64,000 nt of DNA from Streptantibioticus ferralitis (GTDB lineage: Bacteria; Actinomycetota; Actinomycetes; Streptomycetales; Streptomycetaceae). Below are positions 1-64,000 of the stretch, piece by piece. The notes below the pieces were generated by a model. The model was not told the origin of the DNA, did not search any database, and worked only from the letters and a program-made list of their open reading frames with translations. The DNA lies in the NCBI RefSeq assembly GCF_029223525.1, contig NZ_JARHTQ010000001.1, forward strand, positions 186,001 to 250,000, written 5' to 3'. A program made the translations under genes and the position numbers. Within the stretch, counting starts at the first letter, position 1. Each line of letters starts with the position of its first letter.

Positions 1-2
1 GG

Positions 3-1595
3 ACGAGGCAGCACCGCAGGGGGATAGGGCGCTTCGGGGTCGGTCTGCCGAACTCCAGCATTTCCCAGTGCGATCGCGTCGATGTGTGGTCTTGGACCAA
101 CGGGCCCGACAACGCGCTGCACACCCACCTTGACCTGGCTGAGCTGCGCGCGGGCCTCGAAGAGGTACCGGAGCCCAAGCATGAACCTGTCCCGGAGGAG
201 TGGCATCGACTCTCGCACGCCCTCGGTCCCACGGGCACCCTGGTGCAGTGGACGCAGCTAGAGCGTGTGCAGTGGCGCGGCGCCGAGGCAACACTCGCCA
301 ACACCGAGAGCCTCATCGGCCGCATCTACCGGCGTCTGATCACCAAGGGCACGCGCATCCGACTCGTGCCCGTACGAGGATGGTTCCCGCTGGCCGGCGA
401 ACGCGACGCTCGCCCCAACGACCCGCTTTACCTGACAGCGCCTAGTTCTACGCCTTTCCCGTTCGACGCCAAGCCGATGTTCCGCCCCCATGGGGGTGGC
501 AACAGCGGGGAGATCGGCGTCGAGCGGTTCATGGTCAAGGGGCATGACGGCGCCGACCACCCCGTACTTGTGCGCGCCTCCATCGCGGTGGACGCCGCCC
601 GGCGACCCGACATCTCTGGCGAGGAATGGCCGCGGGAGGTCTCTCCCACGCTCAACCCCGGTGACACACCATGGGGCAAGCACGCCGCGAAGAACCTCGG
701 GATCTCACTCATCCGGGCCGACCGCGAGCTGGATCTCGACACCGGCTGGACGAACTCCTACGACCCGGTAGAGCGTTGGTGGGGCGTCGAGATCGACTTC
801 CCGCCCCAGCTTGACGAGGTGTTCGGCGTGACGAACAACAAGCAGGCCGCCACCATCTTCTCCAGCCTCTCCAGCTTCAACTGGAGAGATGAGGCGGCGG
901 GTCTGTCGTTCGAAGAGTTCCGCGACCAGCTCCGCGAAGAGGGGGACAGCCGACTGTCCCTGATCGAGATCGTCTATTACATCCGCGAGAAGCTGCTGGG
1001 CAATCTGCGCACGAATCTGACCGACCAGACCCGCGGAACCCGGTCGAATCGGAAGCGGCATGAGGAGGTCGAAGCGAAGGCCGAGCACGTCCTGCGGCGG
1101 CGCAAGGAGGAGACTCAGCCCAGCTTGACCGACGTACTGGCTGACCAGGCGACCGTGGAGGAACGCCAGCAGCAACAGTTCGAAAGCCTGGTCAAGGTCC
1201 ACAAGTACAGCCCGACCGATGCTGAGCGCATCATCGCGGAGACCACGGCCAACGACCGCCATATCCAGCTCCTCACCAGCCGCAACCCCGATTCGCCCGC
1301 GTTCTTCAACGTCGAGTTCATCCCCGGGATGCTGCAGGTCTCTCTCAACATGGACCACCCGGCCTATAGCGACCTCATCGCCGTACTCGACCAGGACCTC
1401 GATAGCGCCAGCAAGGAAGAACTCGCCGAGCGCCTCGTTACGGCTGCCAACGCGTTCAAGCTGCTGCTCCTTTCGTGGGCCCGCTACGAGGACGAGCAGC
1501 CCGACAAGCCGCGGGCACGGGCCAAGCAGATGCGTCAGGACTGGGGTCGCATCGCGCGGGAGTTCCTCTCCCCCGACGACGAGGACGACGAGTGA
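3..1595 (+). CDS. GHKL (MORC/Hsp90-like) ATPase, 5'-truncated by window edge
   Basis: The frame is open from base 3 with no start, so the gene begins outside the window. The first residues read GIGRFGVGLPNSSISQ, which is the glycine-rich ATP-lid box of GHKL ATPases (MutL, Hsp90, MORC, histidine kinases). The GTG at 84 is internal to that domain and is not the start. Further on, residues of the type LIGRIYRRLITKGTRIRL fit the transducer part that follows a GHKL fold. The C-terminal half is charged and helical. Its stop overlaps the start of the PLD gene (GTGA), so the two are translationally coupled. MORC/MutL-like GHKL ATPases are known in predicted restriction-type operons, so a DNA-surveillance role is inferred, not shown. 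Confidence 0.75.
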   Translation, partial: TRQHRRGIGRFGVGLPNSSISQCDRVDVWSWTNGPDNALHTHLDLAELRAGLEEVPEPKHEPVPEEWHRLSHALGPTGTLVQWTQLERVQWRGAEATLANTESLIGRIYRRLITKGTRIRLVPVRGWFPLAGERDARPNDPLYLTAPSSTPFPFDAKPMFRPHGGGNSGEIGVERFMVKGHDGADHPVLVRASIAVDAARRPDISGEEWPREVSPTLNPGDTPWGKHAAKNLGISLIRADRELDLDTGWTNSYDPVERWWGVEIDFPPQLDEVFGVTNNKQAATIFSSLSSFNWRDEAAGLSFEEFRDQLREEGDSRLSLIEIVYYIREKLLGNLRTNLTDQTRGTRSNRKRHEEVEAKAEHVLRRRKEETQPSLTDVLADQATVEERQQQQFESLVKVHKYSPTDAERIIAETTANDRHIQLLTSRNPDSPAFFNVEFIPGMLQVSLNMDHPAYSDLIAVLDQDLDSASKEELAERLVTAANAFKLLLLSWARYEDEQPDKPRARAKQMRQDWGRIAREFLSPDDEDDE

Positions 1596-2503
1596 GGGAC
1601 GATCACGTCTGGCAGCAGATCCAGCAACTGCTGCACACCGCGCACCAGCGCGTCGTCCTCATTACTCCCTTCATCAAGAAGGGAGTCTTCCAGGCCGCAC
1701 TCGACGCCATCCCGGACAACGTCACCGACATCAACTGCGTGACCCGGTGGTCCGTCGCAGAGATTGTCGCTGGCGTCTCAGATCCCGAGATCGTCGACCT
1801 CGCTATCGCTGACGGGCGCGCGCAGGTGCGCCTGTGCCACAACCTGCACGCCAAGCTGTATGCGGCAGACACTCGCTGCCTCGTCGGTTCAGCCAACCTC
1901 ACCGGAAGGGCAACCGGCCTCGTCCTCGAGCCCAACCTCGAAGTGCTCGTGGAAACAGAAACCACGCACCCGGAGGTACAGCGAGTCCTCGACGCCATCG
2001 ATCACAGCTCCGTGCCAGCAACGCTGGACCTGGCCCGGCAACTGCGCGAACAGGCCGAGCTCATCCAGAGCGACGAGGAGACCCCCAGAATCATGATCCC
2101 TGGGCAGCAGACCCGGTCCGCCCGGTGGCTGCCCGAGACCCGCCGTCCGGAACGCCTGTACCGCGTGTATTGCGGGCGGCATCGCAACATCGGCAGGGAC
2201 GTCCTCGCCGGCGTGCTCCGCGATCTCGCCGAGCTCGACATCGCACCCGGACTCCCCGAGGAGGAATTCGCAGCTGCCGTCCGCGTCCGCCTCCACGAAC
2301 TGCCGGAGCTCCGCAAACTAAGCGATGCCGGCCGTCTGAACCTGGAGGAGGCAAGAGAAGAGCTCGTCGCCAGCGGCGCACGAACACTCGAGCAAGCCCA
2401 GAGAGCCGTTGAGACCATCGCCGAGTGGCTGCGGTACTTCGACGAGGTCCACTTCGTGCCTACCGGGCCATGGGAGATCAGGCAAGGGAAGCGGATCGTC
2501 TAG
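1592..2503 (+). CDS. Phospholipase D-like (HKD) nuclease domain protein
   Basis: The protein has 303 residues. The GTG at 1592 overlaps the upstream TGA, and this start is preferred over in-frame starts buried in the ATPase gene. The N-terminal ~130 residues form one PLD-type half: HNLHAKLY followed by D gives the HxKxxxxD core, and GSANLT is the usual downstream loop. Only one HKD motif is visible, so the active enzyme would be a dimer, as in Nuc/BfiI-type nucleases. The C-terminal part is helical and not recognised. Coupling to the GHKL ATPase suggests an ATPase-nuclease pair that acts on DNA or RNA; the substrate is unknown. Confidence 0.75.
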   Translation: MRDDHVWQQIQQLLHTAHQRVVLITPFIKKGVFQAALDAIPDNVTDINCVTRWSVAEIVAGVSDPEIVDLAIADGRAQVRLCHNLHAKLYAADTRCLVGSANLTGRATGLVLEPNLEVLVETETTHPEVQRVLDAIDHSSVPATLDLARQLREQAELIQSDEETPRIMIPGQQTRSARWLPETRRPERLYRVYCGRHRNIGRDVLAGVLRDLAELDIAPGLPEEEFAAAVRVRLHELPELRKLSDAGRLNLEEAREELVASGARTLEQAQRAVETIAEWLRYFDEVHFVPTGPWEIRQGKRIV

Positions 2504-2663
2504 CTGCTCCCGAGATGATGCAGAGTCGACGGGGCCGCCTTCGCGGTGACGGCACTGCGTGCGCAGCTTCCGCTTCGTGCGTCCGCACGCGATATCTTGG
2601 GGCTGCCACGCACGTGCGGCAAACCTTGAAGCAGCCACTGCGACGACGGAAAAGGTAGAAGGC

Positions 2664-3317
2664 ATGGCAGCGGTACGCGTGCCGTATCTGCTCGGCCATG
2701 CCGAGATCGCCGCCCTCTTCGACGTCAAGAAGCAAACCTCCCAGAAGTGGCGAACCGACGGAACGCTGCCCAACCCTGATTTGACGGCTTCCGGGAATCC
2801 ATACTGGCTGCTGGCCACCGTGCTGCGACTCAGCGCAGCACGCGACCGTGTAACAGCCGAGCGCCTCACCGCCTACAAGCAGAGCATCCCGCAGGGCTAC
2901 GACGTCACATCTCGCGACCAGCTGCCACCCATCGTCGGTATCAAAGAGACCGCTCTCGTCCTCAACCGAAACGAACAGACCATCGCACGGTGGCGCGGCA
3001 GAGAACAGATCACCCAGCCCGACCTTGTCCTGTCCGGATCCCCACTGTGGCTGCTCGACACCATCCTGGCCGACGCACGCACCCAGGGGCGCTCCATCGA
3101 CGACCATCAGGTCCAGCAGATCCTGGCGGGTGAGCGTCCCGCCCAACAGCCGCGCGGCCGACGCACAGGTGACAAGGTGCCGCGCGCTACGCGCAAGCCG
3201 CTCCCACCGGCCAGAACGTTCACCTACAAGGAACGCAAGGAGGCCGTGGCGTTCCTTGACGCGCTCTTCTCCGAGGACCTCGCGGTAGTCATCCGGGCAG
3301 CCCGCAGAGAGCGGTGA
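2664..3317 (+). CDS. Protein with two MerR/HTH_17-like helix-turn-helix modules
   Basis: The ATG at 2664 sits behind an AAGGTAGAAGG ribosome-binding site; upstream in-frame codons look non-coding. Two related segments follow each other. The first reads LLGHAEIAALFDVKKQTSQKW and the second IVGIKETALVLNRNEQTIARW. Each is followed by a short wing (NPDLTASGNPYWL and QPDLVLSGSPLWL). This is a tandem duplication of an excisionase/MerR-type HTH. The C-terminus is basic and helical. The protein probably binds DNA as part of the preceding nuclease cluster, either as regulator or as target-recognition subunit. There is no catalytic motif. Confidence 0.7.
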   Translation: MAAVRVPYLLGHAEIAALFDVKKQTSQKWRTDGTLPNPDLTASGNPYWLLATVLRLSAARDRVTAERLTAYKQSIPQGYDVTSRDQLPPIVGIKETALVLNRNEQTIARWRGREQITQPDLVLSGSPLWLLDTILADARTQGRSIDDHQVQQILAGERPAQQPRGRRTGDKVPRATRKPLPPARTFTYKERKEAVAFLDALFSEDLAVVIRAARRER

Positions 3318-3533
3318 ACCACTTACCGACTGCGGTGCGTCCCGTCGGTGTCCGTCAACACTCAGTGTCGCCACTGGGCCTCCTCCCCACGCGCCGATGA
3401 GAGAAACACTTGATGAATCGATACTACATCCATAAAGTCTCTCACGTCGTGACCGCACCACACATGGGAGCTAAGGCATGTCCACCACGCGCAACGGCGC
3501 GCCCGCCGCCAGTCAGAAGAGCCGGCGGCTGAC

Positions 3534-4334
3534 GTGAAGGTCGTCTCGTACGGGGGCGGCGTCCAGTCGACCGCCCTGCTCGTCCTTGCCGCGCAGAAAC
3601 GTCTCCCCTACCGCACGTTCCTCTTCGCCAACGTCGGGGACGACAGCGAACACCCAGCGACCCTTGCCTACCTGCGCAATGTCGCCATCCCCTTCGCGGC
3701 GCAGAACGGACTAGACCTCCAAGAACTGGTTCGACGGAGACGCGATGGCTCCACCTGGACGCTCATGCAGCAGCTGAAGCGTCCAGAGAGCCGATCCATC
3801 CCCATTCCCGTGCGGATGTCTAACGGCGCCCCTGGACGACGCTCCTGCACCGCCGAGTTCAAGATCAAAGTGATCGGCAGATGGCTGCGTGAGCAGGGCG
3901 CCACCGCCTGCAATCCAGCCACAGTCGGCATTGGGATCTCCCTCGACGAGATCCATCGAGCCAACCGGCGCAGGGCGGAACCGCATGAACGCGTCGCGTA
4001 CCCCCTGCTGGACCGGGGCCTACGCCGGACTGACTGCGAAGCGCTCATCGCGGATGCCGGGTTGCCCGTGCCTCCCAAGAGCGCATGTTTCTTCTGCCCG
4101 TTCAGAACGGTCGAAGGGTGGCATCAGCTACGGCGCGACGAACCCGAACTCTTCTCACAGGCAGTCGAGTTGGAAGACACAATCAACCAGCGACGCAAGG
4201 CACTTGGGCGCGATCCTGTGTATCTCACGCGCTATGGCCAGCCACTCGCCACGGCGATTCCCGCGAGCGCAGGGGAGGACCAGCTTGAGGATGAGTCGGA
4301 AGGCACTTGCGACTCCGGCTGGTGCATGACCTGA
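3534..4334 (+). CDS. PP-loop ATPase, PAPS reductase / DndC-like family
   Basis: The 266-residue protein starts MKVVSYGGGVQSTALL, the SxGGxxS PP-loop that binds ATP in the PAPS reductase/adenine nucleotide alpha-hydrolase superfamily. Downstream features include RRSCTAEFKIK, GISLDEIHR and a Cys pair in SACFFCPFR, all usual for phage- and island-borne members of this family. The C-terminus ends in two Cys residues (CDSGWC). Relatives include DndC of phosphorothioation systems and phage PAPS-reductase-like proteins. There are no other dnd genes here, so phosphorothioation should not be assumed. The GTG start has only a weak ribosome-binding site. The gene is convergent with the HTH gene that follows. 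Confidence 0.75.
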   Translation: MKVVSYGGGVQSTALLVLAAQKRLPYRTFLFANVGDDSEHPATLAYLRNVAIPFAAQNGLDLQELVRRRRDGSTWTLMQQLKRPESRSIPIPVRMSNGAPGRRSCTAEFKIKVIGRWLREQGATACNPATVGIGISLDEIHRANRRRAEPHERVAYPLLDRGLRRTDCEALIADAGLPVPPKSACFFCPFRTVEGWHQLRRDEPELFSQAVELEDTINQRRKALGRDPVYLTRYGQPLATAIPASAGEDQLEDESEGTCDSGWCMT

Positions 4335-4417
4335 CCCACTCCGGCAGCGCTGCCAAACGTGACATTGCGCGTACGCGCATCGCATCCGCCAAGCCTTTGG
4401 CGCGGCGCCAACGGCCG

Positions 4418-5419
4418 CTATCCGCCCCAAGAGGAGGTGTTCTCCGGTCTTGCCTGCCCGTCTTCTGTGCTGCTCACTTGGCCCAGGTGATCAGACTCAG
4501 GTGTCGGCCGAAGATCCGGGCGTCGGCGTGCATGGTTGATCAACGACGCGTTCAGTTGGAGCGAGCCGGCACAGGCTATGCACCATACGCACCCGCCCAT
4601 GCGTGCCCCCATGTCCGAATGAGTGCGAACGAGATAGCCGCAGGCCACGCAAGGGATGCCAGGTCTCCTCCCATGTTCAGCATTGCTCAGTACCCGGGAT
4701 AGCCCAGCGATCGCCGAGTAAGTCTTACCCCCTCCTATCGATGAGTGCAGCAGAAATTGGGCCCCTTGGCCAGCAGGAGGTTGGGCTCTGGCAGCGTCGA
4801 GATGATGGCGCTCCCGCTGGAGGCAGTTACTCGAAGACGGGTTGTTGTCTGATGGCCGACGCGCGGCGTCTGCACGGTCCCATGCCCTGCCCCACGCTTC
4901 GAGCGCAGAACCACGCGCTCCGCACACCCGGGCGAAAGTGATGACAAAGTCCCGGCTTGGTATGACCTGGCCGTTAAGGACACGACTGATCGTTGCAGCG
5001 GGTAGTCGACCGAATCCTCCTGCCTCTTCGTTCAACTGCCGATACGGTCGCCGCCCGTCCTTCGCATGAACATCCACCAAAGCAACGCGAAGCTCCGTGA
5101 AGTTGCCAACAATGTCTACATGTACAGCACGGAGCTTGGCTCGTTCCTCATTAGGATGCGTTTCATACCGCGCCCTCTTCCAGAGGCGCTCGGCCTCTGC
5201 CAAGTCTGCATCACAGGCTTCGGCGAACGCCCGCACCACTACCAGCCTCGGAACGTACCTTCCCGATGCGGCGCGGGCCAGGGTGTCCTCACTGTAGGGG
5301 GTGAGTTCCGCAAGGCGCGCGTAGCTCAGTCCCGCGCTCTCGCGCCGGGCACGCAGCCACGACGCGAGAGCGGCCAAGGACTTACTGCATGCGCCGATGG
5401 GTTTCTCCCGGCGCCCCAC
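4418..5419 (-). CDS. XRE-type HTH protein with C-terminal Cys-rich segment
   Basis: The N-terminus (LAALASWLRARRESAGLSY then LAELTPYSEDTLARAASG) is a classical XRE HTH. A second HTH-like segment follows around residues 125-155 (PAATISRVLNGQVIPSRDF). The last ~90 residues carry CVACGY and CVWCIAC pairs, which suggests a zinc ribbon. Similar double-HTH proteins of ~300 residues are common orphan regulators in Streptomyces. The GTG at 5419 lies 2 bp after the stop of the small upstream gene, so the two are co-transcribed. The target is unknown. Confidence 0.65.
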   Translation of the reverse strand: MGRREKPIGACSKSLAALASWLRARRESAGLSYARLAELTPYSEDTLARAASGRYVPRLVVVRAFAEACDADLAEAERLWKRARYETHPNEERAKLRAVHVDIVGNFTELRVALVDVHAKDGRRPYRQLNEEAGGFGRLPAATISRVLNGQVIPSRDFVITFARVCGARGSALEAWGRAWDRADAARRPSDNNPSSSNCLQRERHHLDAARAQPPAGQGAQFLLHSSIGGGKTYSAIAGLSRVLSNAEHGRRPGIPCVACGYLVRTHSDMGARMGGCVWCIACAGSLQLNASLINHARRRPDLRPTPESDHLGQVSSTEDGQARPENTSSWGG

Positions 5420-5421
5420 GC

Positions 5422-5661
5422 TTACGCCTGCCCAAGCTCCGTTGATACGTGTCGGAGGTCCACGACTCGTAGCCGCCGGACCAGTCGTGCGCCAAGTGCG
5501 CAGGATCCGCCCAAGAGAGCAGATTCCCCAGGTGACGGCATTCCCGCCACTGCGAGGACCGTCGCCGCAACGACGATGACGATCACCAACAGCGCCTCAG
5601 CGGGGGCAAGGGGCTTGACATCGGGTTCGATGCAGGCGGCGCCTCGAAATTGCTGACTCAT
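5422..5661 (-). CDS. Small single-membrane-span protein
   Basis: This 79-residue ORF starts at ATG 5661 behind a strong GGAAGGA ribosome-binding site. One long hydrophobic stretch (residues ~25-42, LLVIVIVVAATVLAVAG) is followed by a weaker one (SALLGGSCALGARL) and a basic tail. The stop is 2 bp from the GTG of the XRE gene. It is probably an inner-membrane protein that acts with that regulator. The family is not recognised. Longer in-frame versions starting upstream have no ribosome-binding site and odd composition. Confidence 0.55.
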   Translation of the reverse strand: MSQQFRGAACIEPDVKPLAPAEALLVIVIVVAATVLAVAGMPSPGESALLGGSCALGARLVRRLRVVDLRHVSTELGQA

Positions 5662-6282
5662 CGCTGATCCTTCCGGGCTTTGGGCTCCAACTGCCATACG
5701 TGGAACGGCGGTTGCCGACGCAGTTCCAACGCTGCACTCATGTTGACACCCCACCACGGTCAGGCCCAAGCCCGATCCGCGTCTCCTGCGGCCGTTTCCG
5801 CACCCTTGTTTAAGTCTGGTCCGGAGCCCCAGGCTTTTCTCAGCTCGTCCGTTTCTGCAGGTAGTGCGTTCACCGCCTCCAGATTCCCGCATCCGTGTTT
5901 CTGTTCAGGGTTGACCAGGCACGATGGCATCGTGCACCTTGGGACGAGAGGCTCCGGGATCAGTGGATGCGCTGGTTCTGGCCCCGGGCGCTGTGGGCTC
6001 CAGCCAAGGTTCCGGGAATTGAGAGCAGGTCGCGTTGCCGCGAGGGCCCGTTCTCAACCTGCGCCGCATGCAGGGGCACTGTCACCTGTGTGCGGCGCCT
6101 TGGGTCATCTGCCGGGTCCTCCCGTTGCCCCCTACGTAGCCCTGACAAGCACCGCCCCTCGGCAGTTGTCCGAGAGGGAACTGACCAATGTGGTCGCGCT
6201 GCAGAGCGCTCAACCTTGGTCGGATACGGGTGCGAGGTTGCCGATTGAGTTTTCATGACGCCAACAGCAGGGGGAGGCCCGG
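5662..6282. other. 620-bp stretch without a convincing gene
   Basis: Several ORFs overlap here on both strands, but none has a recognisable domain together with a good start. The segment holds the promoter region of the leftward small-membrane/XRE unit. At its right end lies the GGGGGAGG ribosome-binding site (about 6270-6278) of the DUF91-like remnant. Confidence 0.5.
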
Positions 6283-6546
6283 TTGACCGACCTGAAGTTG
6301 TTCTGTCTCGGCGACGAGGGACGCAATGTCGAGATGACTGGATCCACGGCGCCCCTGGAGCGCGAACTGCAGCGCCGGATCGAGGCGCGCATGGAGGCGA
6401 TGCTGGGCATCCGGCTCCTGGCATCGGAGTACCCGACGGCGCCGTGGCACCGCGGGCGGGTTGATTCACTGGGGCTGGATGAGAACGGTATGCCGGTGGT
6501 CATCGAGTATAAGAAGGGCGTCGCGACCGGGTCTTCTCTGAACTAG
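6283..6546 (+). pseudogene. N-terminal remnant of a DUF91/DUF5655-type PD-(D/E)XK protein
   Basis: A TTG start with a strong ribosome-binding site opens a frame that reads like the beginning of the Streptomyces DUF5655/DUF91 family: LASEYPTAPWHRGRVDSLGL then VVIEYKK. This gives the D...ExK of a PD-(D/E)XK nuclease fold. The match stops at about base 6515 after EYKK, and 10 unrelated residues follow before the stop. Whole members are about 300 residues. The C-terminal end of the same kind of protein reappears at 9766-9945 in the same orientation, so the gene was broken by the DNA in between and the middle third was lost. Confidence 0.7.
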
Positions 6547-6582
6547 AGCTTCGTGGCCTGAGACGGTCCTTCCACGGTAGCC

Positions 6583-8334
6583 CTAGGACGACGGACCCGA
6601 CGTCGCCGAGGCAGCCGGCGCCGACAGAGAGATCACACCGTGGGCGACTGCAAGCAGATGGAGCGCGGCCTGCAACACCAGCGCGACAACGGGGCGCGGT
6701 GGACAGTCGATCAGACCATGACACACGTCGTTGCGCACGTTGAGACCGCGCTCCCCATCGGTGAACGCCAGAGCAAACGAGTAACGCCGGTCCTCGTCGA
6801 AGCCAATCTTCTCCATGTTGGAGATCAGCGTGCCCAGCTGGACGACGCCGCCGTTGGTAGCGCCCTGCGCGACGGTGAGCATCGGCACGCCGCGGCCCCG
6901 CATGATCTCCCGCGCCAAGGCCTCCACGCGCGGCACCGCAAGGTGCACCGAGGCGTCGTCGTCTTCGCCTGTACTGTAGAACTTGAACGCCCGGGCCAGC
7001 ATCTTCGTCCGGGATACGGTGCCGAGCTCGGCGCAGTCCAGCACCGCCACGAGGTCCTCGACGCTGGGCGCGAAGCGCTCCCATACCCGGTCCAGTTGCA
7101 CCTCGAACGCGAGGCCAGCACGCAGAATGGCGATCTTGCGGTAGATGGCCTTGGTGTTCTCCAGCCCATCGGTGCTGGCCGGGGCCGTGGGCACCGGCCC
7201 CCCAGGGTTGACACTCCCGCGCGGGATGACGGTGGTCAGCGGTGCGTTCGGCATCACGGCCCTCGCAGCCCGCTCGGCCTCGGCGTCGGTGCCTGCCGGT
7301 GCGGGCATGGCGCCGATCCGCCATAGCGCCTCGGCCAGGGTGCGGGCCTGGTCGACTTCGACCAGCGCCGTATCCCGCTCGGCAGGCGTCAGCTGCAGCG
7401 GCATCCTGGAGACAGCTATCCCCAGGTTCTGCACCTTCATGGCCTGCATCTTCTTCCGAGCCTGTTCGGCCAGGTCGGTCAGCCCCGCCTGCTGGGCCTT
7501 CGTCGCCGCGTCGTTGAACAGCAACAGGCTGGGCATGCCGGTCCTCTTCTTCTCCGCAGTATCAATCATCGCGGCAACGATCCGCCGGTCGACCGCCTTG
7601 CGGCCCACGTCGTCGACGCCAAGTCGGCGCAGCAGCCCCAGGAACGCGTGGTGCAGGACGATGTCGTTCTCGCTGGCCGTCACGGCCCGCTCGATCAGGG
7701 CGCTGACCGTGGCGGAGTCCGCGTTCGCCGCGATCAGCACATCCAGCAGCCGATGGAGCAGCCCCAGCGCCGGGGGTGCGGTGTCCAGCATGTCCTCGAC
7801 CATCGTGACGATGTCCGTGACGACCGGCCCGATCAGGTCCTTTTGGTTCATTCCCCGCGCTAGGCCGAGCGCGTGAACCAGCGATTCGGCCGCCCGGGCC
7901 CGGGTGCTTATGGTGTCCGCGGCCTGGAACGTCGGGACCGCGTCGCGATAGGCGGTGATCGCCGCCCGGGCATGAACGTGCGGCCGGTTGGCCTTGGCCG
8001 CGGTGAGCAGGTGATGCAGGTGGGCGCGCACCACCGGGCTGGCGGCGGCGTCCGCATACGCAGCCCACACCGGCAGCGCGTCAGGGCCGACCTGGTCGAT
8101 AGTGCGGGGCCACGGAGACGAGAGGGCCCCGGCGTACTCGCCGGAGAACGTTCCATCGGCCAGCAGCCGGAAACCGATCGCCGCACGCACCGCGTCCAGG
8201 TGCACGGTGTCGTAGGTGGTGGGGTCGAGTTCGCTGACCTCGTGGATCAGCCGTTCGACCACGTCGGAGATGGCACTGAAGTCCTGGGTCGCGCGGTCCA
8301 ACGCGCCGAGGATCACCGGGTCTGTGTTCGTCAT
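6583..8334 (-). CDS. DUF4209-like protein (RNxxxHG motif)
   Basis: The ATG at 8334 has the ribosome-binding site AGGGAGAG; the longer in-frame start at 8403 has none. The 583 residues are mostly helical. The C-terminal domain (residues ~400-560) ends in FDEDRRYSFALAFTDGERGLN followed by VRNDVCHGL, the RN..(C)HG signature of DUF4209. That domain is related in arrangement to HEPN-type proteins. The rest is not recognised. The gene sits between the two halves of the broken DUF91-like gene, in the opposite direction, so it arrived with the insertion. Large DUF4209 proteins are often found in variable islands; a defence role is only a guess. Confidence 0.6.
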   Translation of the reverse strand: MTNTDPVILGALDRATQDFSAISDVVERLIHEVSELDPTTYDTVHLDAVRAAIGFRLLADGTFSGEYAGALSSPWPRTIDQVGPDALPVWAAYADAAASPVVRAHLHHLLTAAKANRPHVHARAAITAYRDAVPTFQAADTISTRARAAESLVHALGLARGMNQKDLIGPVVTDIVTMVEDMLDTAPPALGLLHRLLDVLIAANADSATVSALIERAVTASENDIVLHHAFLGLLRRLGVDDVGRKAVDRRIVAAMIDTAEKKRTGMPSLLLFNDAATKAQQAGLTDLAEQARKKMQAMKVQNLGIAVSRMPLQLTPAERDTALVEVDQARTLAEALWRIGAMPAPAGTDAEAERAARAVMPNAPLTTVIPRGSVNPGGPVPTAPASTDGLENTKAIYRKIAILRAGLAFEVQLDRVWERFAPSVEDLVAVLDCAELGTVSRTKMLARAFKFYSTGEDDDASVHLAVPRVEALAREIMRGRGVPMLTVAQGATNGGVVQLGTLISNMEKIGFDEDRRYSFALAFTDGERGLNVRNDVCHGLIDCPPRPVVALVLQAALHLLAVAHGVISLSAPAASATSGPSS

Positions 8335-8476
8335 AATCTCTCCCTCGAAGGCCTGTTGACCGAGTGTGAGGCTGTCGGTCGGGGTCCCGCCCGGATTTTC
8401 CATTTCGATACCGAGCCCAGGCTTCCGCCCCGCGCGGGTACGCGTAGTCGTTGGCGTTCGTGGACACGCCTTCTAG

Positions 8477-8490
8477 GGTCCGTCTTCAAA
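8477..8490. repeat. Left terminal inverted repeat of the IS
   Basis: GGTCCGTCTTCAAA pairs with 9379-9392. The adjacent CTAG at 8473-8476 is the target duplication. Confidence 0.9.
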
Positions 8491-9369
8491 CGGATCTTGC
8501 CCAGAGCAGGAACGATGCGATTGTGACCGCTGCTTCGTAGGAGGTGGCTGTCTTCTCGTATCGGGTGGCGATACCGCGGAAGCCTTTGAGTCGGTTGAAG
8601 CAGCGTTCGACGATGTTGCGTTGGCGGCAAGCCTCTCGGTCAAAGCGTGGTGGCCGCCCGCCGCGGTGCCCGCGGTTGTGGCGATGCCGTCGTTGGTCGG
8701 CCTTCTCAGGGATCGTGTGCGCGATTCCGCGACTTCGCAGGTAGGTACGAAATCCGAGGGGGCTGTAGGCCTCGTCTGCGATGACGTGGTCGGGACGGCA
8801 GCGTGGCCGACCCAGGCCAGTGCGTGGCACCCGGATGCGTTCGAGGAGCGGGCGTGCGCAAATGCTGTCATGCCGTTGGCCGGGAGTCAGCAGCACGGCG
8901 AGAGGGCAGCCTTTGCCGTCGCAGGCGAGGTAGTTTTTGGTGGTCAGTCCGCCTCGGGATCGGCCGAGGGCGTGATCGTCCGGTTCGTCCGGCCGGTACC
9001 GCCCCCTTTTCGGCCGGTCGCTGCAGCGTGCTGATGAGCACGGACGATGGTGGAGTCGATCTGGACCAGCCAGTCGATCTCACCGGCAGCCTCCGCGCGA
9101 GCCTGGATCTCCTGCAGAGCGCGGGTGAACACTCCGTCGAGGGCGTAGCGGCGGAAGCGGGTGTACACGGTCTTCTTCCACGGTCCGTAGCGTTCCGGCA
9201 GGTCACGCCAGGAGATCCCCGTCCGGATCTTGTACACCATCCCGTTGACGACCCGCCGGTCCTCCGCCCGCGGCCTTCCCGTCGCAGCCCGCGGTATCAG
9301 CGGAGCAAGTAACTCCCACTCATGGTCGGTGAGTTCATGGCGACGTATCACCCCACCGTCATCCACCAC
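8486..9369 (-). CDS. IS5-family DDE transposase, two frames joined by -1 frameshift
   Basis: Frame A starts at GTG 9369 (alternatives GTG 9366 and 9351) and reads RRHELTDHEWELLAPLIP, then WLVQIDSTIVRAHQ with the first catalytic Asp. It runs to 8944. Frame B carries DHVIADEAYSP (second Asp) and RNIVERCFNRLKGFRGIA (Glu) and stops at 8486. The two frames are in -1 relation. They join at AAAAGGGGGC (complement of 9001-9010), an A/G slippery run. Reading through gives the usual continuation RPDEPDDHALGRSRGGLTTK. Two-frame transposases made by programmed -1 frameshifting are normal in this IS group, so the break is probably functional and not a mutation. Confidence 0.85.
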
Positions 9370-9378
9370 TCGATGATC

Positions 9379-9392
9379 TTTGAAGACGGATC
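9379..9392. repeat. Right terminal inverted repeat of the IS
   Basis: This is the complement of GATCCGTCTTCAAA, with one mismatch to the left end. CTAG at 9393-9396 follows directly. Confidence 0.9.
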
Positions 9393-9404
9393 CTAGTTTG
9401 GCCC

Positions 9405-9706
9405 TGACAACCGGGGCGTGGATCCCAATGGTTGGCACGGGGAGGTCGACCGTGGGGTCCGCCGATCGATCTGGGCGAGCTTGTCGTTGGCACCGGTCAG
9501 GCTGTCCACAGTCCTTCGACCTCGCCAAGCCAGCCTTCGCGCTCGGCCTCGGCGATGCGGGCAACGAGATTGTCGCGGATCCCCTCCAACCGGCCGCGCT
9601 GGGCCGGGTCCGGCCAGAGGAGCGAGCAACGCACACAAACGTGGTCATGAACACAGGGGCTTGAAAAGGCGCGTGCGCAAGTGTGGAGGCGCAGGCCAAG
9701 CTTCAT
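9405..9706 (-). pseudogene. C-terminal remnant of a site-specific integrase
   Basis: The frame from 9706 reads VRCSLLWPDPAQRGRLEGI and DNLVARIAEAEREGWLGEVEGL. This matches the charged C-terminal tail seen after the catalytic domain of many Streptomyces phage/plasmid integrases. The frame then breaks; the continuation SLTGANDKLAQIDRRT is in another minus frame. No catalytic R-H-R-Y part is present. It shows that an integrating element once ended or recombined here. Confidence 0.55.
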
Positions 9707-9765
9707 TACATCGCCTGTCGACGGATGGTGAACGTCATCTGCGTCCAGTTCCGTCCCCTGCTCAG

Positions 9766-9945
9766 CACGTGGTCGTGGTGTACCTGAAGCTGGACCCGGA
9801 CTCCGTCGACTTGGCGGAGGGCTTCACCCGGGACATGCGATGTGTCGGGCATCACGGCACTGGCGATCTGCAAGTGCGGATCAGTTCGGCCGCTGATCTG
9901 GAGAAGGCAACTCCCTTGAATCAGCGAGCGCTCGAGGTGGTCTGA
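9766..9945 (+). pseudogene. C-terminal remnant of the DUF91/DUF5655-type protein
   Basis: The last 59 codons of this open frame read VVVVYLKLDPDSVDLAEGFT, then GHHGTGDLQVRI and ADLEKATPL. This is the usual C-terminal strand-helix end of DUF5655-type proteins. There is no start or upstream domain. It lies in the same orientation as the N-terminal remnant at 6283-6546. Confidence 0.65.
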
Positions 9946-9956
9946 GCAAACGAATC

Positions 9957-9999
9957 AGGGCGGCTGGTGCACCGGTTACGTCGGTGCACCAGCCGCCCT
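9957..9999. terminator. Strong bidirectional hairpin terminator
   Basis: Perfect 17-bp arms AGGGCGGCTGGTGCACC (9957-9973) and its complement (9983-9999) enclose a 9-nt loop. It lies between the stop of the DUF91 remnant (+) and the stop of the methyltransferase (-), as expected for a shared terminator. There is no clear U tail, as is common at high GC. Confidence 0.8.
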
Positions 10000-10034
10000 G
10001 GTGTCTTTGGATCTTCCCGGCCATGGTCTTGGTC

Positions 10035-10781
10035 TCATGCCTCGGGTCCCGCCAGCACGAAGTCGTCCTGGGTCAGCTCCCTGCGCAGCCTTCCGTCCGC
10101 GACGTCGGCGTAGTGCGGCGACAGTTCAACGCCGACGAAGTTGCGTCGCTCGCGCAGGGCGGCGACGCCGGTGGAGCCGCTGCCGGTGAACGGGTCGAGT
10201 ACAGTGCCGCCTTCGGGGCAGATTCGCACGAGTTGCTGCATGACTTCGACGGGCTTTTGGGTGATGTGGACCCGGCCCTTGCGGGGCTGGGAGGCGATAA
10301 AGTGGCCGGGTAGGTAGAGGTCACGGTCCTTGTTCAGGGTGCCCTTGACACCCCAGAGGATGAACTCGGAGGACTGCTTGAAGCCGCCCTTGCGGGGGCG
10401 GGAGGCGGGCTTGATCCAGGGGATGGTGCCGGTCCAGGTCCAGCCTGCCATCTGCAACGCGTCGCTGGTGGTGGGTTCCTGTCGCCAGTCGGTGAAGACC
10501 ATGGCGACGGAGTGCTCGGTGGCGGCCCGGTATGCCTCGGTGAGCAGTTCGGTCAACCAGGACCGGTAGCTCCTCTGGTCGCGGTTCTCGCCAGGGAAGT
10601 TGGCCAGGTCGTGGGCTGCGTCGCCGGAGGTGTACTTCGCGCGGGCGGTGCGGCTGGTGCGCTCGGAGCTGGTGCGTCCGCCGCTGTTGTACGGCGGGTC
10701 GGTGATGACAGCGTCGATGCACTCGTCGGGCAGGGCCTTCAGCACGGTCAGGGCGTCGCCTCGGTGCAGGGTGTAGCTCAT
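10035..10781 (-). CDS. DNA adenine-N6/cytosine-N4 methyltransferase (beta class)
   Basis: The ATG at 10781 (MSYTLHRGDALTVLKALPDE) follows GAGAGG; an extended N-terminus from 10895 has no domain content. The catalytic motif IV, ITDPPYNSGG, lies near the N-terminus. The SAM-binding motif LDPFTGSGSTGVAAL lies near the C-terminus (residues ~205). The order IV - target region - I is that of beta-class N6_N4_Mtase enzymes. HITQKPVEVMQQLV is motif X. No restriction partner is adjacent, so it is likely an orphan methylase that protects or marks the mobile element. It is divergent from the transfer operon. Confidence 0.88.
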   Translation of the reverse strand: MSYTLHRGDALTVLKALPDECIDAVITDPPYNSGGRTSSERTSRTARAKYTSGDAAHDLANFPGENRDQRSYRSWLTELLTEAYRAATEHSVAMVFTDWRQEPTTSDALQMAGWTWTGTIPWIKPASRPRKGGFKQSSEFILWGVKGTLNKDRDLYLPGHFIASQPRKGRVHITQKPVEVMQQLVRICPEGGTVLDPFTGSGSTGVAALRERRNFVGVELSPHYADVADGRLRRELTQDDFVLAGPEA

Positions 10782-10880
10782 CGATCGGGGCCTCTCGGGG
10801 ATACGGGTTACGGCCATGCTTCGAGCGCCGTCGCAGGGGGACTTGTGTTCGGAGCGAGGAGTGCGCCGGAGGTTAGCGGC

Positions 10881-10899
10881 GATTTCCGGCCGCACCTAA
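10881..10899 (+). repeat. Element-wide 19-bp motif, copy 1
   Basis: GATTTCCGGCCGCACCTAA matches the consensus GATTTCCGGCCGCRCCAAA at 18 of 19 positions. It faces copy 2 in inverted orientation 37 bp away. Confidence 0.7.
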
Positions 10900-10936
10900 C
10901 GCCTCGCTCCTTCGCCGGTGGTTCGTTCGAGGGTCG

Positions 10937-10955
10937 TTTGGTGCGGCCGGAAATC
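10937..10955 (-). repeat. Element-wide 19-bp motif, copy 2
   Basis: On the minus strand this reads GATTTCCGGCCGCACCAAA, an exact match to the consensus. It lies upstream of the methyltransferase start. Confidence 0.7.
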
Positions 10956-11207
10956 CGTTCTACTGTCTCGCCCTGTCATCGCGACGGAGCCCGCTCCCCC
11001 CGTGCTGACCTGTGCTGATGCATGCTTCGGCGTCCAGCCGCGCAACCGCATCGGCTCTCTTGTGCCCACCCTTACGTCCGTACGAGGAGGCTTCCGCGTG
11101 CACAGGCTGAGATTACGAGGGCGGCTGGCTGCCGCCGACTGATTCGCGTCCGGGGTTCCGGAGCTACCAACTCCGTTGCCGGGCCAGCCCCTGGGCTGAT
11201 TCACACC

Positions 11208-11250
11208 GGCGCGGTGCCGACGGCTTTCCACGAGGAGTCGGCACCGCGCC
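11208..11250. promoter_or_regulatory. Perfect 14-bp hairpin ahead of the transfer operon
   Basis: GGCGCGGTGCCGAC (11208-11221) pairs exactly with 11237-11250 across a 15-nt loop, about 110 bp before the first tra gene. It could be a terminator/attenuator of an upstream transcript, a structured leader or part of a transfer origin. The sequence alone does not decide. Confidence 0.55.
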
Positions 11251-11360
11251 TCCTACGACCAGCAAGGAGACGCTGCGATGCAGCATGCCCTCATACATCC
11301 GCCGCCTGATCCAACGCCGCCGGCAGCTTCGGCTGCACGCACCGGCGTGGGGCAACGGTG

Positions 11361-12506
11361 ATGAAGAAGACCGCAGCCGCGGCGGCCGTCGGGCTCGTCG
11401 CAGCCGGTCCGCTGTTGTTGGCCCTGCCCATCGTGGTGGCCGCAGCGGCGAGCGCGCAAGCCGCCTCCTGCTCAACTGGCGGTCCACAGTCTGTGGATGC
11501 TGCAGCCATCGCCGCCGATGTGGAGGCCATCGTGAACGGCGGCGCCAAGACATCGGTGTCGGTTCCGGGACTGGGTGATCCGGCCGAGCAGGTGCCGAAC
11601 GCCAAGTCGATCGTGGCTACCGGGATCGCCATGCACATCCCGGCCCGCGGGCAGATCGTGGCGTTGGCGACCGCGTTGCAGGAGAGTAGCCTGCGTAACC
11701 TGAACTACGGCGACCGTGACAGCCTCGGCCTGTTCCAACAGCGGCCGTCCGCAGGGTGGGGCACGCCTGAGCAGATCATGGATCCGGTGCACGCCAGCAC
11801 CGAGTTCTACGCGGCGCTGGAGAAGGTGTCCGGCTGGCAGTCGATGACTGTCACTCAGGCCGCGCAGGCGGTGCAGCGGTCTGCTTTCCCGGATGCCTAC
11901 GCGAAGTGGGAGGCGCTGGCCACCGCCCTGCAGAAGGCGCTCGAACCGCTACTGGCCAACTCCGGCGACCCGAAGTCCTCCCCGTCACCGAGTAGTTCGC
12001 CTTCGAGCGGTTCCTCGGCGAGCGGCAGCGGTGGCTGTCCGGCCAGCGACGGCCGCGGTTTCGGTCCAATTCCCGCCGGGGCGGTGCCGTCGGGGTACAC
12101 GATTCCGGCGGACTCTCCGCCGCAGGTGCGTACCGCCATCCGGTGGGCGCTCGGACAGCTTGGCACCTCCTATCAGTGGGGTGGTAGCTGCACGGATCCG
12201 CACGGGTCTGACCCGATGGGCCGCTGTGACTGCTCCTCGCTTATGCAGATGTCCTACCAGGCGGCTGGGGTCTCGTTGCCGCGTACTACCTACGAGCAGG
12301 TCAAGGTCGGCCAGTCGGTGTCTGTGGATGCCCTGAAGCCAGGTGACTTGCTGTTCACGCGTGGTTCGGCGGAGGCGCCCGAGCACGTCGGGATGTACAT
12401 CGGTGACCAGCTCGTCATCAACGCCCCGCACACCGGTGACGTGGTGCGCATCGCCACGCTCGCCGACTGGAAGCCGCAGATCCTCGCGGCCCGACGCGTC
12501 GTCTGA
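11361..12506 (+). CDS. Secreted transglycosylase-like / NlpC-P60 peptidase fusion (VirB1-like)
   Basis: A signal peptide (MKKT, then a long hydrophobic run ending in SAQA) is followed by a domain around residues 60-190. It contains ATALQESSLRNLNYGDRDSL and GLFQQRPSAGWGTPEQI, a soluble lytic-transglycosylase-like fold. A Ser/Gly/Pro linker leads to an NlpC/P60 domain (residues ~250-382) with catalytic Cys in CDCSSLMQMSYQ and His in EHVGMYIG. Both activities open peptidoglycan for the secretion channel, the job of VirB1 in type IV secretion. GTG 11358 directly before ATG 11361 is an alternative start. It is the first gene of the rightward tra operon. Confidence 0.85.
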   Translation: MKKTAAAAAVGLVAAGPLLLALPIVVAAAASAQAASCSTGGPQSVDAAAIAADVEAIVNGGAKTSVSVPGLGDPAEQVPNAKSIVATGIAMHIPARGQIVALATALQESSLRNLNYGDRDSLGLFQQRPSAGWGTPEQIMDPVHASTEFYAALEKVSGWQSMTVTQAAQAVQRSAFPDAYAKWEALATALQKALEPLLANSGDPKSSPSPSSSPSSGSSASGSGGCPASDGRGFGPIPAGAVPSGYTIPADSPPQVRTAIRWALGQLGTSYQWGGSCTDPHGSDPMGRCDCSSLMQMSYQAAGVSLPRTTYEQVKVGQSVSVDALKPGDLLFTRGSAEAPEHVGMYIGDQLVINAPHTGDVVRIATLADWKPQILAARRVV

Positions 12507-12575
12507 CTGGCGCTTCCCTCTCCCCTACCTCTCTCCACGCGCTCCCGCGCACCCATTTTCGAACTGGAGTTCACA

Positions 12576-12884
12576 GTGATACTCGCCGACAAGGCCATCC
12601 AGCTTGCCTACGATCCCGGCATCAGTCCCAACAGCGGCGGCCTGCCCGGCTTGCCGGTCTTGAAGCAGGTGATCGGCTCGATCAACCTGTTCGGCATCAT
12701 CGCCGTGGTCGGCGCGCTCGCCGTCAGCGCGGGTGTGTGGGCCTGGGGCCACCACTCCGGCGGCCACCAGGCGGAGGCGAACGGCAAGAAGGGCGTGCTG
12801 GTCTCCGCCGGTGCAGCCCTATTGCTGGGCGCGGCGAACGGTGTGGTGGCGTTCTTCAGCACGCTGGGGACGCAGGTCCACTGA
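12576..12884 (+). CDS. DUF6112-type small membrane protein (VirB2 pilin-like)
   Basis: The 102-residue protein has GISPNSGGLPGLPVLKQVIG at the front, two transmembrane helices (IIAVVGALAVSAGVWAWG and LVSAGAALLLGAANGVVAF) and a short polar loop with GHHSGGHQAEANGKKG. This layout matches DUF6112 proteins, found next to actinobacterial conjugation genes, and resembles VirB2/TrbC pilin subunits. The GTG start follows CTGGAGT. Its stop overlaps the next ATG (TGATG), so the two are coupled. Confidence 0.75.
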   Translation: MILADKAIQLAYDPGISPNSGGLPGLPVLKQVIGSINLFGIIAVVGALAVSAGVWAWGHHSGGHQAEANGKKGVLVSAGAALLLGAANGVVAFFSTLGTQVH

Positions 12885-13570
12885 TGTCCGCCCGTAGCGA
12901 TGACTATTCCGGCCGCGCACCGCGCGTGCTCCGCCGGGCGCTGATCGGAACCGCCGTCTTGGCGGTACTTATCGCCCTGGCCGGCCTGTTCGCCTACGCC
13001 ACCCGCGACAGCAGGCGTCCCGCCAAGGTCCCTGTTTCCAGGTCGAGTTCGGTGTCTACTGCTCCTTCCACGCCGTCTTCGTCGGCCTCCGCGTCTGCCG
13101 GGCGAAGCACGCTGCCCAAGCCTCCGGCGACGCACGATCCGATCGTCTTGGGCAAGGCGGCGGCCACCGCCTTGTGGACGTACGACACCCGCGCATACTC
13201 CCAACCCCAGTTGCTGTCCGCTCTGCACGCCTGGATGACGAGCGAGAGCAACTACGCCGATGTCGCGTCGGTCAACCAGCAGGTCCCCACGACACAGCTG
13301 TGGGAGCAGATGGCCCAAGACCGCCAGTACGCCACCGCCACCGTCAACGAGGCACACTTCCCGGCCTCGTTCACCCACGCCCTGCAGGCGGACCCAGGGG
13401 CGATCACCCAGGCGTACATCTACGCCGTCACCGTCACCGGCAAGCAGTCCATCGCGTGGAACGGCGCACCCCACGGCGGGGCCGAAGACCGATCTACCAC
13501 CCTCGCCGTCCAGTGCCGCCCCGGCAAGGACTGTGCCCTGGTCGGGGTCCTGCCCGCCGTCGCCCCCTGA
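12884..13570 (+). CDS. Bitopic membrane protein of the transfer operon (VirB8-position)
   Basis: The ATG overlaps the preceding stop. One N-terminal transmembrane helix (residues ~20-40, LIGTAVLAVLIALAGLFAYA) is followed by a Ser/Pro-rich spacer and a ~150-residue outside domain (TYDTRAYSQPQLLSALHAWM onward). The topology, short cytoplasmic tail plus a compact exported domain, fits VirB8/TcpC-type channel proteins. The position between pilin-like and VirB6-like genes supports this. No diagnostic motif is visible, so the assignment rests on topology and context. Confidence 0.6.
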   Translation: MSARSDDYSGRAPRVLRRALIGTAVLAVLIALAGLFAYATRDSRRPAKVPVSRSSSVSTAPSTPSSSASASAGRSTLPKPPATHDPIVLGKAAATALWTYDTRAYSQPQLLSALHAWMTSESNYADVASVNQQVPTTQLWEQMAQDRQYATATVNEAHFPASFTHALQADPGAITQAYIYAVTVTGKQSIAWNGAPHGGAEDRSTTLAVQCRPGKDCALVGVLPAVAP

Positions 13571-13605
13571 ACCACGCCGACACCGAAAGAGAGGAGGTAC
13601 CTGCC

Positions 13606-15096
13606 ATGGGAGTCTGCGACATCCCCTTGATGGACAAGGTCTGCGACGTGGTTGATGGCATCAACTTCGTCAGCGACCCGGGCAAGAGCATCACCGACGG
13701 CATCGGCGCGTGGATCGCCAAGTCCATGGGCGAACTGGCCACCAGTGCCGCCAACCTTGCTGCCAAGGCCGTCGACAAGACGACAGCCATCGACCTGAAC
13801 GCCTCATGGTTCAGGCACAACTACGACCTGATCTTGCCGATCGGTCTCGCGTTGCTCGTCGGCACGTTCTGCCTGCAGTTGATGCTCGCTGCCTGGCGAC
13901 GGGACGAGCGAGCCCTCGCCCAGGCCGCCTGGGGCACCATGACCGGCGTCCTGTTCTCCTTCTGTGCCGTGTCCTTCACCGCAGTTGCCGTTACCGCCGT
14001 GGACGCCTTGTCCGACGGGCTGTTCAAGGCGGCCAACCTGAGCATCGCGGACGCGGTGCGGCGCATCATCAAGGTCTCCGAACTGGGGGCGATGTTCCAG
14101 CTCGGCTGGGCGATCCCCGCCCTGGTCGCCGTTGGCTGCGCGATCGGCGCCTTCTTGTACTGGTGCGTCATGGTCGCCCGTAAGGTCGGCGTGCTGATCC
14201 TCGTCACGCTCGCCATCTTCGCCGGGGCTGGTGGCGGTTGGGATGCGGCCAGGCGTTGGCGGCGCGGCTGGATCGAGGCCACCGGCACGCTGGTGGTGTC
14301 CAAGCTGCTGATGACGGTGGTCTTCCTGATCGGCGTCAGTGCGATTGGCAACTCGGATGCCAAGGACGGCATGAGTGCCCTGTCGGACGCCATGGCGGGC
14401 ATCGTGGTGATGGTCCTGGTGCTGTTGTGCCCGTACGCCACCTACCGGTTCATCCACTGGGCCACCGACGGCGGCGGCCACGACGAGGTCCACCGCTCCG
14501 GCGTCGCGGGCTTGGCGGTTGCCGCAGGCGCGGCGAAGACCGCGGGCAGCCTGGCACTGCAGATGCGCACCGGCGCTCCGGCCCCGCAGGGTCCGAACCA
14601 GGTTCCGGGCATGGGTCCCGGCGGCGTCGCCTCCGGCATCGACCCCACTGGTCGGATCAGTAAGGAAGGCATCGATGCTGGGCCGCCCCGGCAGCCGACC
14701 ACGTACCGGTACGGCGAGGACCCGAACGCCTCCGGTGACAAGGGCCGCGCTCTGATCCAACGTCCTGGTATCCCGCCGCTGATCACCCGATCTGGCGCGG
14801 CAGGCGGAAGCAGCGCCTCCGAGCCTGGCGAGCCTGTGGCCAGCGACGGCTCGGCCCAGCAACCAGTCTCCTTGGGCAGCCCGTCGAGTGGGCTTCCGAC
14901 CAGCTTCGTCCCCGCCGCCCCCTCGGGTCCGGAACCCGCTGGAGCCCCGGGTCCCAGGACGATCCCCCCGATCGGCAACGATCTGTCCGCTCGCCGAGCA
15001 GATCCGGCACCCGGCAGTAACGGCCCGTCGGCAACAGGCTCGCCGACCCCGGCCTGCTGGGACTTCCCGAACCAGCCGCCGAGTTCCGAAGCCTGA
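13606..15096 (+). CDS. TrbL/VirB6-like polytopic membrane protein
   Basis: ATG 13606 sits behind GAGGAGGT; the longer upstream reading is in a different gene's DNA. Residues ~75-300 contain five or six hydrophobic helices (LILPIGLALLVGTFCLQLML, TMTGVLFSFCAVSFTAVAVT, MFQLGWAIPALVAVGCAIGA, VLILVTLAIFAGAG, LLMTVVFLIGVSAIG and others). A ~170-residue Pro/Gly/Ser-rich cytoplasmic tail follows. This is the TrbL/VirB6 layout, the inner-membrane channel of type IV secretion. Actinobacterial versions have such long disordered tails. Confidence 0.8.
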   Translation: MGVCDIPLMDKVCDVVDGINFVSDPGKSITDGIGAWIAKSMGELATSAANLAAKAVDKTTAIDLNASWFRHNYDLILPIGLALLVGTFCLQLMLAAWRRDERALAQAAWGTMTGVLFSFCAVSFTAVAVTAVDALSDGLFKAANLSIADAVRRIIKVSELGAMFQLGWAIPALVAVGCAIGAFLYWCVMVARKVGVLILVTLAIFAGAGGGWDAARRWRRGWIEATGTLVVSKLLMTVVFLIGVSAIGNSDAKDGMSALSDAMAGIVVMVLVLLCPYATYRFIHWATDGGGHDEVHRSGVAGLAVAAGAAKTAGSLALQMRTGAPAPQGPNQVPGMGPGGVASGIDPTGRISKEGIDAGPPRQPTTYRYGEDPNASGDKGRALIQRPGIPPLITRSGAAGGSSASEPGEPVASDGSAQQPVSLGSPSSGLPTSFVPAAPSGPEPAGAPGPRTIPPIGNDLSARRADPAPGSNGPSATGSPTPACWDFPNQPPSSEA

Positions 15097-15247
15097 TCCA
15101 TCCGCGGGGCGGGCTGGCCCACTCGGCACAGCCTGCCCCGCCTCCCCCTCGTTCCTTCACCGAAGCAGGAGATCCCTCGATGGCTTCCAGAAGAGCGCTC
15201 CTCCTCCAGCTGCCCGATGTTCCGCGCTCGTACCACCTGGATTCCCG

Positions 15248-16714
15248 ATGTCTGACACCCCGGCCAGCACCCCGGCCGCCGTAACGTTTCCGCACCGCTC
15301 TCGCCGTGGCATCCTGCTCGGCCTGACCGCCGCCCAGCTGATCGTCCTCGCTGTCTCCGGCCTGCTGCTGCTCGCTGTGATCCTCACGCGTGGCGTGGTC
15401 GGCGCTCTGCAGCTGCTGCCTGCCTGGGCCGTCATCGCCTTGTTCGTCTTCGTCCGCCACCGGGGCCGCTCCCTGGCGGACTGGGCACCGATCGTCTCCC
15501 GCTACGCGCTCCGCCGCATGCGCGGACAGCTGATCTGGCTCGTGCGGCCGTCGCGCCGCCCTGTACGCGAGGGCCTGTTGAACCTCCCCGGTACAGCCGC
15601 CAGCCTGCGTGTCATCACCTCTCCTGACCGCCGATACGGGGCAGTTCATGCCCCCCATTCGGGCACGCTCACCGCGGTGGTGAAGGTTTCCTCCCGCGCC
15701 TACGCCCTGCTGGACCCGGCCACCCAGAACGCCAACGTGGCCGGTTGGGGCCGCACCCTGGCCGCCTTGGCCCGCACCAACCAGGTCGCTCGCATCCAGG
15801 TGATCGAGCGCACCGTCCCCGATTCCGGTGACGCGCTGCGCCGCTACTGGGATGAACATGGCCAGCCCGACGCGCCACTCGCAGGCACCATCTACACCGA
15901 GCTGATCAAGAACGCCGGTCCTGCCGCCGCCCCGCACGAGGCATATGTGGCGGTCGCACTGGACATGAAGGCCGCCCGCCGGTTGATCAACCAGGCCGGT
16001 GGCGGACTGACAGGCGCCTTCTGCGTCCTCTTGCAGCTGACGGCGACGTTCGACCAGGCCGCCCGCACTGCGGGGCTCAACCCGAGCGGCTGGTTGTCCG
16101 CTATGGAGATCGCGGCGGTCGTACGCAGCGCGTACGACCCCAAGGCTCTCCCGGCGCTGGACCGTTGGTCCTCCACGGGGCGGCCCGAGGCGGATCCGGC
16201 TGCTGCTGGTCCGGTTGTGGTTGTGGAGAAGGCGGACTGCATCGCTACTGATTCGGCGTTCCACACCACGTACTGGGTGGAGAACTGGCCCCGTACCGAG
16301 ACCAGCGCTGGGTTCTTGCACCAGTTGCTGTTCACCGCCGGTGTCCGTCGCACCCTGACTCTGTCCTACGAGCCGAAGGGCCTGGATGCCGCGTTGCGCG
16401 ATGTCCAGCGCAAGAAGGCATCCGTCATCGCGGACGCGGCCGAACGCGTCCGCCGAGGCCAGGTCGATTCCGAAGCGGACAGCATCGAGTACCAGGACAT
16501 CAAGGCCCGTGAGCGGCAGCTGATCGCCGGACACGCCGATGTCGCCTTGACCGGGCTGCTGACCGTCTCGGCCGACAGCGAGGAGGAACTGCGCTCCGCG
16601 TGCGCGGTCGTGGAGACCGCGGCTGTCGCTGCTCAGCTCGACGTTCGCCCGCTGACCTGGCAGCAGGCCGAAGCCTTCACCGCCGCCGCCATGCCGCTCG
16701 CCCTCGCTGCCTGA
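15248..16714 (+). CDS. SCO6880-family type IV secretion component
   Basis: ATG 15248 begins MSDTPASTPAAVTFPHRSRR, then two adjacent transmembrane helices (residues ~20-65) and a long soluble part. The order of features (basic RRGILLGLTAAQ, helical hairpin, GRSLADWAPIVSRYALRR) matches SCO6880-type proteins. Those combine a PrgI-like membrane piece with the N-terminal half of a VirB4-like protein. The partner ATPase half is encoded at 17222. The ribosome-binding site is weak. It probably anchors the VirB4 ATPase at the membrane channel. Confidence 0.8.
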   Translation: MSDTPASTPAAVTFPHRSRRGILLGLTAAQLIVLAVSGLLLLAVILTRGVVGALQLLPAWAVIALFVFVRHRGRSLADWAPIVSRYALRRMRGQLIWLVRPSRRPVREGLLNLPGTAASLRVITSPDRRYGAVHAPHSGTLTAVVKVSSRAYALLDPATQNANVAGWGRTLAALARTNQVARIQVIERTVPDSGDALRRYWDEHGQPDAPLAGTIYTELIKNAGPAAAPHEAYVAVALDMKAARRLINQAGGGLTGAFCVLLQLTATFDQAARTAGLNPSGWLSAMEIAAVVRSAYDPKALPALDRWSSTGRPEADPAAAGPVVVVEKADCIATDSAFHTTYWVENWPRTETSAGFLHQLLFTAGVRRTLTLSYEPKGLDAALRDVQRKKASVIADAAERVRRGQVDSEADSIEYQDIKARERQLIAGHADVALTGLLTVSADSEEELRSACAVVETAAVAAQLDVRPLTWQQAEAFTAAAMPLALAA

Positions 16715-16750
16715 CGCTGGTCCGCCTCTCCGCTGAAAGAGCACCACCCC

Positions 16751-17203
16751 ATGTCCCGCACTCCCACCCCTGACGCGCAGGACTTCGTTCCGTACGCGAC
16801 CGCGGCGATCGACTTTCACCGGGCACTGAACGTCCCCGGCGGCGCCCTGGTCGCCAGCCGCACCGAGTTGGAATCCCTGCACGCCCACCTGATCGCCCTG
16901 CACGGCCTCCTGGACGCCCACGTGTCACGCACGACGCCGCTGATGCAGACCGAGGGCGACCACCTCAAGGCCGCGCGGACCCGGATCTGGCAGGCCGCCG
17001 ACCATCTGCACGCCGCCTACCACGCGGCCCCCAGGCCGGACACCGGCGAGGTGCCGACCCGGGAGGCGTACTCAGCTCGCCTGCCCGAGGGCGCCCCGGA
17101 GCTGACGATCTGCCAGCGCCACCAGCGTGCCGCCCGCACCGTGCGGCGCCAGTCCACCCCGGCAGAGCTGTACGCCCCCTTCACCGGCCTCATCCGCCAC
17201 TGA
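16751..17203 (+). CDS. Hypothetical helical protein in the tra operon
   Basis: The 150-residue protein has no membrane span. It is rich in Ala, His and Leu with several long helices (LHAHLIALHGLLDAHVSRTT, DHLKAARTRIWQAADHLHAA) and a basic tail. The ATG follows CTGAAAGAG. It lies 36 bp after the SCO6880-type gene and 18 bp before the VirB4-like gene, so it is surely co-transcribed. The function is not recognised; it may be a cytoplasmic accessory to the secretion ATPase. Confidence 0.6.
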   Translation: MSRTPTPDAQDFVPYATAAIDFHRALNVPGGALVASRTELESLHAHLIALHGLLDAHVSRTTPLMQTEGDHLKAARTRIWQAADHLHAAYHAAPRPDTGEVPTREAYSARLPEGAPELTICQRHQRAARTVRRQSTPAELYAPFTGLIRH

Positions 17204-17221
17204 CCACACGAGAGCACTGTC

Positions 17222-18727
17222 ATGCCGAAAACCCGCGCCAGCGCCAGCCCCCTGTACATCCCCCGCAAGTCTTCCCGTACCCAACAGTGCGCCGCGCGAG
17301 CGGAGTTCGCCGCCGCGCGTCGCCAAGCCCGCCACGCTGCAACGGCCCGCAAGCAGCACGCCGTCCAAGGTGTCGACCCGGAGCTGCGGGCGACCTACCC
17401 CGCATCCGGGCGCCCTGGGCCGGCGTCAGCCCGGGGAGGCAAGCTCCGGCTGCCAGCGCACCGGATGACCACCGCCACGGCCAGCGGCGCGTACCCCTTC
17501 CTCGCCGAAGGCGGCCTGGGTGCGGAAGGAATCTTCATCGGGCGCGACGTACATGCCGAGGCAGCGTTTTGCTACGACCCCTTCAGCCTGTACAACAGCG
17601 GCCGACTCGACGGATTCACCAACCCCAACGCGGTGTTGGCCGGAATCATCGGCATGGGCAAGTCCGCCCTGGCCAAGAGCATCGCGACCCGAGCAATCGC
17701 CCACGGCTACCGCATCTACGTCCCCTGCGACCCCAAAGGCGAATGGACCGACCTCGCTCAGGCCCTCGGCGGCTACACCATCGCCCTCGGCCCCGGCCTG
17801 CCAGGACGGTTGAACCCGCTCGACGCCCCGGCCCGACCGGCCGGTGTGAACGAATGTGACTGGGCCAGCGAGGTCCGCAAGCGCCGCTTGCTGCTCCTCA
17901 GCAGCCTGGCCCGCACCGTACTCAAGCGCGACTTGCGGCCGATGGAACACACCGCGCTCGACCTCGCCCTCGACCTGGTCGTCGCCAACGCCCAGACACG
18001 CGACACGGTGCCACTGCTCGGCGAAATCGCCCACACCCTCGGCAACACCCAGCTTCTGGATTCCGCGCTCGGCGAGGGAACTGGGCGGATGGGTCCGGCC
18101 GCGCAGGACCTCGCTCACGCCTTGCGGCGCTTGGTCCACGGCGACCTCAGCGCAATGTTCGACGCCCCGTCGACCGTGAAGTTCGACGCGAACGCACCGA
18201 TGCTGTCGATCGACCTGTCCCGGCTCGGCAGCGCTGGTGACGACACCGCCCTCGTACTGGCTATGACCTGCGCCAGTGCCTGGATGGAATCCGCCCTCGC
18301 CGACCCCTATGGCGGACGGCGCTGGGTGATCTATGACGAGGCGTGGCGAGTGATGCGCCACATCGGCCTGCTGGAGCGCATGCAGGCCCAGTGGAAGCTC
18401 TCCCGCGGTCTTGGCATCGCCAACCTCATGATCGTCCACCGCCTGTCCGACCTGCTCTCCGCAGGCGACGCCGGATCACGCGGACGCGTCCTGGCCGAGG
18501 GACTCCTCGCCGACTGCTCCACCCGAATCATCTACCGCCAAGAGCCGGACCAACTCGCCACCGCCGCCTCCCTACTCGGCCTGACCGGTGTCGAGACCCA
18601 AGCCGTCTCGGCCCTCATCAAGGGCCGAGGGCTATGGAAGGTCGCTGGTCGCAGCTTCATCGTCCAGCACCTCCTTCACCCGGCTGAGCGGCAACTGTTC
18701 GACACCGACGCGCGCATGGCCGCCTGA
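17222..18727 (+). CDS. VirB4/TraE-like secretion ATPase
   Basis: The Walker A motif GIIGMGKS is at residues 141-148. Walker B is in RRWVIYDEAWRVM, the typical VirB4 form (DEAW). Further features are VPCDPKGEWTDLAQALGG after the P-loop and WKLSRGLGIANLMIVHRLSDL (sensor-like) near residue 400. At 501 residues it covers only the ATPase half of a classical VirB4; the missing N-terminal half is probably supplied by the SCO6880-type protein upstream. The first 90 residues are basic and low in complexity. It powers pilus or channel assembly and DNA transfer. Confidence 0.88.
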   Translation: MPKTRASASPLYIPRKSSRTQQCAARAEFAAARRQARHAATARKQHAVQGVDPELRATYPASGRPGPASARGGKLRLPAHRMTTATASGAYPFLAEGGLGAEGIFIGRDVHAEAAFCYDPFSLYNSGRLDGFTNPNAVLAGIIGMGKSALAKSIATRAIAHGYRIYVPCDPKGEWTDLAQALGGYTIALGPGLPGRLNPLDAPARPAGVNECDWASEVRKRRLLLLSSLARTVLKRDLRPMEHTALDLALDLVVANAQTRDTVPLLGEIAHTLGNTQLLDSALGEGTGRMGPAAQDLAHALRRLVHGDLSAMFDAPSTVKFDANAPMLSIDLSRLGSAGDDTALVLAMTCASAWMESALADPYGGRRWVIYDEAWRVMRHIGLLERMQAQWKLSRGLGIANLMIVHRLSDLLSAGDAGSRGRVLAEGLLADCSTRIIYRQEPDQLATAASLLGLTGVETQAVSALIKGRGLWKVAGRSFIVQHLLHPAERQLFDTDARMAA

Positions 18728-18784
18728 ATCAACCAGCGGAACCGCGACGCAGTTGTCCTCGAAGACCGACACAGGAACACCGCC

Positions 18785-19525
18785 ATGGAACCTGCCGACC
18801 TGACCTTTGGCCGTCATCCCCAGTACGGCATCGTCGCCCGCAACACCCGCGATTTGCCCGCCGGTCAGTGGATACTCGACCGTCTCGACTTTCGCCCCGT
18901 CCCCGGCCATCCCCACCTGTACGCGCTGGCCAACCACTACCGCGACGGCCGGGCACACACCGCCCAAGCCATCGCCATGCTACGCAAGGCTGGCTTCGCC
19001 GTGGACGCCGATGTCGAGTTCGAGCCGATCGAACTCGCCGCGCACGGACAGCAGTTCGTGCACCACGAACCGGTCACGCCCGATGTGGCGTTCGCTGAGC
19101 ACCCGCGGCTCGGCGTGATCGCCGCCATCGACGACCGCGCCCGCGTCGGCGGCGAGCTACTCGAACAGCACGGATGGCAACACAACGCCGAGTTGGACAT
19201 CTACACGCTGCCGAATAACACAGGCCACCCGCAAGCACTCGATCGCGTTGCGGCAGCCACCCTCGCCGCACAACGCGCCGACCTGCTGGTGGCTGTGCAC
19301 CCCGAGCTGGCCCAGGCCGTAACCCACCATCGCGCCGGCCAGTCCGCGATCCTCCGCGCCAGTACGCAGCACGCCCCCATCCAACGGTTTCCAGACGGCG
19401 ATGCCGCAGTCGCCCGCAGTCCCGCGGTGGCCGCCCTGCCCGGCACACCGACAACCCCCGCACCGGCCGCCGACTCTCCGGCACACCCAATCGATCCCAG
19501 TAGCCACATCTCCCGCTCTCGCTGA
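18785..19525 (+). CDS. Hypothetical protein with two tandem related domains
   Basis: The 246-residue protein contains an internal duplication. FGRHPQYGIVARNTRDLPAG (residues ~8-27) corresponds to FAEHPRLGVIAAIDDRARVG (~101-120). Each is followed by a segment ending in a tyrosine-rich strand (GHPHLYALAN versus AELDIYTLPN) and an amphipathic helix. The tail is Pro/Ala-rich. It has no membrane span and no catalytic motif. It is the last gene of the first tra block before the nested island. The ATG is at 18785. Confidence 0.55.
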   Translation: MEPADLTFGRHPQYGIVARNTRDLPAGQWILDRLDFRPVPGHPHLYALANHYRDGRAHTAQAIAMLRKAGFAVDADVEFEPIELAAHGQQFVHHEPVTPDVAFAEHPRLGVIAAIDDRARVGGELLEQHGWQHNAELDIYTLPNNTGHPQALDRVAAATLAAQRADLLVAVHPELAQAVTHHRAGQSAILRASTQHAPIQRFPDGDAAVARSPAVAALPGTPTTPAPAADSPAHPIDPSSHISRSR

Positions 19526-19554
19526 GCCCCAACCCACCAGATGGAGCCATACCG

Positions 19555-19626
19555 ATGTCCGTTGTTGGTAAGTCCGGCTATCAGAAGTTGCGGAATGGTC
19601 CTCCATCCCGTGGAGATCCACGGTAG
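19555..19626 (+). other. Possible start of a tra gene cut off by the nested island
   Basis: A 23-codon frame starts at ATG 19555 (MSVVGKSGYQKLRNG) in the right place and direction to be the next tra gene, and ends at 19626. The 15 bases AAGTCCGGCTATCAG inside it (19570-19584) recur at 21906-21920. It may be a gene start truncated by the insertion to its right, or it may be meaningless. Confidence 0.25.
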
Positions 19627-20529
19627 TCACCGGTCCCGGTAGAGGACTTCAGCTGGCTCCCAGTCCGCGTAGAAGTCGTTTGGTGACTCATCCAGCTTGA
19701 CCTCCTCCGCAAGCCCCTCCAACTCTTCAAGTTCCTCGTGCTCGACAAGCAGGTCGCAGGCCGGGCAGCTGAAGACGAAGGGGGTGAACATGACCGCCCA
19801 CTCATCCTCGTCGACGTGCTTGTCACCACTAAGCCAGCCCTGCGAGTCGCATGCCGGGCAGGTGACGAGCTCGTCGTGTTCGATGTTGCCGCCGGGAGGG
19901 AAGACTCGCGCAATCGCGCCGAGGACGAGCTCGCGTTCCTTCTGGGGCATGTGGCCGTAACGTTCCGTGAAGACATCTTTGGCCCGAGCAAGTTTGCTCT
20001 CCAGCCGGACACGGACAGCTTCCACGTTCTCTTCGAGAAGCCGGTCGTGCAGGGACTCGTAACCGCCCCAGTAGGAGTTGTTGATCTTGAGCTCGACGAG
20101 CAAGGGGTCGATCAGCCGGAGACACGTGGTGAAGACGGCATTGACCTCTGACCGGTCGTACATGCCACTGTGTGCGACGCCGTTACGAGCATTGGCTAGC
20201 GGTCCAAGCGCCCGCTGATCGACCGGCATTTTCTTCCGCAAGATCTTCTGCGCTCGGGCATGGGCTTCGGCCAAGCCGATGGTCTTGACCTGCTCCGCGG
20301 GAACCGAAGCGTGTGACCCGTGACCCGTCGCGTGCAGCAAGGAGTTGAAATCCTTGCCCTCCACTACGAGAGCCGGATGGAGGCTGGCCAGGTATGACTT
20401 GAGGAGATGCTCGGCAGCGATCCCGGCGTGGTGGACCGCCAGGTCATGAGACGACGGGCCTTCGGCGAGCGCGATGAAGGCCGCGATCATCCATTTGCGC
20501 GAAGAGAGCTTGAGCCGTTCCGAGTCCAT
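19627..20529 (-). CDS. HEPN-domain protein with C-terminal zinc ribbon
   Basis: From ATG 20529 the protein has 300 residues. The helical N-terminal part contains ARNGVAHSGMY with R115 and H120, the RxxxxH signature of HEPN ribonuclease domains. HHAGIAAEHLLKSYL is the preceding HEPN helix. The C-terminal part has two Cys pairs (CPACDSQGW and CPACDLLVEHEE) that make a zinc ribbon, and an acidic end. HEPN proteins are often RNA-cleaving toxins or defence effectors, but this motif also occurs in inactive helper proteins. No antitoxin (MNT nucleotidyltransferase) is next to it. A start at 20562 is also possible. Confidence 0.65.
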   Translation of the reverse strand: MDSERLKLSSRKWMIAAFIALAEGPSSHDLAVHHAGIAAEHLLKSYLASLHPALVVEGKDFNSLLHATGHGSHASVPAEQVKTIGLAEAHARAQKILRKKMPVDQRALGPLANARNGVAHSGMYDRSEVNAVFTTCLRLIDPLLVELKINNSYWGGYESLHDRLLEENVEAVRVRLESKLARAKDVFTERYGHMPQKERELVLGAIARVFPPGGNIEHDELVTCPACDSQGWLSGDKHVDEDEWAVMFTPFVFSCPACDLLVEHEELEELEGLAEEVKLDESPNDFYADWEPAEVLYRDR

Positions 20530-20988
20530 GGCCAGGACACTAGGCGGCTGGAGCAGACACATTGTCGGAATTTCGGTGGCACTCAATAGTGCCACGGCGA
20601 CATATGTCCACTTCTGTCTGCCCCAGCGCCGAGCAGGTCGAGGTCGCAACGGCAGCCGTTCTCGCCGTCCGGACTGGCTTTGTACGCGTGACCTGACACC
20701 ACTTGTCGGTCACGGACGACACCACCTGGTGTTGGCGGAGAGCGATGTCGCCGAGATTTGACACCACTTCGGGCCTTGCGGTGGGAGGATCGGTGTTCTC
20801 CTCGTGGTGAGGGGCGCCGATGCCGCCCAAGTCCAAGCCTGAGCGGCCGCCCAGGACTCAGCCGGGAAGTGACGTGCCCACCATTGCCCACGCCCGCTCA
20901 GCCCCGCCTGGCACCAGCCTGCGGTGACCAGGTTGATCGCGTTGCCTGGTCGGACGTACGGCGGCGAGCCGTTCGAGGCGATGGTGTC
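20530..20988. repeat. Intergenic region with TGACACCAC-type repeats (left cluster)
   Basis: This 459-bp stretch has no gene. It contains three short related sites in one orientation: GACCTGACACCACTTGTCG at 20690-20708, GACACCACCT at 20718-20727 and TGACACCACTT at 20759-20769. Inverted partners lie at 21763-21773 and 21827-21845. The arrangement looks like recombinase- or regulator-binding arms at the two ends of a ~1.15 kb module that holds the XRE/membrane pair. Confidence 0.5.
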
Positions 20989-21375
20989 TCAGGTAAGCCG
21001 AGACCAGAAGGCGACGAACGCGATGTAGGTGATGGCGGCGGTGGCCACGAACCAGAAGTACGGATCGCCGCTTCGTCCGGATGCCAGGTCACCGATGAAG
21101 GCGCTGAGATTCCCCACGGTGAGCACCACGCCCGTGCCGGCCCAGGCTCGCCCTGCGATCCGGGCGAAGCGCTCGTCGGGTTCCTTCTCGGTGAGGCCCT
21201 GGTAGGTCTCGCTCCGGCGTCCCAGCAGTACTAAGGCGAGACTGCAGACCGCCAGGATTCCGAACGTCACCAGGCCGAGAGCGAGGTGGCCGCCGACAGT
21301 CGCGGCCACGAGGCAGGCGCCTCCGAGGGCTAGGAAGAAGCCGGGGACGGACCGCCTGGCTGTGTTACTGGTCAT
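20989..21375 (-). CDS. Four-helix membrane protein paired with XRE regulator
   Basis: ATG 21375 overlaps the end of the XRE gene by 11 bp. The 128-residue protein has four hydrophobic segments (FFLALGGACLVAATVGGHLA, LGLVTFGILAVCSLALVLLG, GTGVVLTVGNLSAFIG and YFWFVATAAITYIAFVAFW). The loop between helices 2 and 3 is charged (RRSETYQGLTEKEPDERFAR). This fits small DUF2178-like membrane proteins that are usually encoded next to a short XRE repressor. It may sense an envelope or ligand signal for the partner. Confidence 0.7.
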   Translation of the reverse strand: MTSNTARRSVPGFFLALGGACLVAATVGGHLALGLVTFGILAVCSLALVLLGRRSETYQGLTEKEPDERFARIAGRAWAGTGVVLTVGNLSAFIGDLASGRSGDPYFWFVATAAITYIAFVAFWSRLT

Positions 21376-21577
21376 CTGCTGGGCTCTCATTGGCATGAAA
21401 CATCTCCTCAACGCTGACCTCGAAGAACTTGGCCATGGACAGGGCGAGCGGCAGGGAAGGTGTGTACCGCTCGGTCTCGATGGCGTTGATCGTTTGCCGT
21501 GAGACCCCGAGGGCTGTGCCTAGCTGGCTCTGGGAGAGCTCTCGTGATGACCGCAGTTTCCTGACGCTGTTTCGCAC
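21365..21577 (-). CDS. Short XRE-family transcriptional regulator
   Basis: This 70-residue protein is an HTH almost end to end: LRSSRELSQSQLGTALGVSR and QTINAIETERYTPSLPLAL are the recognition helices. It belongs to the compact Cro/CI-like regulators that pair with a small membrane protein. The GTG at 21577 lies within a few bases of the probable transcription start, so the mRNA may be leaderless. An inverted repeat that covers the promoter suggests autoregulation. Confidence 0.8.
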   Translation of the reverse strand: MRNSVRKLRSSRELSQSQLGTALGVSRQTINAIETERYTPSLPLALSMAKFFEVSVEEMFHANESPADDQ

Positions 21578-21578
21578 A

Positions 21579-21626
21579 TGTAAAGCGTACTTGTCACCCC
21601 TCGGGGGCTGTCAAGCTTGCTTTACA
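21579..21626 (-). promoter_or_regulatory. Promoter and inverted-repeat operator of the XRE gene
   Basis: Two 18-bp arms, TGTAAAGCGTACTTGTCA (21579-21596) and the complement of TGTAAAGCAAGCTTGACA (21609-21626), match at 14 of 18 positions. On the minus strand the outer arm contains TTGACA (-35) and the inner arm a weak -10 (TACGCT, about 19 bp away) just before the GTG. The geometry is that of a self-repressing XRE protein. Confidence 0.55.
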
Positions 21627-21938
21627 GAAGGGGCCGGGCTCGCACGGCGCCTCGGGCACCGTGCTCACCACGCTGGTGGCCAGCCCGGGATGGAAGGGAG
21701 AGTGCATCCCCGACCGCCCCTTGGAAGGCCGCACCCCGCCCGCGAGTGCGGCTCCAGCTCCGAGGTGGTGTCACTTCTCACCGGCATTTCGCGGCACTGT
21801 GATCGACAAGCGCTGTCTGAACTCGTCGACAGGCGGTGTCAGGTCTCGCCTACAAAGCCACCGGACCGTGTTCGGGCAGGAGAACCAGGCCGCAGGCATA
21901 TCGGCAAGTCCGGCTATCAGCAGCGGCGGAACGTCGGG
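21627..21938. repeat. Gene-free segment with right repeat cluster
   Basis: No gene is visible. It holds the inverted partners of the left cluster, AGGTGGTGTCA (21763-21773) and CGACAGGCGGTGTCAGGTC (21827-21845; 17 of 19 match to 20690-20708). It also holds the second copy of AAGTCCGGCTATCAG (21906-21920), just beyond the end of the recombinase gene. Confidence 0.5.
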
Positions 21939-24446
21939 TCAGCGGCGGCTGACTTCCGCGGCGTAGTCAGCGCCAAAGCCCTGGCTCTCTCGGGTCCAGT
22001 TGTCTCCGGTGGACTGGTGGAACCCAAGCAGTCGGCTGATGGCGATGGCGGGCAGTTCCGAGGCGATGTCCATCAGCGACGCGTGGCGCGCGAGCTGCGC
22101 CGGGATGCCGATCGCCTTCAGCCGCCGACCCAGGGTGTTCGGGTTGATCGGCTGTCCGGGGTAGATGCTATGGAACAGCCACTTGGGTTCCTCGAGCGGG
22201 ACAGTGGCCGCGCGGCCGTTGCGTCGCTCGACGAGCTGGCGGATCAGGCCGTCCAGAGGCGCGGGGATCTCAACGGGGACTCGCCCGAGCTTCAGAGCGA
22301 GCGTGTCGCCACGGTCGACGATGTGCTCGGTGGTGAGGCGGCTGATGCGGCCAACGGGCTGGGCGAACAGCAGCAGGAGCAGGCCGGCGGCCCGGTCGGC
22401 GACCTGGAGTTGTTCGCCGTGGACGAGCCGGCGGACCAGGGCCCAGCGTTGGTCTTTACCGATGATGCGGGCGGTGAAGTAGTTGCTGATGACCGGCGCG
22501 GTCAGTGGTCGGCTGTGGCCGCGTCGGCTGGTCCAGAGCAGGAATCCGCGGACCGTGGCGCGGGCGGTGGGGCCGTCGCTGAGCCAGGCGTCCACCTGGT
22601 CCTGGGTGCAGGTGTCCAGGGTGGTGCCGCCGTCGTGGAGCCATTCCAGCAGGCGGGCCACGTTACGGATCTCGATCCGGACGGTCTCGGCCCGGCCGTG
22701 GGTGACCAACTGTCCGGCGGGCATGCGTCGGAGTCTGCGCAGGGGCTGCCAGTTCGTGTAGTTGCGCAGGATCCTGCGCTCCTCGGCGGACGAGACGCGG
22801 GCGATGGTTTTGGTCAACCAGCGTTCCAATAGGGCCAGTTGTTCGTCCCGGGCGGGCAGGGCTCCTGCGGCGACCAGTGCGGCACGCAGGTACTCCACGG
22901 TCCGCGCGGCGGCGAAGCGGTCAAGGACCTCGTGGGTGACCGGCCCGTGCTCCGTCACCAGGGCTTGGAGGACGGCGCGGCGGGCGGGAACCTTGTGGAT
23001 CCAGTGCAGCACGGTGCGAGGCGGCGGCTTCAGCAGCGCCTGGAAGACCGGTTCCAGTTCCGGGCGCACGGGACCGCCCCGCGGGCTGAGCACGTCGCGC
23101 AGGTCAGCGGAGCGCGCGCAGGCGGCGCACCGTCCGTGCCGGTAGAGCCGTTCGACGGACCCGCACTGGGTGCAGGGACGGCGGGCGGCGGGGTGCTTGG
23201 CCCAGCAGGTCTGGCACAGGGGTTCGCCCTCGGGGGTCCGGCCGCTGGTGCGGAAGGTCCCGCCGCAGCCGGCGCAGGGCTTGGGTTTGTTGCCGCAGTG
23301 GCTGCACAACGGTTCGCCGGTGGCGGTGCGGTTGTTGACGCGCCGGTGCTTGCCGCAGCTGGCACACACGGCCTCCTCGCGCTCCTTGGCGCTGCAAGGC
23401 AGGCACTTGGGGGCATCGGTGGCGGCGAAGTAGCAGGGGCCGCGTTCACCGCAGGTCGCGCAGACTGCGGTGGGAATCTCGCGGCAGACGGCGCAGACTC
23501 CACCGTCGTCGGTGCGCGACTTCCTGAAGCGCAGCGCGCCGCAGACGCTGCATGGCCTGTGGTTGAAGGGGTCGTGCTGGCGGCAGGTGCCGCACACGGG
23601 CTGGCCGTCGAACCTGCGACCGCCGATCGGTCGCGAGCGCCCGCACCCGGCGCAGATCACAACCTTGGTGTCGTGCCAGCACAGCCCGCAGCAACGCAGG
23701 CCGTCACGACGCTGTTTGAGGTCGGTGGTGCGCTGGCAGAACGGACACGAGGGGACGACCACGCCGTGGGCGCCGTAATCAATCAGCGCCTGGGCCAGGG
23801 CGGAGATCTTGGGTGGCCCCTCGGCGCCGCGCCCGGTCAGCAGGGCAGGGGTGTCTTCCAACGCCCACAGCAGCCGGAGCTGGCCGGGGCGGGTGGGTTC
23901 AATCGAGCGGATGACCTGCTGCGCGGTCGCGGGCGAGACGCCGAACGGGCCGGCGGCGATCAGCTTGGCCAGTTCCTGGGCCGGGTCTGTGGCGCCCCAG
24001 GGCGGATGGGCCCGGCAACGGGGCCGACCGGCGCGGTCGCGTCCGGCGAGGGTGGTGCTTCCGCAGATCACGCACGGGTTGGCGCACCAAATGCGGCGGT
24101 TCTTACAGGCACTGCAGATGCGTACGCCGTCACCGAGGCCGGTCAGCGGACGCTCACGCCCGAAGTCACCGCAGCGGGGCTGCGCCAGCCTTTCCGCGCC
24201 GGCCTCGCGCAGTGCCCCAACGAGCCGTTCGATCGCGCGTGGCCCTTCGGGACGGCCGGACGTCAGCAGGTCCGGTCTGGCCTGGAGAACTTCGGCGAGC
24301 GTCCGCAGCTGGGGCCGCTGGCGGAAGACCGCCTGGAGCACGGCGGCGACGTCGATCCGCTCGCACGAAGGGTCGGCCGACCGGACGATCTCGCTGATCA
24401 CGGCCTCAGGCTCGGTAGCGGAGCGTGGCAGCTCAGGATCGGGCAC
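21939..24446 (-). CDS. Large recombinase with tandem zinc ribbons and tyrosine-recombinase-like C-terminus
   Basis: The 835-residue protein starts at GTG 24446. From residue ~105 to ~430 there is a run of about eight CxxC-CxxC modules (for example CAGCGRSRPIGGRRFDGQPV and CGTC, CATCGERGPCYFAATDAPKC). After a linker, a core-binding-like helical part (~560-660) precedes a recombinase-like catalytic region. Arg is in PVGRISRL, His/Arg in ARHASLMDIASEL and His in GFHQST. At the expected nucleophile position the motif reads GDNWTRE, so Trp seems to replace Tyr; a later Tyr (GADY) could serve instead. It probably acts with the recombinase at 24810, as TnpB does with TnpA in Tn554. Confidence 0.7.
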   Translation of the reverse strand: MPDPELPRSATEPEAVISEIVRSADPSCERIDVAAVLQAVFRQRPQLRTLAEVLQARPDLLTSGRPEGPRAIERLVGALREAGAERLAQPRCGDFGRERPLTGLGDGVRICSACKNRRIWCANPCVICGSTTLAGRDRAGRPRCRAHPPWGATDPAQELAKLIAAGPFGVSPATAQQVIRSIEPTRPGQLRLLWALEDTPALLTGRGAEGPPKISALAQALIDYGAHGVVVPSCPFCQRTTDLKQRRDGLRCCGLCWHDTKVVICAGCGRSRPIGGRRFDGQPVCGTCRQHDPFNHRPCSVCGALRFRKSRTDDGGVCAVCREIPTAVCATCGERGPCYFAATDAPKCLPCSAKEREEAVCASCGKHRRVNNRTATGEPLCSHCGNKPKPCAGCGGTFRTSGRTPEGEPLCQTCWAKHPAARRPCTQCGSVERLYRHGRCAACARSADLRDVLSPRGGPVRPELEPVFQALLKPPPRTVLHWIHKVPARRAVLQALVTEHGPVTHEVLDRFAAARTVEYLRAALVAAGALPARDEQLALLERWLTKTIARVSSAEERRILRNYTNWQPLRRLRRMPAGQLVTHGRAETVRIEIRNVARLLEWLHDGGTTLDTCTQDQVDAWLSDGPTARATVRGFLLWTSRRGHSRPLTAPVISNYFTARIIGKDQRWALVRRLVHGEQLQVADRAAGLLLLLFAQPVGRISRLTTEHIVDRGDTLALKLGRVPVEIPAPLDGLIRQLVERRNGRAATVPLEEPKWLFHSIYPGQPINPNTLGRRLKAIGIPAQLARHASLMDIASELPAIAISRLLGFHQSTGDNWTRESQGFGADYAAEVSRR

Positions 24447-24455
24447 GACCGGCGC

Positions 24456-24800
24456 CTACTCGGGCACGATCCGGGCCCGCTTGGGCCGCAAATCGCCGAG
24501 CCCGGCATCCTTCCCGGCCGCCGATCCGCCACCGGCCGCGGCGCTGTGACGGCGCCGCGAACCGGCCGCCGCGACGGGCTCGATGAGCTCGTCCATACTG
24601 CAGCCCAGGATGTCGAGCAGGGCCATGAGGGTCTTCAGGCTCAGCCGCTCGGGCCGTTCCACCACCAGGCGGTAAGTCTGGCTGGGCGACAGGTCGATGC
24701 CGCGCTCGGCCAGCAGGGGACGCAGGTCGGTGGTGGAGAACATTCCGCGGGTGGCCATCACTTCCCGCAGATGCCAGCGGTAGTCAAGCTTCGGCGTCAC
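24456..24800 (-). CDS. Small HTH (Cro/CI-like) protein between the recombinase genes
   Basis: The 114-residue protein has an HTH at the front: FSTTDLRPLLAERGIDLSPS, QTYRLVVERPERLSLKTLMA, then LLDILGCSMDELIEP. The tail is basic and Gly/Ala-rich. It is separated by 9 bp from each neighbouring recombinase gene, so the three form one transcription unit. It may regulate the unit or act as the small accessory protein of the recombination complex. Confidence 0.75.
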   Translation of the reverse strand: MTPKLDYRWHLREVMATRGMFSTTDLRPLLAERGIDLSPSQTYRLVVERPERLSLKTLMALLDILGCSMDELIEPVAAAGSRRRHSAAAGGGSAAGKDAGLGDLRPKRARIVPE

Positions 24801-24809
24801 ATCGTCTCC

Positions 24810-25916
24810 CTACTGTCCGCCCTGCAGGGCCTGGTCCAAGACCTTACGCATCATCGCGTTCATGAAGTCCCCGCTCACACCGGTATAGAGGGCGGTCGTG
24901 GAGGCGTAGCGGTGACCGACCTGCCGCTGGACGAAAACGGGGTCCGCACCGTCCTCGATCTGGTGGGTCACGTGGCTGTGCCGAAGACAGTGCGGGACCA
25001 GCGCCTTGTCCAGGCCCAGCGCATCGCGGTAGGCCGCGAACCGGTCCTCGATCTCGCGAGCCTGCAGGCGCCCGCCTCGTTCGGTCAGCCACAGCGCCGA
25101 CTGCTCGGGGGCCGCCGCGTAGCGGGGCCGGGCGTTGATCACGTAGTCCTCCACCGCTTCCACCGCCCAGGGCATGACGCTCAGCGTCGTACGTCGACGT
25201 GGCGGCGATCCCTTGGTCCGCTTGCCGTAACGCACGTGCAGCGAACCGAAGTTGCCCAACTCCGGTGCCTTCGGGTTGCGGTAGAAGTCGGTGACGTCCA
25301 GCCGGGAGGTCTCGGTGCAGCGCGTGCCCCAGCCGTACATCAGCTTGAACACGGTGGCGTCCCGGTAGGCCGCGAGCGCTCCCTTGCGCCCCAGCCGGAT
25401 CGCCCGGTCGACCTGGGCGTCCGCGTGGTCGAGAAAGATCTGGATCTCCTCCCGCGTCATCGGCCGCCGCTCGGCGCCGCCCTCGTAGTCGGCCAGGTGC
25501 GCGACGGTGTTCCACTCGTGGCAGATCTGCACCGGATGCACCCCGAAGCGGGTCTCGCACTCGGCCGGCCACTGGTAGTGCGGCGAGGTGACGTAGTCGC
25601 AGAACATCCGGATCGCACCCTGGTACCCGCGGATCGTCGACTCCGCCCGCTTCAACTCGGCGATCAGGTACGTCATCCACTCGTCTAGATCGGACGCCGA
25701 CCACTGCCACGGATAGGCGTTGGTGTACGCGGCGAAGCGCCGCACCGCGCTCTGTCGATCGCTGATCGTGTCCGGCTGCAGCCGGCGCCCGCCGCGCTGT
25801 TGCCGTCCCCAGCCCTCGATCATCGCCTCGAAGACCGCGTCCTCGGGATGCAGCAGAGACACGCCCTGGAGCAGCACGAGCTGCGCTGAAGCCTCCCGCA
25901 GTTCCGCTCCGGGCAT
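24810..25916 (-). CDS. Tyrosine recombinase, complete catalytic set
   Basis: In the 368-residue protein the catalytic residues are all present: R199 (GWGTRCTETSRL), Lys around 232-235 (GKRTKG), H309/R312 (HCLRHSHVTH), H335 (QVGHRYAST) and nucleophile Y344 (TALYTGVS). The N-terminal ~150 residues form the SAM-like core-binding domain. ATG 25916 follows GGAGGGGG. It is the first gene of the trio and should drive integration and excision of the island. Confidence 0.88.
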   Translation of the reverse strand: MPGAELREASAQLVLLQGVSLLHPEDAVFEAMIEGWGRQQRGGRRLQPDTISDRQSAVRRFAAYTNAYPWQWSASDLDEWMTYLIAELKRAESTIRGYQGAIRMFCDYVTSPHYQWPAECETRFGVHPVQICHEWNTVAHLADYEGGAERRPMTREEIQIFLDHADAQVDRAIRLGRKGALAAYRDATVFKLMYGWGTRCTETSRLDVTDFYRNPKAPELGNFGSLHVRYGKRTKGSPPRRRTTLSVMPWAVEAVEDYVINARPRYAAAPEQSALWLTERGGRLQAREIEDRFAAYRDALGLDKALVPHCLRHSHVTHQIEDGADPVFVQRQVGHRYASTTALYTGVSGDFMNAMMRKVLDQALQGGQ

Positions 25917-26016
25917 CCGTAGCCCCCTCCATTAGCCGCGCGAATCATGCATCAGATGCACTCGCCCGCGCAACACCCCAGGCCACTGGCCTCAACTTCG
26001 AAGAGAGGTACTCGGC

Positions 26017-26571
26017 ATGAAGCCGCAGAACACCAGCTCAACCAACTCCGGATCACGCATCCAACGCAATTCCCCGCCGTCTAAGAAATTCTGGACGATC
26101 GCGCACGCTTGCGGACATGAGGTCGAGCGCGACCTTTCCGACCGCCCCGCGGACCGCCGCGCCGGTTTCGCCGAATGGCTGGCCAATCAGGAGTGCACCG
26201 ACTGTTGGAAGGCCACACGCGTCGACCGTGAAGAAGTCAAGGCGGCCTGGCTGGCCGCCAAGCGTGCCGAGGAGCAGGCCGCCGCCGGCACTTGGTCAGC
26301 GCAGTACCGGATGCCTCCGTTGGAGGGCAGCGAGCGAGGGATCGCCTGGGGCGAGCGCTGCCGCCATCAGTTGGTGTCCGCCGCCTACACCGCTCTGGTT
26401 CTCGAGGGCGACATGGACGATGACGCGTGGCAGCAGATAGAGGACGCGGCTCGGACCATCACCCGCGCTGGCTGGTGGATCGACAACCGCGCCTCCGAAC
26501 CTGACGACCTCCCCGAGCTCCTGGCCGCTGCCACTTCTGGTGACCGGCCGTGTGAGAACCCATTCGTCTGA
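26017..26571 (+). CDS. Hypothetical transfer-region protein with zinc-knuckle-like N-terminus
   Basis: ATG 26017 follows GAAGAGAGG. Near the front are AHACGHEVERDL and ECTDCWKATR, so His/Cys and CxxC groups could hold a metal ion. The rest is helical and Trp-rich (RAGWWIDNRA). The protein has 184 residues. It is the first rightward gene after the nested island and is followed by a strong terminator. The family occurs in Streptomyces plasmids and integrative elements as a protein of unknown role. Confidence 0.6.
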   Translation: MKPQNTSSTNSGSRIQRNSPPSKKFWTIAHACGHEVERDLSDRPADRRAGFAEWLANQECTDCWKATRVDREEVKAAWLAAKRAEEQAAAGTWSAQYRMPPLEGSERGIAWGERCRHQLVSAAYTALVLEGDMDDDAWQQIEDAARTITRAGWWIDNRASEPDDLPELLAAATSGDRPCENPFV

Positions 26572-26573
26572 CC

Positions 26574-26611
26574 AGGGGGCGGTGCCGCAACACACGGAGG
26601 CACCGCCCCCT
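26574..26611 (+). terminator. Hairpin terminator after the zinc-knuckle gene
   Basis: Perfect 13-bp arms AGGGGGCGGTGCC (26574-26586) and complement (26599-26611) enclose a 12-nt loop, 2 bp after the stop codon. Confidence 0.8.
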
Positions 26612-26640
26612 CCTCCCCGGGCGATCCGGCCTCTACCACC

Positions 26641-26680
26641 CGTTTCCGGCCGAGCCAAATTCGCAATCCGGCGGATCCTC
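26641..26680 (+). promoter_or_regulatory. Element-wide motif, copy 3, upstream of the coupling protein
   Basis: CGTTTCCGGCCGAGCCAAA (26641-26659) matches 16 of 19 consensus positions. The following bases AATCCGGCGGATCCTC are shared, with one difference, with copy 4 at 32430. It ends about 46 bp before the VirD4-like ATG, right for a promoter/operator. Confidence 0.6.
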
Positions 26681-26726
26681 ATCCTCCACGAGCCCGTTTC
26701 GTCAACTCATTTCCTTGGACACCTGC

Positions 26727-28514
26727 ATGCCTACCCCGCGTACCAGCGCGCCATCGACCACCGACGGTACCGACGCGCTCCTTTGTCTGCTGTTCGGCGC
26801 CGTTGGCGCCGCCGTCGGTTATGGCTCCCTCGCCTGGCTGAGCGGTAGTCTCACCAACTACCTGCTGGCATCTGGAACTTGGGTCCGCTACCAGCCGGCA
26901 GAAGCGGTTCTTCATCCGGCTGAACTCTGGCCCGACCTTTCCCCCACCGCACTGCTCATCGGCGCGCGGGTCCTGCCCGCCGTCCTACTCAGCGCCCTCC
27001 TCACCGCAATAGCGATCTTCTGGCTGTCCCGGCGTAGCGGTGTCACGACCGGGCTGGCGCGCAAGGCGGACCTCGCTCCGCTGCTGGGCAAGCAGATCAC
27101 CGCCAAGGCGAAGAGCCTGCGGCCAAGCCTTTCCGGGCTCAAGCCCAAGGAGATCCCTCCGGCCGACCGCGGCATCCTCCTCGGCACCCTCGACCCGGGC
27201 CAGGCGGAGGTCCGTGCCTCCTGGGAGGACGTACTGGTGGCAATCATGGCCCCGCGCTCTGGCAAGACCTCCGGCCTGGCCATCCCAGCAATCTTGTCCG
27301 CCCCCGGACCGGTGCTGCTGACCTCCAACAAGGCGGCGAACGACGCCTTCACCGCCACCGTGGACGCGCGCTCCAAGGTCGGCAACATCTGGACGCTCGA
27401 CCCGCAGCAGATCGCGCATCACCCGCGCCGCATGTGGTGGGACATCCTCGCCGACGCCCGCGACCTGGCCGGAGCCAAGCGTCTGGCCGGGCACTTCGTC
27501 GCCGCATCCGTGGACGACTCCAACGGCGGCGACTTCTGGTCCACCGCCGCCAGCAACACCCTCGCCGCCCTGTTCCTGGCAGCCTCCTCCTCCGGCCGCC
27601 CCATCACCGACGTACTCGCCTGGCTCGCCTCCCCCGCCGACCGCACCCCGGTCGACCTGCTCACCGACGCAGGCCACCTGGCCGTCGCCGCCCAACTCCA
27701 GGGCACCGTCAGCGGCGCCACCGAAACCCGGGACGGCATCTACGAGACCGCGCGACAGTACGCCAGCTGCCTGCTCGACCCGGAAATCGCCGCGTGGGTC
27801 ACTCCCACCGAGGAGGTGCCCGAGTTCAAGCCCAGTGACTTCGCCACCTCGAAGGACACGTTGTACCTGCTGTCCAAGGACGGCGGCGGCTCCGCCTCCG
27901 CGATCATCGCCGCAGCCGCCGACGCGGTCATGCGCGCCGCGGTGATCGTCGCCGAACGCTCCGGTGGAAGGCTCGACCCGCCGCTCCTAGCGATCCTGGA
28001 TGAGGCCGCCAACGTGTGCCGCATCTCGGACCTGCCGGACCTGTACTCGCACCTCGGCAGCCGCGGCGTCATCCCCCTCACGATCCTGCAGTCCTACCGG
28101 CAGGGCCAGAAGGTCTGGGGCGAGACGGGCATGGACGCACTGTGGTCCGCCGCCACCATCAAGATCATCGGCTCCGGTATGGACGACGCCGACTTCGCCG
28201 ACCGCGTCTCCCGCCTCGTCGGCGACCACGACGTACAGACCTCGTCGATCTCCACCAGCGACGGCGGCAAATCCACATCGATCTCGATGCGCACCGAGCG
28301 GATCCTGCCCCCGGACGCCATCCGAGCCCTACCCAAGGGCAAGGCACTCCTGCTGGCCACCGGCATCCGCGTCGCGATGCTCAGCCTCAAGCCCTGGTAC
28401 AAGGAGCGGTCCGCCAAGCAGATCGGCCCCGCCTCCGCAGCCGCCACGAAGGCGATCACCGAGCGGGCCATCGCCAAGACTCTGCGCAGTGATGACTTCG
28501 GGACTGCGGCATGA
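26727..28514 (+). CDS. VirD4/TraG-like type IV coupling protein
   Basis: Two N-terminal transmembrane helices (residues ~20-45 and ~75-95) precede a cytoplasmic ATPase. Walker A is APRSGKTS, Walker B is LLAILDEAANVC, and FWSTAASNTLAALFLAA and GVIPLTILQSYRQG are typical VirD4 features. It links the relaxase-DNA complex to the channel and pumps DNA. ATG 26727 is chosen; TTG 26715 in the same frame is possible. The last residues, DDFGTAA, are shared with the WhiB-like protein at 55518, including the DNA. Confidence 0.9.
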   Translation: MPTPRTSAPSTTDGTDALLCLLFGAVGAAVGYGSLAWLSGSLTNYLLASGTWVRYQPAEAVLHPAELWPDLSPTALLIGARVLPAVLLSALLTAIAIFWLSRRSGVTTGLARKADLAPLLGKQITAKAKSLRPSLSGLKPKEIPPADRGILLGTLDPGQAEVRASWEDVLVAIMAPRSGKTSGLAIPAILSAPGPVLLTSNKAANDAFTATVDARSKVGNIWTLDPQQIAHHPRRMWWDILADARDLAGAKRLAGHFVAASVDDSNGGDFWSTAASNTLAALFLAASSSGRPITDVLAWLASPADRTPVDLLTDAGHLAVAAQLQGTVSGATETRDGIYETARQYASCLLDPEIAAWVTPTEEVPEFKPSDFATSKDTLYLLSKDGGGSASAIIAAAADAVMRAAVIVAERSGGRLDPPLLAILDEAANVCRISDLPDLYSHLGSRGVIPLTILQSYRQGQKVWGETGMDALWSAATIKIIGSGMDDADFADRVSRLVGDHDVQTSSISTSDGGKSTSISMRTERILPPDAIRALPKGKALLLATGIRVAMLSLKPWYKERSAKQIGPASAAATKAITERAIAKTLRSDDFGTAA

Positions 28515-28632
28515 GCAAGCCGCACCTGGTTCCTGCCCGTTCAGTCGGCCCGCCACCAAGCACGTGGTCTACCTCGTCCAGCAGTCGGCGTGACCACCGC
28601 CGAAACGGCCCTGCAGATCCCGTCGCTGCAGG

Positions 28633-29010
28633 TCACCAGATGAGGACCCCGCCGCCCAGCGTCTGTGCGCGCCTGGCAGCATCCTCAATGTTGGCCAACC
28701 GCCTAGAAATTACGTCCCGGTGTTCCTCAACCGTCCGTGCTGGGACCGTTCCTGCCACGATCTTCTCGAGGTTTTCGCGGAGCAGGATGCACTCGCGCAG
28801 GAACGCTGGCACCTGTTCGACGTCAACCTGTACGTCGGCACCAGCGAGGACCGGAAAGAAGCGGGCTCCCAACGAACGGACCACCTCGGAGCCCCACACC
28901 CGGGTACGCCAGCGCTCGAATCCGGCGAGGTCAGAGGATCCTGCTGGAACGTCGAGCACCTGCATCTCACCGTCAGATCCGACGACGAAGACATCCACCA
29001 ACAGACTCAT
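28633..29010 (-). CDS. Hypothetical protein, opposite to the tra genes
   Basis: The 125-residue protein has a beta-rich first half (LLVDVFVVGSDGEMQVLDVP) and a helical second half (VPAFLRECILLRENLEKIVA, then HRDVISRRLANIEDAARRAQ). Codon use and composition look coding, and the overlapping plus-strand frame has no good start. It has the size and appearance of small Streptomyces proteins of unknown function. It lies alone, leftward, between rightward genes. Confidence 0.55.
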   Translation of the reverse strand: MSLLVDVFVVGSDGEMQVLDVPAGSSDLAGFERWRTRVWGSEVVRSLGARFFPVLAGADVQVDVEQVPAFLRECILLRENLEKIVAGTVPARTVEEHRDVISRRLANIEDAARRAQTLGGGVLIW

Positions 29011-29145
29011 GAGCGCAGTGGACCACAGCAGTCTTTCCTCGGTCTATGAACTTTAGGCGCCCTGTCTTGGCACGCCGTAACTCCGTCCAGGCCAGCTTTC
29101 ATCTCCGCCCGGCATCCCCTTGCACACCTTCGTCAGGAGGCATCC

Positions 29146-29370
29146 GTGTGCCGTTACATCCCTTGCGGCCCTGAGCTGGCCAACAGTCACGTCATTCCCC
29201 ACGGCGACCAGTGGTGGCTCGTCGCCGACAGCGGCTCCATGCCCATCGCCGATCCCACCTTCAGCGGCGAACTGGACCAGTTCGCCGCCGCGATGACCGC
29301 CGCGAACCGCGCAGTTGCAGCACTCCGCTCCCCACAGCACGCCGACGAGAGCGACGCGGAGCCGCAGTGA
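29146..29370 (+). CDS. Small protein upstream of the DnaB-N-like gene
   Basis: The GTG start at 29146 follows CAGGAGG. The 74 residues have no membrane span: a beta-rich front (HVIPHGDQWWLVADSGSMPI) and a helical Ala-rich back. The stop overlaps the GTG of the next gene (GTGA), which strongly supports translation. The function is unknown. Confidence 0.6.
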   Translation: MCRYIPCGPELANSHVIPHGDQWWLVADSGSMPIADPTFSGELDQFAAAMTAANRAVAALRSPQHADESDAEPQ

Positions 29371-30533
29371 ACGTGCTGATCGAAGCCGAACAGGCTGTGC
29401 TCGGCGCCGTCCTGCTCGACCCCGGCCAGCTCGACTCGCTGGCTGGATGGCTGTCTCCCGACCACTTCTTTCGGCCTGCGCACCAAGCCGTGTTCGCCGC
29501 GATGCTCACTCTCCGATCACGCGGTCACTCCGCGCTGACGGCCAAGGGCGAGGTGCCGCTCGCCTGGGTGACCGACACCTTCGCCGAGGCAGCTCGCAGT
29601 ATCCGGGGGCTTACCCCCTCGTACGCGCACACCCTGGTCGCCGCCTGCCCGCGCGCCGGGAACGCTCCGGTCTACGGGCGGATGGTGCTGGAGGGCGCGA
29701 TCCACCGCAGCGTGCTGGAGCACGCCACCCGCCTGCGTCAAGTCGCCCACACCGATGCCCTGCAAGGTGTGGCCGACAACACCGTGGGTCATGTCCAGAT
29801 CCTGAACAACGTCCTCGACGACCTGTCCCGACGCTGGGGCACCGACCCCAAGCCGCTTCCACCACCCAACCATTTCGACCATTCGTCGACGGCCGCCATC
29901 GCGAGTAGCGATGAGCAGGCCGAGGATGAGCAGCTCCTCATCGGGCTGCTCATCGATCGCCCCGACGGCATGCGCCAGGTGGTGGAGTGGCTGCGGCCGG
30001 CTGACTTCGCCAACCCAATCTGTGGGGACCTCTACCGCTGCATCGGCGCCTTGCACCACCGCAGTGAGCCCATCGACGCCCTCACCGTCCAGTGGGAAGC
30101 CCAGCGACGCGGCCTGTTCGCTGACTGCACTCTGAGTGCCGACCAGGTCGGTGTTATCTGCCGGAGCGGCGGCGCTGGATCTCCGGAGTTCCTCGGCGAG
30201 CGCGTCATGGCCTCCTCCCTCGTCCGAACGGCTTCAGCCTCTGCCCACATGATCCAGGAACTGGCCCGCGACGAGTCGCTCGCCCCCGGCCGTCTGATCG
30301 GCTACGCCCTCCATGCCCTCATACCGGCCCATGAGGTGCACGAGCGCTGGCGTACCGCCATCAATGCAGCGCCAGTCGGGAGTGCCGCTCCCGCGGCGAA
30401 CACCGAACGGTCGACCGAGCGCGTTCACGCGGCCCTGGCTCGCAGCCAACCCCAGCGCCCGAGCCCGCCCCCAACTCGAACGCCTGCCACCACCATTCCC
30501 TCCACTCGTCCCGCTGCCCGGAGCCACACGTGA
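29367..30533 (+). CDS. Tandem DnaB-helicase N-terminal domains without helicase domain
   Basis: GTG 29367 overlaps the upstream stop. EAEQAVLGAVLLDPGQLDSL and the following WLSPDHFFRPAHQAVFAAML give one DnaB N-terminal domain. A second copy follows at residues ~185-290 (EDEQLLIGLLIDRPDGMRQV then WLRPADFANPICGDLYRCIG). No Walker motifs follow; the tail is Pro/Thr-rich. In DnaB this domain binds DnaG primase and mediates hexamer assembly. A double copy alone could modulate host or element replication during transfer. Confidence 0.7.
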   Translation: MNVLIEAEQAVLGAVLLDPGQLDSLAGWLSPDHFFRPAHQAVFAAMLTLRSRGHSALTAKGEVPLAWVTDTFAEAARSIRGLTPSYAHTLVAACPRAGNAPVYGRMVLEGAIHRSVLEHATRLRQVAHTDALQGVADNTVGHVQILNNVLDDLSRRWGTDPKPLPPPNHFDHSSTAAIASSDEQAEDEQLLIGLLIDRPDGMRQVVEWLRPADFANPICGDLYRCIGALHHRSEPIDALTVQWEAQRRGLFADCTLSADQVGVICRSGGAGSPEFLGERVMASSLVRTASASAHMIQELARDESLAPGRLIGYALHALIPAHEVHERWRTAINAAPVGSAAPAANTERSTERVHAALARSQPQRPSPPPTRTPATTIPSTRPAARSHT

Positions 30534-30600
30534 TGCCTCGCAGACCAGTCCCGCCCATCCCCGCCCACGTCTTCCGAATCACTACGGCCAGGAGTTCGCC

Positions 30601-31179
30601 ATGTCGTCCCCCTCCCCCGCCCATACTCTGCGCGCTGCGGCTTTCGCCTTCGACGCCCAGCGCGGCAAGCTGCCCGTCGCCGCAGATCCCCACCGATCGC
30701 CCGAGCCCACCTTCGTCTCCCGCCAGATATCCGAACTCAGCAAATTGGTCGCGGACTTGAGTGACGAGGTCGCCTCCCGGGCTGTGTACGACTCGACCGC
30801 TCCCGGTGAGGCGCGCGTCGCCACCGCCTTCGCCGCAGCGCTCGAACCCGCCGGCCAGGCCATCGCCGCGCTCGGTACGGTCAGCCACCAGCTGGCCTTC
30901 GTCGACCACACCTGGGCCAGGCGCCACGAGCCGGACCTGCGCGATGTTCACGACCGGATCCCGGAGGTCATCGAGGACGCCCTCGCCGAGGCCGACACCG
31001 CACTTCAGGACGCCGCCACCGCCCTCCACAGCGCAGCGACATCGATCGCGCAGCCGACGCTGCGGCTGAAGGCCGCCCTCAGCCGCACCCCGACAGCCGT
31101 CGCTAACTCGTCGCGCGTTCCCACCACAGGCCCTGCTCCGGCGACTCCCCGCGCGGCGGCGACCACGCGAGCCCGGTGA
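30601..31179 (+). CDS. Hypothetical helical protein
   Basis: ATG 30601 follows CCAGGAG. The 192 residues are mostly helical and Ala-rich (ISELSKLVADLSDEVASRAV, then ALAEADTALQDAATALHSAA), with a Pro/Thr tail. It may form coiled coils. It has no recognisable domain. It is followed directly by the methyltransferase pseudogene. Confidence 0.55.
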   Translation: MSSPSPAHTLRAAAFAFDAQRGKLPVAADPHRSPEPTFVSRQISELSKLVADLSDEVASRAVYDSTAPGEARVATAFAAALEPAGQAIAALGTVSHQLAFVDHTWARRHEPDLRDVHDRIPEVIEDALAEADTALQDAATALHSAATSIAQPTLRLKAALSRTPTAVANSSRVPTTGPAPATPRAAATTRAR

Positions 31180-31180
31180 C

Positions 31181-32375
31181 ATGACCGGCAACGCTCAATC
31201 CCATCTCCCACTGATCGGGAGCCTGTGCTCGGGATACGGCGGCTTGGACCTAGGTGTCCAGGCCGCCCTCGGCGGCAGCGTGGCCTGGCACGCCGAGATC
31301 AACCCCGACGTTTCCATGATCCTGGCCCGGCACTGGCCAGACGTGCCGAATCTGGGCGACATCACCACCGTCAACTGGGCCGCCGTACCGCGGGTGTGCG
31401 TGCTGACCGCCGGTTTCCCCTGTCAAAGACGTCTCGGTGGCCGGTCGACGCGCCGGACTCAACGAAGACACCCGCTCCGGCCTGTGGCTGCACGTCGCCC
31501 GTGCAGCCGAGGCCCTCCGCCCTTGCCTTTTGGTGGTTGAGAATGTCCGAGGGCTCCTCACGTCTCCCGCCGGTTCCCCTGGCGACGTGGAACTCTGCTC
31601 GGGGTGTCTGGGAGACGGCCCAACCCAGTCTTCTCTGCGGGCACTTGGTGCCGTACTCGGCTCCCTGGCCGACATCCGGTATGACTCGCGATGGCTCGTG
31701 CTTCGCGCCAGCGACGTCGGAGCACCCCATCATCGCGCACGGACTTTTCTCGCCGCCTGGCCCGCCGACCGACCTGCTCAAGACCCCAACATCGAACCTG
31801 GGCACGAACGGTGGGAGTCAGCACCCGAACAAGCGCAAGCAGGGCGGCCACGGCCCGTCACTGGCCGACGAGGTGGAGTGGCTGCTGCCCACTCCGAAGG
31901 CCAGCGACGGGATCAAGGGATCACCCAACCAGCGCCACGGCAACGGCGACCTGACGCTCCCGTCGGCGGCGGCGCTGTGGTCGACGCCGAGGACCAGCGA
32001 CATGGGTACACCTGGCCACAGGGCCAACAAGAGCGCCCGTCTACCCTCGTCGGCGGTGGTGCTGCCGCTATGGGACCACTCGGACCCGGGCAGCGAATAG
32101 CCACCGGCCAATGGGGACGGTACGCGGCGGCCATCGCCCGGTGGGAGAACCTCACCCGACCGGCACCAGCTCCAACCGACAGCGCAGGACGCCTTCAACC
32201 AGCTTTCGTGGAGTGGATGCAAGGGCTCCCTGCGGGCTGGGTGACCGCCACTCCCGGCCTGGGCCGACCGGCCCAACTCATCGCACTCGGCAACGGTGTT
32301 GTCCCCCAACAAGCCAAGCATGCCGTCCAGTTGCTGACGCCCTTCCCACGGTGCTCGCAGTGCGCCGTCCCGTAA
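31181..32375 (+). pseudogene. DNA cytosine-5 methyltransferase (Dcm-like), broken by frameshifts
   Basis: The first frame has motif I (GSLCSGYGGLDLGVQAALGG) and motif IV with the catalytic Cys (LTAGFPCQ). Right after PCQ an extra A in an A-run near 31427 shifts the frame. The proper continuation VSVAGRRAGLNEDTRSGLWL is in the next frame, with ENV motif VVENVRGLL. A second shift near 31765 (DLLKTPTSNLGTNGGSQHP) and a return near 32090 (WGRYAAAIARWENLTRPAPA, then ALGNGVVPQQ, motif X) complete the family pattern. With two or three shifts this is most likely dead. Confidence 0.75.
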
Positions 32376-32429
32376 CCGTGCCGGACCACATCACGCAGCC
32401 GCTCCTCCTACGGCGGCCCCTCTATCGCG

Positions 32430-32469
32430 GATTTCCGGCCGCGCCAAATCCCGAATCCGCCGGATCCTC
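32430..32469 (+). promoter_or_regulatory. Element-wide motif, copy 4, upstream of the DUF4913 gene
   Basis: GATTTCCGGCCGCGCCAAA (32430-32448) is an exact consensus match. It continues as TCCCGAATCCGCCGGATCCTC-like sequence shared with copy 3, and ends about 42 bp before the GTG at 32511. Confidence 0.65.
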
Positions 32470-32510
32470 TTCCGCGTGCCGTCCTCCGACAGAAGAAAGC
32501 AAGCACTACC

Positions 32511-33101
32511 GTGCCCGATTCTCTCCAGGGCTCCATCGAGCCCTTCCGCATACCCGACGACGACCTGGACGATCTCGCAACCACCTTGGCCAAGATCGTC
32601 GCCGAGGTCCGTAAGCACGGTGTCCTCCTCGACCGCCTCGCCGACGAAACCACCGAGCCCGACGACGCCTCCTCCGGACAGCCCGGAGAGACGGTCCATG
32701 CCGCTGGCGAACAGAAAGCACCTACCTCGGCATTCATCGTGGCGCTCGGCGGCGAAGCATACGACATCGAACTCGCCGCCCTACGGAACTGGGTCAACCA
32801 CCTTCTCCTGCCCGTCTATGGACGCGAGATCGGCAGCACCCGTCCATGGTGTGACCAGTGGCACGAGCACCCCGAGGCCGTTGCCCGCCTACACGCGCTC
32901 TGGCTGGCTTGGCAACAGCTGACCGATGCCGAGGCGGGCCTGTGCGGGCCGTCGACCTGGCACCGCGACCACCTCGACCACGCGCTGCTCCAACTACGCG
33001 CGCCTGATGGCCCGTTCGCGGCCTGCACCACCAGTCCCGCCCGGCCGACCCACCGCGTTCTGGCCACCCCTGCCCCCGCACAGCCCGGAGCACAACAGTG
33101 A
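32511..33101 (+). CDS. DUF4913-family protein
   Basis: The 196-residue protein contains the DUF4913 pattern in its second half: LRNWVNHLLLPVYGREIGST, WCDQWHEHPEAVARLHALWL and WHRDHLDHALLQLRAPDGPF. The first 60 residues are acidic and helical. DUF4913 proteins are found on actinobacterial plasmids and integrative elements; their role is unknown. The start is GTG 32511. The stop overlaps the next GTG. Confidence 0.75.
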   Translation: MPDSLQGSIEPFRIPDDDLDDLATTLAKIVAEVRKHGVLLDRLADETTEPDDASSGQPGETVHAAGEQKAPTSAFIVALGGEAYDIELAALRNWVNHLLLPVYGREIGSTRPWCDQWHEHPEAVARLHALWLAWQQLTDAEAGLCGPSTWHRDHLDHALLQLRAPDGPFAACTTSPARPTHRVLATPAPAQPGAQQ

Positions 33102-33880
33102 ACACCGCACCCGAACGTCCCGACTACCGCATCGAAAACTTCGAGCCCGCGGACGACACCGTGTCCGACGACTTCGATTCCTTCACGCTCCTGGATGACA
33201 CCTTCGTAACCATCGCCCAACACCACAGTGGCGACGGCCGCGACACTTACCTGGTTCTCTTCGACGAATCGGCGGATTGGGGCGTCCCGGGTTCTCCTAC
33301 ATTCATGGCCCTACACCTCAACCGCGACGTCGAGCAGCGCAGCTTTCGGTTCGACGCCGCTCGTGTAGCGCTCGTGCCCTTGGCCCAGCGTTGGCTGATC
33401 CAGCGCGGCTGCCCCGCCGAGGCCATTGAGGTCTCCCACTCCAACGCGCCGAAGCCGAAGGACGACCTCACGCAGCGTCTGGAGGAACGGCTGAAGTCGT
33501 CAGGCAGCCGGTACACGATCCGTGACGACTACACCTACAGTCCCGGACGCTTCGACTTCGGTGTCGAAACCTGGGTGCTCGTCCACGACAGCCACCCGGA
33601 CTCCGCGGAACAGCCCTACCGCATCTTCCTCGAAGAGATAAGCGCGGACCTCGACAGCTACACCCTCCGCGAAGGGGCATTCGCCGACGAGGATGCGGCC
33701 CAGGAGTGGCTGTGGAATCGCGACACGCCGCTCCCCCAACCCGTCGAGGCGATGCGCGACACAACCCGCCGGGCTCAGGTGGCTCTTGCCCGGTCAACCA
33801 CCGGAATCCAGGTCGCAGCTATCCCCACCGCAGGAGCAGCACACCCCACCGAAGGGAAGACGAGCCGGAGGGCGCGATGA
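33098..33880 (+). CDS. Hypothetical beta-rich accessory protein
   Basis: GTG 33098 overlaps the DUF4913 stop (GTGA). The 260-residue protein is acidic and aromatic, with two similar strand-rich parts (residues ~25-70 and ~135-185, for example SRYTIRDDYTYSPGRFDFGV), then a helix and a polar tail. It has no known motif. Its stop overlaps the next ATG, so the whole run 32511-35042 is one coupled operon. Confidence 0.6.
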   Translation: MNTAPERPDYRIENFEPADDTVSDDFDSFTLLDDTFVTIAQHHSGDGRDTYLVLFDESADWGVPGSPTFMALHLNRDVEQRSFRFDAARVALVPLAQRWLIQRGCPAEAIEVSHSNAPKPKDDLTQRLEERLKSSGSRYTIRDDYTYSPGRFDFGVETWVLVHDSHPDSAEQPYRIFLEEISADLDSYTLREGAFADEDAAQEWLWNRDTPLPQPVEAMRDTTRRAQVALARSTTGIQVAAIPTAGAAHPTEGKTSRRAR

Positions 33881-34359
33881 GCCGCGCCCGCTTCGCCTTC
33901 GCCGCCCATCCGGACGCCATCGCCGACCTGCGCCAACTCCCCGACAACATCAGGGACCTAGCGCTGCTGGAACTGCAGAACCTCGTCCACGGCAGCGGTG
34001 ACTGCCTCCCGCTGGACGGCCACCTGACCGGTTTCCACAAGGTCTATGTCGATCCCGCCGTCGCCTACCGCATGGTCATCCAGTTCCGGGACGCGCCCGC
34101 CTCCTCCACCCACGCCCGCGAGGTCTACCTCCTCGCCGCAGGCCACCGGCAGGACTACGAGGTCTACCGGACTGCCCAGCAGCGAACGAACCGTACCGTC
34201 CTGAACCGTCCGGTCACCGAGCCGACGACCGACGCGCGGGTGCGTGCCGCGCGTGCCCGCTCGCCCCAGGCCGGAGTGGTCAACCCGCTGCCCACACCCA
34301 CAACCCCAACCGCCCCCGCAGGCCCTGCTCGCGTTACCGCTCGAAAGGTTCTGTCGTGA
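33877..34359 (+). CDS. RelE/ParE-like fold protein
   Basis: ATG 33877 overlaps the preceding stop. The first ~100 residues have the length and pattern of RelE/ParE toxins: RFAFAAHPDAIADLRQLPDN, a central Gly-His strand (LDGHLTGFHKVYVDPAVAYR), then REVYLLAAGHRQDYEVYRTA. A ~60-residue basic Pro/Thr tail is added. No antitoxin-like gene is next to it, so it may not be a toxin. It could be an RNA-binding relative used by the element. Confidence 0.55.
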   Translation: MSRARFAFAAHPDAIADLRQLPDNIRDLALLELQNLVHGSGDCLPLDGHLTGFHKVYVDPAVAYRMVIQFRDAPASSTHAREVYLLAAGHRQDYEVYRTAQQRTNRTVLNRPVTEPTTDARVRAARARSPQAGVVNPLPTPTTPTAPAGPARVTARKVLS

Positions 34360-35042
34360 TCGCCGACCGCACCGCCACCCGCGCGGAGCTTGCCGAACTG
34401 CTCGACGAGGCAGCCGAGCGCATCTCCGCCATCCTCACCACCAGCTACCCCACCCCGACCAGCCGCTCCTACTTGCACCCCGTCCTCGGCGCACTGTCCA
34501 CCGGCCCACAGATCATCGGCGAACTCAGCGACCGCCTCGAAGCCCTCGTCGCCCAGCCGCTTCCGGTCACACCCGCCGGTCTGTTGGCGGTGGCGTCCTA
34601 CGCCTCCGCGCTCGGCTGGCTTACCGAGTCCCTCGGCGAACTGACTGTGGCCGTGGAAAGGATCTGCACGCACGTGGGCATCCCTGACACCGCGCCCAAC
34701 GAGCACGCCCCACCCCGGTCCGCAGACGAGACCGCGCAAGACTCCCATGCTGTCTCCCGACCGCTGGAGGAGGTCGACTTCACCGCATTGGAACTGGCCG
34801 CCATCCGAGCCGCTGCCGACGCTGCCGATCTGACTCCCGGCGACTACGTCGAGGCACTCTCCCAGGCCCTGCGCGCCGCATCACGCATCACCGACGCGTG
34901 TACCGAAATCTGCGAAGCGCTCCTGGACGACGCGGCGTACATCCGCGAAGAGGCCGCCGACCACATACGGATCGGCGCCGAACCCGGCAGCCTCCCAACC
35001 CTGGTCCGCATCCTGCTCGCCCGAATGAAGGCCGACCAGTAA
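34356..35042 (+). CDS. Hypothetical helical protein of the accessory operon
   Basis: GTG 34356 overlaps the preceding stop. The 228 residues are acidic and helical (LAELLDEAAERISAILTTSY, then ALELAAIRAAADAADLTPGD) with no membrane span. It resembles small Streptomyces plasmid proteins of unknown role. The N-terminal half looks like a four-helix bundle. Confidence 0.55.
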   Translation: MIADRTATRAELAELLDEAAERISAILTTSYPTPTSRSYLHPVLGALSTGPQIIGELSDRLEALVAQPLPVTPAGLLAVASYASALGWLTESLGELTVAVERICTHVGIPDTAPNEHAPPRSADETAQDSHAVSRPLEEVDFTALELAAIRAAADAADLTPGDYVEALSQALRAASRITDACTEICEALLDDAAYIREEAADHIRIGAEPGSLPTLVRILLARMKADQ

Positions 35043-35107
35043 CCCCATCTGCTGACCGATCTCCCGCGTTGTGCACCGCCGCGCTCGCCACCAGGAGCCC
35101 TCCACTC

Positions 35108-35956
35108 ATGAAGTCTTTCCTCCCTGCCGATCTCCCGCCTGACACCGCCCTACTGGTCCGACCGGTCTACCTCGCTGGGCACGGCGAAACGTCCACGATC
35201 TACGACGCCCTGCCTGACACCCGTGGGTGGGGGAAGGCAGCCACGGACACAGGGGTGATGTTCACCAGCCCCCGTCAAGACGTGCAGGTCGCCTACCTGC
35301 CCGAAAGCCGGTACGGCGGTTGGAAAATCACCCAGTGCCACGAACCCCTGGGCATGCCGATCTGGTCGGCCGCCTTCAGCGAGAACACCCCAGCCGAGAT
35401 CGTCTCCGCCTTCACCACCGCCCTCGGCGACGACCAGCGATGCGAGGCCCGCCACGCCTTGTCCCACGATCCACAGGACCGGTCCTGGCACCCGGCCGGG
35501 GTGCTCGCCGACCTCGGCTGGCATCACCAAGACGACGACCGATTCCTCTATCTCCACGCACCTGATGGGCGTGCCTACCTGCGCATGCGCAGGGGCGAAC
35601 TCGCCGACGACGTAGAACTTCGAGGCGATGGCCCGGCGTTGTGGACGATGCACGCCGGTATTGACGAAGTGGCCGGCGAGCGCTGGCACGCTGACTTCAC
35701 CGCCCACACACCACTGCACCTGCTCGCCGCGACCGCACGCGCATTCAGCAGTGCCGATCCCGTTGAGCGCACTCTCGCCGATATCCCCGAGCGCAACCTG
35801 CTTTTCATCACCGCGACCCCAGTAGACGAGCACGCCGCTACGCGCCAGTCCGCAGCCTTGGCTCGCACTCCCAACGCCCCGCCGATCAGGCCCGCTTCTC
35901 CACCTCCACCGGCCGCAAGCCATCCGGCTGCGCATGCTCCAACCCGCCACCGCTGA
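35108..35956 (+). CDS. DUF317-domain protein
   Basis: ATG 35108 gives 282 residues. DUF317 features are VRPVYLAGHGETSTIYDALP, VAYLPESRYGGWKIT and WSAAFSENTPAEIVSAFTTA. A second, weaker copy follows (ALWTMHAGIDEVAGERWHAD, then FTAHTPLHLLAATARAF). DUF317 proteins are nearly confined to Streptomyces and relatives and are frequent on plasmids; the function is unknown. The tail is Pro/Ala-rich. Two further DUF317-type genes follow. Confidence 0.75.
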   Translation: MKSFLPADLPPDTALLVRPVYLAGHGETSTIYDALPDTRGWGKAATDTGVMFTSPRQDVQVAYLPESRYGGWKITQCHEPLGMPIWSAAFSENTPAEIVSAFTTALGDDQRCEARHALSHDPQDRSWHPAGVLADLGWHHQDDDRFLYLHAPDGRAYLRMRRGELADDVELRGDGPALWTMHAGIDEVAGERWHADFTAHTPLHLLAATARAFSSADPVERTLADIPERNLLFITATPVDEHAATRQSAALARTPNAPPIRPASPPPPAASHPAAHAPTRHR

Positions 35957-35974
35957 CCACCCACGGAGAAAGCC

Positions 35975-36892
35975 GTGCCGTACACCTCGGAAGAAGAACG
36001 GTGGCGCGAGTACCACGTCACTCCGCGCTATCTCGCCGGTTCGGGCACCATCGGAGACCCGGGCTTCGCCCCTGTCGCCGACTGGCCGCACCACCATCTC
36101 GACGACGGTGACTGCCAACTCGTCGTCACCTCGCCCGACCACCGCATACGGATCGGCTGGTTCGGCGACGACTACGACCTGTGGAAGATCAGCGCAGCCG
36201 GGGATCCCGTCTCCGCGCCTCGCTGGACAGCAATCGCCAACCAGAACACCCCGTCGGAGATCGTCGCTGGGCTGACCAGCGCTTTGGCTCGCGATTACGC
36301 GGACGGCAACAACCGCTTCCTCGCCAACTCATCAATGCATTGGACCGACGGGGTCCAGCCCTTGTTCGACGCCGGTTGGACGCGGAGCGCAGCCGAGCGA
36401 GGCACGGTCGAGATCGTTGCTCCGGACGGGCACGCCGGAGTCCTGATCGACAACCGTCTGTATGGCGCCGCGAACGGGACGTGGACGCTGTGGGCTGGTC
36501 CGCGCGGTTGGGGCACCCGCGCGGAGATCGTCTTCACTGCGCGAACCCCGTCCCACCTCATCTCAGCGACGGCCGCCGCCATGGCTGACCCGTCCCCCGT
36601 CGTCCGGCTCCGGCGCCAGATCCACCGCGACGTAGAACACCTGGTCTCCTTCGCCCCGGTGGCTCCCAACGTCCCTGCGGCCGAGGGAGCGCCCACCCCG
36701 CTCGATGCCCGACGCGCCGCCGTCACGGCGGCCGTCGCACGCGCTGCACACGCTCAGCAAGCGGACCTGCGCGTGCGCGCCGCCCACAGCCGTACCACCA
36801 CGCCCGCGGCCCGCGCCGGAGTGGCCACCGCGGTCCGGCCGAACACCACCGCGCCGACCGTCGGCCACTCCCAGCCCCGCCCCCGCCGCTGA
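35975..36892 (+). CDS. DUF317-domain protein, second paralogue
   Basis: GTG 35975 follows CGGAGAAA. The 305-residue protein has the same two-part layout as the preceding gene: VTPRYLAGSGTIGDPGFAPV, IRIGWFGDDYDLWKIS, WTAIANQNTPSEIVAGLTSA, then WTLWAGPRGWGTRAEIVFTA and TPSHLISATAAAM. The two copies clearly arose by duplication but are well diverged. The tail is Ala/Thr-rich. Confidence 0.75.
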   Translation: MPYTSEEERWREYHVTPRYLAGSGTIGDPGFAPVADWPHHHLDDGDCQLVVTSPDHRIRIGWFGDDYDLWKISAAGDPVSAPRWTAIANQNTPSEIVAGLTSALARDYADGNNRFLANSSMHWTDGVQPLFDAGWTRSAAERGTVEIVAPDGHAGVLIDNRLYGAANGTWTLWAGPRGWGTRAEIVFTARTPSHLISATAAAMADPSPVVRLRRQIHRDVEHLVSFAPVAPNVPAAEGAPTPLDARRAAVTAAVARAAHAQQADLRVRAAHSRTTTPAARAGVATAVRPNTTAPTVGHSQPRPRR

Positions 36893-36918
36893 CCAACAAC
36901 TCCCCCCTGGAGCACACG

Positions 36919-37404
36919 ATGTCCGACCCCACCCCACTCGCCCAGGCCGACGCCATGATCGAGAAAGCCTGGGGGCGCCCGATAGCTGACCTGCAGGCGC
37001 TGGCGGTTCGCCGCCCGGTACAAGACCCACTCCTGACAGCCGCGATGCATCTGCGCTCCGCGCTCGTTGTGTCGAACAATGCGGTCGCCGTCCACCAAGA
37101 CCGACTGCACGCCCTGACTCGGCCGGGATATGTGCCGCCCTTCTACGACCTGGAACGGACCACCCGCGCAGCTACCGAACTACGCGTCGCGCAAGCCGAA
37201 AGCCTCACGGCCCTCCGTGGGATCGGCTACTTGATCGAGGCCCGCGAAGCCGCGACTGCGCACTCGGTACCCGGGGTTCGGCTGGCCCAAGCCGCCGTCG
37301 CTCGCTCTACGCAAGCACGGCCCGCCTTGGGCCATCCGCCCGACCGGCCCGGCCCGACGGCCACCACTGGCCCCCGGGCGGCCACGATCGGGCCGCGCCG
37401 GTAA
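36919..37404 (+). CDS. Hypothetical protein, last gene of the accessory operon
   Basis: The ATG follows CTGGAGCAC. The 161 residues have a helical core (LLTAAMHLRSALVVSNNAVA, then ATELRVAQAESLTALRGIGY) and a disordered tail of Pro, Thr and Gly. A hairpin follows 22 bp after the stop. No family is recognised. Confidence 0.55.
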   Translation: MSDPTPLAQADAMIEKAWGRPIADLQALAVRRPVQDPLLTAAMHLRSALVVSNNAVAVHQDRLHALTRPGYVPPFYDLERTTRAATELRVAQAESLTALRGIGYLIEAREAATAHSVPGVRLAQAAVARSTQARPALGHPPDRPGPTATTGPRAATIGPRR

Positions 37405-37425
37405 CCGGTCACCCCGCGCCGTTCG

Positions 37426-37460
37426 CGCGGTGGGCCTCTCAGAGCCGGAAGCCCACCGCG
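37426..37460. terminator. Hairpin at the end of the accessory operon
   Basis: The arms CGCGGTGGGC-type (37426-37435) and GCCCACCGCG (37451-37460) pair over 10 bp with a 15-nt loop. It lies between convergent genes (36919 + and 37522 -), which fits a shared terminator. Confidence 0.65.
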
Positions 37461-37521
37461 TGAGCCAGTTCCTCCACCGCCAGCGCCACTCAGACCGGGC
37501 GCGTGCGGTGCGGCCTGTTGA

Positions 37522-37998
37522 TCACCGTACGGGCTGCGTGGTGACCAGGACATAGTCGAAGTACAGGGAATCGCCTTCGGCGTCGACGGGGTACTCGTAG
37601 GAGCTGTTGTTGGCGAAGGACATCTTGGATTCGGGCAGGGCGTAGATGCCGAAGCCGTCGTCGTATACGACGGAATGCCCGCGTTCATCCATTTGCGGCA
37701 CCAGTTGTTCGCTGGGGGTGCGGAAGACGTCCAGTCCGTCGAAGGTGACGTTGATGTCTGCGTCTTCCACGCGGAAGCGCCACAGCTCGACGCTGGTCAG
37801 CGCCCCGTCCTGAGGGAAGGACAGGACGAATTGGAACGCGAAGTCATCGAGGCTTACCACGTAGACGCCTGGGGGCCGCTCGGTTCCTGGTCGGTGACTG
37901 ATCCGGCCCAGCCCTTGAGTGACCTGCATTGCCGTGTGGAAGGGCATACCGAGTTGGAAGGGCCCAACGCTAACGTGTGGACGAATCTGAACATCCAC
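37522..37998 (-). CDS. Hypothetical beta-rich protein
   Basis: The 158-residue protein has no signal peptide or membrane span. Strand-rich motifs include VSVGPFQLGMPFHTAMQVTQ, GVYVVSLDDFAFQFVLSFP and GHSVVYDDGFGIYALPESKM. This resembles small Streptomyces proteins of unknown role, often coded near RHS or immunity genes. GTG 37998 is the best start in frame. It runs leftward against the accessory operon. Confidence 0.6.
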   Translation of the reverse strand: MDVQIRPHVSVGPFQLGMPFHTAMQVTQGLGRISHRPGTERPPGVYVVSLDDFAFQFVLSFPQDGALTSVELWRFRVEDADINVTFDGLDVFRTPSEQLVPQMDERGHSVVYDDGFGIYALPESKMSFANNSSYEYPVDAEGDSLYFDYVLVTTQPVR

Positions 37999-38340
37999 GG
38001 CTTGCTTCGTCTACCCCCTGTCGCTGACTGGTTGCAGGGATCACCGTAGTAGAGCGGGCTCGTCGAAGGCCCAGCCACGGCTGGCCACTCGTCTCACGCA
38101 CGCCGCTGCAGAGGCCCAGTGTGACCAGTTCGCTCGCGGCAGACGCCACCAGGGCCGAATCGACTACGTACATCGGCACACCCCATGCCAACGTACGGGT
38201 GTCGGGGAAACCCCAGGTCAACGAGGGGTCTGCTCCAGCCACCCTTCATCGGACGGCTGCGCACCTATCTGGAACTGCTCCGTCTCGACCAGCACTGAAC
38301 TCATCGCCAGCACCTCGCTGGCTCCCTCAAAGGATTCCCA
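37999..38340. other. 342 bp without a convincing gene
   Basis: It holds the upstream region of the leftward hypothetical gene and the leader of the frameshifted DUF317-like gene. No repeats or clear promoter were recognised. Confidence 0.5.
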
Positions 38341-38848
38341 TGTCTCGCTCGCTCACCGTCGGCCAACTGATCCGCCAACTAGAGGAAATGGATGCTGATC
38401 TGCCGGTCCGCCTGGCCGTCAACCCGGACTGGCCGTTCTCTCACTACGCTGGCCGCGTTCTCAATGCCGACGGCACCGCGTTCATCGCCGAGGACGGCCA
38501 AGAGGGATACCTACCCCGCACCGTCAGCACCCTGCTCGACTGGGAGGCGAGCACTCCCACCGATGTCACCGACTCTGACGAAGCCACGGAGTACCTCGAC
38601 ACGCAAAACGCCGCATACATCGTCACCGAACTGTTTGACCGCCCAGACTGGACCGTCGATGACGACGGCCTGCCAGCCACCTACTCCGGCCCTGTGGCCA
38701 CCTCAACGCCCGTCTCTACGAAGACGGTTGGCTCTACGAAGCGCGCAAGGAGCCCATGGCCGATCCCGTCTGGAACGCCTACTTCACGCGCTCCGTACCG
38801 GCGGACGCGATCAGGGCTTTCACCGCTGCCCTATTGACTTCGCCCTGA
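38341..38848 (+). pseudogene. Frameshifted DUF317-like gene
   Basis: ATG 38341 opens a good frame (LTVGQLIRQLEEMDADLPVR, HYAGRVLNADGTAFIAEDGQ) that should continue after ATYSGP near 38690. There the reading moves to another frame: GHLNARLYEDGWLYEARKEP and WNAYFTRSVPADAIRAFTAA, ending at TGA 38846. The second part has the DUF317 signature seen in the two genes at 35.1 and 36.0 kb. A single indel thus breaks a third paralogue. Sequencing error cannot be excluded. Confidence 0.6.
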
Positions 38849-38942
38849 CACTGACCCACCCCGCCCGAGGTACGTTGCTCGTCGGGCGACTTCTCTTCGC
38901 CGTAACCCGCGCCTCACGAATCGGAGTGACACCATCGCCGCA

Positions 38943-39113
38943 TTGGCGGACTCTTCCCTGCCGCTGTCCACGTTCGTGCACAATCCGATGCCCGCTGGCA
39001 CTCGCGGCGCAGTGGTTTGCGCATCAGCGGCTTCGCCCCGCCGCCATGTCCTCATCCGCTGGGTCGGCGCAGACCAAATCCGCCTCGCGTTCGGGCAGAT
39101 CCTGTTGAGCTGA
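38943..39113 (+). CDS. Possible small protein (56 residues)
   Basis: A TTG-started frame reads LPLSTFVHNPMPAGTRGAVV, then SPRRHVLIRWVGADQIRLAF, and stops at 39113, 9 bp before the next small gene. The peptide looks folded and well composed (a small beta protein), but the start has no clear ribosome-binding site. It could be the tail of a decayed gene. Confidence 0.35.
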   Translation: MADSSLPLSTFVHNPMPAGTRGAVVCASAASPRRHVLIRWVGADQIRLAFGQILLS

Positions 39114-39122
39114 AAACCCGCC

Positions 39123-39314
39123 GTGATCGGCGGCATGGACGTCACCGCACACCTCGGGCTCGCCACCGGCGGCGTACTGCTGGCCACCTGGCCGGGGTTG
39201 GTCGGTGACTGGTCACGCATTGTCCGAACCACGCTGTATGAGGTGACCGGCCTGTGCGCCGCCGTCACGGTGGCCAAGGCCGCTCTGCATCTGGCGAATC
39301 ACCTCGCCGAGTAG
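39123..39314 (+). CDS. Small membrane protein (63 residues)
   Basis: GTG 39123 opens a frame with hydrophobic segments LATGGVLLATWPGLVG and VTGLCAAVTVAKAALHLANH. Small hydrophobic proteins are frequent in Streptomyces transfer regions (spd-like), but no family match is seen. It is the last rightward gene before the toxin locus. Confidence 0.45.
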   Translation: MIGGMDVTAHLGLATGGVLLATWPGLVGDWSRIVRTTLYEVTGLCAAVTVAKAALHLANHLAE

Positions 39315-39447
39315 GGATGAGCCGCAACACCGGCCGCCCCTCACTCACGCATCCGGGGCGGTCTCGGGCTGGTCAACTTTTTCTCGTTTGGGGCGTCCTA
39401 CGGCATCTGCCCAGAGCTGTACTGCTGGGCCCTATTGGGGCAGCCGA

Positions 39448-40461
39448 TCACTGGGTCACCCGCCACCGCCGCACCAGGTCGCCCTCCGTTGTAAGCCACG
39501 TCCCGTCCCCGAGGGCGAGGGGGTCGCAGGAGACTGTGCCCGGGTAGTCGAGTTCGGCGACTGGCTGGAGGGTGTGGGCCTCCAGGATCAGGTGGCGGTT
39601 GTCGTCCGAGTCCTCCTCCTCGGCGACGGCCACGAGAACGCGATCGTTGTCCAGGAATCCAGGGCGATGGCCGACGAAACGCATGCCCTCCGGCAGCACG
39701 TCCGCAGCCTCGACGACGATGTCCTCCTGTCCAGCCTCGCAGCGGCTGAGCCACTCCCCTCCAATGTCCAGCTTGAGGACTACACCGTTGAGGCTCACCC
39801 CGGCGAACGGCTCGTCGTCGCCACCGACGGACTGCGTGCGCAGGGTGTCGTCTTCCAACGTGACCGCCAGCGAGTAGAAGGTGTCCCCTTGCAGCGCGTC
39901 GAGGAACACCTGAGTGGGGTCAGTGAGGGACTGCTGGAAGATGTACCCCGCGGAAGCGGACGGCAGCAGCGTCTGCGTGACGCGTCGGCCGTCGGCCAGG
40001 TCAAGAGCGACGCACGCGTCTCCGGAGTAGGCGTGGTCGCTGAGGTCGGGACCTGGCGTCGTGACGAGGAGGCGGTGGCCCGAAGCGTCGGCGACGCAGG
40101 ACGGGCCTCCCGTTCCCCGATCAGGCCACGGCTCGAACTCGTACGTCCATCGCTGCCGCCCACTCGCGTCGTAGACCGTGACCACGCCATTGACCACCAT
40201 GGCGAGCCCCCCGTCCGGTAGTGGCGAGGCGAACCCTTGCGTCTGTCCCGGCTTGTGGGAGAGCCAGCGGCGCTGCTCGGCGAAGACTCGACCACTATCC
40301 GAAGCTACGCGGCCCACGACGATCTCGTGCCCGGGTTCGGAGACCAGCCAGCAGGCATGGTCGCGTACTAGAAAGGTGTCGAGGTGGTTGCGGGACCGGT
40401 TAACGAGACCCGGCAGTTCCTCCTGCGCGAGGAGCTCAGCGGTGGTGCGTGAGTAGCTCAT
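39448..40461 (-). CDS. Probable immunity protein for the RHS toxin (beta-propeller-like)
   Basis: ATG 40461 lies 9 bp downstream of the RHS stop and in the same direction. This is the usual place for the immunity gene of a polymorphic toxin. The 337-residue protein has no signal peptide. It is built of repeated strand motifs (VVNGVVTVYDASGRQRWTYE, ACVALDLADGRRVTQTLLP, HLILEAHTLQPVAELDYPGT) and ends WLTTEGDLVRRWRVTQ, like PQQ/WD-type propellers. Immunity function is inferred from position only. No known immunity family was recognised. Confidence 0.6.
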   Translation of the reverse strand: MSYSRTTAELLAQEELPGLVNRSRNHLDTFLVRDHACWLVSEPGHEIVVGRVASDSGRVFAEQRRWLSHKPGQTQGFASPLPDGGLAMVVNGVVTVYDASGRQRWTYEFEPWPDRGTGGPSCVADASGHRLLVTTPGPDLSDHAYSGDACVALDLADGRRVTQTLLPSASAGYIFQQSLTDPTQVFLDALQGDTFYSLAVTLEDDTLRTQSVGGDDEPFAGVSLNGVVLKLDIGGEWLSRCEAGQEDIVVEAADVLPEGMRFVGHRPGFLDNDRVLVAVAEEEDSDDNRHLILEAHTLQPVAELDYPGTVSCDPLALGDGTWLTTEGDLVRRWRVTQ

Positions 40462-40470
40462 GGTGATTGT

Positions 40471-43400
40471 CTACCTCGGAGAATGCCTGGCGGGCCAATA
40501 GAACTGTTTCTGCTGCGTCCCCTGCGTGCGGGGATACACCATGCCGTACATGGCTCCGTGGCTGCCACGGATGAGCGGGGAGCAGAAGTCTGTGCACACG
40601 CTGTTGGAGGCCGCGCCATGTGTGGGTAGCCAGTCCGGCTTGTCCTTGCCGTGGTTCAACCGGCTAAGGTAGGCGAGGATGTTCTGCTCGGCGTGACCGC
40701 CCTTGACGCGCGGAGGCACCTTCATATAAGCGTCATCGGGGATGGGTACGAGCCCAAGTTGCTTGGCCAGTTTGACTTGTTCCGCATCGAGTTTGCTCTT
40801 GCTCGTGCCCGAGACAAAAGTTACGGGACCCTTTGGCGTCTGCGCGTGGATGATCGCGACTGTCTGCTTCTCGCGTTGAATCTTGTTCTGCTTGAGGTTG
40901 TTGATCTGCTCCGCCATCTTCTGCATCGCGTCCATGCATGGCGCGAGCCCCATGGGATCGGAGATGGTCGCCGGGTTTTCCACGTACCCGAGGGGATTGG
41001 GCGCGGGTGCCAGCCCCAGCGGGTCGGGTGTGACGTAGCGGCCCGGTTCGGGATCGTAGTGGCGGAAGTGGTTGTAGTGGAGTCCGGTCTCCGGGTCGGC
41101 GTACTGGCCGGGAAAGCGCAGGGGTGTGTAGGCGCTGGCGCCGCGATTCCACGCGGTGGTGCCCCACAGGGTGGGGCGGCTGTGCCAGGCGATGTCACCG
41201 GTCTCGCTGACGAGTTCGGTCGGGGTGCCGATGAGGTCCGTGACGATGGCGAAGAAGCGCGAGTCGACGGACTGCTGGTCGGCGCTGAGCTGGCGGCTCT
41301 CGGCTTGCGCGAGTGGTCGTAGGCCGTCGTACTCCCAGGTCAGCGTTGTCCGCGTGGTGGTGTCGGTCTGTTCCGACAGGCGGCCACCGTCCCATGAGAA
41401 GACGGTTTCCTCGACGACCGTTCCGTCCGCGGCGTGCTTGCGCTTGGCGGTGCGACGCGCGAAGGCGTCGTAGGTGTAGGTCCAGAGCACGCCGTCCGGC
41501 GTTGTGCAGGAGGTGAGTCGGTCCTCGGCGTCCCAGGTGTAGCGCCAGATGTCGGGCTTGCGGGACAGGCGTTTTCTGCGGCGCTCGATGACGCGTCCCG
41601 CCGCGTCATAGGTGTAGTGCAGGCATCCGGCGGAGCGCAGCCGCATCCCTTCGTAGGTGCGCGGGCCCCGTGTGTCAGGGCTGGGGGCGTGGTCGGGCCA
41701 GGTGGCCTCGGTCTGGTTGCCTTCGCCGTCGTAGAGGTAGCGCTCGCTCCAGTGGTGCGCGTCGACGCCTGTTGGGCGGCCATCGGCGTCGAGCGTGAAA
41801 CTCTTTGCCTCGCCAGTGAGTTGGTCGGTGATGGCGAGGAGGTGGTGGTCGGGCCGGTAGGAGTAGGCGCGTGAGCGCAGCTTTCGGCCCTTGACGGCCA
41901 GGCTCTGCTCGCTGACGCGCCCCAGTGCGTCCCAGGCGGTGGCCAGGTGGACGGCCCGATCAGCGGAGCCAACGGTGCGGGTGAGTTCCTGCCCGCGGGC
42001 GTCGTGCGCGAAGTGCAGCGGACGCCCGCTGAACTCCATGAGTGTGCGGTTGCCTGCCGCGTCATACCTCTGGGTCGTGACCGCGCCGCTGGGTGTGGTG
42101 CGGAAGGTGCGGCGGCCTTCGGCGTCGTAGGTGTAGCGATGGGTACGGCCGTCGACTGTCTCGGCGGTAAGACGCCCCTGCGCGTCCCACTCCAACTCCA
42201 GCGTGGCATGAGGAGATTGTGCTTGGAGGAGTCTGCCCGCCGGGTCGTAGGCGAAGGAGGTGACAGCGCCGTCGACGTCCTTGGTCGCGAGGCGGCCCAG
42301 TGCATCGTAGTGGTGAGTGACGGTCTGACCGGCAGGGTTGGTGCGGGAGACCATGCGGCCGGAGGTGTCGTGCGTGTAGGTCAGTGTCCGGCCGTCGAAG
42401 TCGGTCTCGCGGATGACGCGTCCCACTTCGTCGTACGCGTAATCCCACGTGAGACCAGCTGAGTTGCGGACCCCGGTCAGTCGCAGCTCGGTGTCGTAGG
42501 TGAACTCATAGCGCGCTCCGCCCGCCTCGGTGCGGGCCGCGACCAGGTCGAAGTGGGTGTATTCGTAGCGGGTGATACCGCCGTTCGCGTCGGTCTCGGT
42601 CAGGCAGTTGCCCTCGCCGTCATAGGTCCACCTCTGTTCGCTGCCGTCGGGCTCGACGCGGCGTAGAAGGTTCCCTTCGATGTCCCACTCCAGGCGTGTG
42701 GTGGCGCCGAGCGGGTCGGTGAGGGAGGTCGGGCGGCCGAACCCGTCGCGCGTGAAGGTGTGGGTGTGGCCGAGGGCATCGGTGCGGGCCATCGGTAGCC
42801 CGGCCGGGTTGGGCAGGAAGGTTTCGGTGGCGCCGAGGGCGTCGGTGATCGCCGTGATGCCGCCGCGCGCATCGTGTGCGTAGCGAGTGGTCGTCCCGTC
42901 GGGTGCGATCAGCGCGGTGTTGTTGCCGGCCTCGTCGTACCCGCGCCGCCACACGGCTCCGTCAGGCCCGGTCACGACGAGCGGCATGCCCCGCTCGTCG
43001 TACTCGGCAGTGGTGACGGTGCCATCGGCCTCGCGGACGGCCGTGAGATTGCCGTGCTCGTCCCAGCTCCACTGTGTGGTGTGGCCCTGTGCGTCCGTGC
43101 GGCTCAGGAGGTGGTCGTCACGGTCCCAGGTTTGGCGGGTGCTGTTGCCCAGCGGGTCGGTCTCGGCCACGACCTGAAGGCGGTCGTTGAGATGGTAGAC
43201 GGTGGTGACACCGGTGGAGTTGGTGTAGCGGGTGATGCGGTAGCCGGTCTCGGGGTGGACCTCGTACGCGAAGGTGGAAGAGAGGAGCCCGTCGGGGCCG
43301 ATGGTGCGGACGACGCGGCCGTCATTGTCGTAGACGTACTGGAAGGTGGAGTCGTTGCGGTCGGTCCAGGACGTTATGCGGCCGACCGGATCGTAGGTGA

Positions 43401-45216
43401 AAAGCAGCGGCAGGCCCGAGGAGTTGGTGACCGCGTTGAGGTTGCCGTCCTCGTCGAAGCCGTAGGAGGCGACGGTGACCGGGCCGTCGGGGGTGCGCAG
43501 GGACAGCGTGCGTATTCGCTGGTCTTCTGCGGTGAGGTGGACCGTGTAGCCGCCGTGATGGACGACGGCGGTCGGGGTGCCGTCGCCGTGGCGGTCGATG
43601 GTGATGCGGTTGCTGTTGCGGTCGGTGAGCTCGGTGAGCCAGTAGGCGGTCGACTCGTTATAGGGACTTCCGGTGAAGCAGCGCACGGCGCCGGTGTGCG
43701 TGTCGGTTACCTGGTAGACGATTTCGGTGTTCTCGTCCCCGCCATAACTCAGGGGCAGGCGCGGGCCTTCCAAGGGGAGAACCGGTTCACCGCCGGGCTG
43801 AGGAAGGCGTGGATAGACCAGGAGGGAGCCGTCTTCCCGTGCCCAGACCGCCCCAGTCCCCGCGGTGTCGAGTTCGATGCGCTCGTCAAGGGTGGAAGCC
43901 CAACTGCGGCCGAACCACTGCCCGTAGCGATACCCAGACAGGTGCGTACGCCGCAGGACCAAGGGCAGGACCCCGGGCAGCGACAGATCCGTCTGCGGCA
44001 GGGTCATCTCGCCTGTGGCGACGTCTACTGGATCGTTTTTGCAGGTTTTGTTATCCAGTTGGATGCCGTGACGGCGCGGGTCAGACTTCGCCTCGCTCAG
44101 CGAGTCCGGCTTACTGTAACGCGACCCCCCTCCAGGGCCCTTGGATGCAAGGTGGAGGTCGTCGTTCCCGCCGTGGTGCTTGCGGAGCTTGTGGAAGCCG
44201 TCCTCGATGTCCTGGTCTGCCTTGCGGAAGTCCTTGGAGATCTGCTGGACGGCCTTGGGCAGACGGTCCTTGAGATGGTCGCCCAGCTCCGTGGCGGCCT
44301 TCTCCAACGCGTTGACCGCCTTCTCCGCGACCGGTGCGATCGCCTCGGCGATCACACCCCTGCCGCGAGTACGCCCCAAGTGCCCGCGCGCCGTGAATAT
44401 CTGGCCCCTGGTCTTGCCATGAACCGCGGCACCGACCACGTTGAGGTGAGTGCTCGCCCGCTCATGCTCGGCGTGGTCGATCAGGACATCATCGGAGCCC
44501 CCACCGCCGCCCCCTCCGGCTCTACCGTCTCCGCCGCCGACGGAGTCAAGGTGCAGTGCCCCCTTCGCGGAGCCCACACCCTGATGGAAGCCGTCCTTGC
44601 CCGCCTGCTTGACCTCGTTGAGGTTCACCCCGTCCTGCACGCCCATGCCATCGGCGGCAAGTTGGATCGCCAGATCAACCGCCATGCCATCCAAAGCCGC
44701 CACCGCGGGCTCGGCCAGGGCCGAGACGATGTAGTTGACCGCGTCCTTGGCGACCGCCTGGAACAGCTGCTTGACGACCTGCTGCGTGGCTTCGATCGCA
44801 CCCGCGTCCAGCAGCGCCGACAACCCGCCCGTCTCCGGGATCAGCGCAAGCGCGATCCCGGTCTCGTCGGCCAGGTACCCCAACTGCGTGATGGCCTCGC
44901 CTTTTTGGGCTGTGATGGCACCCGCAGCCAGGTCCAAAGCCCCTGCCACCACTGTCGCCGCAGTGGCGAGGTCTTTCAGGTGCTTGTCCTTGACCTTCCC
45001 CCAGTGGGAGCTGAGTGCCTGCATCGACTGGCCCCGGCCGGACGCCAGCAGGCGTTGCATGTGCTGGTTGGCGGCGCCGGTGTTGTCGTCGAGGTCGTGC
45101 GCGAAGTCGCGGAGCGAGTCGGCCGTGTGGTGGTAGTCGTCCTCGTCCACGTTGGGCCATGACACGCCGATGAGGTCCAGCATCGTGGCGGCCCAGTCGG
45201 GCAACACAACACCCAC
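40471..45216 (-). CDS. RHS-repeat polymorphic toxin with ESX-type N-terminus and deaminase-like C-terminal domain
   Basis: The 1581-residue protein starts at GTG 45216. Residues 1-~200 form a helical WXG/LXG-like secretion region (DLIGVSWPNVDEDDYHHTAD, ALSSHWGKVKDKHLKDLATA). A linker leads to CKNDPVDVATGEMTLPQTDL (DUF6531 start), then about 900 residues of YD repeats that form the RHS shell. The core closes with GQYADPETGLHYNHFRHYDP and NPLGYVENPATISDPMGLAP. The last ~154 residues are the toxin. HAE at 1508-1510 (GGHAEQNILAYL) and CTDFC at 1541-1545 are the zinc motifs of the cytidine-deaminase fold, with Cx3C instead of the usual CxxC. It would deaminate a nucleic acid or nucleotide; the substrate is unknown. 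Confidence 0.85.
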   Translation of the reverse strand: MGVVLPDWAATMLDLIGVSWPNVDEDDYHHTADSLRDFAHDLDDNTGAANQHMQRLLASGRGQSMQALSSHWGKVKDKHLKDLATAATVVAGALDLAAGAITAQKGEAITQLGYLADETGIALALIPETGGLSALLDAGAIEATQQVVKQLFQAVAKDAVNYIVSALAEPAVAALDGMAVDLAIQLAADGMGVQDGVNLNEVKQAGKDGFHQGVGSAKGALHLDSVGGGDGRAGGGGGGGSDDVLIDHAEHERASTHLNVVGAAVHGKTRGQIFTARGHLGRTRGRGVIAEAIAPVAEKAVNALEKAATELGDHLKDRLPKAVQQISKDFRKADQDIEDGFHKLRKHHGGNDDLHLASKGPGGGSRYSKPDSLSEAKSDPRRHGIQLDNKTCKNDPVDVATGEMTLPQTDLSLPGVLPLVLRRTHLSGYRYGQWFGRSWASTLDERIELDTAGTGAVWAREDGSLLVYPRLPQPGGEPVLPLEGPRLPLSYGGDENTEIVYQVTDTHTGAVRCFTGSPYNESTAYWLTELTDRNSNRITIDRHGDGTPTAVVHHGGYTVHLTAEDQRIRTLSLRTPDGPVTVASYGFDEDGNLNAVTNSSGLPLLFTYDPVGRITSWTDRNDSTFQYVYDNDGRVVRTIGPDGLLSSTFAYEVHPETGYRITRYTNSTGVTTVYHLNDRLQVVAETDPLGNSTRQTWDRDDHLLSRTDAQGHTTQWSWDEHGNLTAVREADGTVTTAEYDERGMPLVVTGPDGAVWRRGYDEAGNNTALIAPDGTTTRYAHDARGGITAITDALGATETFLPNPAGLPMARTDALGHTHTFTRDGFGRPTSLTDPLGATTRLEWDIEGNLLRRVEPDGSEQRWTYDGEGNCLTETDANGGITRYEYTHFDLVAARTEAGGARYEFTYDTELRLTGVRNSAGLTWDYAYDEVGRVIRETDFDGRTLTYTHDTSGRMVSRTNPAGQTVTHHYDALGRLATKDVDGAVTSFAYDPAGRLLQAQSPHATLELEWDAQGRLTAETVDGRTHRYTYDAEGRRTFRTTPSGAVTTQRYDAAGNRTLMEFSGRPLHFAHDARGQELTRTVGSADRAVHLATAWDALGRVSEQSLAVKGRKLRSRAYSYRPDHHLLAITDQLTGEAKSFTLDADGRPTGVDAHHWSERYLYDGEGNQTEATWPDHAPSPDTRGPRTYEGMRLRSAGCLHYTYDAAGRVIERRRKRLSRKPDIWRYTWDAEDRLTSCTTPDGVLWTYTYDAFARRTAKRKHAADGTVVEETVFSWDGGRLSEQTDTTTRTTLTWEYDGLRPLAQAESRQLSADQQSVDSRFFAIVTDLIGTPTELVSETGDIAWHSRPTLWGTTAWNRGASAYTPLRFPGQYADPETGLHYNHFRHYDPEPGRYVTPDPLGLAPAPNPLGYVENPATISDPMGLAPCMDAMQKMAEQINNLKQNKIQREKQTVAIIHAQTPKGPVTFVSGTSKSKLDAEQVKLAKQLGLVPIPDDAYMKVPPRVKGGHAEQNILAYLSRLNHGKDKPDWLPTHGAASNSVCTDFCSPLIRGSHGAMYGMVYPRTQGTQQKQFYWPARHSPR

Positions 45217-45446
45217 GACTCAATCCCCCCGTAAAAACGATCAAGATTGGCTAGTCGTATCACGAGGGGATCGGGCAGCGGAAGCCGAGTTTTGGCCTCT
45301 TACCGGTACGTAATGCCGGGTCAGGACAGGCGCCATCTTCAGCAAGCCCAGATCAGTTGGGAGGCCCAGCCCATACGCTGTCCGTGCGGCCAGTGCGAGT
45401 GCGCTCGAGTTGGTTGAAGCCGCTGTGCTGTGTTGGACAGCGGCAC

Positions 45447-46628
45447 TCAGGTGGTTTGGGCGGTGCGCCGCCGGATGAAGAAGCCGGCAATGGCTCCCGC
45501 GGCGACGATCGCCCCCAGGCCGCCCAGGGCCCAAGGCATCATGCCGCTGCCGCCGTGGTCCCCGGCAGCAGTCTGCTCCTTCTCGCCATGCGCCGCAGTT
45601 CCAGGCTTGGGTGCCGCGGAGGCCGAGGAGTTGCTTCCAGCGGGGTTCGGCAGGGGGAAGACGTTGGCAGGCCCAGGATCCCCTTCGTGGTCCAGGAGAA
45701 CCATCCGGGGGCGCACGATCCCGTAGCCGAGGTACTCGCTGGGCACCTTGCCGTCCTGCGGCTTACCAGCGGTCTCGATCAGTGCGCGCAGCACCTGGTC
45801 GCCTGTCCAGTCCGGGTGCGCGGACCAGACGAGGGCGGCGGACGCGGAGGCGATAGCCGTAGCTTGGCTTGTACCCCAACTGGAACACAGTCCGGTGCTA
45901 TTGGGGCAGTGCATGGGAATGTCGTCCCCTGGCGCCGCGAGGGCCACCTGCGGACCGTGGGTTGACCACTTCGTGACGGTGAGGTTCTTGTCCACGGCGC
46001 CGACGGCCACCACGCCGTACATGGAGGCGGGCGCGGTGAGCAGGTTGGCCTTGTCGCCGTCGTTCCCTGTAGCCGCGAACATCAACACGCCTTTTGAGTT
46101 CGCGTAGTTGACTGCCGAGCGCATATCTGGGCTCTCACCTTTGAGGATGCTCCCGAATGACATGTTGATGATGCGAGCCCCGTGATCCACGGCGTATCGA
46201 ATATATTTGGAGATCACCTCTCCGCCGAAGTAATACTTGAGGGGGAGGATTTTTGCCCGTGGAGCGAGACCTTGAATGCCGCCGTCGGCGCCCGTTCCCG
46301 CGATCAAGGCCGCCATCTCCGTGCCGTGACTGTCGTCGCTCCCCGCAGGCGCCTTGCCCTTGTTCAGATCCGCGCTGGGCAGCAACTGGCCCCGCAGTTC
46401 CGGCCTTGACCCGTCGATCTCGCCGTCTATGACGGCAACCGTCACCCCTTGCCCTTGGCTTACCTTCCACATGCTGTCGGCTTGCATGCGGTCCAGGTAC
46501 CACTGATGCGAGCGAGCATCATCAGCAAACGTCCCTGATGCGGCGGCAGTTGATGCGAGCGTGAAGCTGCCGAGGGCTGCAAGCAACGACGCCAAGCGAT
46601 AGGCCGCCTTCGCTGTCGACGTTCGCAT
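45447..46628 (-). CDS. Mycosin-type subtilisin protease (type VII secretion)
   Basis: ATG 46628 follows GGGAGG, and a signal peptide (LASLLAALGSFTLASTAAAS) is next. The catalytic triad is Asp in VTVAVIDGEID, His in DSHGTEMAALIAG and Ser in SSWGTSQATAIASA, with oxyanion Asn in ATGND. The Asp motif is DGE, not the common DTG. A C-terminal transmembrane anchor (WALGGLGAIVAAGAIAGFFI) with RRR follows. These features define mycosins, which mature or license ESX/type VII secretion. It stands between substrate-like genes and the RHS toxin. Confidence 0.88.
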   Translation of the reverse strand: MRTSTAKAAYRLASLLAALGSFTLASTAAASGTFADDARSHQWYLDRMQADSMWKVSQGQGVTVAVIDGEIDGSRPELRGQLLPSADLNKGKAPAGSDDSHGTEMAALIAGTGADGGIQGLAPRAKILPLKYYFGGEVISKYIRYAVDHGARIINMSFGSILKGESPDMRSAVNYANSKGVLMFAATGNDGDKANLLTAPASMYGVVAVGAVDKNLTVTKWSTHGPQVALAAPGDDIPMHCPNSTGLCSSWGTSQATAIASASAALVWSAHPDWTGDQVLRALIETAGKPQDGKVPSEYLGYGIVRPRMVLLDHEGDPGPANVFPLPNPAGSNSSASAAPKPGTAAHGEKEQTAAGDHGGSGMMPWALGGLGAIVAAGAIAGFFIRRRTAQTT

Positions 46629-46668
46629 GGCGCCGTTGCCTCCCACCAGTCCCCAGCTTCCTTTTGGC

Positions 46669-48099
46669 CTACTCAATGACACGTGGCACGACGCCCTGTC
46701 GGCTCGCCTTCCACGTCTCTTCGTCTTTTTCGAGATAGTTCGGGCGAGCGTGGGTGGTGCGTCGGGCGCCGCCTGTTGACCCTACGCCAGTCGACGGAAG
46801 GACCCCGTTGCCTGGGTCTTGCCTCACCAGGCCGGAACCGCCAGGGGTGAACTCCCGTGCGGCCGGGTCTAGCTCATGTGCCTCACCCACAACTCCGCCT
46901 CTTTCGGAAGCAAGGCGCCGACCAGGACTCGTGGGAGCGCCTGGCGCTCGCCCACCTACGTTCGCTACCCCGCCGGTGCCCATCGGCCCACGGAACATTG
47001 AACCGGTAGGAGACGGCTCGCCTTCTCCGCCGATGACGGTCCCCCGAGGAAGCCGGGGTGAGGACATGGAAGCCCCGTTACGACTGGGAATGCCACCGAC
47101 GATCCCATCGCCGCCTGCTTCGCTCGGCAAGCCGCCACGCGTCGGGAGACGGTAACCGCCGAATCCACCGACGCCCTTGGGTACCTCGACAGCCCTCTCT
47201 GGAATTCGTGGAGTTACGTCGCCAGGGCCGGTTCCGGGGATGGTAGCCACGGGAGGAATGCCGATACTCCTCGGCGGGGCGACCGACGGTTCCACCGGTG
47301 CATTGCTGCCATGCGGGGTCAGAGGCGGCGTCGTGGGAGCATGGGTCACCGAGTCAATCGTCGTATGCGAACCGACATCGCCTTGCGGCTCGCGCTGATG
47401 AACGTCCTCTGCCGTGGCCGTCGAGCCATTGCCTGGTGTCATCGCGTGTTCGGGAGCGCTACTGCTGTCCCCGTGGGATACCGCTGGCTCGTACGTTTCA
47501 CCGCGTGGTGTGATACCGCTGGTCGTCGCGTCGGGCGATCCGTAAGGGCGGAATCCTCCGCCGTGTTGGTCCGACGGCAGCAAGGGGGCTGGCATCGGCT
47601 GAAAGCGCGGCTCCTCCTGCTGCGCGATCGTCTCCGTAGACGTCACGTAGTAGGAGGTCAGCTTGTTCATCTGGTTGATGGCCTCTTGGTGGTCCGACTC
47701 GCTCGCCTTGCCACCGCCATTCGACAGCGACCACATGGTCCCGGTCACCTCGGCGAGCGCCTGACCAGCCGCGAGGATGTGGTCGCCCGCCGTACCGGTG
47801 TAGTTGGCCAATGTGAAGCTCTGCTTGGACAGTTGGTCGACCCACAGGTGAAAGGCATCGGCGCCATCACTCTCCCACTCAACCCCTTGCCCATACGTCT
47901 TGAGGTCGTTGGCGATGGACTCAATCTGCTTCTGCGCGGCCAAGAGCGCATGCCCAGTGCTGGTGAGTTCGCTGGGCATGGCGTTGGCCACCATGGCATG
48001 CAAGTCCTCGAAGGACTTGCCCTCGAAATCGGTCTTACTGCGATAGCACGCGGTGACATTCATCTGGCCGGCGGTGATGCCGTCGTCGCCTTGCCCCAT
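46669..48099 (-). CDS. ESX-substrate-like protein with long Pro/Gly-rich tail (PPE/WXG-like)
   Basis: ATG 48099 has the strong ribosome-binding site GGGAGAG. The first ~170 residues are helical (SFEDLHAMVANAMPSELTST, LLAAQKQIESIANDLKTYGQ, WVDQLSKQSFTLANYTGTAG) and include VEWESDGADAFHLW, a WxG-like turn variant. About 300 residues of Pro/Gly/Thr disorder follow, ending in TWKASRQGVVPRVIE. This layout is that of Streptomyces ESX-associated proteins. It is likely a secreted partner or carrier for the toxin. Confidence 0.65.
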   Translation of the reverse strand: MGQGDDGITAGQMNVTACYRSKTDFEGKSFEDLHAMVANAMPSELTSTGHALLAAQKQIESIANDLKTYGQGVEWESDGADAFHLWVDQLSKQSFTLANYTGTAGDHILAAGQALAEVTGTMWSLSNGGGKASESDHQEAINQMNKLTSYYVTSTETIAQQEEPRFQPMPAPLLPSDQHGGGFRPYGSPDATTSGITPRGETYEPAVSHGDSSSAPEHAMTPGNGSTATAEDVHQREPQGDVGSHTTIDSVTHAPTTPPLTPHGSNAPVEPSVAPPRSIGIPPVATIPGTGPGDVTPRIPERAVEVPKGVGGFGGYRLPTRGGLPSEAGGDGIVGGIPSRNGASMSSPRLPRGTVIGGEGEPSPTGSMFRGPMGTGGVANVGGRAPGAPTSPGRRLASERGGVVGEAHELDPAAREFTPGGSGLVRQDPGNGVLPSTGVGSTGGARRTTHARPNYLEKDEETWKASRQGVVPRVIE

Positions 48100-48115
48100 C
48101 TGCTCTCCCCGGTGC

Positions 48116-48577
48116 CTAAATGCTGCCCGGCGCGGCGGTCTTACCCTGTCCTTCGGCCGACTGCGGTGTCGACGAAGTGGTCGACCGCGTACCCGATCCG
48201 CTCGACTTCGGCGCCTGGTAGAACTTCTCGGTGCTCTGCTGGATCGCGATCAGCCGCTCCATCTGCTCCTGATCAGCGCCGCTGTAGCCGTCCTTGGCCA
48301 TCTGAACTGCGATGCCGAGCGCTTCTATCTGCTCCCCGAACGTCTTCGACAGAGCGACGAGCCGACCGTGGACCTTGTCGTACAGGCCCGCCAGATCGCC
48401 TGCCTCAGCGAAACCTTCGCCGTACGACGAGTGCTCGATCCCCTGAGCGCCGACATTGGTATGCGACGCCTGGGACTTCTCCAAGTCGCTGAGCATCTTG
48501 TCGACGCGGCCCTTGAACACCGCAAGCGACTCGGCCTTGACCGCGAGCCCCTTCGCATCGCTGCTGGGCGCAACCAC
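48116..48577 (-). CDS. WXG100-like small secretion protein
   Basis: GTG 48577 lies just after GGGGGAGG; the annotated TTG at 48592 is part of that ribosome-binding site. The ~153 residues form two helices (KAESLAVFKGRVDKMLSDLE, then AGDLAGLYDKVHGRLVALSK and IEALGIAVQMAKDGYSGADQ) with a Ser/Thr tail. This is the helical hairpin of ESX/WXG100-type proteins, without an obvious WXG. It is first in the leftward toxin operon, upstream of the PPE-like gene, mycosin, RHS toxin and immunity gene. Confidence 0.6.
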   Translation of the reverse strand: MVAPSSDAKGLAVKAESLAVFKGRVDKMLSDLEKSQASHTNVGAQGIEHSSYGEGFAEAGDLAGLYDKVHGRLVALSKTFGEQIEALGIAVQMAKDGYSGADQEQMERLIAIQQSTEKFYQAPKSSGSGTRSTTSSTPQSAEGQGKTAAPGSI

Positions 48578-48839
48578 GGTGCCCTCCCCCAATCACCACC
48601 ACCCCTAACACCTGGCACCACTCTATCGACCCCCTCTGACACCGCCCAACCAAGTTCGCGGCGGAGCAGCCCTCCAAAGCGCGGGCCGCGTCGCGCCAGC
48701 TCCGGCCCGACGTGGCATGTCCTGATGCCCTTGACAGCCTTCCTGCCCTCGCGTCCGACTGGCCCGAATACTCCGGTTCCGGTGCAGGTCAGGCTTTCAC
48801 CTGATGGCCCGCTAATTCGCAACACGACCCGGTGTCCGA

Positions 48840-48867
48840 CTGACAGTACGTTGCGTCCTGGTAGTGT
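48840..48867 (+). promoter_or_regulatory. Possible promoter of the HTH/P-loop gene
   Basis: CTGACA (48840-48845) and TAGTGT (48862-48867) are spaced by 16 bp, close to the sigma-70-type consensus. The start codon is 31 bp downstream. The rest of the 320-bp gap to the leftward gene shows nothing clear. Confidence 0.35.
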
Positions 48868-48898
48868 TGACAACATGTCCGAGAGAGGAGGACGGTTG

Positions 48899-49876
48899 AT
48901 GTCTGATGATTCCGTGCTGAGTGCTCGCCAGCGGGCGCTGCTGATCTCAACCGCCATGCTCAAGGACGCACCGGTAGAGGAGGCCACCAGAATCGCCAGC
49001 ACCCTGGTCAACTCCCTACGGCAGCGCGAGTCCGCAGACCGGGTGGAGGCAGCGGCCTGGCTGGCTGAGTTCAGTGATCAACTTCTGCTTGCCGCTGTGG
49101 CGGCTGAGCGTTCTGACGGGGCGTCTTGGAGCACCATCGGCAAGGCTCTCGGAGTCACCCGTTCTGCAGCTCACGGGCGTTTCGCAGACGCCGTGGGTCG
49201 GCACATTAGGGCCGGGCAGGATGGTAGCGACTCGCCAGAGGAGCCCACGTCTGCCGAGCTGTTCGATCGCGTCCGCCTCTTGTGGGCGGAGGTCGGAGCG
49301 AAGGCAGCCGAGGAGTCGCGTGTGGCAGCGCTTCAGTCACTCACAGTCGGCGATCTGTCCATCGACACTGACTACGAGAACGAGAAGCCAGGCAAGTTGC
49401 TTCTCCACGGTCCGCCTGGCACGGGCAAGACGCAAGCTCTTGAAGCGGCCATTGAGGCGTTGCGTTCCGAGAGCCCAGGCAGTCATGTCGTCGTCGTTCA
49501 GACAGGGCGTCGAAGCGCTTTGGCGAATTTGGGCCGGGTGCTCCGCCAGGCGGGCGAGCCCGAGGAAGCGGAGCGGGGGGAAGACCTCGTTGGCCACACT
49601 GCGGATGGTCACCAACTCAGTATTTTGCGGCTTCAGCACGAAGCAGCAGTCCGTGGCGGCCTGGCTGAGTCCGGTTGTGACCTGGATGCCGACCTGGTTG
49701 TGACTGATCTGCCACCGCTGGACGAAGCGGTCCAGCGCCCAGGACGATCCGGTCGCCAGGTTGAGGAGCGCCTGTTGGAGCTTGAAGCCCAAATCAAGGT
49801 GATCTTGGAGCGGCTGCCTGAACGGCCATCTGCCGATTCGGAAGAGGGAGCACCCGATCCAGCCGCTCGATCTTGA
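48899..49876 (+). CDS. HTH plus P-loop NTPase protein
   Basis: ATG 48899 has the ribosome-binding site GAGAGGAGG; ATG 48875 is too early. The N-terminal domain ends in SWSTIGKALGVTRSAAHGRF, a typical HTH. After a helical linker comes Walker A in KLLLHGPPGTGKTQALEAAI (residues ~160-180). A weak Walker B-like segment (DADLVVTDLPPLDEA) lies near residue 265. The 325 residues are shorter than most AAA proteins. It is followed by a nuclease gene in the same direction, which suggests a two-gene ATPase-nuclease unit. The C-terminal third is unusual in composition and may not be conserved. Confidence 0.5.
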   Translation: MSDDSVLSARQRALLISTAMLKDAPVEEATRIASTLVNSLRQRESADRVEAAAWLAEFSDQLLLAAVAAERSDGASWSTIGKALGVTRSAAHGRFADAVGRHIRAGQDGSDSPEEPTSAELFDRVRLLWAEVGAKAAEESRVAALQSLTVGDLSIDTDYENEKPGKLLLHGPPGTGKTQALEAAIEALRSESPGSHVVVVQTGRRSALANLGRVLRQAGEPEEAERGEDLVGHTADGHQLSILRLQHEAAVRGGLAESGCDLDADLVVTDLPPLDEAVQRPGRSGRQVEERLLELEAQIKVILERLPERPSADSEEGAPDPAARS

Positions 49877-50041
49877 ACAAAGACCAAAGTGCCACCCCGC
49901 CGGCAAGAGTTAGTGGCGCCAGGTCGCAGAACCGTCCTCATGGAAAGGATGAGGTCCGTTGGTCCAGTATCTCGTGCCTTCGCACAGTCGGTCACCGCGC
50001 CCAGCTGGTGATCCCTCCTGGTCGGGACCCCGGGAGGCACG

Positions 50042-50977
50042 GTGACCACGGAGTCAACGCGCACCCAACAGATCCACCCAGCTGCCTACGGCGCACTGGT
50101 CGAGGCCCTCGCCAGCATCTACTGGTACAAGAAGGACCTGGCCAAGTTCATCCGACACCGGGTGACCGACTTCCCCGAGCTGCTGGTCGGCCTCGACTTC
50201 GACGGGTACAAACGGACCGTTGCCGACGAGTTCGTGGACCGGCTCATGGAGGGCGACAGCCGTTACCGCGAGCTGGCACTCGACCTCATGGTCGAGATCT
50301 CGGAGATGGACAGCTTCCCGGGTCTCAAACGCAACCCAGATTCGAACCGCCTGATCGGGCTCGCGCGTGAGGCGGTCGCCGACCTCAAGAAGTGGACCGA
50401 GCAGTACCGCGGAGCACTCCAGGAACGGCAGGCAGTCGAGCGCGCCACCGCGGACTACCGTGCCCGGACTGCCGCCCGGCAAAGCTTTTCCGGAGAGCTG
50501 GAGAGACTCAAGGAACGCTTCCTCGAAGTCGGGTCGATGCCCAATCGCCAGGAGGCCGGCCGGCTGTTCGAGATCTTCCTCAATGAGCTGTTCCAGCTGT
50601 TCGATCTTGATCCCCGGCTGTCCTACAAACTGGCGACCGAGCAGATCGACGGGTCGCTGTCGTTCGACACAGACGACTACATCATCGAGGCGAAGTGGCA
50701 TAAGGGCGCCATGGAGCGAGAAGCGCTGGACATCTTCGACCAGAAGGTCAAGCGCAAGGGCCGCAACGCGCTCGGCCTCTACATCGCGGTCAACGGCTTC
50801 ACCGCTGGCGCGCTGCGTGAGTACAACCGCTGCACCTCGTTCATCACCTTGGACGGTGGCGACCTGTTCTGTGTGCTCGACGGGCGGATTCACCTGGACG
50901 AATTGTTGAAGCGGAAGAAGCGCCACGCGAACGAGACAGGCAACTGCTACTTCCCGGTGCATCAAGTGATCGAGTAG
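50042..50977 (+). CDS. PD-(D/E)XK restriction-endonuclease-like protein
   Basis: GTG 50042 follows GGGAGGCAC. The 311-residue protein has a helical N-terminal domain (~150 residues) and a C-terminal nuclease fold. ATEQIDGSLSFDTDDYIIEA followed by KW gives D-x(n)-ExK, the Mrr/type IV restriction pattern. FEIFLNELFQLFDLDPRLSY is the preceding helix. It is not close to any methyltransferase, so a type IV-like or other self-contained defence role is more likely than classical restriction. A strong terminator follows. Confidence 0.7.
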   Translation: MTTESTRTQQIHPAAYGALVEALASIYWYKKDLAKFIRHRVTDFPELLVGLDFDGYKRTVADEFVDRLMEGDSRYRELALDLMVEISEMDSFPGLKRNPDSNRLIGLAREAVADLKKWTEQYRGALQERQAVERATADYRARTAARQSFSGELERLKERFLEVGSMPNRQEAGRLFEIFLNELFQLFDLDPRLSYKLATEQIDGSLSFDTDDYIIEAKWHKGAMEREALDIFDQKVKRKGRNALGLYIAVNGFTAGALREYNRCTSFITLDGGDLFCVLDGRIHLDELLKRKKRHANETGNCYFPVHQVIE

Positions 50978-50989
50978 CTCAGAGCCTCG

Positions 50990-51016
50990 GGTGGGGCCAG
51001 ATGCTCTGGCCCCACC
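50990..51016. terminator. Bidirectional hairpin terminator
   Basis: Perfect 12-bp arms GGTGGGGCCAGA (50990-51001) and complement (51005-51016) enclose a 3-nt loop. It lies between the nuclease gene (+) and the leftward mobilisation operon. Confidence 0.8.
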
Positions 51017-51133
51017 CCCTTCGGCCCATGCTCCTCGACGTCAGCGGTGGAAGGGAGATCAGACGCAAGGGCTACGGGAGTCCCCTGCGCGGCTCGAACG
51101 GTTCTGCACAGCCCAGTCAGCATCTACCGCTCG

Positions 51134-51523
51134 TTACAGCAGGTAGCTGCCAGCCAAGGTGCCATCAAACCCCTGCGCGGCGATGGCGTCGTTGAGGCTT
51201 GGGTAGAGGACCTGATCTGGCGTGTTGATGAGGGCCTCGAAGTCGGCACGGGTGATCTCCGGCTCCGCCCACTGATTACCGCAGCGGCACTGGATCCAGA
51301 CGGTGCGGCCCTCGTTGATCAGTAGCCAGTCGCGTCTGGCGCTGCAGGCCGAGCAGAAGGCCGGAATACCGCGGAGCGCGAGTTCCTGCCAGTGTCTCAG
51401 GCAGCGGATCGCTACCGGTCCGGTCGGCGCCTCGGGCTGGAACTCCAACTGCAGCAGCGGACCGCTGCATGCCGTGGGCTGGGTGGTAACCGGCTGTGTG
51501 GCGCGGTCGGTCGTTTCGAGCAC
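51134..51523 (-). CDS. Small zinc-ribbon protein downstream of the relaxase
   Basis: GTG 51523 follows GGGAGA; the longer frame belongs to relaxase antisense. The 129 residues contain CSACSARRDWLLINEG and IQCRCGNQWAEPEI, two Cys pairs that should hold zinc. The C-terminus is helical (LYPSLNDAIAAQGFDG). It may be an accessory DNA- or RNA-binding protein of the mobilisation operon, of which it is the last gene. The function is unknown. Confidence 0.55.
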   Translation of the reverse strand: MLETTDRATQPVTTQPTACSGPLLQLEFQPEAPTGPVAIRCLRHWQELALRGIPAFCSACSARRDWLLINEGRTVWIQCRCGNQWAEPEITRADFEALINTPDQVLYPSLNDAIAAQGFDGTLAGSYLL

Positions 51524-51601
51524 GGGTATCTCCCAGTAGTGGCCTTGAGTTTTATCCGTAATAGCAGGTGAGGCTGGTGTCCAGCGGCCTTCTGCTGAGC
51601 C

Positions 51602-51623
51602 AGCAGGCCGTCGCTGGCCTGCT
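51602..51623 (-). terminator. Small hairpin between relaxase and zinc-ribbon gene
   Basis: AGCAGGCC (51602-51609) pairs with GGCCTGCT (51616-51623) over a 6-nt loop. It may attenuate transcription into the last gene. Confidence 0.45.
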
Positions 51624-51635
51624 AGTTCGTGCCAA

Positions 51636-53396
51636 TCAGCGGCGCGCTGGGCGGCTGCGGAAATCGGGTGCTGCCGACCGCGGTTCAGGCATTGCCGGTT
51701 GAGTGGTGCGGCAGCTCGCCGAATTGGTGCCTGTCTCGGTCCTGGGTCGTCGACTGACGGGTTGCGGGTGCGCGGGAAGGTTGGCGAGGCGACGTAGGCG
51801 CCAGACCAGGACATCGTTAGCGCTCTCGGCGGTGTCCAACTCCCGCATGGCGATGGCCTGCTGGAGCAGAGTCTCGGGGTCGTGACCGGCTTCTTCGACT
51901 TGGGCGAGGGTAGCGGCCAGCGCATCGTTCTTGGCGTGCCCGGACTCGTCTTCAACGCTCGAAGTGCGGTGGTGGAGGGCGGCCGAGATGGTGGCCTCGT
52001 GGCGGCGCCGCTCGACTTCCGGCAGGGCCCGACCTTGGTCGCGCAGGGTCTGCATGGGTGTGGTGGCGGCTTGGCGGTAGGCGGCGCGCAGGTGTCCGGC
52101 GGCCTGGCGGGCGGCTTCGGCCTGCTGGGCATGGTGGCGGGCGGAGTGCCAGCGGGCCGCCGCGACGGTGACCAGGACGAGAGTGGACAGCAGCATCGCC
52201 GTGGCTCCGCCGTCTTCGCCGCGGCCGAGCGCACTGCCCGCCTGGATGATGCCGCGAGCTGCCGAGCGCAGGGCGCGGGCATCGGCGCGCTGGGCGCGGG
52301 TATGGGAGCGGGTGGCGCGTTCGAATGCCTGGGTCGCTGCTCGCAGTTCCTGGCGCGTGGCTGCTGGGGAGGTCTGGGCGAGCGCGTCGAGTAGTTCGCC
52401 GACGCCGACGAGCTGGCTGGCGGCCTCGTCGCCGTCGGTGGTCAGGCTGGTGGCGGCGTGCTCGGCGACGTCGGTCGCGTGTCGACGGCCCTTGGCAGGC
52501 GCTGACCACCGTGTCGATGGAGCGACGGACGCGATGGATGACGCCGTCTCGGTGGAAACTGCACGCTCCGCAGTGATGCGTTTGCGGATCTTCGGCAAGG
52601 ACAGGTCCGGGGCGAGAGTCGAGCCCGCGAACCAGACTGGTTCGCGGTCGCGGTTGCGATCACCGGGCAGGGCGACCTTGTAGCCGAGGACGTCGCCGGA
52701 GGGAGCATGCCGCAGTTGGACGCGGACGCCGGCGTCGCGCAGGCGTGTGAAGAACTCCTCCTCCGTTGCGGCTCCGGCCAGCGCCTGGCGCACGTTCTCG
52801 CGCAGCGTCTCACGCGGGGTCTGGGGGCGGCCGAGGCGTTCGGCCTTGAACCGTTCCGCACTGGTGGGGGCCTTGGCTGCTGTGCCGTCGCCGGGTTTGA
52901 GCTGACGCAGCCCCATCTCCCTCTCCATCAGACGGCATTCCGCTTGGGCCTTCTTCTTGTCGTAGTTCAATCGAGGGCGTCGCAGGTCGCCCCGGACCAT
53001 GATGGCGACGATGTGGATGTGGTCGTCGGCGTGGCGTACGGCGACCCAGCGGCAGCCGTCCGGATCGCCCTCGGGTGCGAGGCCGACGGCCTGGACTAGG
53101 CGCCGGGCGGCGGTGTGCCACTCGGCGTCGGTGAGCAGGCGGTCGTCGGGTGCGGTGCGTACCGAGCAGTGCCAGACGTGTTCCGTCGGGGCCTTGGGTC
53201 CGGCCTGCTTTACCCGTAGGTCCAGCGCGGCAGCGAGGCGGGCGAGGGTGGCTTCGGGATCGCGACCAGGGTCGGGAGCGAAGCCGTCCCAGGAGCCGAC
53301 GAGGTGGGGGTCGATGTGCTCGTCGCGCTTGCCGGGACCGTACAGGTAGGCGAGCAAGCCATGGGTGCGCGAGCCGCGACGGATCTTCGGGACCAT
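51636..53396 (-). CDS. Relaxase (MobA/VirD2-like)
   Basis: The 586-residue protein starts MVPKIRRGSRTHGLLAYLYG. The metal-binding triad H122, H126 and H128 lies in RHADDHIHIVAIMV (HxDxxHxH form), and the N-terminal catalytic domain covers residues 1-~190. The C-terminal half has a hydrophobic segment (AMLLSTLVLVTVAAARW) and long helices. It nicks oriT and pilots the single strand into the type IV channel through the VirD4-like protein. ATG 53396 overlaps the MobC stop (TGATG). Confidence 0.88.
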   Translation of the reverse strand: MVPKIRRGSRTHGLLAYLYGPGKRDEHIDPHLVGSWDGFAPDPGRDPEATLARLAAALDLRVKQAGPKAPTEHVWHCSVRTAPDDRLLTDAEWHTAARRLVQAVGLAPEGDPDGCRWVAVRHADDHIHIVAIMVRGDLRRPRLNYDKKKAQAECRLMEREMGLRQLKPGDGTAAKAPTSAERFKAERLGRPQTPRETLRENVRQALAGAATEEEFFTRLRDAGVRVQLRHAPSGDVLGYKVALPGDRNRDREPVWFAGSTLAPDLSLPKIRKRITAERAVSTETASSIASVAPSTRWSAPAKGRRHATDVAEHAATSLTTDGDEAASQLVGVGELLDALAQTSPAATRQELRAATQAFERATRSHTRAQRADARALRSAARGIIQAGSALGRGEDGGATAMLLSTLVLVTVAAARWHSARHHAQQAEAARQAAGHLRAAYRQAATTPMQTLRDQGRALPEVERRRHEATISAALHHRTSSVEDESGHAKNDALAATLAQVEEAGHDPETLLQQAIAMRELDTAESANDVLVWRLRRLANLPAHPQPVSRRPRTETGTNSASCRTTQPAMPEPRSAAPDFRSRPARR

Positions 53397-54064
53397 CAGG
53401 TGCGCTTCTTCACCAAGGCGTCAGCCGCATCGTCTATGCGGGCCAGCACGCGGCCCAACGCGGTCAGTGCATAGGCGAGTTCACCGGGGCGGTGCTGGCC
53501 TCCGGCGTTGTAGATGTAAGCGATCTGGTTGACATTGTTGCCGACTCGGGCGATCTGGGCGCGCAGGGCGGCCAACTCGTCGATGGCGGCGTCGAGCTGG
53601 GCGTTGTTGTCCACCGTGGTAGCACCGCGGGCGGCAGCGAGGCCAGCGGCGGCCATGTACCCGGAGGGGTACATCTTCGCGTGCTGGGCGGCGGCGACGA
53701 TCTCCGCTTTCTCTTGTGATGACAGTCGGACGGCGATGACGTCTTCGCGGTGACGCGGCTGGTAGGCACGGCGGCGTGGCTGACGATCGGGGAAGGCGGG
53801 AGTGCGCGCGGACGAAGCATCGACGTCGGGCTCGGACTGCGTAGGCGCTTCTCCCTCGACTGGCTCCCCCTGGTGCTGGTCGCTCTGCCGGTGTTCGGGC
53901 GCCCTCGGCCGAACTCCGGCAGAGCCGCGCTCGTCCCCCTGGGCGAGGGCATCCGCCTTGGATAGCCCGTTGGGATATCCAAGGCGACAACTTGCTCCGC
54001 CAGGCGCCCCGAGAGGTTCACGCTCCGGTTGAGGGGTGGTACCCGCCGTGCCCGTGGCGATCAA
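53396..54064 (-). CDS. MobC-like relaxosome accessory protein
   Basis: After a ~100-residue polar Arg/Pro-rich front, residues ~105-222 form the MobC domain: IAVRLSSQEKAEIVAAAQHA (ribbon-helix-helix part) and LAALRAQIARVGNNVNQIAY, the hallmark of MobC. It positions the relaxase at oriT. The TTG start at 54064 overlaps the upstream stop (TTGA); a start further inside is possible. It is coupled to the relaxase. Confidence 0.8.
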   Translation of the reverse strand: MIATGTAGTTPQPEREPLGAPGGASCRLGYPNGLSKADALAQGDERGSAGVRPRAPEHRQSDQHQGEPVEGEAPTQSEPDVDASSARTPAFPDRQPRRRAYQPRHREDVIAVRLSSQEKAEIVAAAQHAKMYPSGYMAAAGLAAARGATTVDNNAQLDAAIDELAALRAQIARVGNNVNQIAYIYNAGGQHRPGELAYALTALGRVLARIDDAADALVKKRT

Positions 54065-54285
54065 TGACCCAACTCCATGGCCTGCTGCTTGACTTCCCGC
54101 AGAACCTCTGCGATCCAGTCCATGGCCAGGACCGGGTGGTGCAGCGTCCAGGGGCGGCTGTGATGGTGTCGTTGCACGATCCGGGTGTCTTCTGCACCTG
54201 GTTGGGCGTGGTGCAGATGGCCGCGTTGGTGCAGGACAGTGAGCCAGGTATCTACTTCAGCCCAGGTGGCAGGGGTCGTACGCAT
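54061..54285 (-). CDS. Small protein of the mobilisation operon
   Basis: ATG 54285 gives 74 residues (MRTTPATWAEVDTWLTVLHQ, then HPVLAMDWIAEVLREVKQQA), helical and His-rich, behind GGAGCG. Its stop overlaps the MobC start. A 106-residue version from 54381 would add a Pro-rich front without a ribosome-binding site. No family is recognised. Confidence 0.5.
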   Translation of the reverse strand: MRTTPATWAEVDTWLTVLHQRGHLHHAQPGAEDTRIVQRHHHSRPWTLHHPVLAMDWIAEVLREVKQQAMELGH

Positions 54286-54384
54286 GGTAGGACGCTCCGT
54301 TTCGGGATTTGGTGGCGGAGAAGTTGGAGCCGGGGAGGGCGACCGGTCAGCTATGTCGGTTCCGTCGCCCTCCCGGGGCACGGG

Positions 54385-55521
54385 TCAGGTCCGGCACTCG
54401 TGGGGCTGCTCTTCGGCCCGACCGCGGTTGCGTTGTCCGTTCGTCTCGCGGAGGCGGACCATCAGGGCGGTCAGCCGGTCGTTGGACAACGGGATCTCCT
54501 GACCGCGGATGGCATCGGCGACGACCTTGCGGGTCAGCTTGTCCTGGGCCATGACCGCTTCGCGGGCTATCTCCAGCAGCCTCTCGGTGTCCGGGTCAAC
54601 CTTGCGGTCACCGGTTGTCCGGCTGTCCGGGTCGGTAACCGGCCGAGCAGTCTCCGGCGTCCGGTCAGTGACCGGGTGACCGTGTTTCGGGCGGTCGTCC
54701 GTTGGCCGGCTGACCGGTGGGGCTGTGACCGACCTGCGGTTGTCCGGTCGGTCAGTGTCCGTTGCTGCGGTCTCCGGGTGACCGCGCAGGTCAGCGCCGC
54801 CGAGCGCCGGGTCAGCGGGGTGGGATCGGTCAGGCTCGGTGTCCGGCGTGGTGCTGTCCGCAGGCGTGCTGTCCTCGGTCGCCATGGGACCGTCCGCGTC
54901 CTGGGTGACGGCGGTGAGGGCGGGCCGATCGCTGTCCTGTCCGAGGGGTGGGGTCAGGGCACTGATCGGTTGTCCGGGCGTGACCTGACCGGAGGCTGGC
55001 TTCTGTCCGGGGCGGTCCGGCCGAGTGACCGGGATCCGTTCGGTCTGTCCGCGGTGACCGAGGTGTCGCCGGTGACCGTCCCCTGCTGGTCCTCGGGCGA
55101 TGAGGATGTAGAGGTGAACAGCTCCGGCCAGGGCCAGCGGAGCGAGGGTGGACAGGATGGCGACGACCGTGTCCCCGAGCCGTAGGCCGCCGGATCGGGT
55201 TGCCAGTTCGTTGAGCCGGACGGCGTGCAGGGCGTTGGCCCAGATGCTGGCGGTGGTGGCGGTGCCGAACAGGGTCCAGACGTATGCGCGGGCGCCCAAC
55301 GGTGCGGTGCGCAGGACGAGCAGGGCGCGTACGCCGTAGGCGATGAAGCCGTCGATCACGAGGGGGAACAGGTAGGTCAGGAAGCCTCGGACGTGGATGG
55401 CGACGGCCATCTGCTGCAGCGCGTCGTACGACAAGGCGCATCCGGCGGCGCCGAGCAGGATGATGACGGCACGGTCCCAGCCGGTGATGTGCGCTGTCGT
55501 CGGTGTGGTGGCGAGGTTCAC
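54385..55521 (-). CDS. DUF2637-domain membrane protein
   Basis: Four transmembrane helices lie in residues ~15-145 (WDRAVIILLGAAGCALSYDA, GFLTYLFPLVIDGFIAYGVR, YVWTLFGTATTASIWANALH, LAPLALAGAVHLYILIA). This is the DUF2637 pattern found on Streptomyces plasmids. A long disordered Pro/Thr/Asp part follows. The last ~70 residues have an HTH-like segment (LTRKVVADAIRGQEIPLSND, RLTALMVRLRETN). GTG 55521 overlaps the WhiB stop. It probably anchors a DNA-binding tail to the membrane during transfer or spread. Confidence 0.8.
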   Translation of the reverse strand: MNLATTPTTAHITGWDRAVIILLGAAGCALSYDALQQMAVAIHVRGFLTYLFPLVIDGFIAYGVRALLVLRTAPLGARAYVWTLFGTATTASIWANALHAVRLNELATRSGGLRLGDTVVAILSTLAPLALAGAVHLYILIARGPAGDGHRRHLGHRGQTERIPVTRPDRPGQKPASGQVTPGQPISALTPPLGQDSDRPALTAVTQDADGPMATEDSTPADSTTPDTEPDRSHPADPALGGADLRGHPETAATDTDRPDNRRSVTAPPVSRPTDDRPKHGHPVTDRTPETARPVTDPDSRTTGDRKVDPDTERLLEIAREAVMAQDKLTRKVVADAIRGQEIPLSNDRLTALMVRLRETNGQRNRGRAEEQPHECRT

Positions 55522-56084
55522 GCGGCTGTCCCGAAGTCATCGCGGCTCAAGGTGAGTTCGGTGCAGGGCTTGGGTGACTTACCGGTGCCGGCGGATTGTT
55601 GGGCATTGCGGTTGCGCAGCGCGCGGCGGGTCTGGCGGTAGAGCTTCTGCGCGTGCTCTTCGGTGATCTTCAGTAGCCAGGCGAGGCGTTGGGGGCTGAT
55701 GCCGTGGCGGTATGCGGCGCGGGCGACGGCACGGCGTTCGGCCTTGGTGAGGTGGATGTCTCGTCCGGCGAGGGCCGCGTTGACGCGGGAGTAGTCGAGG
55801 CGGGAGGGGAGGTTGTCGTGCAGGGGGCTGCGCTCCTCCTCGGTCAGGCCGCCTCGGATGCCATGGGTGTCGCCGTGTTCCAGGGCGGCGTCCAGGCAGA
55901 TCCGGCTGACTGGGCACTGGGCGCACAGGCGCTTGGCCGCATGGATCTTGTCCATCTCGTCGGGCTCGGGGAAGAAGAGGTCTGGATCGACCGGGTTGTG
56001 TCCAGCGGACTGGCAGGCGGCCTTTTCGTGCCAGGTGTGGTCTCCGAGGGAGCGGTGGCGAGCAGGGTTGATCGTCGTGGTCAT
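55518..56084 (-). CDS. WhiB-family iron-sulfur regulator with extended C-terminus
   Basis: ATG 56084 follows GGAGC. Cys residues sit in EKAACQSAG and CAQCPVSRIC, the four ligands of the [4Fe-4S] cluster, followed by GIRGGLTEEER, the WhiB turn. The C-terminal ~80 residues add an HTH-like part (GISPQRLAWLLKITEEHAQK). It may control the mobilisation operon in response to redox state or development. The C-terminus DDFGTAA and its DNA recur in the VirD4-like gene. Confidence 0.88.
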   Translation of the reverse strand: MTTTINPARHRSLGDHTWHEKAACQSAGHNPVDPDLFFPEPDEMDKIHAAKRLCAQCPVSRICLDAALEHGDTHGIRGGLTEEERSPLHDNLPSRLDYSRVNAALAGRDIHLTKAERRAVARAAYRHGISPQRLAWLLKITEEHAQKLYRQTRRALRNRNAQQSAGTGKSPKPCTELTLSRDDFGTAA

Positions 56085-56201
56085 GCGGGATTGCTCCGAT
56101 TCACTCTCCGCGCGCAAGGTCGGCGTCGGCGGAGGGAGGGGTGCGCTGGGTCTATGGGGCATCGGGTGGCGCGATGGCGCGGCCCGGCGTCGAGCCGCAG
56201 G

Positions 56202-56894
56202 TCAGGCGGCGCTGTGCCGTCTGCGGTCGACGGTGTCGAATTCGACCCGGGTGGTCATCTGCGCTAGCCGGGAGGTGACGCGGTCGCCAAGGTTGGCGCG
56301 GAGGTCGCTGATCGGGAGGTTGGTGGTGATCAGCGTCGGTAGGCAGTGGTTGTACCGGCGGTTGATCAACCGGTAGGTGATCTCCTCGGTCCACTCGCTG
56401 GTCTTGGCTGCACCGAGGTCGTCGAGAATCAGGAGCGGACACCGCGCGACGGCCGCCAGTTGCAGTTCGGTGTCCACCCCGGCGCGAGGACGCAGGTCTG
56501 CGTAGAGGTCGGCGGCGGTGGTCGACCGCCAGCGCACGCCGATACCGGCCTGGACCAGGGCGCGGATGGCGCCGTACGCCTGGTGCGTCTTGCCTGCGCC
56601 GACGACCCCGGCCATCAGCAGCGACGGCCCGGTGGTCACTTGGCGGCGCGCACCGATGCTGGGGGCGACGGCCTGCCGCGCGACCTCTTGTACCCAGGCC
56701 AAGACCGTCGGGTGGTCGGCCACCGCGTCTCGATAGCGCGGCGGCAACCCGGCCGACAGGGCTTCCAGCGGCGTGTACGTCTTCGGTTCGTCACCGGCGG
56801 CAGACGCGGTGCCGGGGTCGATGTTGCGGGCTGTCAGGATCCGGGTCACCCGGTCGACAGCTCCGCCGAGAGGCTGCGGGTCACGGGTGCGCAT
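56202..56894 (-). CDS. DnaC/IstB-like AAA ATPase
   Basis: ATG 56894 has the ribosome-binding site GAGGAG and overlaps the Rep stop. In the 230 residues, Walker A is AGVVGAGKTHQAYG, Walker B is CPLLILDDLGAAK, sensor I is LITTNLPI and the Arg finger region is LGDRVTSRLAQM. This is the helicase-loader type of AAA protein. With the Rep-like protein next to it, it probably recruits the host replicative helicase to the element's origin. Confidence 0.85.
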   Translation of the reverse strand: MRTRDPQPLGGAVDRVTRILTARNIDPGTASAAGDEPKTYTPLEALSAGLPPRYRDAVADHPTVLAWVQEVARQAVAPSIGARRQVTTGPSLLMAGVVGAGKTHQAYGAIRALVQAGIGVRWRSTTAADLYADLRPRAGVDTELQLAAVARCPLLILDDLGAAKTSEWTEEITYRLINRRYNHCLPTLITTNLPISDLRANLGDRVTSRLAQMTTRVEFDTVDRRRHSAA

Positions 56895-57823
56895 CACAAC
56901 TCCTCGGCGTAGGCGGCGGCACCGTCGACCGGGTTGGTCCACGCGGTGTGAGCGGGCACGTTAGGTCGGATTCCCGGCCGCGCCAAACCGCCAGCGTTCA
57001 TGGCCTCGTTGACCAGGCTGGCGAGCACGCTGGGGTGCATCGGCTTGACCCGGAAGCGCTCCAGCCCCGCCCGGATATGCCTCGGATCGATGCCCTCGCC
57101 GAGCATCTTGTTGATCTCGCGTCCCAGGTGTCCGAGGACGTTGCCGGGTGGGCGATTCGAGCAGGCGGCGACGTATTCGCCGATCAGATGCCGGGCGGTG
57201 GGCGTCGGTGCGGGGGCGCTTGCGTCCCCCGTAGGGATAGATCCCTGATCCAAGGTCCTAGGTCCAAGATCCGTGCACTGAGGGCTCATGGAGGGCTCAG
57301 TGAGTCCTCCATGAGGGTTCACTGAGCCCTCAGTGAACCCCTGCTGAGCTGGGGATTTCTCATTCCCTTGCACACGGCTGGAGTCTTCACTGCGGTGTTC
57401 GTGAGTCTTCAGTGAGGGCTCAGTGAGTCCTCCGTGAGACTTCACCGAGGGCTCGCGGTGGTCCGATGGGGTGCCGCCCTCGTGCACAGGGCAGGCGGAG
57501 CAGCGTGACCCGCTCGGGCGGTTGATCTTCTGGTGCCGGTGCCAGGAGACGATGTGCAGGTAGCTCTTCCCGTCGTCACCGGTGTAACGGCAGATCAGCC
57601 CCGCGTCGGCGAGTTGGTTGAGGTCGTCTTCGACGTCAACCGGCGTGTGCTCGGGGCGTAGTGGCCACAGCAGGCCCCGGATGATCGCGGCGTGGTCGCG
57701 GTGGCGGCCGTGGTCGTCGGCCTGGGTCAGCAGGCCGAAGAACGTCCGCTCGGCGGTGAGGGACACCTGGGCGAGGGACTCAGACGTGAACGCTTCCGGC
57801 TTGATGGTGCGAATCCTCGCCAT
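56894..57823 (-). CDS. Replication initiation-like protein (winged helix)
   Basis: The 309-residue protein begins MARIRTIKPEAFTSESLAQV, and SLTAERTFFGLLTQADDHGR and LNQLADAGLICRYTGDDGKS form a phage replisome-organiser/winged-helix domain. A middle part has repeated peptides (HGGLTEPS twice) because the DNA there holds iteron-like repeats. A helical DnaD-like end (IDPRHIRAGLERFRVKPMHP) follows. Its stop overlaps the DnaC-like start. It is probably the element's initiator, with its origin inside its own gene. Confidence 0.7.
   Translation of the reverse strand: MARIRTIKPEAFTSESLAQVSLTAERTFFGLLTQADDHGRHRDHAAIIRGLLWPLRPEHTPVDVEDDLNQLADAGLICRYTGDDGKSYLHIVSWHRHQKINRPSGSRCSACPVHEGGTPSDHREPSVKSHGGLTEPSLKTHEHRSEDSSRVQGNEKSPAQQGFTEGSVNPHGGLTEPSMSPQCTDLGPRTLDQGSIPTGDASAPAPTPTARHLIGEYVAACSNRPPGNVLGHLGREINKMLGEGIDPRHIRAGLERFRVKPMHPSVLASLVNEAMNAGGLARPGIRPNVPAHTAWTNPVDGAAAYAEEL
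56969..56987 (+). repeat. Element-wide 19-bp motif, copy 5 (inside rep gene)
   Basis: GATTCCCGGCCGCGCCAAA matches the consensus at 18 of 19 positions. It lies in the C-terminal coding part of the Rep-like gene, antisense to it. Confidence 0.6.
57291..57438. repeat. Iteron-like repeats, candidate replication origin
   Basis: GAGGGCTCAGTGAGTCCTCC occurs at 57291-57310 and again at 57414-57433, each followed by N-TGAG. Between them is the palindrome TTCACTGAGCCCTCAGTGAA (57318-57337) that uses the same CACTGAGGG core, and partial copies (TTCAGTGAGGG, TTCACCGAGGG) flank it. All lie inside the rep gene. Spaced direct repeats plus a palindrome in a rep gene are typical of an initiator-bound origin. 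Confidence 0.55.
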
Positions 57824-57826
57824 CGG

Positions 57827-58153
57827 TTACCGCCTCCGGTCGACGACGGTCAGGGCCGCGCTGGCGAGCCGGGCGCTGGCGCGGTGGAACTCGTGGACTT
57901 CGCCCCACGGCGCCGCGTTCGGGTGGGCCCGCATGTTCCAGCGGGCAGCGGTGTTGGCCTGGGTCCGGGTCGGCGGCACCAGACCCCCGGCCGTGTCGTG
58001 GGCGTGCGGGTGGGGCCAGGTCCGACTCGGGTTCTGGAAGTGGACCCGGATGGTGGCGGCTCCGGGGATCACGTCGGCCAGGAGAGCCGCGAGACGGCGC
58101 TGGCTCTTGCTGATCCCAGATATGGCCGGAGTTCCGCTCCAGGTTTCGGACAT
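57827..58153 (-). CDS. Small hypothetical protein at the head of the rep operon
   Basis: ATG 58153 follows GAGGAAG. The 108-residue protein is basic, with SGISKSQRRLAALLADVIPG and RVHFQNPSRTWPHPHAHDTA. It has no membrane span or known motif. The stop is 4 bp from the Rep start, so they are coupled. It may be a control protein of replication. Confidence 0.55.
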   Translation of the reverse strand: MSETWSGTPAISGISKSQRRLAALLADVIPGAATIRVHFQNPSRTWPHPHAHDTAGGLVPPTRTQANTAARWNMRAHPNAAPWGEVHEFHRASARLASAALTVVDRRR

Positions 58154-58546
58154 GCGATACTTCCTCGTTTGTAGGAGGGCGGAGCGGCCGTCTCGTCGAA
58201 AAGTTCAGCCGCGTCGCCTGGTTGTGAATCCGCACCCTCCGGGGTGCTGGCCGGCGTCCGGGAGCTGGTAACTCTCGGACGCCGGTCCACGCGCAACTGC
58301 GCTGATCGCCTCACGGCGGGATGTACGTCATCAAGCCTCTTTCCACAGCTATCGGCCCGGCCGGTGCGGCCTTGTGGAGCGACCGGAACCATACGAGCAC
58401 CTCGGCCACACGTCCACGGCGATACCGCCCACCCGACCAGGTTCGATGCCCAAACCTACGGTACGTTGGTTTGGGCGTTCAAGCGGGGGGTACAGTTTTC
58501 CTCATCGCCTATCCCCGCAGGTCGAGCAGCATCAGGAGTACACGCA
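58154..58546. promoter_or_regulatory. Divergent control region of rep operon and XRE regulator
   Basis: This 393-bp region has no gene. It holds a hairpin with perfect 10-bp arms CCGGCGTCCG (58251-58260) and complement (58276-58285), and a separate operator-like palindrome near the XRE gene. It probably controls replication/mobilisation against the regulator. Confidence 0.5.
58448..58476. promoter_or_regulatory. Palindromic operator candidate
   Basis: Perfect arms GCCCAAACC (58448-58456) and GGTTTGGGC (58468-58476) are 11 bp apart, so the centres lie about two helical turns apart. They lie 71 bp before the XRE start. The form suits a dimeric HTH repressor that also faces the rep operon. Confidence 0.6.
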
Positions 58547-59434
58547 ATGCCCGCACGCCACTTCGACGGCAAGCGAGTGCGGGCAGCGCGGCGGGCCCTC
58601 GACCTCACGCAGGACGATGTGGGCGCGGCTCTCGACGTATCGCGGGGCACCATCGCTGGCTATGAGGCCAATCGCTCCTTCCCTGACGGGTACAAGCTCC
58701 CTGGCTACGCCCGGGTCTTGCAGCGCCCCCTGGACGAGCTGTTCCCCCGGGACGGTGAGCCTGATCTGGCCGATCTGCGGTGCGATGCGGGCTATCCCCA
58801 GTACAAAACCAGCGAGATCATCGGAACGCGCAGCGCCACTCCGGTGCAGAACGCGGAGCGAGGCGTTGCCCGTCTGGACGACCGCTTCATGGGGCCTTTG
58901 GCCGCCGCATACGGGGTGACCGTCAACGAGTTGCTGGCGGCGCAGGAGCGCTCGTTCGGCATCTCCACCCCGCCACCGTCCGCTGCGCAATGCAGCGCGC
59001 AGGCGCTGGTCCCGCGCACGGTGACCGAGAAGATCAACTACCTGCTGCAGAATGCCTACTTCGGCCAGACCCCTCCGACCGATGCGGAGATCGCGCAGGC
59101 CATCAATGAGGCTGGCACGACCGTCGCCACGGCGGACGACGTCCGCGCGCTGCGCACCGGCACCGAAACATTCGCTTCCCCGGCGATGCGCGCCAGCCTG
59201 GCCCGGGCCTTCCAGGTCGAGCCCGCCTTCTTCGAGGACGGAGCGGAGGTGAACCCCGCGGCGAGGGAGGTGCTGGAGGGCATCCGCTTCCTAGGATCGA
59301 TCCACCAAGGACAGATCCTCGCCCTGGCAGCCCGCGGCAGCAACACCGGCCTGTCGGCCGGGATGATCGCCAAGATCAACGAGCTCGTTGCCGAACTCCA
59401 GGACAAGCTTCCCGACGCGCCGGGCAGCGCCTGA
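58547..59434 (+). CDS. XRE-family regulator of the element
   Basis: ATG 58547 follows CAGGAG. The N-terminal HTH is AARRALDLTQDDVGAALDVS, then RGTIAGYEANRSFPDGYKLP. Residues ~140-260 form a second region with TEKINYLLQNAYFGQTPPTD and ALRTGTETFASPAMRASLAR, similar to the Streptomyces regulators with a XRE-like C-terminal repeat. It has 295 residues. It faces the rep/mob operon across a palindrome, which suggests control of that operon and of itself. Confidence 0.75.
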   Translation: MPARHFDGKRVRAARRALDLTQDDVGAALDVSRGTIAGYEANRSFPDGYKLPGYARVLQRPLDELFPRDGEPDLADLRCDAGYPQYKTSEIIGTRSATPVQNAERGVARLDDRFMGPLAAAYGVTVNELLAAQERSFGISTPPPSAAQCSAQALVPRTVTEKINYLLQNAYFGQTPPTDAEIAQAINEAGTTVATADDVRALRTGTETFASPAMRASLARAFQVEPAFFEDGAEVNPAAREVLEGIRFLGSIHQGQILALAARGSNTGLSAGMIAKINELVAELQDKLPDAPGSA

Positions 59435-59719
59435 CGCTGGCGCATTGCGGGCTCTGGCCACGGCGCTTTTTACAGCAGCAGTACTTTTGCGGTGACCGCT
59501 CCCAGGGGCGTGCTGGCCGCGGTCTGCACGACCGCGTGGTGGGTCAGGGCGACGCGGCTCCAGCAGACCGCCACGACCAGGAGTTAGCCCACCAGCTACG
59601 TAGCTGGTGGCGGCGATGCCCGCGCGCAGCGCGGCGAACAGGCCCCACCCGGCTCCGTCCAAGGCCCCGGTCGTCGCACCGAGTCGGTGGGTCCGGCCAC
59701 CAGGGCGTTGCGGGTGGGT
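59435..59719. other. 285-bp spacer
   Basis: It lies between the convergent XRE and HAD genes. A short leftward frame reads LVVAVCWSRVALTHHAVVQT but has a stop directly upstream and no start, so it is probably not a gene. No strong hairpin was seen. Confidence 0.4.
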
Positions 59720-60346
59720 CTAGACCTCGGTCAGGGGCACCCCAAGCAGGTCCTCAAGCTGCGAAATCGTCTGCTTGGGCTCCTTCGCGTGGACCGTCGC
59801 GAAGCCGAGATCGACTGCTGCCGGAAGGTAGCTTTCGGTGTCGTCGACGAAGACGCATTGCTCTGCGGGCAGCCCCAGGTGCTGCAGCGCGATCTGGAAG
59901 ATCTCCGGGTCGGGCTTGCGCATCCGGTGGTGCTCGGAGATCACCACGGCGTCATAGAGCGTGTCGAGGTCGTGTCCGTCGTAGAGGTTCCAGGGGGCGA
60001 GCCCGACGGAGTTGGACAGGATGCCCACCTTGATCCCTGCTCGTCGTGCTGCGGCAGCCGCGTTGATCATCAGTGGCTCAGGACGAAGATCTCCGAATAT
60101 TCGCCCCATCAGGTTCTCAGGAGCGACTCCGAGGCTCAGCGCTGCCGCCTCATTCCACTCTGTCTGGCTGATCGCACCGCGCTCCAGCAAGTGGGTGCGA
60201 CGGGTGCCTTCCTCGTCGAGGTACAGCGCGGTGATGCACGCGCCTTCGGCCAGTCCCTCGCGCTTCTCGAACGCGAGCACGGCGGGCAGCAGTGGCGTGG
60301 TGAGCACCCCGCCGAAGTCGAGGACGAGGCCAGTGCGGTGGGACAT
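59720..60346 (-). CDS. HAD-superfamily hydrolase (subfamily IA)
   Basis: ATG 60346. Motif I is GLVLDFGGVLTTPLLP, with DFG where DxD is usual, so the second Asp (acid/base) is replaced by Gly. Motif II is IKVGILSNS, motif III Lys is in MRKPDPEIF, and motif IV is CVFVDDTESYLPAA. The cap is helical. The DFGGVL form is common in the epoxide-hydrolase N-terminal-like HAD group, which includes active phosphatases and inactive folds. The substrate is unknown. Confidence 0.8.
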   Translation of the reverse strand: MSHRTGLVLDFGGVLTTPLLPAVLAFEKREGLAEGACITALYLDEEGTRRTHLLERGAISQTEWNEAAALSLGVAPENLMGRIFGDLRPEPLMINAAAAARRAGIKVGILSNSVGLAPWNLYDGHDLDTLYDAVVISEHHRMRKPDPEIFQIALQHLGLPAEQCVFVDDTESYLPAAVDLGFATVHAKEPKQTISQLEDLLGVPLTEV

Positions 60347-60519
60347 GTGGGAACTCCAGCTGTGATGAGGGCTCGTGGTGTCGAATCAGGTGCTCGGCCA
60401 GGTCGAGCAGGCCGTGCAGCAGCGCCGAACTATGTCGGCATCAGCGAGGCGAGGGCATCAGCCAGGCGCTCGGCAGCGCATCGCGTTACCGCGGCAAATA
60501 TCTCTGCGCGGGGGCCGGA

Positions 60520-61698
60520 TCACCGGCGGATCAGGGACTGAATGATGCGTGCGCTGGGCCGCGGGACGCGATTGCGGTCGAATAGGCCGAATGGCACGCC
60601 GTACCCGTTGAGCCACTCATAGTTGTCCACACCGGTCCAGAAATGGACGCCGGTGATGCCCATGCCGCGGGCGACGGCGTCGCGGACCTGATCGAGGGCG
60701 GCTTGCAGGTAGGCGGCCCGTACGGTGTCGTCGTCGCCGCCATAACCGATCTCAGCGACGAGGAACCGCTTGCCCGGCAGCTCGGTGTCCAGTCTGGTGA
60801 GGACCTCGCCGAGGCCCGGTGCCCAAGACGCATAGCCCTGCGGCCCCACACGTTCCCCCGCTGGGTAGGGCAGGAGGTCTCCCGAGGAGTTGACCGCCGC
60901 AGTGAAGTAGTAGCTGAAGCCGTATCGGTCGAACGCGCCTTCGTATCTAGGCGTCCGAGCCATGTTCAGCCACGATCCCCACACGACGGCATCAACGAGG
61001 GCGGTGGCTGCTGCGGCGTCGTCGCTGTCGTCGACCGGGTGCAGCTGTAGCAGGGCCTCGTTGGTGGAGGTGGGCTTGCCGCCTTGGCGGAGCCGCAGCG
61101 CGGCTTCGAAGTCGGCCTGGTGGATGGCTTGCAGGGCGGTGAGGAATTCTTCCTGCGAGGTGTGACCGGGAGGGAAGGTACCGGCCAGGTATGCCTTTTG
61201 GGCGTAAGCGGTGGGGTTGTTCACCGGCATCCACCCGTCGGCGAGGTCGCCGAAGGTCTCTGCGATGAAGTCGACGTGCCGCAGCCACGTGTCGCTTGCC
61301 GTAGGGGAGAGGAATCCGCCCTCGGCCGCGAACCACGCGGGCAGAGCGGTGTGCAGGAGGCAGACCCACATGGTCAGGCCCGCATCGCGCCCGGCGAGGA
61401 GGACCTGTCGATAGTGCTCGATCGCCTGGCGGTCGTGCTGTCCCGGCTGCGGCTCGATCCGTGCCCAGTCCAAAGACACCCGGTAGTCGCTGAAACCCCA
61501 GTCGGCCAGCAGCGAAAAGTCCGAGGCATAGAGCCTGTCGAAGCCGTTGCCGTCGCCGCTGCGGGGCGCTTTCCCGGCCTGCTCCCAGCCCCACCAGTTA
61601 TCCGCTGGTGTCGCTCCCTGGCTTTGGGTGGCGGAGCTGGCGGTGCCCCAGGAGAAGCCGGCGGGAAAGCCGCTGGGGCCGGGGACGGACGTGGTCAT
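60520..61698 (-). CDS. GH1-type glycosidase-like protein with altered acid/base motif
   Basis: ATG 61698 has the ribosome-binding site AGGAGAG; the frame upstream is non-coding. The 392 residues keep the GH1 layout: FPAGFSWGTASSATQSQGAT, DWGFSDYRVSLDWARIEPQP, nucleophile Glu in FLVAEIGYGG, and ending HFWTGVDNYEWLNGYGVPFG. The acid/base position, normally NEP, reads WMPVNNPTAY, so Glu is replaced by Asn. Activity may thus be reduced or use another mechanism, as in myrosinases. It is a family 1 beta-glycosidase-like protein of unknown substrate. Confidence 0.8.
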   Translation of the reverse strand: MTTSVPGPSGFPAGFSWGTASSATQSQGATPADNWWGWEQAGKAPRSGDGNGFDRLYASDFSLLADWGFSDYRVSLDWARIEPQPGQHDRQAIEHYRQVLLAGRDAGLTMWVCLLHTALPAWFAAEGGFLSPTASDTWLRHVDFIAETFGDLADGWMPVNNPTAYAQKAYLAGTFPPGHTSQEEFLTALQAIHQADFEAALRLRQGGKPTSTNEALLQLHPVDDSDDAAAATALVDAVVWGSWLNMARTPRYEGAFDRYGFSYYFTAAVNSSGDLLPYPAGERVGPQGYASWAPGLGEVLTRLDTELPGKRFLVAEIGYGGDDDTVRAAYLQAALDQVRDAVARGMGITGVHFWTGVDNYEWLNGYGVPFGLFDRNRVPRPSARIIQSLIRR

Positions 61699-61990
61699 GG
61701 CAGTGCTCTCCTGATCGGTGCTGGCTGGTTGGGAGTCGGGAGACGGAGCGACGCGTCGCGCGAGTACGGGCGTCATGGCCGCGCTCCTGTCAACGAACGA
61801 CCGCCGAGTGGGTGTGCACCGCGCAGAGACGAAGTGTGTGTCACTGATGCACTCCGTGGCTGCGCGCCCACCAGCCGACTTCGCGGCGGCGAGCTGAGCG
61901 CGGCGCACCTCACCAGGAGGTAGTGCTCCCGGCGATGAGGAGTCTGCCATCCCGGTGGTCCGGTTCCGATCGTGGGCCTATCGAGTGGAC
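61699..61990. other. 292-bp intergenic stretch
   Basis: It lies upstream of the GH1-like gene and downstream of the membrane protein. Short overlapping frames have no features. The promoter of the GH1-like gene should be here. Confidence 0.4.
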
Positions 61991-63223
61991 TCATGCCACT
62001 AGCCCTTCCTCGGCTTCCTCGAGCAGCCGCTGAGCTTGGGCAGTGGCGATCTCGCAGTACACCTTGCGTACCCGCACCAGCCAGGCTGCTTCACCGTCGG
62101 TGTCGACGAACGGCTTGGTCTGCATGGGGGAAGGTTGCTGACTTGGTCGTCTGTTGGCGACAGCCTGCAACGCGGCCTTGATCCAGTATGCCTCTGCCGC
62201 TGGCTGGGGGTCGGGGTGTTCGAGGTGTGACGCAACCGCTTCCTCCGCTGCGAACAGCAGCTTGGCCGGGGCGAAGTGGCGCAGTTTGTCGAAGGCGTCT
62301 GCGATGTCCGCGGTCCATCGGTCCAAGCGCACGTCGGTGGATCCGTGTGAGCGGGTGAGCTCGCGAAGGCGGGATCCGGGCGGGTACAGGCTGGTGCCAG
62401 GGAAGGCTTCCATCAGGTCCCGCCAGAGTGGGTAAAGCAGGTACAAGGTGCGCCACGTCCTCCAGCGAGCGGCGACCGCGCTGGTGGCGGGGATGCTGGC
62501 GCCCACCGCGACGAGCAGGAACAAGACATTCATCCACATAGCCGTGGCTCTGACGACGTCCTGCTCGACGACCGGGTTCAACGGGATGGCCACCGCCACC
62601 CAGATAAGGGCGATACGGGCCGCCGTGTAGACCAAGCCCATCCACATCGAGATGGCCATCAGCCCCAACCCGATGCGCATGCTGGAGGTCTCGGCCCGCC
62701 GGGCCGCGCTCGACCATTGGTAGCCGCAGACCGCAGTGGTGATGAGCGGAAAGAAGTAGAACACGCTCATATAGATCGCAGCGCCCCACTGGCCGGCGTG
62801 GTCGGTAACGAAGTCGGCGCTCGGCGTCTTGCGATCCACCACGGTGAAGAACAAGACGGTCAGCACGATCACGCCCACCACACCGGCCTTGTACGCGACG
62901 TGGGCGATCCAGCGGGAAACGGCGACGTGCCGGGGCACCACGCGCGCCGAGGTCTTGCCGTAGCTGGTGGCGACGTAGGTCAAGGCCGCCAGGATGGCCG
63001 CGGTACTGGCGAAGTGTTTGAGCAGGGCATCGAGATCGACGACCGGGACGCGACCCACGGCGCGCATCACCACAGGTGTGCTGAGCCACAAGGCCGCGGC
63101 GAATCCTGCGTAACCGCCCCACAGCGCCCGGCGGTGGGCGTCGCCGTACCGAACAGCCGGAACGCGCCACACGGCTACGACGGTCATCACAGCTGCGGCG
63201 AGGTAGTCGAAGAAAGCAAGCAC
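61991..63223 (-). CDS. MAB_1171c-like (DUF6545) membrane protein
   Basis: GTG 63223 has the ribosome-binding site AAGGAG at 10 bp; the TTG at 63262 is inside the upstream gene. Seven hydrophobic helices fill residues 1-~260 (VLAFFDYLAAAVMTVVAVWR onward, including KAGVVGVIVLTVLFFTVVD and WMNVLFLLVAVGASIP). A ~150-residue cytoplasmic part follows: WRTLYLLYPLWRDLMEAFPG, then DVRLDRWTADIADAFDKLRH. That layout is the MAB_1171c family. In actinobacteria it is normally next to an ImmA/IrrE peptidase and XRE regulator, as here, and may be a membrane sensor or substrate of the peptidase. Confidence 0.85.
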   Translation of the reverse strand: MLAFFDYLAAAVMTVVAVWRVPAVRYGDAHRRALWGGYAGFAAALWLSTPVVMRAVGRVPVVDLDALLKHFASTAAILAALTYVATSYGKTSARVVPRHVAVSRWIAHVAYKAGVVGVIVLTVLFFTVVDRKTPSADFVTDHAGQWGAAIYMSVFYFFPLITTAVCGYQWSSAARRAETSSMRIGLGLMAISMWMGLVYTAARIALIWVAVAIPLNPVVEQDVVRATAMWMNVLFLLVAVGASIPATSAVAARWRTWRTLYLLYPLWRDLMEAFPGTSLYPPGSRLRELTRSHGSTDVRLDRWTADIADAFDKLRHFAPAKLLFAAEEAVASHLEHPDPQPAAEAYWIKAALQAVANRRPSQQPSPMQTKPFVDTDGEAAWLVRVRKVYCEIATAQAQRLLEEAEEGLVA

Positions 63224-63246
63224 GTAACCGGTGCTCCTTAAGGGCG

Positions 63247-63804
63247 TTACGCCTTGCCGCAACGTAGCGGGGCAACGGGGTGAGACAGCGAGGACTCCAG
63301 GAGGCTGACCATGTCGTCGCCAACGATCGGCTGCCGACGGGCGAACCGTTTAATCAAAGAAGCCGACAACTCCGCCTGCTGTTCCTCGGGGCTGTCGTAG
63401 TTGACTCGCCCCTGGACCAAGGCGGTGGGAAAACGGCGCAGCACTCCCTGCCGGATGTGGTCGGGCACGTACCGCTCGATCTCGGCTCGCGTAAGCGTGG
63501 TTCCGTGGTCCAACCACTCGTGGGCAAGCTCGTGGAGGATGACATGTTCGGTCTGGTTACGGCTCGCCCGCCGCCGGTAGAGCACAAAGGTGGCATCGGG
63601 CCCCTTGACCCGAAGTCCGCACGCCGCGCCCAGTTCCGCATCGCGTTCGTCCAGAGACGCGAGCCGAATCTGGCGGCCCAGCGCGCGCTCCATGTTGTGC
63701 ACCAGCGCCTCGACGCTGAAGGGAACGGGCAGAGGGAGGTCCGCGAGTAGTTTCTCGCATTCCTTCAGAAGAGCGCGGCGTGAGGGATCGCTGCGCCACC
63801 GCAT
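63247..63804 (-). CDS. ImmA/IrrE-type metallopeptidase
   Basis: ATG 63804 follows AAGGAG. In the 185-residue protein the zinc motif is HVILHELAHEWLDHG (HExxH with a further His). Before it is ACGLRVKGPDATFVLYRRRA, the usual strand. ImmA/IrrE peptidases cleave XRE repressors and switch on mobile elements or stress genes. It precedes the MAB_1171c-like gene by 23 bp (stop to GTG). The expected XRE partner would lie beyond the right edge; the last ~195 bases show no gene. Confidence 0.85.
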   Translation of the reverse strand: MRWRSDPSRRALLKECEKLLADLPLPVPFSVEALVHNMERALGRQIRLASLDERDAELGAACGLRVKGPDATFVLYRRRASRNQTEHVILHELAHEWLDHGTTLTRAEIERYVPDHIRQGVLRRFPTALVQGRVNYDSPEEQQAELSASLIKRFARRQPIVGDDMVSLLESSLSHPVAPLRCGKA

Positions 63805-64000
63805 GATCGCTCCTTCTCGAGTGACACATTCGACAGGGGCCAGCCATCGGCGCGACTCCCCCTGCGCCATAGCGGGGCACCCTGCCGGTTTCAGAACTGG
63901 ACTGGTTGAGCAGCGACACTACGCGACAGACCGGAGCCCCTGATTCCGGACCTGATCGCCCGCACCACAAGTTCAACCATCAATCATTCCCGTGATCAAG

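Follow-up and report, generated by a model that had tools for sequence, protein, structure and literature searches.

Tn554, SE, GInt and RIT, transposons of the tyrosine recombinase (YR) kind that encode several recombinase-like proteins, are poorly understood, chiefly as to why some of them hold a partner that is unable to cut DNA. According to passages of PMC10214605, Tn554 encodes two RHRY recombinases and TnpC and leaves a 6-bp footprint; in the SE and GInt of Proteobacteria, active YRs are accompanied by a protein of YR fold that lacks RHRY (Tfp, GinC), SE leave a 6-bp footprint and, according to work cited there, GInt need all four of their genes; the archetype RIT of the same passages has three proteins that all carry the catalytic Tyr, and 34-bp terminal inverted repeats. 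For actinobacteria, pairs of one long and one short YR are filed as Tn554-related in passages of PMC3414803, and a three-gene core was reported in 2018 from Arthrobacter plasmids as 'XER modules' (passages of PMC6305408). In the latter passages the large protein is named XerC, with no note of a lost nucleophile or a zinc array, and neither ends nor a YR-gene target are given; in our literature search we met no account of the ends, the silent partner or the YR-gene target of the family treated here.

The three-gene locus and its described relatives

The window, by which we mean the whole 64,000-nucleotide stretch of DNA analysed here, carries a YR gene, an HTH gene and a gene that we call Big, in this order, all on the minus strand and with gaps of 9 bp:

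24810..25916, minus strand: tyrosine recombinase (YR), 368 aa, catalytically complete (PF00589, E = 1.6e-19)
24456..24800, minus strand: HTH_26 (Cro/C1-type) protein, 114 aa (PF13443, E = 6.8e-15)
21939..24446, minus strand: Big, zinc-ribbon array plus degenerate YR domain, 835 aa (in Pfam only weak DZR_2)
23118..24116, minus strand: zinc-ribbon array of Big, residues 111-443, 16 CxxC motifs
21942..22769, minus strand: degenerate YR domain of Big, residues 560-835, Trp817 at the nucleophile place

The preliminary description had placed a complete tyrosine recombinase, a small HTH protein and an 835-residue protein together here; its coordinates were right and the Pfam matches agree. In aligned relatives of the YR, R199, H309 and R312 are kept in 30/30, and H335 and Y344 in 29/30, the thirtieth having a gap there. 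We read the trio, with a probability of about 0.76, as the recombination module of a site-preferring transposon laid out as LE - YR - HTH - Big - (cargo) - RE, with Big as its silent partner.

The arrangement lies well outside what chance would produce: by tblastn, 250 of 72,556 plasmid records hold a relative of Big, as do 20 of the 121 family genomes and 12 of the 118 class genomes (own genome counted in the latter two). A protein search of 50,697 phage records gave no relative of Big, a search of phage records with an LE stretch gave 0 matches, and one pattern scan of viral contigs gave 0 relatives. The preliminary description had proposed looking for the same three-gene order elsewhere, and this order holds up in actinobacteria: among the 50 Big matches in fetched loci with the N-terminus present, the HTH gene lies directly upstream in 45 and the YR gene in 43. 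The seven without a YR include a nested copy (the second in L049), copies adjoining transposase genes (L050, L075, L076), a remnant (L053) and a 30-codon fragment (L066); L059 is tallied with them, yet its YR and HTH appear in another listing. Loci L099-L101 repeat L066, L060 and L061 and were kept out of both this tally and the LE/RE score count below, and L113-L116 were kept out of the tally, mostly as the same places fetched again in longer pieces.

The XER module of pA2H2, with its YR, HTH and Big relative, belongs to the same family as the window trio: the Big relative shares 26.7% identity with a Rhodococcus Big (E = 8e-53), and the XER core of YR, HTH and a large YR-related protein with variable cargo behind is also the core found here. 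The pA2H2 module further holds a TerC gene and sits between umuD and a Y-family polymerase gene. SE and GInt resemble the trio in having a YR-fold protein without RHRY, which here is Big (fold weakly supported), but they combine two active YRs with Srap/GinD whereas the trio has one active YR and an HTH, and among six genes tested inside the ends of the window element only one matches PF00589. The description of SE and GInt in passages of PMC10214605 also holds no zinc array and names proteobacterial hosts, whereas the trio is actinobacterial. RIT is alike in having three adjacent genes with YR relatives, but it needs three YRs each with a catalytic Tyr, and the trio does not have them. In two loci (L016, L108) the trio lies inside a seemingly Tn554-like element; genes annotated DUF6262, presumably TnpC-like, adjoin the trio but are not part of it.

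The large protein and its nucleophile site

The 16 CxxC motifs of Big form eight pairs, that is, eight potential zinc ribbons, and 29 of the 34 relatives have 14-18 such motifs, while the remainder include fragments. At the nucleophile site Big reads GDNW, as the preliminary description had said of a large partner lacking that Tyr, and the aligned column holds Tyr in 0 of 35 rows (Trp 31, Leu 1, Arg 1, gap 2); in a second alignment the Trp is invariant (29/29). That description had named a homologue with Tyr at this position, or a lack of co-occurrence, as what would speak against it, and we looked for both and encountered neither.

The best PDB profile match of the YR domain of Big is XerD (1a0p, E = 0.032), and weak PF00589 matches occur in 8 of 29 Big members (best 0.0013). 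An hhalign comparison of the Big C-terminus with a YR profile was not significant (E = 0.33), and AlphaFold2 predictions were too poor for use, both for Big from six rows (mean pLDDT 56, with values under 50 across much of the C-terminal domain) and for the C-terminal domain alone (pLDDT 35); what supports the fold of Big is therefore a set of weak profile matches together with aligned motifs.

Big might instead be an active recombinase that uses Y828 of its GADY motif as a displaced nucleophile, both proteins then cutting DNA as in Tn554, a reading to which we give little credence. It is favoured by Y828 being Tyr in 32 of 35 rows, by the box-II Arg (R787) being present in 35/35, and by an Arg close to the place of the first catalytic one (at neighbouring positions in 19 and 22 of 35 rows) and a His shifted from box III by one residue towards the C-terminus (20/35); however, these Arg and His residues are off their proper places and not general to the family, the stretch after 'LLYA' is two residues shorter than in XerD, and Y828 comes 11 residues downstream of the Trp, where the alignment pairs it with the C-terminal tail behind the active YR Tyr (DFMNTxL). 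As far as sequence tells, the GADY Tyr is not the nucleophile supplier. It is also quite unlikely that the locus is simply an ordinary Tn554-like actinobacterial element, in spite of a shared make-up of one YR of ~370 aa, one long YR-related protein and one small protein, a shared site preference, the lack of target duplication, and the classing of actinobacterial long-plus-short YR pairs as Tn554-related in passages of PMC3414803. Both Tn554 recombinases are RHRY, whereas the long protein of the trio is degenerate and silent (35 rows without a Tyr, gaps in two); the small gene encodes a PF13443 HTH_26 (Cro/C1-type) protein, not TnpC; and Tn554 leaves a 6-bp donor footprint, whereas the sole empty allele at 100% has none. 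The preliminary description had called the trio a variation on Tn554 TnpA/B/C, and taken as membership this lacks support in view of these differences. The Famint36/41 pair of pREL1 also speaks against it, as this one plasmid has no Big match at E <= 1e-5, and on the same single-plasmid result Famint41 (PMC3414803) was rejected as a candidate for Big.

Under the reading that we favour, of an active YR with a silent Big, all the chemistry would fall to the YR, which would join LE to RE to make a circle and insert that circle into a target. Because it keeps a YR fold but has no nucleophile, Big, with its conserved C-terminal tail, would take the place of a non-catalytic subunit in the synaptic complex, where its zinc-ribbon array may grip an element end or read the target DNA, the latter in line with the DNA-reading array that the preliminary description had proposed. 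The HTH protein would regulate the module or set its direction, probably acting at the TGCATC-N-GATGCA sites that lie close to LE and to the YR promoter. Since the ends are defined, empty sites exist in nature and an active protein is paired with a silent one, the task of the silent partner becomes testable in this family.

Element ends, empty sites and movement

Comparing loci gave a left end (LE) of 26 bp and a right end (RE) of 37 bp, and a window element of 6,519 bp (26081-19563) with the following layout:

26082..26571, plus strand: remainder of the target gene (KKFWTIAHACGH...), in-frame start from the element end (ORF 26017-26571)
26056..26081, minus strand: LE, outermost base 26081, PWM score 31.9-32.1
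25944..25960, minus strand: second near-palindromic end-motif copy (TGCATCTGATGCATGAT), just upstream of the YR gene
21899..21935, minus strand: RE1, internal right-end copy just past the Big stop, PWM score 42.9
20675..21860, no strand: nested insertion of 1,186 bp with 26-bp inverted ends (24/26 match) and a 6-bp duplication, CCGGAC
19627..20649, minus strand: cargo gene, 340 aa, without family match
19563..19599, minus strand: RE2, outer right end, outermost base 19563, PWM score 43.3
19555..19562, plus strand: start of the interrupted target gene (ATG TCC GT), left on the RE2 side

The TGCATCTGATGCATGAT copy is a possible recombinase or HTH binding site, and in 19 of 26 sequences GATGCA is present in the 80 bp before the YR start (as set in the analysis). 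The nested insertion, which holds an HTH gene and a small ORF, is missing from L007. For the 340-aa cargo we dropped a defence role, as Pfam, PADLOC, PDB and PHROG gave no match; it looks HEPN-like solely by an RNGVAHSG motif recognised by eye, and a reading frame similar to it (by eye) follows Big in L076.

Using matrices seeded from some of the same loci, we obtained 37 LE and 42 RE matches at scores of 30 or more, with maxima of 14.6 (LE) and 7.7 (RE) in a 300-kb reversed control; the LE 17-mer had 14 matches in 200 genomes and 0 in its reversed control. An RE follows 1.5-12 kb downstream in the same orientation for 30 of the 41 listed LE and is missing for 11, in a list that leaves out L100 and L101. 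One LE in L054 is probably spurious. The end scans were run without the short loci L001-L006, L018-L046 and L077-L090, mostly refetched as longer pieces. The matrices found no end at a score of 12 or more in the Arthrobacter relative L117 or the remnants L012 and L013, and self-BLAST around each trio gave no shared terminal repeats.

The window element sits at codon 3 of a conjugation-cluster (T4SS-like) gene, and joining 19562 to 26082 restores this gene. The preliminary description had suggested comparing flanks with empty sites, and we found such sites for two loci: the joined window flanks align with an empty site in a same-genus genome over 698 bp at 83.5% with no gap at the junction (with RE1 taken as the end, they align on one side only), and the joined flanks of L107 equal NZ_CP108277.1 over 500/500 bp (100%), a natural empty allele without a footprint, this being the sole pair at 100%. 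In one genome (G140), a 4,670-bp contig ends exactly at LE and RE, and 118-127 bp inside the junctions are identical at each; its three left-flank contigs all match PF00589, its four right-flank contigs look like YR C-termini by eye, and identical element junctions lie in at least three YR genes. The family thus shows identical copies at different sites, defined ends and empty sites, as a transposon should. In these comparisons, insertion is precise, without target duplication or footprint, the element has moved recently, and there are two target habits.

Target genes

For the survey of targets, the left flanks of 26 of the 41 LE, plus L128, were run against Pfam. The 15 others, omitted as missing, another element's end, short, of unclear frame or on the other strand, are those of the window subclade (window, L007, L009, L010) and of L047, L052, L054 at 4724, L058 (first LE), L061, L062, L067, L092, L094, L103 and L105. 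Among the 27 flanks tested, 16 have a PF00589 match (15 of them clear the curated cut-off, L128 does not), and all 16 end at profile position 165-166 of 172, the place of the Tyr. The cut falls one codon past the nucleophile Tyr in these Pfam-supported flanks (two codons in L051), with a majority flank consensus of CAC.ACC.....CTAC. At the level of the sequences compared, these results show that the usual target of one large subclade is the gene of another YR, with the cut one or two codons beyond the nucleophile Tyr, and that the window subclade, whose target in the window is not a YR gene, enters a T4SS-like cluster at codon 3 of one of its genes.

Plasmids and islands are rich in YR genes, and any insertion would often land in one, so the preference could be an artefact; large plasmids do supply much of the sample, and YR genes are common on them. 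We consider this very improbable, as all 16 Pfam-supported cuts sit one codon (two in L051) past the Tyr and share a flank consensus, and the three left junctions of the one G140 element are all in YR genes. Our reading accounts only in part for the two right ends of the window, L007 and L009, which have DNA between the RE copies, and cargo between Big and RE varies among loci; from this one might propose an integron-like cassette collector, in which the YR adds cargo-plus-RE units behind Big. Such a collector is unlikely, since most loci having an RE have a single one downstream of the trio, and tandem insertion followed by deletion gives the same picture.

Returning to a site-preferring transposon with a silent partner, we suggest tentatively, and with the odds somewhat against it, that the family hunts recombinase genes: the dead, zinc-armed Big would help to steer the YR to DNA encoding the catalytic Tyr of rivals, and insertion would disarm the carrier's recombinase or keep it, via an in-frame LE tail, with a new C-terminus, while the transposon rides along. 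The habit is unusual in that many members enter the active-site stretch of other recombinases rather than tRNA or housekeeping genes, a choice reminiscent of inteins and introns, which lodge in active-site codons, and it bears on how mobile elements stack within, and may disable, one another on actinobacterial plasmids. A 32-codon frame-0 tail runs from LE in 17 elements. Its differences are nearly even by codon position (1321/1166/1305), and its synonymous share (0.40) only modestly exceeds those of the other frames (0.32 and 0.23); these figures did not establish selection, and we rejected the idea of an LE-encoded, selected replacement tail for the cut recombinase.

The 11 tested left flanks without a YR match, which together with the non-YR target in the window weigh against our reading, are varied. 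Four are YR-like by eye (the second LE of L058, L095, L111 and L112), L048, L073 and L074 have no assigned product, and the others are a 2'-5' RNA ligase (L057), an AAA protein (L072), an ISL3-type transposase (L059, below the cut-off) and an IS3-type transposase (L109, by eye). A further YR-like flank was recognised by eye at L118.

The recombinase trio and its large partner

The preliminary description placed a tyrosine recombinase (YR), a small HTH protein and an 835-aa partner (here Big) next to one another, and these positions are borne out, with all three genes on the minus strand:

Genes of the trio
24810-25916, minus strand: YR, 368 aa, matching PF00589 (Pfam)
24456-24800, minus strand: HTH protein, 114 aa, matching HTH_26 (Pfam)
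21939-24446, minus strand: Big, with a weak double-zinc-ribbon match only (Pfam)

Big had zero matches in NCBIfam (E<=1) and PHROGs (E<=0.001). Its residues 111-443 contain 16 CxxC motifs, enough for the roughly eight zinc ribbons proposed earlier, and 14-18 such motifs were counted in 29 of 34 relatives.

Alignments were made of 35 Big proteins and 30 YR proteins. The catalytic Arg, His and Arg of YR are present in 30/30, and the third-box His and Tyr in 29/30, the remaining row having a gap there. The nucleophile column of Big holds Trp in 31 proteins, Leu in 1, Arg in 1, a gap in 2 and Tyr in none, upholding the suggestion that this protein lacks a nucleophile Tyr; all 29 sequences of a cleaner C-terminal-domain set have the Trp. 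Big also retains the box-II Arg (35/35), while its first catalytic Arg is not at its place (with an Arg nearby in 19/35 and 22/35) and its box-III His is substituted (with a His one residue further on in 20/35). The Tyr of the GADY motif (Y828), which is Tyr in 32/35, aligns with the YR tail C-terminal to the catalytic Tyr. The best PDB profile match of Big was XerD (E=0.032), with the register kept over most of both domains, and PF00589 was matched by 8 of 29 Big members (best 0.0013); hhalign of Big against YR reached no significance, and two AlphaFold2 runs on Big gave no usable model. Judging from sequence, we consider a YR fold for Big plausible, less firmly than we consider its nucleophile to be missing. 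PMC10214605 describes Tfp and GinC as YR-fold proteins without catalytic residues.

The three-gene order also co-occurs elsewhere: among 50 Big matches that include the N-terminus in the fetched loci, 45 have HTH and 43 have YR directly upstream. Annotated examples of the trio exist in other loci, part of them broken. The same core appears in PMC6305408 as 'XER modules' located between umuC and umuD, and pA2H2, a plasmid from that paper, has this trio family. PMC3414803 covers Tn554-related pairs of actinobacteria; pREL1, from a table there, gave no Big match. Relatives of Big were found in 250 of 72,556 plasmid records (Streptomyces 114, Rhodococcus 57), in none of 50,697 phage records and, counting the window's own genome each time, in 20/121 genomes of the family and 12/118 of the class. 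Further diverged or partial relatives lie in the own genome (G000:C35:55107-56558, C21:31591-32214 and C110:180948-181292), and three loci (L011, L012, L013) carry distinct truncations that each spare no more of Big than its final ~145 codons; their breakpoints are at most 34 bp apart in the coordinates of locus L009.

Overall, we put the probability at about three in four that the trio is the core of a transposon with YR as catalyst, Big as silent partner and HTH as regulator. YR would then be the sole enzyme, and Big a non-catalytic subunit whose zinc array may bind the element end or the target.

Element ends and insertion targets

Comparison across loci shows the ends of the element, precise insertion, target habits and recent movement. 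Aligned DNA upstream of YR has a sharp boundary, AACCCTCGGGAATTGCATC... or GACCGCGGGGAATTGCGTT..., left of which the sequences are unrelated (left end, LE), and past Big, either right at its stop or behind cargo, lies a 37-bp motif, GGCATTCGGACAGTTCCAATACCCGACTCCACCATTA or a variant of it (right end, RE). Weight matrices seeded from part of the loci gave 37 LE and 42 RE matches scoring >=30, against maxima of 14.6 and 7.7 in a reversed 300-kb control. A same-orientation RE follows 1.5-12 kb downstream in 30 of 41 listed LEs; 11 have none, three of these (L091, L093, L096) near a contig end. A 17-base LE pattern occurred 14 times in 11/200 genomes and 0 times in the reversed control. In genome G140, a 4,670-bp contig starts and stops exactly at the LE and RE bases, as an assembly repeat unit would. 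Tandem insertions, with one element's RE abutting the next element's LE, were seen at L058 (7059-7121) and L061 (12494-12556).

One subclade frequently carries, to the left of LE, the 3' part of another YR gene that is cut past its nucleophile Tyr; the remainder of this gene continues right of RE. PF00589 was found in 16 of 27 Pfam-tested left flanks, in L128 with a score under the curated cut-off, and each of the 16 stops at profile position 165-166 of 172; the Tyr of the window YR would lie at ~165 on the same numbering. The majority consensus of 25 main-subclade flanks, CAC.ACC.....CTAC, stops three bases short of the junction and corresponds to codons of the YR Thr-Thr...Tyr stretch. The other 11 tested flanks had no YR match in Pfam: four are YR-like by eye (L058 second LE, L095, L111, L112), the flank of L057 is a 2'-5' RNA ligase, that of L059 an ISL3 transposase (below cut-off), that of L109 an IS3-like transposase (by eye) and that of L072 an AAA protein, and L048, L073 and L074 have no assigned identity. 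Outside this set, the LE of L052 lies inside a comM-like gene (by eye). The elements of L049 and L054 (and L106, by eye) are inserted in another trio's YR gene, and L016 and L108 are flanked by a YR gene and a 'tyrosine-type recombinase' + DUF6262 pair. In G140, three left junctions end in EIYL, VDVYG and TYYQ, all with PF00589, four right junctions are YR-like by eye, and 118-127 bp inside every junction are identical. A literature search that excluded most subscription journals and all preprints turned up no report of elements inserting into recombinase genes at the codon for the catalytic Tyr, which leaves absence unproven.

Joining the flanks of L107 gives a sequence identical to NZ_CP108277.1, of the same species name, over 500/500 bp (100%); a second S. 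atratus plasmid matches it at 99.4%, and four further plasmids do so at 84%. This insertion shows neither duplication nor footprint. Relatives lacking the interruption were also matched by the joined flanks of L063 and L112, with identity and coverage below those of L107.

The window element and its landing site

When 19562 is joined to 26082, a reading frame is restored, MSV-KKFWTIAHACGH, and the joined flanks align to a same-genus genome in a single 698-bp alignment (83.5%, 6 gap letters off the junction), which places the ends of the window element at 26081 and 19563 (6,519 bp); with the internal RE (RE1) taken as the end, alignment to the empty site covers one side only.

Window element and surroundings
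26081 to 19563: element, made up of the trio, a 340-aa cargo gene, the internal RE1 and, as a distinct unit, a 1,186-bp insertion
20675-21860: the 1,186-bp insertion; its 26-bp inverted ends read TGGCTTTGTA.GCG.GACCTGACACC, and its 6-bp duplication is CCGGAC
11358-18727 and 26715-28514: T4SS-like conjugation cluster with the landing site (TrbC/VirB2-like weakly, VirB4-like by eye, TraG/VirD4-like by Pfam)

The 1,186-bp insertion holds an HTH gene and a small ORF, with no transposase recognised in it, and is absent from L007; downstream of Big in L055, an end sequence resembles its own by eye.

The target, a small 'HACGH' gene present in 29/101 family genomes, has on one side a gene that is VirB4-like by eye (with weak AAA matches only in Pfam) and on the other a TraG/VirD4-like gene. 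Among 30 loci inspected, ATG stands at restored codon 1 in 17 and GTG/TTG in 5 more (by eye), and LE-like DNA is found at codon 1 in three loci besides the window, two at matrix scores of 24.2 and 26.8 and one judged by eye alone. LE is in frame with the gene it cuts and would supply an added tail or, for the window element, a replacement start; selection for this was not established. Elsewhere in the window we noted, by eye only, a gene for an IS5-like transposase (8944-9699) and a 1,581-aa RHS/YD-repeat protein with a deaminase-like C-terminus (40471-45216).
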